Positions 1 through 36,447 of a stretch of 36,447 nucleotides of DNA are shown here, in pieces. The notes beneath the pieces were generated by a model. That model was not told the DNA's origin, ran no database searches, and was given only the letters and a program-made list of their open reading frames with translations. This DNA comes from Verrucomicrobiota bacterium (GTDB lineage Bacteria; Verrucomicrobiota; Verrucomicrobiia; Limisphaerales; AV2): positions 1 to 36,447 of the forward strand of contig QHNT01000279.1 of NCBI GenBank assembly GCA_003218515.1, written 5' to 3'. Position numbers and translations under genes: made by a program. The stretch's first letter is position 1. The number at the start of each line of letters is the position of its first letter.

Positions 1-72
1 TGCCTATTCCCTCTTGTCGTATCATTGATTACGATTTTACTCGGCATGATAGCGTGCAGCAATGCGGGTTGA
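1..72 (+). CDS. C-terminal tail of a membrane protein (cut by window edge)
   Basis: Frame 1 is open from the first base to a TGA at 70-72 and encodes 23 residues. They are almost entirely hydrophobic (Leu, Val, Ile, Phe), ending in Cys-Ser-Asn-Ala-Gly. This would fit the last transmembrane helix of a protein whose start lies outside the window. The piece is short, so the open frame could be chance. No family can be assigned. Confidence 0.3.
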   Translation, partial: CLFPLVVSLITILLGMIACSNAG

Positions 73-292
73 GGTTTTGATTACACCCGGTCCGACACTC
101 AACAGGTCTTGCCCGCTACACCCGCCAGCTCCCGGAACGGTTCACCCTCGAAGCAAAAGGAGAACGTCTGGCGATTGGCACGTAACCATTCTCCCAGGTC
201 ACTGTGTTGGGAATGAAGTTGCGATTCCATGTTAGGTTGCTAATATCCAACAGCATGGAATTTTTTCCGAATAAAGAATAGTCGGATGCCAA
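73..292. other. Gap with no convincing gene; possible recombination-site core
   Basis: I see no persuasive gene here. Minus-strand frames give short peptides without recognisable similarity. The heptamer GTTAGGT at 231-237 fits the integron core consensus GTTRRRY and lies 55 bases before the lipoprotein start, a spacing seen in gene cassettes. No matching left half is evident, so this is only a hint. Confidence 0.25.
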
Positions 293-739
293 ATGAAGCC
301 GCTGCACGTGGTGATTCTCACGTCGCTACTCGCCGGGTGCTCAAGCGCACACCGGGACTACGAGTGGCACTTCATCCAGGGCAAGATCCGGATTGTTCCC
401 CCAGTTACCAGGAACTTGGGCCCTCCCGCGATAGGCGACGGCGGAACTCTGCAAGTCCACATAAATGACGCGGTAGGGAAAGAGTTTATCATCTTCATCG
501 ACCACAGAATAGAGAGCCCGACGCCAGGAGCGATCTACCTGAACGCTTACCCCGGCGAAGGCAACAGCATTCGAGTGCTCGACGAGCGCAGCTTCAAGCA
601 GAAGGTCGGAGATTTTGATTACCATTTATCCGAACCAAGCGCTCCACTCAACAGACGCCCGCCCTCGCAGTCGCCAGCGTCACCGGAAGTTCGGACGCCC
701 GATTCGCTGCGGACGCCTTTGTCCGGTGGCTGTGGGTGA
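293..739 (+). CDS. Small predicted lipoprotein, likely a gene-cassette product
   Basis: The 148-residue product starts with Met-Lys-Pro, a short hydrophobic stretch and a lipobox-like Leu-Ala-Gly-Cys at about residues 13-16, followed by Ser-Ser. It is therefore predicted to be a lipid-anchored envelope protein. Residues 24-110 are a mixed beta-rich stretch of no family I recognise. The last 35 or so residues, rich in Pro, Ser and Arg, are simply the translation of the downstream attC-like site (629-752), as happens in integron cassettes whose stop codon lies inside the recombination site. The functional protein probably ends near residue 112. The function is unknown. Confidence 0.55.
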   Translation: MKPLHVVILTSLLAGCSSAHRDYEWHFIQGKIRIVPPVTRNLGPPAIGDGGTLQVHINDAVGKEFIIFIDHRIESPTPGAIYLNAYPGEGNSIRVLDERSFKQKVGDFDYHLSEPSAPLNRRPPSQSPASPEVRTPDSLRTPLSGGCG

Positions 740-752
740 GCTCACGTTAGGC
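629..752 (+). repeat. Integron attC-like recombination site
   Basis: The right end carries CGTTAGGC at 745-752, an exact match to the attC core GTTRRRY. The left end carries TCCGAAC at 629-635, close to the RYYYAAC core, followed by AAGCGCTCCAC. The reverse complement of the right end reads GCCTAAC, then AGCTCACCCAC, so the two ends are imperfect inverted copies. The roughly 110 bases between are GC-rich and partly self-complementary. The length of about 124 bp is within the attC range. A gene begins 23 bases after the core, as in a cassette. No integrase gene is present in the window. Confidence 0.6.
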
Positions 753-774
753 CGCAATACCACGTATCACAATT

Positions 775-1350
775 ATGGGCGCATCAGGATGGAGTTACTT
801 CGTGCCTTACGAGGCAGACATTTCAGCCGCGTTGCAGCGATTGCGGGAAGATGTTTTTGCACGAGGGGATTACGCGACCGCTGAAGACACGATTGCTGCG
901 ATGGATTGGGAAGCTGCGGCGAAGCAGAATCTCGAATGGGCGAAGAATCCAGAACTCCCGCCAAAGACGAGGGAGAGTTACTTGGCGGCGGCAAGCGACT
1001 ACCGGAAGCGTCATTGGGCACAGGTGCTGGCGCCGAAACAGCCGCCTGCCCCGAAGCCCCGCAGTATTGACGAGTTGCTGGACCAAGAGGGAGCGGAAGG
1101 CACGCATTCGATTTTAGACATCCGCAGCATCTCTCCCAAGGCCAAGGTTGGTGCAATTAGCCCGTTCCCGCCGGACAAGCTCAGACGATTTTTTCCTTCC
1201 GGGATGCCGAGCCATGCCGAGATCGAGGAAGTATATGAGTTTGGGTCTTTGGAGAAGTATGTTTCCAAGCGGTGGCGGGGGATTTACATCATTGCCTATA
1301 ACGACGGGAAGCCGGATGAGATTTTCTTCGCTGGTTGTTCCGGAGATTGA
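775..1350 (+). CDS. Hypothetical cassette-type protein (191 aa)
   Basis: The product opens with Met-Gly-Ala-Ser-Gly-Trp-Ser-Tyr-Phe-Val-Pro-Tyr and continues with a helical segment rich in Leu, Arg and Glu. I recognise this start from uncharacterised proteins scattered in Planctomycetes, Verrucomicrobia and integron cassettes, but no function is known. The middle (about residues 90-110) is Pro/Lys-rich and linker-like. The C-terminal half ends in a Trp-Arg-Gly-Ile-Tyr motif, then an Asp-Glu-Ile-Phe-Phe-Ala-Gly-Cys tail. There is no signal peptide or membrane helix. It starts 23 bases after the attC core, supporting gain as a mobile cassette. Confidence 0.65.
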   Translation: MGASGWSYFVPYEADISAALQRLREDVFARGDYATAEDTIAAMDWEAAAKQNLEWAKNPELPPKTRESYLAAASDYRKRHWAQVLAPKQPPAPKPRSIDELLDQEGAEGTHSILDIRSISPKAKVGAISPFPPDKLRRFFPSGMPSHAEIEEVYEFGSLEKYVSKRWRGIYIIAYNDGKPDEIFFAGCSGD

Positions 1351-1367
1351 GAGCACGAGAATGAAGC

Positions 1368-1396
1368 GGCCTATCAAACCAGATGGAGCGTTGGGC
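1368..1396 (+). repeat. Possible remnant of a second attC site
   Basis: GCCTATC at 1368-1374 resembles the left attC core with one mismatch, and GTTGGGC at 1390-1396 matches the right core GTTRRRY. Between them lies the near-palindrome CCAGATGG. The total of 29 bp is shorter than any functional attC I know of, so this could be a deleted site or coincidence. A small ORF starts 17 bases later. Confidence 0.25.
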
Positions 1397-1413
1397 GACC
1401 TCACGCCTCTGCC

Positions 1414-1581
1414 ATGACTAGAATTACAAAATGCATCACCGGTGGTGTTGTCATCGTATTATTGCTGCCGATCTTCGTCACCACCTACTCAGGCAAAGAG
1501 AGCCGCGAGTTCCTCGAAATACTTAAAGAGAAGCATCCGGTTCAGGATCTGGGTTTGAATGATGCAACAACTGCCGGCTAA
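1414..1581 (+). CDS. Small single-pass membrane protein (55 aa)
   Basis: The ATG at 1414 opens a 55-codon frame. After Met-Thr-Arg-Ile-Thr-Lys comes a hydrophobic helix (about residues 7-25, rich in Val, Ile and Leu), then a charged tail rich in Lys and Glu (about residues 29-42). The pattern fits a small membrane-anchored or exported protein. It sits in the cassette-like region right after the possible attC remnant, and its stop lies in a GGCTAATC context resembling a degenerate cassette boundary. No family is recognised, and it may not be expressed. Confidence 0.35.
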   Translation: MTRITKCITGGVVIVLLLPIFVTTYSGKESREFLEILKEKHPVQDLGLNDATTAG

Positions 1582-1582
1582 T

Positions 1583-1738
1583 CGCGCTCCAGGCAAGGGC
1601 TGCCGCGCCGGGCAGTTGATCGATTATGGAAAGCTGGATCGTTATGCGTTTGGCGTGGCCCTGGGTGAACGCGGCATCCCCCGTCAATACAATCTCGACG
1701 ACCTGGAAGCTGACCTCCGCTATGCTGGTGGTCAGTAA
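1583..1738 (+). pseudogene. C-terminal remnant of a UPF0175-like antitoxin gene
   Basis: One frame ending in TAA at 1736-1738 encodes a tail with Leu-Asp-Arg-Tyr-Ala-Phe, then Glu-Arg-Gly-Ile-Pro-Arg-Gln-Tyr, then Asp-Asp-Leu-Glu-Ala-Asp-Leu. This resembles the C-terminal half of UPF0175 proteins, the antitoxins of PIN-domain toxin pairs. The expected N-terminal helices and a start codon are absent upstream. No PIN-domain toxin gene is nearby. The most likely reading is a decayed fragment. The family call rests on pattern memory only. Confidence 0.35.
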
Positions 1739-1921
1739 TCCATCAGCATCACGCACATGGGTCCCGATTTTCTCTTGATCGAGTCTGCCAGCGGCCATCC
1801 GCCTGGCGACGCCACCATCGTCTTGCTGGTGGACCAAAGCGAGCGACGCTGGAACGTGCATCTGCCCGACGGTATCTCTGCCGAATCCAAGCGAGTTTCG
1901 CAAACTGGCAGTGTGCCGTGA
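1739..1921 (+). pseudogene. C-terminal remnant of a small hypothetical gene
   Basis: Directly after the TAA at 1736, the same frame stays open to TGA at 1919-1921. The only ATG is at 1757, giving 54 residues that begin Met-Gly-Pro-Asp-Phe-Leu-Leu-Ile-Glu and include Pro-Pro-Gly-Asp-Ala and a Trp-Asn-Val-His-Leu-Pro-Asp-Gly-Ile motif. I recognise this pattern as the C-terminal part of small uncharacterised proteins common in Verrucomicrobia. The N-terminal strand is missing. Together with the preceding remnant it suggests deletion-driven gene decay. A short functional protein from 1757 is possible but less likely. Confidence 0.35.
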
Positions 1922-1946
1922 ACTTCGTTAAATTCTCGCGTTTCCA

Positions 1947-2375
1947 ATGTCAATGATCCCTTTTGGCATGCATTGCGAGGAGGTCGCCTTACGGGAATTT
2001 CGCGCGATGATCGTGCAGGAGAACGCCAGGCAAATACCCGCCGGTCAATATCTCTTTGTGGAATGCTACTGCGACGATCCGGAGTGCGATTGCCGCCGCG
2101 TTTTTATCCAGGTGTACTTGCAACCCGACGCGAAGCGCATCGTGCTTTCGCTCAATTACGGCTGGGAAAGTCCCACGTATTATCAAAACTATATGGTGTG
2201 GAGCGCGAAATTGGCGCGCCAAATTGCCGCAGGCTGTCTGGACCCGCTCAGTCCGCGACCGGCCTATGCCGCCGATTTCTTGCGACTCTTCCGCAAACAC
2301 GCCTTGGACGAGGCTTACAAAGCGCGTCTTAAGCGGCATTACGCGCTATTCAAAGCCTCGTTGAGACGAAATTGA
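1947..2375 (+). CDS. Cys-rich hypothetical protein (142 aa)
   Basis: The product carries a compact Cys cluster near residues 40-50 (Cys-Tyr-Cys-Asp-Asp-Pro-Glu-Cys-Asp-Cys-Arg-Arg), a likely zinc site. Strands with Tyr-Gly-Trp-Glu-Ser follow, then a Lys/Arg-rich helical tail. I recall similar uncharacterised proteins of comparable size in Verrucomicrobia and Chloroflexi; no function is established. There is no signal peptide, so it is probably cytoplasmic. An alternative ATG lies two codons inside (1953). It stands alone between gene remnants and the tRNA fragment. Confidence 0.6.
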   Translation: MSMIPFGMHCEEVALREFRAMIVQENARQIPAGQYLFVECYCDDPECDCRRVFIQVYLQPDAKRIVLSLNYGWESPTYYQNYMVWSAKLARQIAAGCLDPLSPRPAYAADFLRLFRKHALDEAYKARLKRHYALFKASLRRN

Positions 2376-2551
2376 ACCGCCCTTGTTTGAGCGGTAGCTT
2401 GAGCCGCATCAGAATGTCGGGCGAAGTCTCAAGCTTGACGCGTTTTGCCAGGAACCGACGCTACTGGGGAAAGTCCCCCAGCCTTTGATCGGCTTACCGG
2501 TTCGAACATAATATCCATCCGGCAAAGCAAAGGCCAGTAATCGAGAAAAAG
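2376..2551. other. Gene-free stretch before the tRNA fragment
   Basis: No convincing gene is visible. There is a short inverted repeat around 2465-2480 (GGGGAAAGTCCCCC). GTTCGAAC near 2501 resembles a tRNA T-loop sequence but lacks flanking complementary arms. A short minus-strand frame gives about 30 plausible residues but has no start and a stop on both sides. Confidence 0.3.
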
Positions 2552-2588
2552 TCAGTCCTCTGCTCTACCGACTGAGCACTACCCAGCC
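2552..2588 (-). pseudogene. 5' half of a tRNA-Phe gene (broken in the anticodon loop)
   Basis: On the minus strand, reading from 2588, the sequence is GGCTGGGTAG, an extra TG, then CTCAGTCGGTAGAGC and AGAGGACTGA. This matches the acceptor 5' strand, D-arm and 5' anticodon stem of bacterial tRNA-Phe up to the start of the anticodon loop. It then diverges completely: no 3' anticodon stem, no paired T-arm and no CCAGCC acceptor partner follow. The two extra bases before the D-stem also argue against function. It looks like a scar of recombination in a tRNA gene. Confidence 0.6.
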
Positions 2589-2660
2589 AAGGGCAAAGAA
2601 TTCAACTTGGCTGTAGCCGTGTTGGCAAGGCATATTTCGCGCCCGGCCATATCACCGATC

Positions 2661-3716
2661 ATGAAACGCTTTATCTGCATACTCACAATCGCTTTCACAG
2701 TTTGCGCTCTTGCTTCTGCGCAGTCGGGCCCGACGGATAAAGCGCTCGATATCTACTGGATCGATTCTGAAGGAGGCGGCTCGACACTCATTGTCACGCC
2801 AGCGGGTGAATCCGTGCTGATTGATTCCGGTAATCCTGGCGGACGCGATTCCAGACGCATTCATCACGTCGCGGCGGACGTCGCCGGCCTGAGGAGGATT
2901 GATTATCTCCTTACCACGCATTTTCACACCGACCATTTCGGCGGGGCGGCGGAGCTGTCGAACTTGATGTCCATCGGCGCGGTTTACGACAACGGGATTC
3001 CGGACCACAATCCCGACGCCGGCGATGACGCATGGTTTATCGAAAGAATCAAACCATATCGTGAATTCAAAGCGAACAAGCGCGTCGTCATCAAGCCGGG
3101 CGAACAAATCCCGCTGAAACAAACCGAGGGCTCGGCTAGACCCATGCTGACCTGTCTGGCTGCGAAACAACTTTTCGTTCCGGCCGCTGATTCCGCAGGG
3201 CCCAATCCGCTTTGCTCGGAATCAAAAACCAGACCGACTGACGGTTCCGACAACAAGAACAGCGTCGTGCTGCTGCTGCAATTTGGTCCGTTCAAATTTT
3301 TCGACGGTGGCGATTTGACCTGGAACACCGAAGGTGAACTCGTTTGCCCCATCAATCGCGCCGGCACCGTGGACGTTTACCAGGTCAATCATCACGGTCT
3401 CGACCTGAGCAATAATCCGCTGTTGCTTCGGAGCCTGTCACCAACGATCTCGGTGATGAACAACGGTTCGACGAAAGGCTGCCAACCGGAGACATTTGCC
3501 GCGTTAAAAGCCGCGCCGTCGATTCAGACGATGTATCAGGTGCACCGAAACGTTCGGGCAGACAAGGAAAACAACACGGCGGATGAGTTCATCGCCAACC
3601 TTGAGGAGAAGTGCGGTGCCAATTACATCAAACTGTCCGTCGCTGCGGACGGTAAATCGTACGCAGTGACGATTCCCGCCACCGGCCACCGGCGCAGGTA
3701 TCAGACCAAAATGTAG
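2661..3716 (+). CDS. Exported metallo-beta-lactamase-fold hydrolase
   Basis: Starting at the ATG at 2661, the 351-residue product has a clear signal peptide (Met-Lys-Arg, hydrophobic core, Ala-Ser-Ala-Gln near residue 20), so it acts outside the cytoplasm. The metal-binding motif Thr-His-Phe-His-Thr-Asp-His lies at about residues 86-92, preceded by an Ile-Asp-Ser-Gly strand. A later Asn-His-His-Gly supplies another ligand, as in ComEC-type competence-hydrolase relatives. The substrate cannot be told. Upstream in-frame starts (for example 2607) would bury the signal peptide. It converges with the MurQ fusion gene across a hairpin. It is probably transcribed alone. Confidence 0.75.
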
Positions 3717-3728
3717 TCTCTTGCCGGC

Positions 3729-3774
3729 CTTCAGGGCTCGACGGAGTCTTGCCCCACCGTTCGGGGTCCTGAAG
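3729..3774. terminator. Hairpin between convergent genes, possible two-way terminator
   Basis: CTTCAGG (3729-3735) pairs with CCTGAAG (3768-3774), and an inner CCCC/GGGG pair closes around ACCGTTC. It sits between the ends of two convergent genes. There is no T-tract, so intrinsic termination is uncertain. Its left arm and spacer (3732-3759) recur, with one indel and a few changes, at 4698-4727. Confidence 0.4.
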
Positions 3775-3792
3775 CGCTGCCAATCTCCAGTA

Positions 3793-5733
3793 TCAGGTAC
3801 GTAGCCGTCTCAACGCCTGCTTCACCACCCAACCGGATTTCTCCAGGGCCGCTTTGGCGATGGGTTCGTCAACTCCAGTCAGTTCACGAATGATTCGCAC
3901 GGCGCGATCGCGCAGTTTCACGTTGCCTGGATTCACATCCACCATCAGGTTGCTCACGACTTTGCCCGTCCGCACCATCGCCAGCGTGGTGAACATGTTC
4001 AGAATCAATTTCGTCGCCGTCCCGGACTTGAGCCGCGTCGAACCGGTCAAAATTTCCGGTCCGACGTTCGGAGCGATGACGAGGGCAGGCCGGTTGCGTT
4101 GCGAAATTTCCAGGTGGGGATTGAAACAAAGCAGGATGGTTTTCGCGCCGCGTTGTTTGGCCGCGTGCAACGCGCCCCAGACAAAAGGGGTCCGGCCGCT
4201 GGCCGCGATGCCGACGACGACATCCTTGCGATTGATGCCGCGAAATTGAATCGCCTGCGCGCCAGCCACCGGATCGTCTTCCGCGCCTTCAGTTGACTCC
4301 CACAGCGCACGCTGGCCGCCGGCGATGATGCCCTGCACCAGTCCCGGCGGAGCGCGGAAGGTCGGAGGACATTCACTGGCGTCGACCACGCCGAGCCGTC
4401 CGCTGGTGCCGGCGCCGACGTAGAACAATCGTCCACCCCGCTCGAAGGCGCGAACAATGAGTTTGATCGCCTGTTCGATTTTCTCTCGCTCCACCAGAAT
4501 TGCCGGAGGAATTTTTTCGTCCTCGTTTAACATCAGCGCGATGGCTTCGGCGATGGAAAGCTTGTCCAGGTTGATCGACCGCGGATTGCGCTGTTCGGTC
4601 GGCGAAAGCTTGAGTGATTCGAGTGAAGAGAAGAATGACTCGCCATATCGGGAGGAACCCGGTTTGGCCGCCGAGTCCTGTTGCCTGAAAAGTGAGTCAG
4701 GGCTCGCGCGGACTCTCGCCCCACCGGTTTGAAATTGTCGCCGAGCCAACTGCACCGCGCCCCACACACTTTCCCGTTTCAACGGCGTGACAATGGCGTT
4801 CGGCCAAAACCGGCGCAAGAGTCGCTTGACCTTATTGGCAAAGCGTGGCTGCCTGAGCAACACGCCGCCGGCGAGAACGAATTGCACTTGCGCGCCTGTT
4901 TTTGCCAGACGTTTCGCACAACTGATTGCGTCGCCGGCTAGGCTGTGCGCCGCGCCTTCCAGAATGTCCGAAGCGATTTTGTCGCCGTCCCACCACGCGT
5001 TGAAGACCTCGACGGCCAGCGCGGCCACGTCGTCCTTGCCGGCCCGTTGGGCCCAGCCAATCAAGTCGTCCGGCTCGTTGAGCTGGAGCTTGCGCAGTAG
5101 CCGCTGGCCGAGCTTCGACCAGACGCTCTCGCAATCATAGTAGTAAACCACGGCTTTCAGCGCGCGCAGCCCTATTTCAAAACCACTGCCTTTATCGCCG
5201 AGGATGTGGCCCCAACCGCCGACCTTAGCGGTCTTGCCGTCCCAGGTCCGGCCGAAGCAACACGAGCCGGTGCCGCTCAACACGAGCACGCGCGGTATCA
5301 TGCCGATGGCATCCGAGTGGCGGCCGTGCATACACCGCCCTCCGTCTGGATGCTTCTTCCACAGGTGGCGAAAGCGTGGATGATCTGACAAACTATCTGC
5401 TGCAACGATAGCCAGTTCCAAGTCATTGGTTGCGTAACATAGAACACCCGGCCAGACCTTGGCAGCGGCGCGGCGGATGCGCTCGAGGTCGGCTTCCGTT
5501 CGCGCGCCGGCCATACCGATCACAATCGCGGTAGGCTTCGGCAGAGAATTGCCGATCGGGCGAAAGTGTTGAACCAGTTGGGCGTCGCTCAGGAGCCGCA
5601 GATTGGCCGGCCCAAACTTGCTTTGCAGGAAACAGGTCGGTTCATATTCAGTGAGCACGGCGGTGGTGCGAGTGCCACCGCATTCGATCCCGAGAAATAG
5701 AGGCTCGGTGGTGACTTTTTGACGTCTTGTCAT
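3793..5733 (-). CDS. murQ: Sugar kinase fused to MurNAc-6-phosphate etherase (MurQ)
   Basis: The 646-residue fusion is built for peptidoglycan recycling in the cytoplasm. Residues 10-334 are a BadF/BadG-type (ASKHA) kinase, with a phosphate-1 motif Gly-Ile-Glu-Cys-Gly-Gly-Thr-Arg-Thr, a phosphate-2 motif Ser-Gly-Thr-Gly-Ser near 153, and Leu-Ala-Gly-Gly-Val near 288. Relatives phosphorylate GlcNAc or MurNAc. Residues 377-646 are MurQ, which cleaves the lactyl ether of MurNAc-6-phosphate. The Ser-Gly-Arg sugar-phosphate loop (444-446) and the two catalytic glutamates (Ala-Ser-Glu-Cys-Pro-Pro and Glu-Gly-Ala-Glu-Asp) are present. MurQ is usually a separate protein of about 300 aa. The linker (335-376) is low-complexity and partly encoded by an intergenic-type repeat. 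Residues 116-144 are an odd His/Arg/Gly-rich insert. The start at 5733 removes an implausible Arg-rich extension. Confidence 0.85.
   Translation of the reverse strand: MTRRQKVTTEPLFLGIECGGTRTTAVLTEYEPTCFLQSKFGPANLRLLSDAQLVQHFRPIGNSLPKPTAIVIGMAGARTEADLERIRRAAAKVWPGVLCYATNDLELAIVAADSLSDHPRFRHLWKKHPDGGRCMHGRHSDAIGMIPRVLVLSGTGSCCFGRTWDGKTAKVGGWGHILGDKGSGFEIGLRALKAVVYYYDCESVWSKLGQRLLRKLQLNEPDDLIGWAQRAGKDDVAALAVEVFNAWWDGDKIASDILEGAAHSLAGDAISCAKRLAKTGAQVQFVLAGGVLLRQPRFANKVKRLLRRFWPNAIVTPLKRESVWGAVQLARRQFQTGGARVRASPDSLFRQQDSAAKPGSSRYGESFFSSLESLKLSPTEQRNPRSINLDKLSIAEAIALMLNEDEKIPPAILVEREKIEQAIKLIVRAFERGGRLFYVGAGTSGRLGVVDASECPPTFRAPPGLVQGIIAGGQRALWESTEGAEDDPVAGAQAIQFRGINRKDVVVGIAASGRTPFVWGALHAAKQRGAKTILLCFNPHLEISQRNRPALVIAPNVGPEILTGSTRLKSGTATKLILNMFTTLAMVRTGKVVSNLMVDVNPGNVKLRDRAVRIIRELTGVDEPIAKAALEKSGWVVKQALRRLRT
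4698..4727. repeat. Second copy of an intergenic repeat, inside the fusion linker
   Basis: CAGGGCTCG, about 12 variable bases and CCCCACCG match 3732-3759 with one indel and a few substitutions. Here the repeat is translated as Thr-Gly-Gly-Ala-Arg-Val-Arg-Ala-Ser-Pro-Asp in the kinase-MurQ linker. Confidence 0.55.
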
Positions 5734-6037
5734 CCGCCGAAGTATTTTCGGGCCGGACTTTTTTGCAAGGCGAATGGGCGCAGCGAAGCGGCGGTGCGGC
5801 CCGACGCTGACTTTCGCCCAAGGCGGGTGTATTCCCCGTCGCCGCCGACGTAAACGCTTGAAAAAGCCCGACGCCGATCGCGGAACTCTCGCCCTTGCTC
5901 GTCGTCCTCGTGCGCGTCCTCGTCGGTTTCGGGACCATTCGAGGACGAGGAGGAGGACGAGGACGAACCGCATGTCATGTGGCGCGTCTGATTGTTATCA
6001 TGACGCATGACATCAAGCGGTCGAGAGGAATGGCGAC
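5734..6037. other. Gene-free stretch with a GAGGAC-rich hairpin
   Basis: No gene is supported. At 5898-5925 a CTCGTC/GTCCTC-rich tract faces a GAGGACGAGG-rich tract at 5939-5968 in inverted orientation, with a roughly 13-base loop, giving an imperfect long hairpin. Arg-rich or Asp/Glu-rich open frames across it are products of the triplet repeat. The promoter of the murQ fusion gene should lie just upstream of 5733, but I see no clear -35/-10 pair. Confidence 0.45.
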
Positions 6038-6208
6038 TCAATGCGACTGGCTGAGCAGATAGAGCAGGTAGGCAAACACGGCCGAAGCCAGAAATCCGAC
6101 CACGACGGCCCACCGGACGAATTGCTGATGTTTTCTACGGTTCGATCGCCCCATGCCGGGCAAGAGGTAGTAGCGGTGCTCCTCTTTGTTCTTTCGGGTC
6201 CAAAACAT
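6038..6208 (-). CDS. Small conserved-looking membrane protein (56 aa)
   Basis: The ATG at 6208 opens a 56-codon frame: Met-Phe-Trp-Thr-Arg-Lys-Asn-Lys-Glu-Glu, then Arg-Tyr-Tyr-Leu-Leu-Pro-Gly-Met-Gly-Arg, an Arg/Lys-rich patch, and a hydrophobic helix (about residues 34-53) ending in Ser-Gln-Ser-His. The Tyr-Tyr-Leu-Leu-Pro-Gly-Met-Gly motif followed by Arg-Arg-Lys-His and one helix matches a small uncharacterised protein I recall from Verrucomicrobia. By the positive-inside rule the N-terminus is probably cytoplasmic. A longer overlapping frame (6013-6261, same strand) is its shadow. The function is unknown. Confidence 0.6.
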   Translation of the reverse strand: MFWTRKNKEEHRYYLLPGMGRSNRRKHQQFVRWAVVVGFLASAVFAYLLYLLSQSH

Positions 6209-6285
6209 AGCCTGTCGCCTGGTTGCCGGCGCTCTATAATCAAAACCGTCGGATTTGGCAAACCAACAAATATTGTTTCCTGCTT

Positions 6286-6314
6286 TTGGCGCTGGCTTGT
6301 GACAGAATCATATT
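6286..6314 (+). promoter_or_regulatory. Candidate sigma-70-type promoter for the M28 protease gene
   Basis: TTGGCG (6286-6291) and CATATT (6309-6314) are separated by exactly 17 bases. The -10 box ends six bases before the ATG at 6321, so transcription would begin at or next to the start codon. No Shine-Dalgarno sequence is visible, consistent with a leaderless message. This is a pattern match only. Confidence 0.35.
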
Positions 6315-6320
6315 TGTCTC

Positions 6321-9308
6321 ATGAAAAAGTTGCCCTCGCTCGCTATCGTGTGGGTGGAACTGTTGGTCGCGTGTTTCTCGCTCAGCGGGGTTGAAACCAA
6401 TGCCCCCGGCGAAGCTCAGTTCCTGTCAAACATCTGGCAACTCACTTTCGAAGGCAGGCGCAGCGGCGAAGGCTATTTCTCGCCCGACGGCAAGGCCCTG
6501 ATTTTCCAGAGTGAACGCGAAACGGGCAATCCATTCTACCAGATTTACATCCTCGACCTCGAAACCGGCGATAGCCATCGTGTCTCGGCCGGCATCGGCA
6601 AAACCACCTGCGCCTTTTTCCGTCCGAACACCGACGAAGTCCTCTTCGCTTCCACCCATCTCGATCCGGAAGCGAAGGGGAAGCAAAAGACCGAACTCGA
6701 GCTCCGCGCCTCCGGCAAAGAGCGTCGTTACTCATGGGACTACGACGAACACTTTGACATTTTCGTCGCCAAACGCGACGGCAGTCGGTTGCGCCGCCTG
6801 ACCAGCGCATACGGCTACGACGCTGAAGCGTCTTATTCGCCCGACGGGAAGAAAATTGTCTTCACCTCGCTGCGCGACGCTTATCCGGCCGAAACGCTTT
6901 CGTCGGAAGACCGCAAACGTCTCGAGAACGACCCCGCCTACTTCGGCGAGATTTACATCATGAACGCCGACGGATCGGGCCAGAAACGCCTGACGTTCAC
7001 GCCCGGCTACGATGGGGGGCCGTTCTTCTCGCCCGACGGCAGGCGCATCCTCTGGCGCCGCTTCCACACGAACGGCATCAATGCGGACATTTACACGATG
7101 AAACTCGACGGCTCGGATGTGCGCCGACTCACTGACTTCGGCTGCATGTCCTGGGCGCCGTTTTATCATCCCTCCGGCCAATACCTCGTCTTCACAGCAA
7201 ACAAGTTCGGTTTTGCCAATTTCGAGCTGTTCATCGTCGATGCCGCCGGCGATCGCGAGCCGGTGCGCGTCACCTTCACGGACGGCTTTGACGGCCTGCC
7301 GGTCTTTTCGCCCGACGGGAGGAGACTGTGCTGGACATCGAACCGAACGCCAAACGGCAAATCACAACTGTTCCTCGCGGACTGGGACGACAAAGCGGCG
7401 CCGGCGGCCCTGAAGACGTCGCCCGAACGCGGTGCGGGCGCCGGTGTGCTGCCGGCGTTGCGCCCGCGGGAACGCCCAGGGGTCGAGGCACACAAAGCGG
7501 TTCCGCCTCCTCACGTCGGCGGCTACGCGTCGGAAATTCGCGTCGCAGATTTGCGGAGTGAGGTTGACTATCTCGCTTCCGACGCGCTTGAAGGGCGATT
7601 GACCGGCGCTAAAGGCGCCGGACTTGCGGCGGAATTTATCGCCGACCAATTGCGCCGCGCCGGCCTCAAACCGTTCGGCCAAAACGGGAACTACTTTCAG
7701 CCGTTCGAATTCAGCTCCGGCGTCAAAGTGGTTACGAACGACAATCAGCTTATTCTCTCCACCGAGTCCGGCACCGCGTCCGCGACCTTCGCGGTCGAGA
7801 AGGACTTTCGCCCGCTGTCGTTCACTTCCAACGGCGAACTGGAAGGCGAAGTGGTCTTTGCCGGCTACGGGTTGACTGTGGCGGGCAAGGCCGCCGAAGG
7901 CTACAACTCCTACACCGGACTGGACGTGACCAACAAGATCGCGCTCGTCCTGCGTTACGTGCCTGAGAATGTCGAACCGAAACGGCGCCAGGAACTGAAC
8001 CTCTACGCTGCGCTGCGCTACAAAGCCCTGGTCGCGCGCGAGCACGGGGCCAAAGCGATTCTTGTCGTGACAGGCCCGAACTCGCCGAATCCGGGCGCGC
8101 TGGTGCCGCTCAGTTCCGACGGCAGTCTGTCCGGTTCGGACATCATTGCCGTGTCCATCACGACGAATGTCGCCGACGCGCTCGTAGCCGGCAGCGCCAA
8201 GGATTTGAGATCGCTCCAAACCGCGCTCGACTCCGAGAACCCGCACGCGGAAGGCGGATTTGTGATTCCGAAAGTGAGGGTGAAAGTGGCTACTGCTGTC
8301 GAACGCGTCCGCAAAACCGACCGTAACGTGATCGCTTATCTCCCGCCCGCCGGAAGGAGGGCCGCGCCCGCCGAATATGTCCTGCTGGGCGCGCACTACG
8401 ATCATCTTGGCCGCGGCGAGAGCTCCAGTTCGCGCGAGACAGCCGAAGAGACCGGCCAGATTCACCACGGCGCGGACGACAACGCTTCCGGCGTGGCTGT
8501 GGTGCTCGAACTCGCGGCATCTCTGGCCGACGAAGAAGACAAAAAGCCTGATGAATTCCGGCACGGCGTCATTGTCGCATTCTGGTCGGGCGAAGAACTG
8601 GGGCTGCTCGGCTCGTCTTATTTCGCAGAGCACGCGCCGCTTGGGCTGTCGAATATCGTCGCGTATTTGAACTTCGACATGGTGGGCCGCCTGCGGGACA
8701 ACAAACTGATATTGCAAGGTGTCGGCTCCTCCAGCGAGTGGCGGCGTCTGATTGAAAAGCGCAACATTGCCGCAGGTTTCAATCTGGTCCTGCAGGACGA
8801 CCCTTATGTGCCCACCGACACCACCGCGCTCTATCCGAAACAGATTCCGGTGCTGGCTTTCTTCACCGGCAGTCATGACGATTACCATCGTCCCACCGAT
8901 GTCGCGGACAAACTGAACTACGAAGGGCTCGAACGCGTCACGCGTTTCGCGCGCAGTATCGCGCTCGACCTCGCCACGGCTTCGACGCGGCCGGACTACG
9001 TGAAGGTCGAGAGGAGCGGCGGCCCCGGCGGTCGCGACGCTTTGCGCGCCTATCTCGGCACCGTCCCGGATTACGCAACCGAAGTAAAGGGGGTGAAGTT
9101 GTCGGGCGTGCGCGGCGGCAGTCCGGCGGAAAAGGCCGGCTTGAAAGGCGGCGATATTATCATCGAGTTCGCCGGCCAGAAAATCGCCAATATCTACGAC
9201 TACACCTACGCACTCGACGCCGCCAAGATCGGTCAGCCGGTGGACATCGCCGTTGAGCGTGGCGGCCGGCGCGTGATACTGAAAGTTACGCCGGAAGCGC
9301 GGAAGTGA
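6321..9308 (+). CDS. Secreted TolB-propeller / M28 aminopeptidase / PDZ protein
   Basis: The 995-residue product starts with a signal-like hydrophobic stretch (residues 5-25). Residues 35-360 are WD40-like TolB propeller repeats, each with a Phe/Tyr-Ser-Pro-Asp-Gly motif. A linker and protease-associated segment precede an M28 zinc peptidase. Its metal ligands are visible: His in Gly-Ala-His-Tyr-Asp-His (about 691), Asp in Gly-Ala-Asp-Asp-Asn (about 718), Glu in Ser-Gly-Glu-Glu-Leu (about 756), Asp in Asn-Phe-Asp-Met-Val (about 785) and His in His-Asp-Asp-Tyr-His (about 852). A PDZ domain (about 905-990) ends the chain. It probably trims peptides outside the cytoplasm, with propeller and PDZ binding substrate. 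Single M28 peptidases are usually 300-550 aa, so the architecture is notable. Confidence 0.85.
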   Translation: MKKLPSLAIVWVELLVACFSLSGVETNAPGEAQFLSNIWQLTFEGRRSGEGYFSPDGKALIFQSERETGNPFYQIYILDLETGDSHRVSAGIGKTTCAFFRPNTDEVLFASTHLDPEAKGKQKTELELRASGKERRYSWDYDEHFDIFVAKRDGSRLRRLTSAYGYDAEASYSPDGKKIVFTSLRDAYPAETLSSEDRKRLENDPAYFGEIYIMNADGSGQKRLTFTPGYDGGPFFSPDGRRILWRRFHTNGINADIYTMKLDGSDVRRLTDFGCMSWAPFYHPSGQYLVFTANKFGFANFELFIVDAAGDREPVRVTFTDGFDGLPVFSPDGRRLCWTSNRTPNGKSQLFLADWDDKAAPAALKTSPERGAGAGVLPALRPRERPGVEAHKAVPPPHVGGYASEIRVADLRSEVDYLASDALEGRLTGAKGAGLAAEFIADQLRRAGLKPFGQNGNYFQPFEFSSGVKVVTNDNQLILSTESGTASATFAVEKDFRPLSFTSNGELEGEVVFAGYGLTVAGKAAEGYNSYTGLDVTNKIALVLRYVPENVEPKRRQELNLYAALRYKALVAREHGAKAILVVTGPNSPNPGALVPLSSDGSLSGSDIIAVSITTNVADALVAGSAKDLRSLQTALDSENPHAEGGFVIPKVRVKVATAVERVRKTDRNVIAYLPPAGRRAAPAEYVLLGAHYDHLGRGESSSSRETAEETGQIHHGADDNASGVAVVLELAASLADEEDKKPDEFRHGVIVAFWSGEELGLLGSSYFAEHAPLGLSNIVAYLNFDMVGRLRDNKLILQGVGSSSEWRRLIEKRNIAAGFNLVLQDDPYVPTDTTALYPKQIPVLAFFTGSHDDYHRPTDVADKLNYEGLERVTRFARSIALDLATASTRPDYVKVERSGGPGGRDALRAYLGTVPDYATEVKGVKLSGVRGGSPAEKAGLKGGDIIIEFAGQKIANIYDYTYALDAAKIGQPVDIAVERGGRRVILKVTPEARK

Positions 9309-9339
9309 TCCGCCGGTTTGACCGCGAATGAACCCGGAG

Positions 9340-9454
<115 letters not shown>

Positions 9455-9478
9455 TGGCAGCGCGAATCTTTGCTTATT

Positions 9479-9513
9479 TCGGCGTTCGATGTTCGATGTT
9501 GAACTTTCGATGT
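9479..9513. repeat. Inverted copies of the heptanucleotide repeat
   Basis: Five 7-bp units on the opposite strand sense: TTCGGCG, TTCGATG, TTCGATG, TTGAACT, TTCGATG. Four are reverse complements of the A or B units of the array 24 bases upstream, so the two could fold into a long hairpin. Confidence 0.8.
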
Positions 9514-9726
9514 TTTCCCTCGGTTCAGGTGGTTCAACGCGCGAAATTTTCGTTCGGAGAGATCTCTCCCTGAGCCGATGAGCGGAGAGGGCTGTGGTGG
9601 CCGGAAACGTTCGTTGCGCCTCAGGTGAATCTTCGCGGTCGGAGAAAATTTTCCTTGCCACTGCGCGTTCCAGAGTAGCCAATGAGATCGTTGAATGCAG
9701 TCGTCAGAAAGACATTTAGAGATTTT

Positions 9727-11163
9727 ATGGTCAAGATTCCCGTCCTCCGCTGGGGGCAGCCCTACGAGAGTCTCGAACTCGACAAGGTCGTCCATTTCGT
9801 CACTGGTGAAACGCTGGCGCAGGTGGGCCAGGCCAATCCCGGCCTGCTCACCAGGGACATGAAGAAGGCGCAGCGCGCCCGCGACGTGCTCCGCGAGATT
9901 CCCATCCGTCAGCTTGTCACGATGATGAAGAAAGCCGGCGAGCTCTACAAAGATGCCACCCTGCCGATGGGCGACGGCCAGCAATCGCCGGACGATTTTG
10001 CGCGCCAGCAATCCGCGTCCACGGGTTTGCCGGAGCACATGTGCAAGGCCAACATGTCCAAGAATCACTTCGTGCTCTCGAACATGGAACGCATCCTCGA
10101 CTGCCTTACTCGCGGACTCGACCTCGAAATCCTCACGCGCGGTTACGGCATGGAGTCGCGAGGCGTCATCGTCAGTTACCAGGCTCAATCACCGGTGCTC
10201 GGCCTGGTGCTGCCCTCCAACTCGCCCGGGGTGCACACGCTTTGGATGCCGGTCATCCCGATGCAAATCGGCCTCGTGCTCAAGCCCGGTCCCCAGGAGC
10301 CGTGGACGCCCTATCGCATGGCCGAGGCGTTCTTCCAGGCCGGCGTGCCGCGCGAAGCCATCAGCATTTATCCCGGCGGTGGCGAGATGGGCGCGGAAGT
10401 GGTCAGCCGCTGCCAGCGCGTGAAGATTTTCGGCAGCACCGAGACGGTGCAACGCTATCACGGCAACCCGTGCGTGCAGGTCCACGGCCCCGGTTTCAGC
10501 AAAATCCTGCTGGGCGACGACGTGGTGGATCAGTGGGAGAAATACCTCGATCTGATGTTCGACAGCGTCTATATGAACAGCGGACGCGGCTGCATCAATT
10601 GCTCCGGCGTCTGGGCCTCGCGCCACACGAAAGAAATCGCGCAGGCGTTGGCCGAGCGGCTCGGCCCCATCGACACCAAGCCGCCGGACGATCCCACCGC
10701 CGGTCTCGCGGCCTTCACGGTGCCCGGCCAGGCGCAAGCCATCCACGCTTCAATTCTCGACAAGATGAAAGAGGACGGCGTGACCGACATGACGGCGAAG
10801 TTCGGCTCGCGCCTCGTCGAGAAGGAACGCTGCGCTTATTTGCGTCCGTGGGTCATCCACAGCGACGCGCCCGAGCGCAAGATTGCCCAGACCGAATACA
10901 TGTTTCCGTACGTGACGGTCGTGCAGTGTTCGCAAGCCGAGATGATCGAGAAGATCGGCCAGACGCTCGTCTGCAGCGCCATTACGAACGACAAAGCATG
11001 GGAACGCCAGCTCATCGACGCCACGAACATTGACCGGTTGAACATCGGTCCGATTCCGACGATTCAACTGAACTGGCTCCAGCCGCACGAAGGGAACATT
11101 GTGGATTTTCTCTTCCGGGCGCGCGCGTTCCAGGCGCCTCCCGAGCGGTTGGCAGCGCAATAA
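9727..11163 (+). CDS. Aldehyde-dehydrogenase-fold protein, possibly an acyl reductase
   Basis: The 478-residue product (start 9727; an ATG at 9682 adds 15 residues) has the aldehyde dehydrogenase superfamily layout: an NAD(P)-binding half with Pro-Ser-Asn-Ser-Pro-Gly and Phe-Gly-Ser-Thr-Glu-Thr motifs, and a catalytic Cys in Asn-Ser-Gly-Arg-Gly-Cys-Ile-Asn-Cys. The usual Glu-Leu-Gly-Gly general-base motif is replaced by His-Gly-Pro-Gly. Loss of that Glu is known in CoA-acylating members, so reduction of an activated acyl group to an aldehyde is plausible (inference). It is cytoplasmic. It precedes the YchF-like gene by about 115 bases on the same strand, possibly one transcript. An AMP-ligase and an alcohol dehydrogenase elsewhere in the window could be partners. 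Confidence 0.75.
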   Translation: MVKIPVLRWGQPYESLELDKVVHFVTGETLAQVGQANPGLLTRDMKKAQRARDVLREIPIRQLVTMMKKAGELYKDATLPMGDGQQSPDDFARQQSASTGLPEHMCKANMSKNHFVLSNMERILDCLTRGLDLEILTRGYGMESRGVIVSYQAQSPVLGLVLPSNSPGVHTLWMPVIPMQIGLVLKPGPQEPWTPYRMAEAFFQAGVPREAISIYPGGGEMGAEVVSRCQRVKIFGSTETVQRYHGNPCVQVHGPGFSKILLGDDVVDQWEKYLDLMFDSVYMNSGRGCINCSGVWASRHTKEIAQALAERLGPIDTKPPDDPTAGLAAFTVPGQAQAIHASILDKMKEDGVTDMTAKFGSRLVEKERCAYLRPWVIHSDAPERKIAQTEYMFPYVTVVQCSQAEMIEKIGQTLVCSAITNDKAWERQLIDATNIDRLNIGPIPTIQLNWLQPHEGNIVDFLFRARAFQAPPERLAAQ

Positions 11164-11277
11164 TGGACGCGAATTCGCTCCAATGGTTCCTTGCAGCGTG
11201 GGGCGAAGCAAATCGACCCACCAGGTAACATCGCTTCCAACCTTGACCCCGCGTCCACGTGCGCCTAAGCAGTGCGG

Positions 11278-11979
11278 ATGAAGTTTTGCCTGTTTGGCAT
11301 TTCCGGCATCACTCTGGGCAAGCACAACATCAAAGACCCGCGCCTGGACCAGGCCGATAAACTGGTCGAGGCGCAGAAAAAAACCTATGCCCAGGTGGAC
11401 ATCGTGGAAGAGAAGGAGCTGCTCACTGTCGACGCCGTTCTCACCGGTCGCGCCTCGCTCAGCGACCTGCTGATGAAAGACCTCGAGGCGGTCGAGACGC
11501 GTCTCGGTCGCGACCCCAGCGAATCTGAAAAGGCCGTCCTGCAGAAGCTTGCCGATGCGTTGCTGAGCGAGAAAGCAGTTTCGGCAGTCGGGCTGACGGC
11601 GGACGAACTCAAAGCCATTTCCGCGCATAATTTCTATTCCAACAAACCGGTCATCGTGGCGGAGGAGGCCGAGTTGACAGCGCCCGACGCGCTGATGGTT
11701 CGGGCGTTCAAGGAGAGCGGTTATGTCAGTTTCCTTACCGTCGGCGGGAAAGAAAACCGCGCGTGGCCCATCCGCGCCGGCACGACCGCCTGGGAAGCCG
11801 CCGGCACTATCCACACCGACATCCAGAAGGGCTTCATCCGCGCCGAGATCATCAGCTTTGCAGACTTCCTCCAGGCCGGCGGGGAGACGCAGGCCAAGCG
11901 GGCCGGCAAACAGCGCCTCGAACTGAAGACCTACGTGATGCAGGACTATGACGTGGTGAATTTCCGGTTCAATAAGTAG
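11278..11979 (+). CDS. YchF-like TGS/DUF933 protein lacking the GTPase domain
   Basis: Residues 150-233 match the C-terminal TGS/DUF933 domain of the ribosome-associated ATPase YchF: Ala-Trp-Pro-Ile-Arg-Ala-Gly-Thr-Thr, Ile-His-Thr-Asp, Lys-Gly-Phe-Ile-Arg-Ala-Glu and a terminal Asp-Val-Val-Asn-Phe-Arg-Phe-Asn. The N-terminus keeps YchF's first strand and its Asp-Pro-Arg-Leu-Asp-Gln segment (about 20-25). The P-loop (normally Gly-x-Pro-Asn-Val-Gly-Lys-Ser) is degenerate, and the switch II and specificity motifs are missing. At 233 aa it is far shorter than YchF (about 360). It is probably a cytoplasmic binding or regulatory protein that does not hydrolyse nucleotide (inference). GTG at 11272 is an alternative start. 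Confidence 0.75.
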   Translation: MKFCLFGISGITLGKHNIKDPRLDQADKLVEAQKKTYAQVDIVEEKELLTVDAVLTGRASLSDLLMKDLEAVETRLGRDPSESEKAVLQKLADALLSEKAVSAVGLTADELKAISAHNFYSNKPVIVAEEAELTAPDALMVRAFKESGYVSFLTVGGKENRAWPIRAGTTAWEAAGTIHTDIQKGFIRAEIISFADFLQAGGETQAKRAGKQRLELKTYVMQDYDVVNFRFNK

Positions 11980-12165
11980 CCGACTCGGATTTTGTAAGGA
12001 TCGAGCGCAGAGAACAGAATCGGCCTTGTCTGGCGATTTCCTGTGCCTTATTCTGCCCGCATTCCTGCGAGGCCGGACCTGTGCTCGCGCCAGGATGAGT
12101 CGGACCACACACAGTTGAGAAACAACGAACGCCAGGTCAGGGCGACCAGGCCGGCAGAGGTTTTT

Positions 12166-13620
12166 ATGATGAAGAAACGCACAACTATAACGCGTCGTGA
12201 CTTTGTCCGTACGGCAGGGGCCGCGGCGGCGACCTTCATGATCGTGCCTCGTCACGTCGTAGCGGGCGCGGGTGTCGCTCCGCCCAGCGAGCGGTTGAAC
12301 ATCGCCGGTGTCGGAGTCGGCGGCATGGGCGCCGGCGACATCGGCGCGGTCGCCACGGACAATAACATCGTCGCGCTGTGCGACGTGGACCAGAACCGCT
12401 CCGCCGAAACGTTCAAGAAGTTCCCCAATGCCAAACCGTATCGCGACTTTCGGAAGCTGTTTGACGAAATGGTAAAGGAGATCGACGCGGTCATCGTTGC
12501 CACGCCGGACCATTGCCACGCGGTGGCGGCCATGGCGGCCATCCGGCGCGGCAAGCATGTGTATTGCGAGAAACCGCTGGCCCATTCCGTTTACGAAGTT
12601 CGCCAGTTGATGAAGGCGGCCCGGCAGCACAAGGTCGTGACGCAACTCGGCAACCAGGGCCATTCTTACGAGACCATTCGCCTGTTCTGCGAATGGATTT
12701 GGGACGGCGCGATCGGCAGCGTCCACACGATCCACGCGGGATGCGCCGCGGTAAACTCCGGCATCGACGCGCTGCCGCGGCTCAAGGAGCAGCATCCGGT
12801 TCCCCCAACGCTCGACTGGGACCTGTGGCTGGGTCCGGCGCAATACCGGCCCTACCATCCCGCTTATCTGCCGGCCAGTTGGCGCGGGTGGGTGCCGTTC
12901 GGCAACGGCACGGTGGGCGACTGGACCTGTCATGTGGTTGACCCTGTCTTTTGGGCGCTGGACCTCGGAGCCCCAGCGACGATCCAGGCCGCGGTGAAGG
13001 ATTACGACCCGAAGACGCAGGGTGACGCCTTTCCCAAGGGCGAAATTATCACCTACGAGTTTCCCTCCAAAGGCAAGCGCGGTCCGGTCACGCTGCATTG
13101 GTACAGCGGCACGGAAAGAATTCCGCGCCCGAAGGACATGGAAGAAGACGACAAGAATGTCGAGACCGGCGCGGTGGTGTTGGGAGACAAGGGCACGATC
13201 ATCTACGGTTCGCACGGGGCAGGCGGCGTGAGAATCATTCCGCAGAAAAAAATGGATGAATACAAACGTCCGGAGAAGACCATTCCGCGAGTCAAGGAAC
13301 ACCATTGGGACTGGCTGCAGGCGATCCGCAATGGCACCAGGGCCGGCTCCGATTTTGCTTCCTACGGCGGGCCGCTTACAGAGATCGCCCTGCTGGGCGT
13401 GATTGCGATCAGGATGGCAGGCACGAAGTTGAAGTGGGACGCGACACGCATGCGATTTGCTAATTCCAAAAAGGCGAATCAACTCCTCAACCACGGATGT
13501 CATGGGTCTCCGCCTTGCGGCGGCAGGCCTGACTCGAAAGCGTTGCTTTCTTCCTGTCGCGTGGCAATAAATCCTTCATGTCACACACCTGCTCACTTCA
13601 ATCCAGCTTCGCCACCTTGA
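12166..13620 (+). CDS. Tat-exported Gfo/Idh/MocA-family oxidoreductase
   Basis: The start at 12166 is chosen because AGAGG precedes it and a twin-arginine signal (Thr-Arg-Arg-Asp-Phe-Val, then an Ala-rich stretch) begins at once. A Rossmann fold follows (Gly-Val-Gly-Val-Gly-Gly-Met-Gly near residue 46) with the family signature Cys-Glu-Lys-Pro-Leu-Ala. The large C-terminal domain has Trp-Asp-Leu-Trp-Leu-Gly-Pro and His-Asn-like motifs of the secreted NAD(P)-dependent glycosidase/dehydrogenase branch common in Planctomycetes and Verrucomicrobia. It likely acts on sugars or sugar derivatives in the periplasm. After Met-Arg-Phe-Ala-Asn the expected ending (Arg-Lys-Gly-Trp type) is replaced by about 35 unrelated residues that run into the next gene, suggesting a 3' deletion. 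Confidence 0.8.
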   Translation: MMKKRTTITRRDFVRTAGAAAATFMIVPRHVVAGAGVAPPSERLNIAGVGVGGMGAGDIGAVATDNNIVALCDVDQNRSAETFKKFPNAKPYRDFRKLFDEMVKEIDAVIVATPDHCHAVAAMAAIRRGKHVYCEKPLAHSVYEVRQLMKAARQHKVVTQLGNQGHSYETIRLFCEWIWDGAIGSVHTIHAGCAAVNSGIDALPRLKEQHPVPPTLDWDLWLGPAQYRPYHPAYLPASWRGWVPFGNGTVGDWTCHVVDPVFWALDLGAPATIQAAVKDYDPKTQGDAFPKGEIITYEFPSKGKRGPVTLHWYSGTERIPRPKDMEEDDKNVETGAVVLGDKGTIIYGSHGAGGVRIIPQKKMDEYKRPEKTIPRVKEHHWDWLQAIRNGTRAGSDFASYGGPLTEIALLGVIAIRMAGTKLKWDATRMRFANSKKANQLLNHGCHGSPPCGGRPDSKALLSSCRVAINPSCHTPAHFNPASPP

Positions 13621-15554
13621 AGGCCAAACGGCATACCCATAGCCACCAAGGCTGCGCACGATTCCTCGCGACGGTGTTACTGCTGGCCTTCTGCGCGACC
13701 GGCGCCCGCGCTCAGACCAATCAGGCAAAACCCAAGCCCGAGGAAGTCACCGAAGCCTACCTCCGCGAGCACTACACCAAATTCGAATACAGAATCCCGA
13801 TGCGCGACGGCGTGAGGCTTTTCACTTCCGTCTTTGCGCCGAAGGACGAATCGCAGCCTTGGCCGATCCTGCTGACGCGCACGCCTTACAGTCTGAAGCC
13901 CTACAGTGAAGACCGTTATCCCGATCCCGGAGGGCCGCTCAAGCATTACGCGAAGGAGAAGTTCATCTTCGTGTTGCAGGACGTGCGCGGGCGCAACGGT
14001 TCCGAAGGCGAATTTGTCCACATGCGTCCGCACAAGGAGATGAAGTCCGGGCCGCGGGACATTGATGAGAGCACCGATACCTACGACACGATTGATTGGC
14101 TGGTGAAGAACGTGCCGAACAACAACGGCAAAGTCGGCATGATAGGCATTTCCTATCCGGGCTTTTACACGGCGGCGGGCATGATCGACTCGCATCCCGC
14201 GCTCAAGTGCGCCTCGCCGCAGGCGCCGATTGCCGATAGGTTCATCGGCGACGATTTCCATCACAACGGCGCGTTCTATCTGCCGCACGCGTTCGGGTTC
14301 TTCTCCGGGTTCGGCCAGAAACTCGACGAGCCGACACGCGAGCAACCAAAGCCGTTCGATTACAAAACGCCCGACGGTTACGAGTTTTATCTGAAACTCG
14401 GCCCGTTGGCGAACGCCGACAAACTCTATTTCAAAGGCAAGATCGAATTCTGGAACGACTTGATGGAGCACGACACTTACGACGAATTCTGGCAGGCGCG
14501 CAACCTCCGTCCGCACCTCAAGAATATCAAGTCCGCCGTCATGACCGTCGGCGGCTGGTATGACGCCGAAGACCTGTTCGGGCCGCTCCAGATTTATCAC
14601 GAAGTCGAGCGCAACAATCCCGGCATCTTCAACGTGCTGGTCATCGGTCCGTGGTTCCACGGCGGCTGGTCGCGCGGCGACGGCGACAAACTCGGCAATG
14701 TGGATTTCCACGCCAAGACCGCGGAGTTCTATCGCGAGAACATCGAATTGCCCTTCCTGAAACATTTCCTGAAGGACGATCCAAAGTTTGATCTGCCGGA
14801 AGCCTACGTCTTCGAGACCGGCACCGCTCAATGGCGGCGCTACGAATCCTGGCCGCCGAAAAACGCGCGTGAAAAAACGCTCTATTGCCACGCCAACGGC
14901 AAACTGTCATTCGATCCACCGGTCAAGGGAACCAGTCCGTTTGACGAATACATCAGCGATCCGGCCAAGCCTGTGCCGTTCATTCCCAACATTGCCATCG
15001 GCATGACGCGCGAACACATGCTTGACGATCAACGGTTCGCGTCCTCACGGCCCGACGTGCTGGTTTATCAGACCGACCTGTTGGAAGAGGACGTCACCAT
15101 GGCCGGCCCGATTACAGCGCGGCTGCAAGTCTCCACCTCCGGGACCGATTCGGATTGGGTCGTAAAATTGATCGACGTTTACTCCGGTGATTATCCGAAT
15201 CCCGACCCGAATCCCGCTGGGGTGCAGATGGGCGGCTACCAGCAACTCGTCCGCGGCGAAGCCTTCCGCGGCAAGTTTCGTAACAGCTTCTCGAAGCCGG
15301 AACCGTTCGAGCCGGGCAAAATGACGAAGGTCGAGTACGTTCTGCCGGACGCGTATCACACATTTCGGCGCGGTCATCGCATCATGGTGCAGGTGCAGAG
15401 CTCCTGGTTCCCGCTCGTGGACCGCAATCCGCAGACGTTTTGCGACATCTACCACGCCCGCGAAGAAGATTTCCAAAAGGCGACGCAGCGGGTTTATCAC
15501 TCGCCGCAAGCCGGCTCGAATATTCGCGTGCAGGTTCTGGCACCCGAGAAGTGA
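13578..15554 (+). CDS. Secreted CocE/NonD-type alpha/beta hydrolase (S15 family)
   Basis: The 658-residue product has a cleavable signal (hydrophobic core ending Ala-Arg-Ala-Gln near residue 46), so it is exported. The alpha/beta-hydrolase core carries the nucleophile Ser in Gly-Ile-Ser-Tyr-Pro-Gly (about 191), an Asp in Gly-Gly-Trp-Tyr-Asp-Ala-Glu-Asp (about 327-330) and a His in Gly-Pro-Trp-Phe-His-Gly (about 359). A C-terminal jelly-roll domain (about 440-655) is typical of X-Pro dipeptidyl peptidase and cocaine-esterase relatives. It would hydrolyse acyl esters or N-terminal peptides. It overlaps the previous ORF by 43 bases, only because that ORF runs on past its expected end. Confidence 0.85.
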   Translation: MSHTCSLQSSFATLKAKRHTHSHQGCARFLATVLLLAFCATGARAQTNQAKPKPEEVTEAYLREHYTKFEYRIPMRDGVRLFTSVFAPKDESQPWPILLTRTPYSLKPYSEDRYPDPGGPLKHYAKEKFIFVLQDVRGRNGSEGEFVHMRPHKEMKSGPRDIDESTDTYDTIDWLVKNVPNNNGKVGMIGISYPGFYTAAGMIDSHPALKCASPQAPIADRFIGDDFHHNGAFYLPHAFGFFSGFGQKLDEPTREQPKPFDYKTPDGYEFYLKLGPLANADKLYFKGKIEFWNDLMEHDTYDEFWQARNLRPHLKNIKSAVMTVGGWYDAEDLFGPLQIYHEVERNNPGIFNVLVIGPWFHGGWSRGDGDKLGNVDFHAKTAEFYRENIELPFLKHFLKDDPKFDLPEAYVFETGTAQWRRYESWPPKNAREKTLYCHANGKLSFDPPVKGTSPFDEYISDPAKPVPFIPNIAIGMTREHMLDDQRFASSRPDVLVYQTDLLEEDVTMAGPITARLQVSTSGTDSDWVVKLIDVYSGDYPNPDPNPAGVQMGGYQQLVRGEAFRGKFRNSFSKPEPFEPGKMTKVEYVLPDAYHTFRRGHRIMVQVQSSWFPLVDRNPQTFCDIYHAREEDFQKATQRVYHSPQAGSNIRVQVLAPEK

Positions 15555-15587
15555 GCGGTCGGTTCTGTTTCGGAAATTTAAATTGGT

Positions 15588-16508
15588 CTAGAAACTCAAA
15601 TGGCCCAATGCGAGGAGGCCGTAAAACGTGTACTCGCAATCCAAGTGCTCATCGCCCCAATGGCCGTGAAACGCGCCTTCGTTCGTCCAAAGCGTATCGA
15701 TGAAATCCAGGCATTTCTCCTTCACCTGCTCAAAGGAAACCTGCATCCCCGCCAGCGCGTGCAGTGCCGTCGCCGTTGAAAGCAGGTCGGGCATCGGCGC
15801 GTTTGGCGCGGCCAGAAAACCGCCCGCAGAGTGACAGCGCGCCAGCAGCCAGCCGCCGACGGATGGGTTCACCGGCAGGGACAGGTTTCGGAGGACGGTC
15901 ACGGCGGCAGCCGTCGCATTGGTCGAACCGACCTTTAATCGCTGAACAGCCGGAGCAACGGCAACGCGTTCGTTCGTCCACGCGCCATCTTCGGTCTCCA
16001 GAAATTTCAGACTTTGCGCCAGTCGCAATGGTTCCGGCACGGAGTCTTTCAAATCCTGATAGGCGCCCAGCGCGAGAAAACAACCGTAAGCCGTGCCGCA
16101 TTTCGCGCCTGTCACCGGACTGTACCCGCCGTCCTTGCTCCGAAACTGCTCAATGCGACGAAGAATTCTTTCCCGGAAATCGGCGACGCAGGAGTCCGTC
16201 GAACTCCGACCTGCAATCGCCGTCCACGCGCGGGCCAGGCAGCAGAGATGCACAAAATCCAAACCTTCTCCGCCGCCGAACGATTTCAGGTACGATGCAA
16301 TTCGCGCAACCGGGAGTTCCGCTTGCAACGCCAGCAAGCCATCCACTCCAAAAATCGTGTAGTAAAGGTCGCTGTTGCCCATGCGGTCTTTGAAGCCGCC
16401 ATCGTCGTTCTGCTGTCGGCGCAGAAAACTTGCGATCATTTCCGTGGATTCACCCAGAAGCTTCGGAGCCAGCCGCGCGACCTGCAGCATTTCGAGCCTG
16501 ATGCTCAC
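15588..16508 (-). CDS. Prenyltransferase/squalene-cyclase repeat protein
   Basis: The 306-residue product has alpha-toroid repeats with the QW-like signature Gln-Gln-Asn-Asp-Asp-Gly-Gly-Phe (about 33), Lys-Asp-Gly-Gly-Tyr (about 145) and Ser-Ala-Gly-Gly-Phe (about 228), ending with Cys-Glu-Tyr-Thr-Phe-Tyr. This is the fold of protein prenyltransferase beta subunits and triterpene cyclases. It lacks an evident Asp-Cys-Thr-Ala-Glu-type cyclase acid motif and is half the size of hopene cyclases. A polyprenyl-binding or modifying role fits its place 28 bases downstream of the polyprenyl synthetase gene. It starts with GTG at 16508; an ATG six codons inside is possible. It ends the minus-strand cluster. 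Confidence 0.7.
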   Translation of the reverse strand: MSIRLEMLQVARLAPKLLGESTEMIASFLRRQQNDDGGFKDRMGNSDLYYTIFGVDGLLALQAELPVARIASYLKSFGGGEGLDFVHLCCLARAWTAIAGRSSTDSCVADFRERILRRIEQFRSKDGGYSPVTGAKCGTAYGCFLALGAYQDLKDSVPEPLRLAQSLKFLETEDGAWTNERVAVAPAVQRLKVGSTNATAAAVTVLRNLSLPVNPSVGGWLLARCHSAGGFLAAPNAPMPDLLSTATALHALAGMQVSFEQVKEKCLDFIDTLWTNEGAFHGHWGDEHLDCEYTFYGLLALGHLSF

Positions 16509-16536
16509 GGCTGAATGGACAGGATTTTGGCCGAAA

Positions 16537-18267
16537 CTAACCGGCCACTGAAACTTCAGTCAAACGATTGGCCGCGTTTTTCGCCTCAAACTCCCTGCAC
16601 CAGCCTTTGATTTCCGTGTCGTTGAAAATCTTGCCGATGACGCGGCGCAACAAGCCTTTCAAATTCGGATTTTCCACGTCACGCAAGCAACGGATCGCCT
16701 CCTCCTTGTAGGTTTCATACAACTGTCGCGCCCGCTCGTCGGCCTTCAACTCGGTGTAAAGAGCCTCGATTTGCTCGGGGTTGATGCCGACCTGGGGCGA
16801 GCGACACCAGACCGATTCAAGCTGCGCCTTCTGGTCGTTTTTGGCCTTTTCGTAGGCGACCGCGAGCAACAGGCTCGGCCGCAAGCCCGCAATGTCGTTC
16901 GTCTCGCCTTTGCTGCCAAGGTCGCTCAAGTCGTCGCGAATCTGATACGCGATGCCGAGCGCTTCGCTGTAATTCGCCAGCGCGTCCGCGACTTCCTCAT
17001 GTTGTTCAATTCCGGCGTAGAGCGCGCCGAGTCGAAGCGCCACTTCAAATGCCGGAGCCGTTTTCTTGCGGAAAATGTCGAGCACCTGGGTCTGTGTCAG
17101 CGGCCGTGGCGTGCGCGCCCAGCAAAGTTCCGCGCCTTGTCCGCGACAAAGCTGTCGCTGCCCTTGCGACGCGATCAGGAGCATTTCTGCTTTTTGCTCC
17201 GCCGACGCCCGGCACGCGCCGATGAGGCGATACCCTTCGCCGATGAGCAAATCGCCCACGTTCAACGCAACGGCAACGCCATGCTCTTCGTGCAACGTCT
17301 TTTCGCCGTAGCGCATGGCGTCGTTGTCCTCGATGTCATCGTGGATCAGCGACGCTTTGTGAAAACATTCCACCGCCAACGCCACTTTACGAATGTCCTC
17401 CGGCAACGGCGCGCCAGGGGCTTCGCGCAGGGCCTGGTACGCCGCCACGGTCAGGAAAGGACGCCACCGTTTGCCGGCGCGCGCCAGCCATTCGCGTGCG
17501 ATTTGTTCCGTTTCGCCCTCAATCGGGCCCATGATTTTTTCGAGCGAGTCGCCGGTGAACCAGGAATCCACTTCGTTGCGCACCGAAGCGAGGTCGAGCC
17601 GGCGCGTTTTGTCGTCGCTGGTAAGATGGATGTATTCCCAGATCCAGTCCAGGTCCACCGTCGTGTCAATGCAGTCGTCCTGCAGCAGCGGGATGGCCAC
17701 GCCGGGTATCGCCGCGGCTTCCATGTACGGAAATGCGCGCTCCAGAACGCTCAAGCAGCTCACGCCGACGATGGCCTCAATCTTCCCCGTCTGAATGAGG
17801 CTCATGACGATGGCGCTGCCTTCTGCAACGAGCACAGCGTAGCCGAGCTTTTCCGCTTCGGTCTGCAAATCCTGGATCGTGCACAGACCGCATTGCTTGC
17901 AGAGCAGACCGAACTCATCGAACGGCGCCGGGCATTTGCTCTCGACGCGCAGGCATTTCGGCAACAGCAACAGCCGGCGTTCGTAAGGAACGGAGGCGAG
18001 CGTCTCCCGCCACATTTCGTTGTTGATCAGCACGCCGATGTAATCGCAGTAAAGCGGGTCGCAGTTCAGCATCTTAACTACCAGTTCCGCGTGAACTTTG
18101 AGTTCTTCGACGGGCAAAGGCGGAACCGGACTGTGCTCCGCGACATAATTCCGCACCACTTGCAGGATGTGGTTTCGCTGGATCGGCGTCTGCGGGATGT
18201 TCTTCTTTGGCGGACGAAAGCGCTGCTGGACGATGTGACGCGGAATGACGAGAGGGGCAGTTTGCAT
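16537..18267 (-). CDS. DUF116 domain fused to a polyprenyl diphosphate synthase
   Basis: The 576-residue product (ATG 18267; a TTG start at 18309 would overlap the upstream gene) has two parts. Residues 65-225 match DUF116: Leu-Leu-Pro-Lys-Cys-Leu-Arg, then Cys-Pro-Ala, then Cys-Lys-Gln-Cys-Gly-Leu-Cys (C105, C112, C123, C126, C129) and later Cys171 and Cys199, a likely metal or Fe-S site. Residues 255-540 are a trans-isoprenyl diphosphate synthase with both Asp-rich motifs (Asp-Asp-Ile-Glu-Asp near 310 and Asp-Asp-Leu-Ser-Asp near 445), Gly-Lys-Arg-Trp-Arg-Pro and Lys-Lys-Thr-Ala. The enzyme would elongate allylic diphosphates with IPP in the cytoplasm. These synthases normally lack the N-terminal domain. 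It lies between the radical SAM and cyclase-repeat genes. Confidence 0.85.
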   Translation of the reverse strand: MQTAPLVIPRHIVQQRFRPPKKNIPQTPIQRNHILQVVRNYVAEHSPVPPLPVEELKVHAELVVKMLNCDPLYCDYIGVLINNEMWRETLASVPYERRLLLLPKCLRVESKCPAPFDEFGLLCKQCGLCTIQDLQTEAEKLGYAVLVAEGSAIVMSLIQTGKIEAIVGVSCLSVLERAFPYMEAAAIPGVAIPLLQDDCIDTTVDLDWIWEYIHLTSDDKTRRLDLASVRNEVDSWFTGDSLEKIMGPIEGETEQIAREWLARAGKRWRPFLTVAAYQALREAPGAPLPEDIRKVALAVECFHKASLIHDDIEDNDAMRYGEKTLHEEHGVAVALNVGDLLIGEGYRLIGACRASAEQKAEMLLIASQGQRQLCRGQGAELCWARTPRPLTQTQVLDIFRKKTAPAFEVALRLGALYAGIEQHEEVADALANYSEALGIAYQIRDDLSDLGSKGETNDIAGLRPSLLLAVAYEKAKNDQKAQLESVWCRSPQVGINPEQIEALYTELKADERARQLYETYKEEAIRCLRDVENPNLKGLLRRVIGKIFNDTEIKGWCREFEAKNAANRLTEVSVAG

Positions 18268-18298
18268 AATCAGTTTGTTCAGCGGTCCATTAAGCGCA

Positions 18299-19594
18299 TT
18301 ATGGCACAAAGACTTCGCCTCGAGCGCCAGTATTCGCTGTCACAAGCGCCGGAGCGAGCTTTGATTTCAATTCACGCGCCTTCGACGCAGCGTCGTGCCG
18401 GCCGTTTCGATACGCGCCGAAATCGCTGAACCAAAACCTTTTTGCCAATCGATACAACCAATGTTTCTCCGGCACTTCCTCGCCGGGCAGCCATTGGCTG
18501 AACCGCGGCTGCATCGTTTCCAGCTCTTCCATCGCCGTGCCGCGCGCGGTCGTGTCGCGCGCGCCGTGCTTGCGCACCAGTTCCTTCACCAAATCAGGTC
18601 GCTCCAGCACGACGCAGCCGCGTGTCGCCCGCGCCGAAAGCTCGCGGAAATCGCGCAGGTAAGCCGACTGCCGCATCGTCTCGAAGACGCCGCGCGAATC
18701 GCGAACGTTTTCGACGGCGAACTGGATAATGGGGCACGGCTCGATGTCGCCGCGCGGGCTGACGTGATGGCTGACGCCGGTGGCCATCGGACAAAGCGCC
18801 TGGCCGTCGTGGCCGTAGTAGGCGTCGATGATGGCGATGGGCATCTTCGCCCGCGCCTCGACCACGAACTTGCGGACGCGGACGAGCTGGTCAGGGCGCA
18901 AAGCAAGTTGCGGATTCATCTTCGGTCCGACTGGCCGGTAAGTGTGATACCAGACGTAGTGCACGCCGCGCTGGATGAGTTCCCGCAGCCATTGTTCGGT
19001 CAGCAACTCGTCCATATTCGACTGGCAGACGCTGGTGGCCACTCCGGTAAGAAGCCTGGCACGGAGACAATGTTCCAGCCCGCGCATCGTTTTGTCGAAC
19101 ACGTCCTTCTTGCCGCGGCGCTGATCACTCGTGATTTCACGGCCTTCGATGCTGACCAGGGGCGTGGCGTTGCCCAGTTCGCGCAGGCGGGCCGCAACCT
19201 TCTCCGTGATGAACTGGCCGTTGGTGAAAAGCTGAAAGTAACAGTCGCGGTGCGCGGCGAGCAGGTCGAGCAACTCCGGGTGCATGAACGGTTCGCCGCC
19301 GAGGATGCCGAAGAACACGTTCCCGTGCCGTTTGGCGTCAGTGATGGTGCGATTGAGCGTGTCCAGGTCGATGGCGTCCTTCTCCTCCACATCCACCCAG
19401 CAGCCCTGGCAACGGAGGTTGCACGAGTTGATGATGGAAAGGTAAAGGAACGGCGGGAAATACTCGCCGCGCTTGATGCGGCGCTTGAACTGCTCGACTG
19501 ACAACATCCCTTTCACGCCGAAGTTCCAGGCGAACTTGGCAATGCACCGTTTGTCGGCGGTGCGCAGTGTGCGGATGACGAGGGTTGGGAGCAT
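18299..19594 (-). CDS. Radical SAM enzyme with SPASM-like C-terminus
   Basis: The 431-residue product carries the 4Fe-4S/AdoMet motif Cys-x3-Cys-x2-Cys at C58, C62 and C65 in Ile-Asn-Ser-Cys-Asn-Leu-Arg-Cys-Gln-Gly-Cys-Trp. A Gly-Gly-Glu-Pro motif follows (about 102), and later Gly-Asp-Ile-Glu-Pro-Cys-Pro (about 285), typical of an auxiliary-cluster region. Such enzymes start radical reactions from AdoMet in the cytoplasm; the substrate is unknown. It resembles the HpnH-like and SPASM-type proteins that often sit near terpenoid genes. Its stop is 31 bases before the DUF116-polyprenyl synthetase ATG. A palindromic repeat separates it from the ferredoxin gene upstream. Confidence 0.8.
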   Translation of the reverse strand: MLPTLVIRTLRTADKRCIAKFAWNFGVKGMLSVEQFKRRIKRGEYFPPFLYLSIINSCNLRCQGCWVDVEEKDAIDLDTLNRTITDAKRHGNVFFGILGGEPFMHPELLDLLAAHRDCYFQLFTNGQFITEKVAARLRELGNATPLVSIEGREITSDQRRGKKDVFDKTMRGLEHCLRARLLTGVATSVCQSNMDELLTEQWLRELIQRGVHYVWYHTYRPVGPKMNPQLALRPDQLVRVRKFVVEARAKMPIAIIDAYYGHDGQALCPMATGVSHHVSPRGDIEPCPIIQFAVENVRDSRGVFETMRQSAYLRDFRELSARATRGCVVLERPDLVKELVRKHGARDTTARGTAMEELETMQPRFSQWLPGEEVPEKHWLYRLAKRFWFSDFGAYRNGRHDAASKARELKSKLAPALVTANTGARGEVFVP

Positions 19595-19951
19595 TACAGT
19601 TTAGCCGAAAATGGAACGAATCTTCCGGGGAACCTCAGTTAGTTTCTGTGGTTTGACTTTGTCACGAGTTTTTGAGAGCGGTGGCAAATAGCTGCGGAGC
19701 AGCGGTAGAAGGTAGCCCACGGCGTCAGCCGTGGGTTGCGGTATTGACAATCGGAGCCGCGAAGCGGCGAAAGACAATTCTCTTTGGCCGCAATTCTGTC
19801 GCCCCTGACGGGGCTTTTGGTGATGTGGCGTTTTTCCCCACGGCTCACGCCGTGGGCTACCCTCTTCCGCCACTCCGTGGCTGACGGCTCGCGCGCGTTT
19901 CGGATTTACGACCACGACGTTGACTTTGAACATACTCATGCACTACGCGGC
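19595..19951. other. Intergenic region holding a palindromic element
   Basis: The gap between the ferredoxin and radical SAM genes is largely taken up by the imperfect palindromic element described separately. The flanks (19595-19690 and 19884-19951) show no gene. Several open frames through the element exist only because it is GC-rich and symmetric. Confidence 0.55.
19691..19881. repeat. MITE/REPIN-like palindromic element with nested hairpins
   Basis: GGTAGCCCACGGCGTCAGCC and the next five bases (19711-19735) recur inverted at 19837-19861 with 24 of 25 bases matching. The outer 20-base flanks (19691-19710 and 19862-19881) match inverted at about 14 of 20. Each 25-base arm is itself a hairpin (CCCACGGC / GCCGTGGG). 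The interior holds two more small hairpins, GCCGC-GAA-GCGGC (about 19757-19770) and GCCCC-TGAC-GGGGC (19801-19814). There is no ORF for a transposase. This looks like a dispersed non-autonomous element. Confidence 0.75.
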
Positions 19952-20527
19952 TCAGGTGCCTGTTTGCTGTGCTGCCAACACCATCTGCGCCCTGGCCTTC
20001 GCTTCTTCAGCCCGCCGCGCAATTTCCTCCGACGACGGCAGACTCATCAACACTTCGGGCGGGATGTCTCCGGCACTGGCAAGCTTGACCAGGCACTTCT
20101 GCCGTTCCTGCAAAGCCTTGTCCGCGTCGCGTTCCTTCGAGAAGCGTGACTTCGCCTTCTCGCTGCGTTCACGCAGCATGGCGTAAACGTCACCACCCAG
20201 CAGGGCGCTGATGTCGATCTTCATTTTCTCGCGCTGCAAGTCGGCGTCGCTTACCACGTCGCCGTTGATCGGACCGGCCTTGTATTTGGGGAACATGATG
20301 GCGGCTTCGGGACAAACGCGCGAGCAGGCCGGGCAATTGGTTTTACAGTTGTCGTTGTTCTGGACCTGAATGCGCTGCTGCTCGTCCACGCCGTACACGC
20401 CGAACAGGCAGAAACTCAGGCACTGCATGCAATTGGTGCAGCGGTCGTAGTCGATGACCGGGAACCACGGCTTCCAATCGCCGTGCTTCGCGGCGTTGGT
20501 TTCGGCCCGGACTGTTTCAACCGTCAC
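19952..20527 (-). CDS. Two-cluster 4Fe-4S ferredoxin-type protein
   Basis: The 191-residue product has two Cys motifs: C30-x2-C33-x2-C36-x3-C40 and C61-x3-C65-x2-C68-x3-C72-Pro. They sit in the context Trp-Phe-Pro-Val-Ile-Asp-Tyr-Asp-Arg-Cys-Thr-Asn-Cys, the 2[4Fe-4S] electron-carrier fold. The C-terminal 90 residues are Lys/Glu/Arg-rich, predicted helical, and unlike free ferredoxins; they may bind a partner. It is cytoplasmic and probably passes electrons to the radical SAM or other Fe-S proteins of the cluster. The start at 20527 overlaps the preceding 42-codon gene by 11 bases, implying coupled translation, or that both derive from one longer gene. Confidence 0.75.
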   Translation of the reverse strand: MTVETVRAETNAAKHGDWKPWFPVIDYDRCTNCMQCLSFCLFGVYGVDEQQRIQVQNNDNCKTNCPACSRVCPEAAIMFPKYKAGPINGDVVSDADLQREKMKIDISALLGGDVYAMLRERSEKAKSRFSKERDADKALQERQKCLVKLASAGDIPPEVLMSLPSSEEIARRAEEAKARAQMVLAAQQTGT

Positions 20528-20645
20528 GGCGATCCGATTCGAGCAGCGCGGTCATCGCCGTGAAGCGGTCGGCCGCTTCGAGCGCCTGCGCGTCGCTGCC
20601 TTCGTAGAGCACGACGCGAAGAGTGCTTTGGTCTTTAAGGCTCAT
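20517..20645 (-). CDS. 42-aa peptide between propeller and ferredoxin genes
   Basis: The ATG at 20643-20645 overlaps the stop of the propeller gene in an ATGA quartet, and the stop overlaps the ferredoxin start by 11 bases. The product begins Met-Ser-Leu-Lys-Asp-Gln-Ser-Thr-Leu-Arg-Val-Val-Leu-Tyr-Glu-Gly, a single beta-strand start followed by a helix rich in Ala and Leu. That looks like the first strand and helix of a larger alpha/beta domain. It may be the truncated N-terminal part of a longer ferredoxin protein, separated by a deletion. A separate function is not excluded. Confidence 0.5.
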   Translation of the reverse strand: MSLKDQSTLRVVLYEGSDAQALEAADRFTAMTALLESDRRDG

Positions 20646-21877
20646 TCAATCGTCAACATTGTCACGGTGTCCTTGTCCTTGACGAAAACTCTGTTCCCGG
20701 CGATCACCGGGTGTGCGTAGGTAGGCGTCTCAGCGATTTTGATCCGGGCCACTTCCGCGTATTCCTTGTCGCTGGGCTTAAAGGCGATCAATTCGGATTT
20801 TGGGGCCAAGGCCAGGAGAACCGAGCCCGCGTCGAGAATGGAGCCGAACCCCTTGTTGTCTTGCTGGGTTGTATCCGCCCAGGCCGACTGACCGGTCCGT
20901 GCGTTCAGGCAGAAGAAATTGCCGCGGCCGGACAGGCCAAAGAGCAGGCCGTCTTTCAGCACGGGGCTGTTGAACTGTGTGGCGAGTTCAGCGTTGCTCC
21001 AGAGCTCAGTGGCGGCGAAACCATCACCCTGTTTCTCGATCTTCACGGCCTTGGTACCGCGACCCGACCCAGTAAAGATCACCGTTTGCCCGTCCACGAT
21101 CGCTGTCGCCGCGTTGTAGGTCATTCCTTGTGGCAGGAATGGGATCTGCCACAATCGCTTCCCGTCAGCCACACCGATGCCGACGACGCTTTTCTCCGTT
21201 AGGGTCACAATCTGTTTTGAGGCTCCCACCGTCAGCAGGACGGGCGAGGCGTACGCCGGGGCTTCTTCGGCCCATTTCCACTTCTGGTCGCCGGTGGCCA
21301 GCTCGAACGCGATGAGCGCGCCGTTGCCCTGTCCGCCAAGATGCGCGATGGCCATCCCGTCCACAATGATCGGCGACATCGCGGTGTGGAACCGGGGCGC
21401 GACCCTGGGGAACTCGTCTTTGCGCCAAACAACTTTGCCGGTGGCGGCGTCCAGACAGGAAAGAATCCCGCCAACGCCCAGTGTGACAATCTTTCCATCC
21501 GCAACGGCAGGGGAGCTTCTAGGTCCAGGATGCTGCGATCCGTCCGGTCCGCTCACGGACTGCGCCGCGTACTTGTCCCGCCACAATTCCTTTCCGCTGA
21601 CTGCGTCCAGGCACAAGGTAACTTCATCCGTATCCTGCCGCGTAAAGACGTAAAGCTTGTCGCCCACCAGAGCGGGAGTAGCATCACCCAAGCCCACGTT
21701 TGCTCTCCACTGCTGAGCGAGTTCCCGCGGCCAGGTCTGGGGCGCTTTGAACCCGGTCACCTTCCCGTCCCGATGGGGCCCGCGCCATTGTGGCCAATCT
21801 TGGGCGAAAATGCAGCCCGCACTAAACAGCGTCACACAGTTCAAAATGGCGCCGATCGATCGATTGGTATTTTTCAT
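20642..21877 (-). CDS. Secreted PQQ-type beta-propeller protein (411 aa)
   Basis: Starting from ATG 21877, the product has a signal peptide ending near Phe-Ala-Gln (residue 26), then Asp-Trp-Pro-Gln-Trp-Arg-Gly-Pro, the hallmark opening of Planctomycetes/Verrucomicrobia secreted PQQ-like propellers. Repeats with Ala-x-Thr-Gly-Lys-x-x-Trp blades follow (for example Asp-Ala-Ala-Thr-Gly-Lys-Val-Val-Trp). The quinoprotein-dehydrogenase catalytic residues are not evident, so it is more likely a binding propeller (BamB-like) than an enzyme. It lies outside the cytoplasm, which is odd for a cluster of cytoplasmic redox genes. It ends in an ATGA overlap with the 42-aa gene. A longer upstream start would precede the signal peptide. 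Confidence 0.8.
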   Translation of the reverse strand: MKNTNRSIGAILNCVTLFSAGCIFAQDWPQWRGPHRDGKVTGFKAPQTWPRELAQQWRANVGLGDATPALVGDKLYVFTRQDTDEVTLCLDAVSGKELWRDKYAAQSVSGPDGSQHPGPRSSPAVADGKIVTLGVGGILSCLDAATGKVVWRKDEFPRVAPRFHTAMSPIIVDGMAIAHLGGQGNGALIAFELATGDQKWKWAEEAPAYASPVLLTVGASKQIVTLTEKSVVGIGVADGKRLWQIPFLPQGMTYNAATAIVDGQTVIFTGSGRGTKAVKIEKQGDGFAATELWSNAELATQFNSPVLKDGLLFGLSGRGNFFCLNARTGQSAWADTTQQDNKGFGSILDAGSVLLALAPKSELIAFKPSDKEYAEVARIKIAETPTYAHPVIAGNRVFVKDKDTVTMLTIE

Positions 21878-21932
21878 GGCATTGCTACAAAATTGCGAGT
21901 GGATTTGTTCTTCCAAGAAATGAAATGCCGGT

Positions 21933-22340
21933 TCACGCGGCCACCTCGCTCTTCGGCAACTCAACAGCACTCGGCTTCGTCGCTTTGCCAGTGGGCAGAT
22001 TCGGTTGGAGTTCTGCGCTGAACAAAGCGTTGGCGACTTCATCGGCACTTTGCACGCGCATGTTGAGAATCTCCGCCGCCTCTATCGGCAACGGCGCTTT
22101 CGCCGCGTGGAAGAGCCATTTCACCGCGCGCGGGTAGCAGGCCGCGATTTTCACCGGGCCGCCATCGGCGAGCCGTTTCAAGGCCGGGTCCTGCCGGGCG
22201 CTCATTTCACACAAGTCCGCCACAGCATCGAACGCCAGGCCGGACTCGCAAAGTTTCTTCAGCACCGCTTCCTTCACTTCTTTTGGCACGACCTGAGCGT
22301 AGGTGCAGTTGCAATACAGGATGCGCGGCGGCGTCGTCAT
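21933..22340 (-). CDS. Small Cys-rich HdrA-like protein
   Basis: The 135-residue product has Ile-Leu-Tyr-Cys-Asn-Cys (C10, C12), Cys31, Ala-Asp-Leu-Cys-Glu-Met (C44) and Ile-Ala-Ala-Cys-Tyr-Pro-Arg (C68). The spacing and the Ala-Ala-Cys-x-Pro-Arg motif resemble the N-terminal domain of heterodisulfide reductase subunit HdrA, where such cysteines bind an Fe-S cluster. The flavin domain of HdrA is absent. It is presumably a cytoplasmic thiol or Fe-S relay for the cluster. The C-terminal 30 residues are Pro/Lys-rich and disordered-looking. ATG 22340 is preferred, with GGCGGA upstream; a TTG at 22397 is possible. It lies 67 bases after the CobW gene. Confidence 0.55.
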   Translation of the reverse strand: MTTPPRILYCNCTYAQVVPKEVKEAVLKKLCESGLAFDAVADLCEMSARQDPALKRLADGGPVKIAACYPRAVKWLFHAAKAPLPIEAAEILNMRVQSADEVANALFSAELQPNLPTGKATKPSAVELPKSEVAA

Positions 22341-22407
22341 GATTTGTCCGCCCAGTCTAACATCGTTTCGTTTGGCTGCAACGTGTGCTTTTGGCAAGCC
22401 GGACTCA

Positions 22408-23565
22408 TCACATCGGCGCGGTAATCCGATGTGTCGGTTGCGGTTTGCCGGGGCGAAAATGCTCTAAATGTTCCAGTTTCGCTTTCAAGCCAGGGAAACA
22501 TCCGGCCAAACCCCCTACGGCGCTCTGCACCGCATCTCGCAGGATTTCCGGCGCCGACTGGGCGCGCAGGTTGATGATGAGCTGGCCGCTTTCCACGGGA
22601 TGTTCCAGGGCTTGTGACACTTCAGGGACGTAATCGTTACGCACCAGGTTAATGACCGCGATGTCCCCTAAACCTCCCTCCGGGCTGAAGGTCATTTTCA
22701 GATGGGCCACCTCCGCGTCAGCGCTCCGAAGGCGCTCCTGAATTGCGCCGGCCAATCGTTCGAGCACGGCGTTCGCGTCGAAGGCCTTTCTGTCTTCCAG
22801 TCGCACCGTGCAATTCAACCAGCCGAGCAACGCTTCGCCCACGGCGTAAAGTTCGTAATCCACTTCCATCGTCGCGCGGGCAGTCTGTTCGGCGGCAGTG
22901 ATGCGGTCAAACCACGAGCCCAAGCCGGCGCCTGACCGCGCGGACACCTCAAAAATCTCCGCACGCGGGAATTGAGCCGCCAGCTCGCCGCGGAGCGTGG
23001 GCCGCTTCGACGCGTCGAGCACATCGCACTTGTTGATGACGATGATGTCCGCTTCTTCCAGTTGCTTGCGGTAGATGTAGAGCACCTTCTCGGAAAACTT
23101 GCCTCCTTCCTCCAATCCGAAGATGCGCAGCGCGCGAATCGGGTCCACCAGCACGCTCAATGGCGCGATAAAAAAATTGTCGCCATAAATCCGGCGCAGC
23201 GGATACGTGACCGTCGCCACCAGGTCGGTGCAACTGCCGACCGGCTCGGCGATGAACACATCGGGACGCGTGGCGGCGGTCAGCTTGTTCGCTGCGTCCA
23301 CGAGCGAATTGAACCGGCAACAAAAACAGCCGCCCGGAATTTCTTCCGTAGCGAACCCGCGCGAGCGCAACATCGCTGTATCGACCAGTTCGCTCCCCTG
23401 GTCGTTCGTGATCAGGCCGACGCGCAGCCCTTGCTTCGTCAGCCTTTCTGCGAGTCTGACCACGGAGGTGGTCTTTCCCGCGCCAAGAAAGCCCCCGATC
23501 ATGAGGTAGCGAGCCTTTGGCAAACTCGGAACTCGGAACTCGGAACTCGGAACGTTCGGGCTCAT
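22408..23565 (-). CDS. CobW/HypB/UreG-type GTPase
   Basis: The 385-residue product has a Walker A motif Gly-Gly-Phe-Leu-Gly-Ala-Gly-Lys-Thr-Thr (about 24-33), the metal-binding Gly-Gly-Cys-Phe-Cys-Cys (C80, C82, C83) of COG0523 proteins, and the guanine-specificity motif Asn-Lys-Cys-Asp (about 178). COG0523 GTPases deliver metals such as Zn or Co to client enzymes. The C-terminal half differs from standard CobW C-terminal domains. The first 18 residues (Pro-Ser-Ser-Glu-Phe-Arg-Val-Pro) are encoded by a 7-bp repeat array and are probably not functional; Met22 is the likely ancestral start. It overlaps the end of the GcvH-like gene by four bases. The client may be a protein of this cluster. Confidence 0.8.
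   Translation of the reverse strand: MSPNVPSSEFRVPSLPKARYLMIGGFLGAGKTTSVVRLAERLTKQGLRVGLITNDQGSELVDTAMLRSRGFATEEIPGGCFCCRFNSLVDAANKLTAATRPDVFIAEPVGSCTDLVATVTYPLRRIYGDNFFIAPLSVLVDPIRALRIFGLEEGGKFSEKVLYIYRKQLEEADIIVINKCDVLDASKRPTLRGELAAQFPRAEIFEVSARSGAGLGSWFDRITAAEQTARATMEVDYELYAVGEALLGWLNCTVRLEDRKAFDANAVLERLAGAIQERLRSADAEVAHLKMTFSPEGGLGDIAVINLVRNDYVPEVSQALEHPVESGQLIINLRAQSAPEILRDAVQSAVGGLAGCFPGLKAKLEHLEHFRPGKPQPTHRITAPM
23523..23553. repeat. Heptanucleotide array inside the CobW-type gene start
   Basis: Four full copies of AACTCGG plus a partial fifth, in tandem without spacer. On the coding strand it reads CCGAGTT and encodes Pro-Ser-Ser-Glu-Phe-Arg-Val in the first 15 codons of the GTPase gene. 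Confidence 0.85.
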
Positions 23566-24035
23566 TTGATTTCCTCAGACTTCTGCTTTTCCAGGATTTT
23601 GTCGATGGTCTTGTCCAGGATCGCGCGGTAACCATGGACGTCCACGCATTTGGTGTCCGGTTTTCCTTTTACCATATAAAGCCACCCTTGGCCATAAGGG
23701 TCTTTGTTCACCAGCGTAATTTTTTCTTTCAGGAGTGGATTGGGGCCGGCGAACTGCCCCTCGGCGATGCAAAAGAGGTCGGAAATGGCCTTGAACCCTT
23801 CGATCCACCCGACGATCTGGCCCGGCTGGACCGGCGCACCCGGTTCGATTTCAAACCCGTGGCCCACCATATCGCCCAGAATCCGCACGGCGAACTTGGT
23901 GAACCCGACACGACACAAATCGTCCTCCTGCCGCGCAATCCAGCCATGCGACGGGCTGTAAAGATAATCCACCGGCAAGAGCGTCACGAACCGTGAGCGT
24001 TTGTAGTGTAGGGTTTTCGGTATCCGTGTTTCCAT
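23562..24035 (-). CDS. GcvH-like lipoyl carrier protein
   Basis: The 157-residue product matches glycine-cleavage H protein. It has the Ser-His-Gly-Trp-Ile start of the fold (about 29-33), Val-Gly-Phe-Thr-Lys-Phe-Ala, Leu-Gly-Asp-Met-Val, a lipoylation site Glu-Gly-Phe-Lys-Ala-Ile-Ser-Asp with Lys82, and Val-Asn-Lys-Asp-Pro-Tyr-Gly-Gln-Gly-Trp-Leu. H proteins carry intermediates on lipoamide in the cytoplasm. No GcvP or GcvT is nearby, so it is probably a carrier for another redox pathway. It has an extra N-terminal 20 residues and a Cys next to the lipoyl loop (Leu-Phe-Cys). It is first in the minus-strand cluster and overlaps the CobW gene in an ATGA. Confidence 0.8.
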   Translation of the reverse strand: METRIPKTLHYKRSRFVTLLPVDYLYSPSHGWIARQEDDLCRVGFTKFAVRILGDMVGHGFEIEPGAPVQPGQIVGWIEGFKAISDLFCIAEGQFAGPNPLLKEKITLVNKDPYGQGWLYMVKGKPDTKCVDVHGYRAILDKTIDKILEKQKSEEIK

Positions 24036-24115
24036 GTTGGTGCGCCTTCACAAAACCACACTAAATAGGACTCGAAAAGGAAGATGTTTGGTGGTCTATT
24101 GAGCAGGTGCCAACG
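24036..24115. promoter_or_regulatory. Divergent promoter region of the redox cluster
   Basis: This 80-base AT-richer gap separates the divergent GcvH-like (-) and small hypothetical (+) genes, so both transcripts must begin here or close by. I cannot pick a convincing -35/-10 pair. GAGCAGG at 24101-24107 is a usable ribosome-binding site for ATG 24116. Confidence 0.3.
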
Positions 24116-24328
24116 ATGGATAGAACGGTGATGAAAGTCGTGGGACGACGCAGGCGTGCCAGAGTGGACGTAGAGACGTTCGACGTGATGCAGAAAACGG
24201 TTAACGTGATGCGCGCAGGTCGCGGTCTCGTGCCCAAGGGAGTATTCCGGTTCAAATCTTTTGGTGAGGCCGACACATGGTTGATCAGAATGATGGCGGT
24301 GAACTCGTCTCGCGCATCCCGACGCTAG
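24116..24328 (+). CDS. Small basic protein, possible antitoxin-like partner
   Basis: The 70-residue product is rich in Arg and Val at the N-terminus and contains Gly-Leu-Val-Pro-Lys-Gly-Val-Phe-Arg-Phe-Lys-Ser-Phe and Glu-Ala-Asp-Thr-Trp. I recall that motif from small proteins encoded upstream of nucleotidyltransferases in Verrucomicrobia. It overlaps the nucleotidyltransferase gene by 52 bases, so the two are co-expressed. Pairs of this kind sometimes act as toxin-antitoxin modules (MNT-like), but that is inference. The start at 24116 has GAGCAGG eight bases upstream; GTG 24107 is an alternative. Confidence 0.5.
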   Translation: MDRTVMKVVGRRRRARVDVETFDVMQKTVNVMRAGRGLVPKGVFRFKSFGEADTWLIRMMAVNSSRASRR

Positions 24329-24783
24329 ACGACCTGCTGTTTCTTTGTCGCAAGCTCAACGAGGCCGGCGCGAGATACGTCGTCATTGGTGGATGGGCCG
24401 TCATCCAGCACGGCTTTGGAAGGACGACCCAAGATATCGACCTGTTGGTGGATTCCTCGCCAGACAATTTCGAACGCATCAGGACAGCGATGCTTGCGCT
24501 GCCGGACGGCGCCATCCGCGAAGTCAAGGCAACCGATTTGGATGAATTTGTTGTCGTCAGGATCGCAGACGAAGTGCTTGTTGATCTCATGAAGCGGGCC
24601 TGTGGCGTGGAGTATGCGGAAGCTTCCAAAGACGTCTGTCTGACTGAAGTTCGAGGCGTTGCTATTCCTTTCGCGAAGCCGAAGCTGCTCTTGCGGCTGA
24701 AACAAACCCATCGGGAAAAGGACGCCGAGGATCGCTTATTCCTGCAACGGCTGATTTACGAGCAGGAGAAACGCCAAGGATGA
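24277..24783 (+). CDS. Nucleotidyltransferase-fold protein (AbiEii/MNT-like)
   Basis: The 168-residue product has the polymerase-beta-type nucleotidyltransferase signature Gly-Gly-Trp-Ala-Val, then Arg-Thr-Thr-Gln-Asp-Ile-Asp-Leu-Leu-Val-Asp (about 41-60) with the Asp-x-Asp metal pair. Downstream it has Asp-Glu-Val-Leu-Val-Asp-Leu carrying a third acid and a Lys/Arg-rich helical tail. Family members NMP-modify tRNA or partner proteins in toxin-antitoxin pairs, or act in resistance. It is cytoplasmic. Its stop overlaps the cysteine desulfurase start in an ATGA, and its own start lies inside the small basic gene, so all three probably form one operon. Confidence 0.65.
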   Translation: MVDQNDGGELVSRIPTLDDLLFLCRKLNEAGARYVVIGGWAVIQHGFGRTTQDIDLLVDSSPDNFERIRTAMLALPDGAIREVKATDLDEFVVVRIADEVLVDLMKRACGVEYAEASKDVCLTEVRGVAIPFAKPKLLLRLKQTHREKDAEDRLFLQRLIYEQEKRQG

Positions 24784-25919
24784 TCTACTTCGACCACAAC
24801 GCAACAACGCCGATGTTGCCGGAAGCGCGGCAGGCCTGGTTGGATGCGAGCGAGAAGTTCATCGGCAATCCCTCCAGCCCCCACCGCGTCGGCAGTCGCG
24901 CGGACGCGGCGATCACCGAGGCGCGTCAGCGGTTGGCGGAATTTCTCGGTTGCGACCCGTTGGATATCGTCTGGACTTCCGGCGCGACGGAAGCCAACAA
25001 CACGGTACTCCATCATTTCGCGCGCGCGCTCCCGTTGGATACTGAGGTTTGGGTCTCAGCCATCGAACATCCCTGTGTGATGGCTTCCACGAAACACTAC
25101 TTTCCGAAACGTCACCGGCTGATTCCGGTCACGCGCGGCGGTTCCGTTGACTTGAATTGGTTGACAGAAGAAATCGCTCACGCGCGTCCGGGGCTGGTGG
25201 CGATCATGGCCGCGAACAACGAGACCGGCGTGCTCCAGCCCTGGCGCGAGGCGCTGGCAATTTGCCGTCAATGGGACGTTCCGTTTTTCTGCGACGCCGC
25301 GCAGTGGATTGGCAAACTTCCGGCCAGTGGATTGGCAGAATGCGATTTTGTCAGCGGCGCGGCACACAAATTCGGCGGGCCGAAAGGCGTTGGTTTCTTG
25401 AAGTGCCCGGCGAAAGGGCGGATTGAACCGCTGTTGCGAGGCGGGCCGCAGGAAGAAGGACGACGGGCCGGCACGGAGAACGTCGCCGGAATCCTTGCGA
25501 TGATGGCCGCGCTCGATGCGCGCGAAGCGTTGTTGAGCACGGACGAAGCCGAGAAGCGCGTCGAATGGCGCAAGGCTTTCGAAAAACGGATGGTGTTGGA
25601 TTTGCCCCGCTCAGAGGTCGTTGGCGCCGGACAGGAACGTTTGTGGAACACCGTTTCCGCGTTGATGCCCGAAGCAGACTCCCAGCAACGCTGGGTCGTA
25701 AAGCTCGACAAGCTGGGTTTTGCCGTTTCCACCGGCTCGGCGTGTTCCAGCGGCAAGGAGGAGCCATCCCATGTCATCGCAGCGATGGGGTATCCGCCGC
25801 GAGAAGCGGGTCGCGTCCTGCGCTTCAGCAGTGGATGGGAAACGACCGAGGAAGAATGGAGCGCGTTACTTGAAGGCTTAATGAAGGTTCACCACGGAAT
25901 GACCAGGGGCCGGAAGTAG
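24780..25919 (+). CDS. IscS/NifS-type cysteine desulfurase
   Basis: The 379-residue product is a fold-type I PLP enzyme that removes sulfur from cysteine as a persulfide for Fe-S clusters, lipoate or tRNA thiolation. Visible features are Tyr-Phe-Asp-His-Asn-Ala-Thr-Thr at the start, Thr-Ser-Gly-Ala-Thr-Glu-Ala-Asn (about 66), the PLP lysine in Ala-Ala-His-Lys-Phe (Lys197) and the persulfide Cys in Thr-Gly-Ser-Ala-Cys-Ser-Ser-Gly (Cys332). IscS is about 404 aa; this is slightly shorter. It is encoded divergently from the ferredoxin, radical SAM and lipoyl-carrier cluster, for which it could supply sulfur (inference). No IscU or Suf genes are present. Confidence 0.85.
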   Translation: MIYFDHNATTPMLPEARQAWLDASEKFIGNPSSPHRVGSRADAAITEARQRLAEFLGCDPLDIVWTSGATEANNTVLHHFARALPLDTEVWVSAIEHPCVMASTKHYFPKRHRLIPVTRGGSVDLNWLTEEIAHARPGLVAIMAANNETGVLQPWREALAICRQWDVPFFCDAAQWIGKLPASGLAECDFVSGAAHKFGGPKGVGFLKCPAKGRIEPLLRGGPQEEGRRAGTENVAGILAMMAALDAREALLSTDEAEKRVEWRKAFEKRMVLDLPRSEVVGAGQERLWNTVSALMPEADSQQRWVVKLDKLGFAVSTGSACSSGKEEPSHVIAAMGYPPREAGRVLRFSSGWETTEEEWSALLEGLMKVHHGMTRGRK

Positions 25920-25933
25920 GTCTTCTCGCCCGC

Positions 25934-27202
25934 CTACCCTCGATCTCCATCGCCGCGCGGCTCAAAGGCGGCAGCGTATAAATCCTCAAAATCGTCCACG
26001 CCGATTGGACGCGGATTGAAACCCGCGGTCCATTGTTTGGCTGCTTCTTCAGCCATGACCTTTGTCTTCGAGCGCTTCACCCCGAGGTCGGCGAGCGAGC
26101 GGGCGATTTGGGCAGCGTTCAAGAGCGATTCCAATCGCGCGACGAGCGCCGCCACTGCGGCATCCAAACCGTCGCTCACACAAGCGATTTCCGGCGCGGA
26201 CGCCAGTTCCGCATAAGCCCGCTTCGCCGGAGCGTCCTTCGCGTTGAAGCGCACGACGTGCGGTAACAGGATTCCCACCGCTTCACCATGCACAATACCG
26301 TAATGCGCCGTGAGCGGATTGGCCGCGGCGTGGGCGGCGCCCAGCATGCTGTTCTCAATGGCCGTTCCCGCAAACGCGGCGCCCAGCAACATTCGTCCGC
26401 GCGCTTCGATGTCCTTCGGATTGCTCAAGACCCGCGGAAGACTCGGCACCGTCAGTTTGAACGACTCGTGCGAAAACATCATCGACAGATTGTTGCGCCT
26501 CTTCGTCACCGCCGTTTCGACCGCGTGAGCGATGGCATCGACACCGGTGTGCGCCGTGACCAACGGCGGCTGCGATACCGTCAACGCAGGGTCCAAAATG
26601 GCGATGCGCGCGGCGGCCCTGGGATCGAGGCACGCCATTTTCTGGTGTGTCTGCTCATCAGCAATGAGCGCTGCGGATTGACATTCGCTTCCGGTACCCG
26701 CCGTCGTCGGAATGGCGATAAACGGCAGCATCGGCAGGCTGGTTTTGCCCACTCCCCAGTAGTCCTGCACCCGCCCGCCGTTGGTCAGAAGAAAATTGCA
26801 ACCTTTTGCCGTGTCCATGCTGCTGCCGCCGCCGAGGCCAACGATCGTGTCGATGCCGGCAGCTTTCGCAACTTCAAGGCATTTGTCCACGTCGCGCGTG
26901 GTGGGATTCTCATGCACTTCGGCAAAAACGACCACGCCGAGTCCGCACGATTGAAGAATGTGTTCAACGCGGTCCACGTGTCCGGCGGTGACGATGCCCG
27001 GGTCCGTGACGACCAGAACGATTTTCGCGCCAAGCTCTCGCGCCAACTCGCCGACGCGTGCCACACTGTTCAGACCAAAAACGATCCGCGTCCGTGGTTG
27101 GTAATCAAACAAGGGAAGAAGGGAGGCGGCACCCGCGTCTTGCGCGCGGGGTTGGGCTTCACGCCCGACTCGGTCTCTGATTTTCCCGGATACTTTGCTC
27201 AT
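25934..27202 (-). CDS. Iron-containing alcohol dehydrogenase
   Basis: From ATG 27202 the 422-residue product matches the Fe-ADH family (group III). It has Gly-Leu-Gly-Gly-Gly-Ser-Ser-Met-Asp-Thr-Ala-Lys for NAD(P) binding, Pro-Thr-Thr-Ala-Gly-Thr-Gly-Ser-Glu, and metal-ligand motifs His-Ala-Val-Glu, Gly-Ala-Ala-His and His-Tyr-Gly-Ile-Val-His-Gly-Glu. It reduces aldehydes to alcohols or the reverse in the cytoplasm. It lies 55 bases downstream of the ligase gene on the same strand, so the two are probably co-transcribed. Upstream in-frame starts overlap the ligase end and add no conserved residues. Confidence 0.85.
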   Translation of the reverse strand: MSKVSGKIRDRVGREAQPRAQDAGAASLLPLFDYQPRTRIVFGLNSVARVGELARELGAKIVLVVTDPGIVTAGHVDRVEHILQSCGLGVVVFAEVHENPTTRDVDKCLEVAKAAGIDTIVGLGGGSSMDTAKGCNFLLTNGGRVQDYWGVGKTSLPMLPFIAIPTTAGTGSECQSAALIADEQTHQKMACLDPRAAARIAILDPALTVSQPPLVTAHTGVDAIAHAVETAVTKRRNNLSMMFSHESFKLTVPSLPRVLSNPKDIEARGRMLLGAAFAGTAIENSMLGAAHAAANPLTAHYGIVHGEAVGILLPHVVRFNAKDAPAKRAYAELASAPEIACVSDGLDAAVAALVARLESLLNAAQIARSLADLGVKRSKTKVMAEEAAKQWTAGFNPRPIGVDDFEDLYAAAFEPRGDGDRG

Positions 27203-27257
27203 TCGTTTCGCTCCCAGTTTGTTGGCATGACTGCCGTGGGATTGCAAGTGGCCAGGG

Positions 27258-28331
27258 CTAGTAAACCCCTTCCACAATTTGCTTCTCCATCGCGCCGAAG
27301 GGCCGGACTTCAGCGACGCCGTCCCAGGCGTAAGGCGCGCGCGGTTCCCGGCGGATAGCCTCGTCGCGTTCCAGGAAGCGCGGCATGAAGAATTCCTTCG
27401 TCAACGTGGTCAGCTCGACGCGGCCCCACGCGTCGTACTTCACCAGTTGGTCGGTCTTGTTCGGCTCCACCACGCGGAGCACGGCGCGCGGTTGCGGGGC
27501 GTAGTAGGTGATGGTGAAATTGTCCTCGGGCCGTAACGGCACGCTGGCCGCGAGGCCCATCAAGGTGTTCCCGTAAGTCGGATAAAAGCCGATGCGGCCT
27601 TCCAAAACTTCTTCGACGATGAAGCGGACGTATTGCGGGGCCATGGTCGTGCCACCGCAGAACACGCCGCGAATACCGGCCTCCCACAAATTGATTTTCT
27701 CGGCCAGCGCCTCCAGCAGTTTCGGTGTGGTGAAAAGGCCGCTGACTTTGCGATGTTTCAAAATCGTGACCGCCTGGTCCACGACATGTTCCAGGTAGGC
27801 CTTCGCCTGGTCGGCTTTTTTCTCCCCGATGACTTTCTTCACCCAGCGCGGGTCGAGATCAACGAAGTAGCACGAGCTGCCGCGGAAGTTGGCGAGGTGC
27901 TCGATGGCGAGGCGCAGGCGGCGCGGACCGGTCGGGCCAACCATCAGCCAGGCGCCGCCGCGCGGGAAATGTTCGTCGGAAACTTTGCCGGAGAATTCCT
28001 CGTAATCGACCTTATAGTCGTCCCAACCGATGCGCTGCTTGGGCATGCCCGTGGTGCCGCCGGTCTCGAACACGTTGAAGGGCCGGCCTTTGAATTTTGC
28101 CGGCACCCAGACTTCCGGTTGCAGGTCGCGCAACGACTCGTCCGGGAAATGAGGGAACTTTAGCACGTCAGCGAAGCTTTTGATTTCCTTGCGGGGATCA
28201 AAGTTTTTCTTCGCCCAGTCGAGCCAGAACGGGCAGCCGGTCTCCGGTGAAAAATGCCACTGGACGATTTCGCGCAGGTGGGCGTCGAGTTTTTCCTGCG
28301 CGGCTTTGATGGCGGCCTGGTCAACAGACAT
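27258..28331 (-). CDS. Adenylate-forming ligase (phenylacetate-CoA-ligase/LuxE-like)
   Basis: The 357-residue product carries the ATP-binding loop Phe-Glu-Thr-Gly-Gly-Thr-Thr-Gly-Met-Pro-Lys (about 87-97), a Cys-Gly-Gly-Thr-Thr-Met-Ala strand near 229 and Tyr-Pro-Thr-Tyr-Gly-Asn-Thr near 252. This is the acyl-adenylate core, shorter than full CoA ligases (430-650 aa) and close in size to LuxE acyl-protein synthetases. It would activate a carboxylic acid as acyl-AMP. Followed by Fe-ADH, and with an ALDH-fold protein at 9727 that lacks the hydrolytic Glu, it could feed acid-to-alcohol reduction (inference). The substrate is unknown. Confidence 0.7.
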   Translation of the reverse strand: MSVDQAAIKAAQEKLDAHLREIVQWHFSPETGCPFWLDWAKKNFDPRKEIKSFADVLKFPHFPDESLRDLQPEVWVPAKFKGRPFNVFETGGTTGMPKQRIGWDDYKVDYEEFSGKVSDEHFPRGGAWLMVGPTGPRRLRLAIEHLANFRGSSCYFVDLDPRWVKKVIGEKKADQAKAYLEHVVDQAVTILKHRKVSGLFTTPKLLEALAEKINLWEAGIRGVFCGGTTMAPQYVRFIVEEVLEGRIGFYPTYGNTLMGLAASVPLRPEDNFTITYYAPQPRAVLRVVEPNKTDQLVKYDAWGRVELTTLTKEFFMPRFLERDEAIRREPRAPYAWDGVAEVRPFGAMEKQIVEGVY

Positions 28332-28333
28332 AA

Positions 28334-28375
28334 ATCAATTTTCGATTTAAGATTTGCGATTGTCGATTTTGATTT
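28334..28375. repeat. Degenerate heptanucleotide array upstream of the ligase gene
   Basis: Six 7-bp units of the form NNNGATT, with some decay (ATCAATT, TTCGATT, TAAGATT, TGCGATT, GTCGATT, TTGATTT), run directly in front of the ligase start codon. This places the repeat in the 5' leader or promoter of the ligase/Fe-ADH operon. Confidence 0.65.
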
Positions 28376-28485
28376 GGGGTTTTTTACCGGGTTGCCGATG
28401 AACACAGCCCTGGCGACAAGGAGATGGAGCGTTCCGTCTGATGATCCCAAAATGAGTTTAAGGCAACGCTCGCCCTCACCCCTGA

Positions 28486-28512
28486 CCCCTCTCCCATCCG
28501 ATGGGAGAGGGG
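28486..28512. terminator. Perfect 12-bp hairpin, terminator-like or dispersed repeat
   Basis: CCCCTCTCCCAT and ATGGGAGAGGGG form a perfect 12-bp stem around the loop CCG. No T-tract follows on either strand, so it may be a dispersed palindrome rather than a terminator. It lies downstream of the propeller gene ending at 28621 and upstream of the ligase gene. The rest of 28376-28620 shows no gene. Confidence 0.5.
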
Positions 28513-28620
28513 AACCGCAGGAGAGGGAGAAACAATCTCGGTCTCTTTGCCATTCTCACGCTCTCTGGTGTGGCTCAGGCCCATGGGACTCACCAGGTCG
28601 GCTCGAGCCAGGCGGTTCCG

Positions 28621-30405
28621 CTATTTTTTTTCACCGAGTCCTTTCGGGTTCACGTCCACTTTAGGCTGGTCGCTGCTCGGCGCGTGGCGCGCGGCGTCGT
28701 GAATCGCGTAGAGATGCGCGTTGCTCGCGACGTAGATGACGCCGTTGGCCACGACCGGCGTGGAATAAACCGGCGATCCGAGATTCGGGCCGTCCTCTTC
28801 CTTGCCGGCGATCAGCATCTTGCTCAGGATTTGCTTTTCCTTGCGGGCAGCCAGGACCACGAAGTCGCCGTCTTCGTCTCCGCAATAGACCTTACCGTCG
28901 GCGACCAGCGTCGAGCCCCACATGTGCGCCTTCATGTCGTGCGTCCAGTAAAGTTTCCCCGTCTCGGCGTCGAAGCAATGGACGAAGCCGGAGAAATCGC
29001 CGACGAACAGCAGACCCGTGTTCGGATCAATCGAGACCGTCGAGATGCTGCGGTGGATTTTGTCGTAGCTCCAGATTTTGCCGGTCTGCGTGATATCGCC
29101 GGTCCTGGTCGCGTCGATGCAGGTCAGGATGCCGACGCCTTCACCGTGCTCGGGGTCCTGACCAACGGCGACGTAAACGCGGTTCTTATAGAAGACCGGT
29201 GTCGCGTTGATTTCACTGACGCCTTCTGCCGCGGGGTACTTGAATTTCTTCCGCTCCGGCGGGTTGCAATCGTATTTCCAGGCAACCTTGAGGTAGGTCG
29301 AGTCTGTTCCCTTTACCGGCTTCGCGTCGAAGGCGTAGCAGTAGCCGTCGCCGCCGCCGAAGAAAACCAGTTTCCTGCCGTTCACCACGCCCATCGACGG
29401 CGAGCTCCATTGACCATGGAAAATGTGCGGACCGATGTGAGCGTCGTCCTCGGCGACGAATTCACCGGTCTTCTTATTGAGCGCGATGAAGCTGGGTGAG
29501 TTGGGCGACGGAATGTTCACGTGCGACCAGTCCTGTCCGTTGGAAGTGCAAGCGTAAACCAGGTCGTCCACAATGAGCACGGAACAGTTCGACGCGTTGT
29601 GCGGGAAGACTCCCAGTTCGTCCATCATGTTATAGACCCAAATGATGTCGGCGTCGTGAGAGCCGATTTTCGCCTTCGGTTTGCCAGGGCCGACGACGTA
29701 TTGCGCCTCGTCTTTGAACGGGCCGTCGTTACCGTTGGCCATGCCTTCGGTGTCGAGACAAATCACTTCACAGCGGCTGGTCACGAGATAAACGCGGTTG
29801 CCTTCCACGCACGGCGAGGAAAGCAAGCCGAGTCCCTCCCAGTCATTGACTTTGCCGGACGCCAGCTTGGGAACGACGAGTTGCCAGAGAAATTCGCCGG
29901 TCTTCTCGTCCAAACACAGCAGGATGCTGCGGTCGCCCTCATGTTGCGGATCGCGTGGATTTTCGTTGTTCGTTCCGATGAAAACCTTGCCGCCGGCGAC
30001 AACAACGTTGCCGTAAGCCTGCGAACCGAGCTTGGCTACCCACTTGACGTTTTTGGTGGCCTGCATGTCGATGTCCTCAGTGCCGGATTTGGGTTTGCCG
30101 GGGTCGAAGCGGTCGGGCAACCCTTTGGCGGGCGAATACATATTGCGTCCAGGGTCGTTGCCGCCCCAACGCGGCCAGTCCTGGGCGGGCATCGCGGGGC
30201 AGATTAAGATTAAAAGGAAGATTAAGAGAGGGGCGGCCGTGTTCTTAATCTTACTCGTAATCTTCGAAGTCGAGGCGCGGTCTAGTTGGCCGTGAACGGA
30301 GAGCTTCGAAGGAACGCGCTGCAGGATGTCGGTCGTCCAAGTGATGAATTTTAACGAGCGATGGTAAACGTTTAATTTCTCATGATCGAAACGGATGGTT
30401 TTCAT
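28621..30405 (-). CDS. PQQ-type beta-propeller protein with a chimeric N-terminus
   Basis: The 594-residue product has a secretion-like hydrophobic segment (about 60-72, Pro-Leu-Leu-Ile-Phe-Leu-Leu-Ile-Leu) ending at Met-Pro-Ala-Gln, then Asp-Trp-Pro-Arg-Trp-Gly-Gly-Asn and seven or eight propeller blades with Ala-Glu-Thr-Gly-Lys-Leu-Tyr-Trp signatures. It is likely an extracytoplasmic binding or quinoprotein-like propeller. The first 47 residues (Phe-Asp-His-Glu-Lys-Leu-Asn-Val-Tyr, then Gln-Leu-Asp-Arg-Ala-Ser-Thr-Ser) are instead the start of a four-helix-bundle 23S-rRNA intervening-sequence protein. No other ATG lies before the secretion segment, so the original start seems to have been replaced, and export may be impaired. 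Confidence 0.75.
   Translation of the reverse strand: MKTIRFDHEKLNVYHRSLKFITWTTDILQRVPSKLSVHGQLDRASTSKITSKIKNTAAPLLIFLLILICPAMPAQDWPRWGGNDPGRNMYSPAKGLPDRFDPGKPKSGTEDIDMQATKNVKWVAKLGSQAYGNVVVAGGKVFIGTNNENPRDPQHEGDRSILLCLDEKTGEFLWQLVVPKLASGKVNDWEGLGLLSSPCVEGNRVYLVTSRCEVICLDTEGMANGNDGPFKDEAQYVVGPGKPKAKIGSHDADIIWVYNMMDELGVFPHNASNCSVLIVDDLVYACTSNGQDWSHVNIPSPNSPSFIALNKKTGEFVAEDDAHIGPHIFHGQWSSPSMGVVNGRKLVFFGGGDGYCYAFDAKPVKGTDSTYLKVAWKYDCNPPERKKFKYPAAEGVSEINATPVFYKNRVYVAVGQDPEHGEGVGILTCIDATRTGDITQTGKIWSYDKIHRSISTVSIDPNTGLLFVGDFSGFVHCFDAETGKLYWTHDMKAHMWGSTLVADGKVYCGDEDGDFVVLAARKEKQILSKMLIAGKEEDGPNLGSPVYSTPVVANGVIYVASNAHLYAIHDAARHAPSSDQPKVDVNPKGLGEKK
30190..30265. repeat. AATCTT/AAGATT inverted repeat at the chimera junction
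   Basis: AAGATTAAGA near 30219-30228 faces TCTTAATCTT near 30243-30252, a 10-bp stem. Further AGATTA units lie at 30207-30215, and AATCTTCG at 30259-30266. The tract encodes the Ile/Leu-rich signal segment of the propeller gene. Confidence 0.55.
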
Positions 30406-30443
30406 GGGGGATTAAGAATAAGAGGAAGATTAAGATTAAGAAA
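30406..30443. repeat. AGATTA-type repeat tract between the two propeller genes
   Basis: GATTAAGAATAAGAGGAAG, then ATTAAGATTAAG, runs through the 38-base gap. It matches the repeat units at 30190-30265 on the other side of the intervening-sequence protein fragment, so that fragment is bracketed by similar short repeats. Confidence 0.6.
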
Positions 30444-32777
30444 CTAGTTCGCCATCACCAAAATATTGTCTATGTAAACGCGCATGTCCTGCGGCGAAAA
30501 GCCGAACAGTCCGGGGCAGCCGTTCTGATGCGCGTGTTTGTGGGGCACTTCAAACGTCCAGGCCGCCGGCTCCGCCTCGCCTTTGGGCCAGGCTTTCGCG
30601 CGCACCACGCCCGAACCGTCCGCCGCCACATCGACTCGCCCCTTCAAGTGATACCAGACGTTCGGCGACCAGTTGAATTCCTTTCCGAAACGGAACAATT
30701 CGTCGTTCGAGCTGATTTCCAGTTTCTTCTCGTTGCCCTTGAGCACAATCTTATAGCGCTGATTGATGACACCCGCGTCGGACATCTTGCGTTTATTGCC
30801 TTCGCTCATCACATCGGCTTCAATCGTGTAATTCTTTAACTGCGGGTCGCCCATGAACACGGTCGCGCGCTGGAAAAAGCGATTGTCGATGGTCTTGACC
30901 AGGGCCTTGTTGCCGTCCTTATCGCGCACGTCGAATTTGAACCGCGCGCCAATCCACGGCAGCGGCGGATAGGCAAAGGGCGTGGGCGGCTCGACGTTGT
31001 TGGTCGTCGTCTCACTCAACTGGAACGCCTCAAAATCCTGTTTGATGGGCAGTCCGGGAAGGACGCGCCCGCGGAACGTGCCGCGCAGGTTGCCGGCAAC
31101 CGCTTCGAACGCGCCCGCCGAAGGCGCCGGGTCAGAAGCGGCGACCAGTTGCCCCGCTTCATTGAAGTCCGCTTTTATCGAAGCCCTCACCCGCGCCGTC
31201 GGCGGAATGTAATGCGACCATTTGATCTGCTTCGGGTCTTTGACTTCCTCGACGGTCAACCCGTTGGCGTCGAGCGCGCGCACGCGAAACGAAACTTTGT
31301 CGCCGGGTTTCAACAACACCTCCGAGGGAATGATCTGAAGCCGGTCCGGGGGGCCGGGCGCAGGCCACTTTTCTTCAGCCGGTTCGTGCGGCAGACCTGG
31401 ATTGTTCCCTTTCCTGCCAAAACAATAAAGCTGCTTGCTCGTCTGCACGTAAATCTTGCCGTTATAAACTGACGGCACACCGAAGCAGCGACCGTCGAGC
31501 ACCGCGTGCGCGAGGATTTCGCCGCCGCTGGCTCCCGGTTTGACAATGTAAAATGCGCCTCTGCCAGCGGTCTCGTCGCCGCCTTCCTCTTTCTGGCCCG
31601 GTTCGTTCAGAATCGGCACATACAACTTGCCGTCGGCATAGATGGGGCACGCGTTGCGTTGCTCGATGCCGAGCTTCAGTTTCCAAAGAATTTTTCCGCT
31701 GTTTGCGTCGATGGCAGCGAGGTTGCCGACCTCGCTGGTCAAATAAACCATGTCGCCGACGAGAATCGGTGAGCTGGTGGAAGTGCGCAGCTCGTTGCTC
31801 CAAAGCTCGACCTCCGAACGCGGTACGACGACCGGACCGGCCGCTGCGTTGGCCGGCGTCGCATGCGGGATTTTCATCGCCACCATCTGGCCGGGTTCAT
31901 AAGGCGTGCCGTAAATCGCGATGATCTTGTCGTTGTGGTGGACGAGCACGGACGAATTGATGCCCGCTTTGAAGAGCGGGATGCGCCAGATCGGATCGCC
32001 GGTGCGGGCGTTGACGCAAACGATGCTGCCGTCGCCTGTGGACGCGTAGAAAACGCGCTGGCCGTCGAGCCAGTCCAACACCGGCAACGAAAACGAATTG
32101 TCATGCGGCCGGTCGCCGGGAGACGAAGCCCAGACCAGTTCGCCGGTCTTCTTCTCGAAGGCGTAAAAGCGGTCGCCGCCGGGTCCGTGCGCACCCCAGT
32201 TCGCCGTGATACCGCGCGTAATCACGAGGTCTTTATCCATCAGCGGTGACGCCGTGCGGCCGTTGGGGAAAGTCAGCCGCCCATAAACCTCCATCATCGA
32301 CACGTCCCAGAGCTTCTGACCGTCGGCGGTGAAGGCCGCGAGAATGCCCTGCGTGCCCTGCATATAGACGTTGCCGGTTTCGGGGTCAATCGTCGGGCTG
32401 GACGTGGCGTAGCGATGGTAAATGATGTCGCTCAGAAAATCGCCGTAACCGTGCTGCCAAAGTTGTTTGCCGGTCTCGGCGTCGAAGCAGGTGAGAACCT
32501 CCTGTAAGTCCGGACCGTCCCCGACATAGCCCATTATGTAAAGGCGGCCATTGGCGATGACTGGAGTGGATTGGCCGGGCAAATTCGCCGTCCACAACGG
32601 ATGTCCGGCGTCCACTTTGTCCGGCAGGTTTTTTTCGAGGGAAGCACCGTTTTGGTCCGGTCCGCGCCAGGTCAGCCAGCCGTGGACCGGGGCGGCATGC
32701 GTCGCAGAGAGGATGGCAAATTGACAGCCAACCAACAGGCTGAAGGGGCCGGCAAAAGGCGAGCGTAAAAGTTTCAT
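30444..32777 (-). CDS. Secreted PQQ-type propeller with C-terminal lectin-like domain
   Basis: The 777-residue product has a signal peptide (core Leu-Leu-Val-Gly-Cys; cleavage near Thr-His-Ala-Ala, residue 29), then Trp-Leu-Thr-Trp-Arg-Gly-Pro-Asp-Gln-Asn-Gly, a typical secreted propeller opening. Blades with Asp-Ala-Glu-Thr-Gly-Lys-Gln-Leu-Trp and similar repeats reach to about residue 450. Residues 465-580 look like Ig-type strands. Residues 600-777 resemble a DUF1080/concanavalin-like beta-sandwich with Trp-Tyr-His-Leu-Lys-Gly and Val-Tyr-Ile-Asp-Asn-Ile. It probably binds carbohydrate or cell-surface polymers. It is transcribed away from the MarR gene and followed 38 bases later by the chimeric propeller gene. 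Confidence 0.8.
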   Translation of the reverse strand: MKLLRSPFAGPFSLLVGCQFAILSATHAAPVHGWLTWRGPDQNGASLEKNLPDKVDAGHPLWTANLPGQSTPVIANGRLYIMGYVGDGPDLQEVLTCFDAETGKQLWQHGYGDFLSDIIYHRYATSSPTIDPETGNVYMQGTQGILAAFTADGQKLWDVSMMEVYGRLTFPNGRTASPLMDKDLVITRGITANWGAHGPGGDRFYAFEKKTGELVWASSPGDRPHDNSFSLPVLDWLDGQRVFYASTGDGSIVCVNARTGDPIWRIPLFKAGINSSVLVHHNDKIIAIYGTPYEPGQMVAMKIPHATPANAAAGPVVVPRSEVELWSNELRTSTSSPILVGDMVYLTSEVGNLAAIDANSGKILWKLKLGIEQRNACPIYADGKLYVPILNEPGQKEEGGDETAGRGAFYIVKPGASGGEILAHAVLDGRCFGVPSVYNGKIYVQTSKQLYCFGRKGNNPGLPHEPAEEKWPAPGPPDRLQIIPSEVLLKPGDKVSFRVRALDANGLTVEEVKDPKQIKWSHYIPPTARVRASIKADFNEAGQLVAASDPAPSAGAFEAVAGNLRGTFRGRVLPGLPIKQDFEAFQLSETTTNNVEPPTPFAYPPLPWIGARFKFDVRDKDGNKALVKTIDNRFFQRATVFMGDPQLKNYTIEADVMSEGNKRKMSDAGVINQRYKIVLKGNEKKLEISSNDELFRFGKEFNWSPNVWYHLKGRVDVAADGSGVVRAKAWPKGEAEPAAWTFEVPHKHAHQNGCPGLFGFSPQDMRVYIDNILVMAN

Positions 32778-32873
32778 GGTCGTGTTCCGGTCGTAAGTTG
32801 AACGTCTTTCGCGAAAGAATTAAACAAATTTTCTTTCCTCGAGGACGGCGACTATTCTACACCACAGAAAAGA

Positions 32874-32905
32874 TTGCAATCGTAAATAATACCTATACGT
32901 ATAAT
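32874..32905 (+). promoter_or_regulatory. Candidate MarR promoter and operator
   Basis: TTGCAA (32874-32879) and TATAAT (32900-32905) could be -35 and -10 boxes, but the 20-base spacing is long. The perfect 10-bp palindrome TATACGTATA (32894-32903) overlaps the -10 box and lies in the divergent gap between the MarR gene and the 777-aa propeller gene, where an autoregulatory MarR operator would be expected. Confidence 0.4.
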
Positions 32906-32930
32906 TTTCAAGCCCCATTCAATATTTGTC

Positions 32931-33431
32931 ATGACCGCCGCGAGAAAAATCCGTCCGGCCGAATCGCTGCCGATCGACGCGCCCGGCCGGCGGCGCCTGC
33001 CCATCCTGTTGCGCCACGCCTGGTATGGATTGAACCAGGCCTTTCGCCGGCGCATCGCGCACCTGGGCATCACGCCGGACCAGTTCACCGTCATGCGCAC
33101 GCTTTTGGAGACTGGCGGCATCACCCAGAGCGAACTCACCGGACTGATGAGCAGCGACCCGAACACCGTGGCGTCCTTGCTGGAGCGGATGGAGAAGTCC
33201 GGCTTGCTGGAACGCCAGCCGCACGAAAGAGACCACCGCGCGCACCGGCTGGATTTAAAGGCCGAAGGCAAACGCAAATATCAAAAGGCGCGAGAAATCG
33301 CCATCGCCTTGCAGACCGAAGCGCTCAGCGTGTTGCCGGAGGATGAACGGGAACATTTTCTCGGACACCTGGCGCTGGTGGCTGACGCCTGCCGTGCCGC
33401 GGCGGACAAAGTAACGAAGAAGGGGCAGTGA
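32931..33431 (+). CDS. MarR-family transcriptional regulator
   Basis: The 166-residue product shows the MarR winged-helix layout: an N-terminal helix with Leu-Asn-Gln-Ala-Phe-Arg-Arg-Arg, Gly-Ile-Thr-Pro-Asp-Gln-Phe-Thr-Val-Met-Arg, recognition helix Ser-Asp-Pro-Asn-Thr-Val-Ala-Ser-Leu-Leu-Glu-Arg-Met-Glu, and the wing with Arg-Asp-His-Arg-Ala-His-Arg-Leu (about 100). It would bind palindromic DNA as a dimer and respond to a small ligand. The divergent propeller genes and its own promoter are the likely targets. The N-terminal 20 residues form a basic Pro/Arg-rich extension. It is convergent with the zinc-ribbon gene. Confidence 0.85.
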   Translation: MTAARKIRPAESLPIDAPGRRRLPILLRHAWYGLNQAFRRRIAHLGITPDQFTVMRTLLETGGITQSELTGLMSSDPNTVASLLERMEKSGLLERQPHERDHRAHRLDLKAEGKRKYQKAREIAIALQTEALSVLPEDEREHFLGHLALVADACRAAADKVTKKGQ

Positions 33432-33442
33432 GTTTTCAAGAG

Positions 33443-35572
33443 TTAGCGTGAGCGAGGAGATTTCCCGCTGCTCTTATAGCATTTTGGGCAACCGCGACCG
33501 GCGCTTCTTTTTGCGACAACGGCCTGCCATTCATGGCCATTGCTGCACTTCCACCAAACTTTGAAGCCTGAAAATGGACGGACTTTATCGGCAGACAACT
33601 TGTTTTTCGTTGGGTGCCACTCCTGTGCCAGTTTGGAATTCAAGGTCAGCAGAGAGTTGTCACGGCATACTGCCTTGCCTGCACAATATGGACAGTTTGA
33701 TCCGTGACTTCGGTTGTTGATGCTTGTCCGCCAGACGTGATCTCGCTCACATAGCCAATAGACCTTCTTGTTTGAGAACTCAGTGACTTGAACAGGCGTA
33801 AGTTTCCCATTTTTGCTTGGGTGCCATTCAGCCGCGACGTTGGGACGTTTGATCAACAAACACGTGGATGGTGTGGCCAACTTGCCTGCGCATTGCGCAC
33901 AGCCACAACCGTGACTTCGTGTTGCGGGTGTCGCCTGCCATTCATATCCGCATTTGCGGCACCGCCACCACACTTTGCGATTTGCTCCAGCCGTGAGATC
34001 ATTTGGAGTTAAAGCGGAATTCTTTTCCTAATGCCACTCTTGTGCTAGATCAGTGTTGACCGTCGCGAGACAATTTTCTTTGTTCACTCGTTTGTTGCTG
34101 CAAAAAGGGCAGCCATTCCCTTTGTTACGCAAATTAACAGCCGCTTGCCACTCATGTCCCTTCGTGCATTGCCACCAAACTTTGGCGTGGGAACTCGGGG
34201 TAACATCCGAGGGAAGTTTTTGACCATTTTTGATAGGGTGCCATTCTGAAGCCAAAAAGTTGTTGAACTGAGCAAGGTTATTCTCTGGAGATGGTCTAGT
34301 CCCCGCACAAAAGGGACATCCTCGGCCATTACTGCGCTTAGCGACAGTAGCCAACCATTCATGGTGTTTCCTTTTGGCGCATTGCCACCATACTTTGAGG
34401 TTCGAAAAGGCGCTGACATGCTGCGGACTGAGATTCCAATTTTTACTGGAATGCCATTCAGCAGCTAAAGCCGGAAACAACACCAACAGACTTTGTCCGG
34501 GCATCGGCCCCGGCAGCCGATCAAGCAAGTTACGATATTCGGTTTCATTCTGGAGTCTGCCCGCCTCGATATACTCCGAAATAATAGCGACTTGGTTTGG
34601 CTGTGATTTTCCCAGAATCGCGGCATTTCCAAGAACGCGTTTGACAATTTGGAATTCTGATTCTCGACGGTCCACGATGACATCTAATTCAGAAATCGGC
34701 TGGAGACCCCTCTCTCTGATTCTGATCAAGTCCACTCCATGCTTTCTTAAGAGCGTATTCTTCCGACGATCTGCTTTTTTCTTGTCGCGATGCCAAAACT
34801 CTCCATCGCATTCGAGGGCGGTAGCAATACTTGGCAAGAAAACGTCACATTCAATGCCCTGAACTTTGTGCCGAAGTAACGCATCGTGGAAAATCCAATT
34901 CAACTCAGCAAACACTCGTAGCTCCAGCTTTGATGTTGATGAATTGCAATCAGGACAGCCGTGACCTCGATTTCTGCTCGCAACTACTGCTGCCCATTCA
35001 TGTCGCCTGCCGCAAACCCACCAAACTTTTCGGTGCGAATTCGCCGTTACGTTACGAGGACGCAGCCTTCCGTTTTTTGTCGGATGCCAATCTTTGGCTA
35101 AGAGCGGATTGACCTTCAAGAGACAGTTTTCTGGAGTGACGATTTTCCCTGCGCAAGCAGGACAATTGCTCCCTTTATTTCGAGTGTAAACTTGCGCCGC
35201 GTAAATATGCCCTTTTGGACAAAGCCACCAGACTCTTTTGCCTGAGCCCGGCCTCACCTGATCGGGATGAAGACGGCCGTTTTTCGTTGGATGCCACTCG
35301 GTAGCCAACTTGGGATTCAGAGCAAGTAACGAGTTTAGGGCATCGGCCCGCTTACCGGTACAATACGGACAGCCTTGGCCCTTTGCTCGATTCGCCACGA
35401 TGGCTACCCATTCGTGGCCTTTTGAACATCGCCACCAGCACGATCTGTTCGACTGGCGGGCAGTCGCGGAAGGATCAATGTCGGCGTTCCTCACAGGATG
35501 CCATTCCTTCAACAGTCGCTGATCATCGTTCACCGTCGATCGCTGCATAAAGCAATGATTATAACTGTTCAT
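33443..35572 (-). pseudogene. Zinc-ribbon repeat protein with Vsr-like nuclease, split by an amber stop
   Basis: One continuous frame from ATG 35572 to the stop at 33443 is broken only by a TAG at 34028-34030. Eight zinc-ribbon repeats (DUF4379/treble-clef type) are visible, each with Val-Trp-Trp-x-Cys, Gly-His-Glu-Trp and Cys-Pro-x-Cys: three before and two after a nuclease domain, then three beyond the stop. The nuclease part (Phe-Ala-Glu-Leu, then Gly-Ile-Glu-Cys-Asp-Val-Phe-Leu-Pro, Ala-Leu-Glu-Cys-Asp-Gly-Glu, Leu-Ile-Arg-Ile-Arg-Glu) resembles Vsr/DUF559 PD-(D/E)XK enzymes that cut DNA. The stop sits in Glu-Trp-His-stop-Glu-Lys-Asn, where repeats often have Tyr, so one base change would explain it. 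The first 513 codons could still give a working nuclease. The region is AT-richer than its surroundings. The gene starts one base after the preceding stop. Confidence 0.7.
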
Positions 35573-35573
35573 T

Positions 35574-36011
35574 TCACACCAAATACTCCAGCGGACCAAG
35601 CGATGTTCGCTCCAGCCTAAAAAACTCTGCCGACAAGTTCGCAATTAATTCAATCCGTATCTTGCTACCCAACCGTTCCTCGTGTTCTACTGGAATGAGT
35701 AAAGCTATTGAACAGTCTCCACTGCTGCAGGCCGTAGCGCGCCATTCACAAGGCCCAGGCAACGCGGCTAGACTGACTAAACCGAACGAAAGATTGACCG
35801 ACTGGACAGAAACATCCATATCCGCAAACCCTGTGTAGCTCCATGAGAACGAAAAGAGGAGATAGGTTTTAGTGGTAGAAGCGATCTGCTTCGCTGAAAT
35901 TTTGAGGGCATCACGACAAATCCTGCCATCATTCAGCTTAAAGCATTTTTTAAGTAGAAATCTGGCAGAGCTTTTAGCTAGCCAAAGTTTTATCCCAACA
36001 GGGATTTGCAT
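35574..36011 (-). CDS. Hypothetical partner protein of the zinc-ribbon nuclease (145 aa)
   Basis: ATG 36011 gives 145 residues: a basic N-terminus (Lys-Leu-Trp-Leu-Ala-Lys-Ser-Ser-Ala-Arg, then Lys-Lys-Cys-Phe-Lys), a beta-rich middle (Thr-Tyr-Leu-Leu-Phe-Ser-Phe-Ser-Trp; Val-Gln-Ser-Val-Asn-Leu-Ser-Phe) and a mixed end. No family is recognised. Its TGA is followed after one base by the ATG of the nuclease gene (TGAAATG), a strong sign of coupled translation. Both share AT-rich composition, so they likely arrived together. The upstream start is uncertain: a GTG-initiated longer form beginning inside 36011-36090 is possible. Confidence 0.5.
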   Translation of the reverse strand: MQIPVGIKLWLAKSSARFLLKKCFKLNDGRICRDALKISAKQIASTTKTYLLFSFSWSYTGFADMDVSVQSVNLSFGLVSLAALPGPCEWRATACSSGDCSIALLIPVEHEERLGSKIRIELIANLSAEFFRLERTSLGPLEYLV

Positions 36012-36091
36012 GGGAAAAGCATAACGCCTCTTTTGAAACTGAGTCAGTCTATAGGGCAGTAAAGACACCGATACCTCTAACAGATCGTTTT

Positions 36092-36447
36092 TCAATCCAG
36101 CACCTTGATCCGCGCGTTGCGAATCTGCGCATGGGTGTCGCCACGACTCAGTTCCTGGAAACCGATGCGGCCTTTGCGCGGGCGATCCTTCAACGGGGGC
36201 GCGTCGCTGCCATTGTGTCGTTTCACAGTCTGGTTTTGCTCGTCGAGGTCCAGATCCTGAATCGTTTCGCCGTTCAGCACGACTTTGAGATGCGAACCCT
36301 TGAGCAGGACGTGGTATTTGTTCCACTCCGTTGGTTTGTAAACCTGCTTTGTCGGCGCGATGGCCCGATAAATGCCGCCGGTCAGTTCCGAGTCTTTGGC
36401 GCTGGTGTTGTAACGAAAATCCGCCATCTGCAGTTCCATGCCGTCGA
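36092..36447 (-). CDS. DUF1080 (3-keto-disaccharide hydrolase-like) protein, 5' part outside window
   Basis: The frame is open to the window edge and continues with Asp-Gly-Met-Glu-Leu-Gln just upstream of the first in-window Met. It ends at 36092 with 118 residues visible. Motifs Gly-Gly-Ile-Tyr, Glu-Trp-Asn-Lys-Tyr, Leu-Asn-Gly-Glu, Lys-Gly-Arg-Ile-Gly-Phe-Gln and the terminal Ile-Arg-Asn-Ala-Arg-Ile-Lys-Val-Leu match the C-terminal half of DUF1080 domains. These are concanavalin-like sandwiches abundant in secreted Verrucomicrobia and Planctomycetes proteins and linked to sugar-derivative hydrolysis. Signal peptide and start are not in the window. Confidence 0.8.
   Translation of the reverse strand, partial: DGMELQMADFRYNTSAKDSELTGGIYRAIAPTKQVYKPTEWNKYHVLLKGSHLKVVLNGETIQDLDLDEQNQTVKRHNGSDAPPLKDRPRKGRIGFQELSRGDTHAQIRNARIKVLD

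Follow-up and report, generated by a model that had tools for sequence, protein, structure and literature searches.

We describe a run of genes in a Verrucomicrobiota genome that probably constitutes a single co-inherited pathway whose product is a cyclized isoprenoid (terpenoid) lipid, apart from the ordinary hopanoid route. The genes lie on the minus strand of the window, that is, the whole 36,447-nucleotide stretch of DNA that we analyzed. The catalytic motifs found are those of a class II cyclase (DxDD), a radical SAM enzyme of the Twitch type and a prenyl-diphosphate enzyme, and genome-wide co-occurrence holds for at least the DUF116-polyprenyl diphosphate synthase fusion, the radical SAM enzyme (rSAM), a GcvH-like carrier (GcvHL) and the cyclase (cyc2). 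An earlier note on this DNA had proposed one pathway; gene order, co-occurrence and an additional class II cyclase strengthen that proposal. The overlaps had been partly misread, and the propeller gene is not constant. A search of the open-licence PMC literature returned no description of the gene combination, of DUF116 or of SHC in Verrucomicrobia.

Gene content and conservation of the cluster

Every gene named in the minus-strand run is present. A GcvH-like lipoyl-type carrier with Lys82 in EGFKAxSD (GcvHL, 23562..24035; PF01597, 6e-19) is joined by the reported four-base overlap at 23562-23565, present as ATGA, to a CobW/COG0523 G3E GTPase (22408..23565; PF02492, 4e-23; CxCC as C80-x-C82-C83). 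These are followed by a small HdrA-N-domain-like protein with four conserved cysteines (HdrL, 21933..22340), a PQQ/BamB-type beta-propeller with a signal peptide (20642..21880; PF13360, 1e-31), an N-terminally truncated 2x[4Fe-4S] ferredoxin (Fer, 19952..20527; C30, 33, 36, 40 and C61, 65, 68, 72), rSAM (18299..19594; PF04055, 4e-14), the fusion (~16537..18267; PF01976, 5e-37, and PF00348, 1e-45), and cyc, a 306-amino-acid alpha/alpha-toroid protein of the Prenyltrans/SQHop family without DxDD (15588..16508; PF00432, 2e-11). The last had been described as following the cluster; it is part of the cluster itself. A cysteine-desulfurase-type class-V aminotransferase (IscS/NifS type, 24780..25919, plus strand; PF00266, 7e-52) does diverge from the cluster; the small gene between them (24277-24783) encodes a DUF2204 nucleotidyltransferase. 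The gene set as first listed missed a ninth key member, the divergent SHC-type class II cyclase cyc2, which lies outside the window on contig C417 of the same genome and adjoins the cluster in many relatives.

Two further overlaps, at 20642-20645 and 20517-20527, had been taken to show tight coupling. Both instead bound a 42-amino-acid minus-strand remnant (20517..20645), which comparison with relatives identifies as the broken N-terminus of the Fer gene. Relative to the same-genus genome G004 (locus L114) and to locus L116, the window has a 167-bp frameshifting deletion in the Fer region, and three same-genus genomes retain the full spacing at the Fer N-terminus. With Fer broken here, the pathway may be decaying in this MAG, or the assembly may be wrong. 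The same three genomes have no propeller between HdrL and Fer, and on that ground we rejected it as part of the core. Similar propellers, which are candidate orthologs, immediately precede Fer in 11 loci of distant families. The gene is probably accessory.

We found that the order IscS/GcvHL-CobW-HdrL-Fer-rSAM-fusion-cyc(-cyc2) is kept in Verrucomicrobiota. The same order, from IscS/GcvHL to cyc(-cyc2), occurs in MAGs labelled Acidobacteriota (L208, L211, L213) and Planctomycetota (L197, L205, L209), a spread taken from the best 80 named loci. At least one partner gene stands near the fusion in 60 of 77 nonredundant loci with enough flanking sequence: rSAM in 52, Fer in 49, HdrL in 47, cyc in 47 and cyc2 in 33, almost always on the same strand. 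A class-V aminotransferase is near the cluster in 16 of the 77.

Co-occurrence was measured among genomes that are related, not phylogenetically independent: rSAM is present in 20 of 21 fusion-positive and 0 of 21 fusion-negative genomes, GcvHL in 21 of 25 fusion-positive genomes and 0 of 15 fusion-negative relatives, and the counts for cyc2 and the fusion are 44/6/5/42 genomes (p=2e-15). Where the fusion stands alone, rSAM sits elsewhere in the genome, often beside GcvHL, CobW, HdrL or Fer. Independent scattering of the orthologs, which the earlier note had named as a result that would tell against one pathway, is not what we see. Pieces are indeed scattered in some genomes, as a chance neighborhood of unrelated genes would have it, but the order is kept across phyla and the genes co-occur even when unlinked; these data contradict such an explanation, which is scarcely credible.

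The most constant core is Fer-rSAM-fusion-cyc-cyc2. Loci with a short core have no GcvHL or CobW nearby, so these two genes may be accessory. Such short-core clusters have polyferredoxins, propellers and an ABC exporter as neighbors. A plasmid search with the fusion protein gave zero matches.

Isoprenoid enzymes and the hopanoid route

The reading frame of the fusion is open up to a TTG at 18309, and its conserved region suggests a start at ATG 18267. Both Asp-rich motifs are invariant, as in polyprenyl diphosphate synthases. The RRG motif, however, has its second Arg replaced by Tyr, giving RYG in nearly all members, and the GK stretch of 1wy0 (the lysine after the second Asp motif) is missing. 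Because that second Arg, which we take to be IPP-binding, is lost, the domain may not be a chain-elongating synthase. Confidence of the AF2 model within the DUF116 domain was too low for a fold reading, and the best Foldseek matches to the fusion cover the synthase half only, with none for DUF116.

In most loci cyc is directly downstream of the fusion gene. Its conserved residues are D47, D241, D290 and E292, and it has weak matches to the beta subunits of RabGGTase and FTase. When the Asp/Cys/His motif that we assume to supply the zinc ligands of the protein prenyltransferase beta subunit is placed on cyc, Asp241 is invariant, and the Cys and His positions seem to be Leu and Tyr. The cyclase cyc2 keeps the class II motif: its DADD aligns to DVDD of SHC, and the activating His in (D/E)xTAH is conserved. 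Its members nevertheless score at most 110 bits against TIGR01507 (cut-off 431) and at most 143 against TIGR01787 (cut-off 323). Since cyc2 has an intact motif and co-occurs with the fusion, a terpenoid pathway is likely.

Class II fold, DxDD and His are common to cyc2 and SHC, and both the cluster and the hopanoid (hpn) pathway have a radical SAM enzyme in a triterpenoid context. One radical SAM enzyme, the adenosyl-hopene transferase HpnH, acts on hopene. The cluster could thus be a variant hopanoid pathway, in which squalene is cyclized by cyc2 as an additional squalene-hopene cyclase and rSAM tailors a hopanoid as HpnH does. The squalene/phytoene synthase family occurs in 94 of 97 genomes of the order, and squalene should therefore be available. 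We consider this explanation unlikely: the genome has its own SHC fragment and HpnD away from the cluster and a separate HpnH (358 bits over its frame), HpnH is found in 82 of the 97 genomes whether the cluster is present or not, cyc2 is far below the hopene-cyclase cut-off, and rSAM scores 42.5 bits against the HpnH model TIGR03470 (cut-off 225). The cluster also goes beyond the hpn pathway in DUF116-polyprenyl diphosphate synthase, cyc, HdrL-Fer, GcvHL and CobW. The separate hpn genes led us to reject hopanoid tailoring as the whole explanation, and the presence of the squalene/phytoene synthase family irrespective of the cluster disposed of an anaerobic replacement for squalene synthase.

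The Bacillus sesquarterpene route, which runs through HepS/T, tetraprenyl-beta-curcumene synthase and SqhC, likewise combines a polyprenyl diphosphate enzyme with an SHC-like cyclase, but no gene resembling tetraprenyl-beta-curcumene synthase was seen, and the cluster has radical SAM, ferredoxin and lipoyl genes. In G000 and the same-genus G004, cyc2 is divergent from an operon of type III PKS, methyltransferase and FAD oxidoreductase. Together with the polyferredoxins, propellers and exporter around short-core clusters, this arrangement would suit a terpenoid quinone or meroterpenoid, a redox lipid with a polyketide or aromatic head attached to the isoprenoid. Among the loci read, however, type III PKS adjoins cyc2 in this genus only, and was rejected as a constant partner; no aromatic prenyltransferase was seen, and such a product is rather improbable.

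Radical SAM and redox proteins

The invariant residues of rSAM (C58, C62, C65, C268, G282, C287 and C327) form CxxxCxxC and the Twitch-type motif C268-x13-G282-x4-C287...C327, in agreement with the Twitch/SPASM pattern of CxxxCxxC, C-x9-15-G-x4-C and a downstream Cys. Its nearest solved structures, SkfB and BlsE, share these motifs, but sequence similarity to them is low and the cluster has no peptide or nucleoside context.

At least 95% of the 28 nonredundant homologs of GcvHL keep Lys82, as expected of a lipoylatable lysine. The protein shares the lipoyl-type fold and this lysine with the glycine cleavage H protein, but its scores (70.8-77.5 bits) fall below the NCBIfam gcvH equivalog cut-offs (115.9-117), and in a tree it forms a clade apart from canonical GcvH with support of 100/100, and so does not show the grouping with canonical GcvH that the earlier note had included in its other adverse result. 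The statement that glycine-cleavage partners are missing holds for the cluster, which has neither gcvP nor gcvT, but not for the genome, where a true GcvH and GcvT are encoded on contig C370. The tree and the gene context led us to reject both glycine cleavage and a decayed gcv operon. The CobW protein conserves the P-loop GGFLGAGKTT and GGCFCC (CxCC) of the CobW/COG0523 family.

For HdrL, in which Cys 29, 31, 63 and 87 (numbering of the listed ORF) are conserved, a Pfam/NCBIfam profile search matched nothing. Its AF2 model (pLDDT 91) gave weak Foldseek matches to HdrA (7bkd, 5odc and 5odh; E 0.04-0.13), and its profile reaches HdrA in the PDB through the ferredoxin part only. HdrL is fused to ferredoxin in L079, L095, L101, L113 and L213, and these fusions support a direct interaction between HdrL and Fer.

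A GcvH-like carrier is also paired with an HdrA-like protein in the sHdr-LbpA sulfur oxidation system (PMC6067878). With a ferredoxin and a cysteine desulfurase at hand as well, the cluster might serve a sulfur metabolism that depends on lipoate, of the sHdr type or another, and the isoprenoid genes would then be neighbors. We found no hdrC1B1AhypC2B2-type core (CCG-domain HdrB) in the cluster, as the earlier note had said; the two CCG-domain proteins of the genome (~450-480 amino acids) are elsewhere. Nor is there a dedicated lipoate ligase beside GcvHL, the two BPL/LplA/LipB-family proteins of the genome both being on other contigs. With these absences, and a most constant core that runs from Fer to cyc2, we rejected the sHdr system; a sulfur pathway of this kind is very improbable.

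A proposed terpenoid pathway

For the terpenoid pathway that we favor, we infer the following steps, their order and the product being tentative. The DUF116-polyprenyl synthetase would make or bind an allylic polyprenyl diphosphate, and rSAM would functionalize either this or a product of it. Low-potential electrons would be fed to rSAM by the HdrL-ferredoxin unit, possibly with lipoyl-GcvHL as a shuttle, while the cysteine desulfurase and CobW would maintain its clusters or metals. The SHC-like cyc2 would cyclize the chain, with cyc as a prenyl-binding partner. It is a more tentative suggestion that the product is an unknown class of isoprenoid lipid, made in at least three phyla by radical-SAM chemistry on polyprenyl diphosphate with a lipoyl/HdrA-like/ferredoxin relay and then class II cyclization; as part of that same suggestion, the radical step could be C-C coupling, C-H functionalization or sulfur insertion, and the relay could carry electrons or sulfur.

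If true, widespread and mostly uncultured soil and freshwater bacteria would make a terpenoid lipid unexplained by known pathways, and radical chemistry on isoprenoids would extend beyond hopanoid tailoring. Functions would follow for bacterial DUF116, an orphan GcvH-like clade and a divergent cyclase family, and unexplained biomarker lipids would gain source genes. The carriers include at least one named cultured strain, Chthoniobacter flavus Ellin428, which makes the pathway idea testable.

Gene order and a disrupted ferredoxin gene

The genome that holds the window (contig C294) comprises 5.9 Mb in 490 contigs with a completeness of 87%, and its placement in the Verrucomicrobiota comes from its relatives. 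ORF calls and family searches recovered all of the genes listed in the earlier note, and the four-base overlap reported there between the genes for the GcvH-like lipoyl-type carrier (GcvHL) and the CobW GTPase, at 23562-23565, was confirmed. Two further overlaps, at 20642-20645 and 20517-20527, which had been read as tight coupling, instead bound a 42-aa ORF that is the start of the ferredoxin gene and matches that start in dozens of relatives. Alignment against L114, a same-genus locus, and against L116 shows that 167 bp are missing from the window at this point; the deletion shifts the reading frame of the ferredoxin gene, which loses its N-terminal domain. In three same-genus genomes, the genes for the small HdrA-like Cys protein (HdrL) and the ferredoxin (Fer) lie near each other without an intervening propeller gene, and the N-terminal spacing is complete. 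By comparison, the window MAG has a truncated ferredoxin, and a secreted propeller separates HdrL from Fer; an assembly error may be behind this arrangement.

In gene maps, the order GcvHL-CobW-HdrL-Fer-rSAM-fusion-cyc (rSAM, a radical SAM enzyme; fusion, a DUF116-polyprenyl diphosphate synthase (PPS) protein; cyc, an alpha/alpha-toroid protein) is identical across loci from Verrucomicrobiota and loci labelled Planctomycetota or Acidobacteriota, often accompanied by a class-V aminotransferase gene, divergent or upstream. Other families have a shorter core, Fer-rSAM-fusion-cyc-cyc2, and HdrL and Fer form a single protein in several loci. At least one partner gene was present in 60 of the 77 nonredundant loci with enough flank, and the strand was nearly always shared.

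Distribution across genomes

Within the order, 50 of 97 genomes carry the fusion; in a sample taken across the phylum, 52 of 289 do. Named loci with it include that of Chthoniobacter flavus Ellin428 as well as loci from MAGs under Planctomycetota and Acidobacteriota labels; several MAG labels look wrong. Pedosphaera-like versions of the locus (L136, L139, L141, L142, L144, L146 and L147) carry the MAG labels Akkermansia muciniphila or Proteobacteria, which also look wrong.

In a sample including genomes in which no partner gene flanks the fusion, the rSAM gene was present in 20 of 21 fusion-positive and 0 of 21 fusion-negative genomes. Where the fusion is isolated, rSAM lies elsewhere in the genome, often still beside Fer, HdrL, CobW and GcvHL. 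GcvHL was found in 21/25 fusion-positive relatives versus 0/15 fusion-negative ones, while nearly all of the same relatives have true GcvH. A tree separates GcvHL (35 rows) from GcvH (30 rows) with support of 100/100, and GcvT and GcvH sit together on contig C370 of the window genome.

A second cyclase and the hopanoid genes

Unsupervised clustering of ORFs neighbouring the cluster loci revealed a protein of about 620 aa, cyc2, encoded 3' of cyc in 39 loci. It belongs to the squalene-hopene cyclase (SHC) superfamily (PF13243/PF13249). Its DxDD motif is intact and a His is conserved at the position equivalent to that in SHC, but it scores far under the hopene-cyclase cut-offs. Both cyc2 and the fusion occur in 44 genomes, the fusion only in 6, cyc2 only in 5 and neither in 42 (Fisher p=2e-15, not a strict probability because the genomes are related). 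The cyc2 of the window genome is on contig C417 (L238, 2146-4605), where its frame is 819 aa against the usual length of about 620 aa, owing to apparent in-frame repeat-like insertions of proline/arginine-rich stretches; enlarged frames (722-944 aa) occur in several other genomes of the order.

Squalene-type synthases were found in 94 of 97 genomes and HpnH in 82 of 97; in the window genome, an SHC fragment and HpnD are encoded on contig C327. Separate genes therefore probably account for ordinary hopanoid synthesis, with cyc2 a likely extra cyclase. On C417, both cyc2 and the gene for a DCC1-like thiol oxidoreductase are divergent from an operon (L238, 5265-8647) that encodes a type III polyketide synthase, a methyltransferase and an FAD oxidoreductase; the arrangement recurs in same-genus genome G004.

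Protein motifs and a candidate pathway

The rSAM protein has CxxxCxxC and a Twitch-type C-x13-G-x4-C...C motif, its nearest solved relatives being SkfB and BlsE. The PPS half of the fusion resembles GGPP and long-chain synthases of solved structure, and both Asp motifs are retained. Because the second Arg of its RRG motif, which we take to bind IPP, is Tyr in nearly all members, chain elongation is uncertain. Cyc shows weak similarity to cyclases and to protein prenyltransferase beta subunits; it has no DxDD and apparently lacks the complete Zn triad. CobW has CxCC. The predicted HdrL structure is of high confidence (pLDDT 91), and its matches include HdrA structures, not significantly. Neither the sHdr core nor dedicated lipoate ligases are present, and we found no published description of the cluster in the open-licence PMC literature.

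The simplest account of the whole cluster is a single terpenoid pathway, a reading that draws on the observed conserved order, co-occurrence and motifs. Such a pathway would combine a prenyl-diphosphate enzyme, a radical step served by dedicated redox proteins, and cyclisation of the class II type. We infer the substrate and step order, an electron or sulfur role for GcvHL, and the role of CobW and the cysteine desulfurase. As a lead only, the propellers, polyferredoxins, ABC transporter and glycosyltransferase around short-core clusters hint that the product works at or beyond the inner membrane.

The short-core clusters of L097 (1532-6603), L079 (3-5604) and L096 adjoin genes for NapG/NapH-like polyferredoxins, for an NHL propeller and PQQ propellers, and for an FtsX/ABC transporter and a glycosyltransferase. 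A single run in the window (25934-32777) encodes an Fe-alcohol dehydrogenase, a PaaK/AMP-ligase-like protein and two secreted PQQ propellers; in L156 and L162, cyc is followed downstream by PaaK-like and propeller relatives. By eye, a 726-aa ORF at 3793-5973 resembles a fusion of a BadF/GlcNAc-kinase-type domain and a MurQ-type etherase, and two proteins at 33443-35644 are built from Cys-rich zinc-ribbon repeats (WWxCxxxHEW...CPxC); the middle of one of them may be endonuclease-like.
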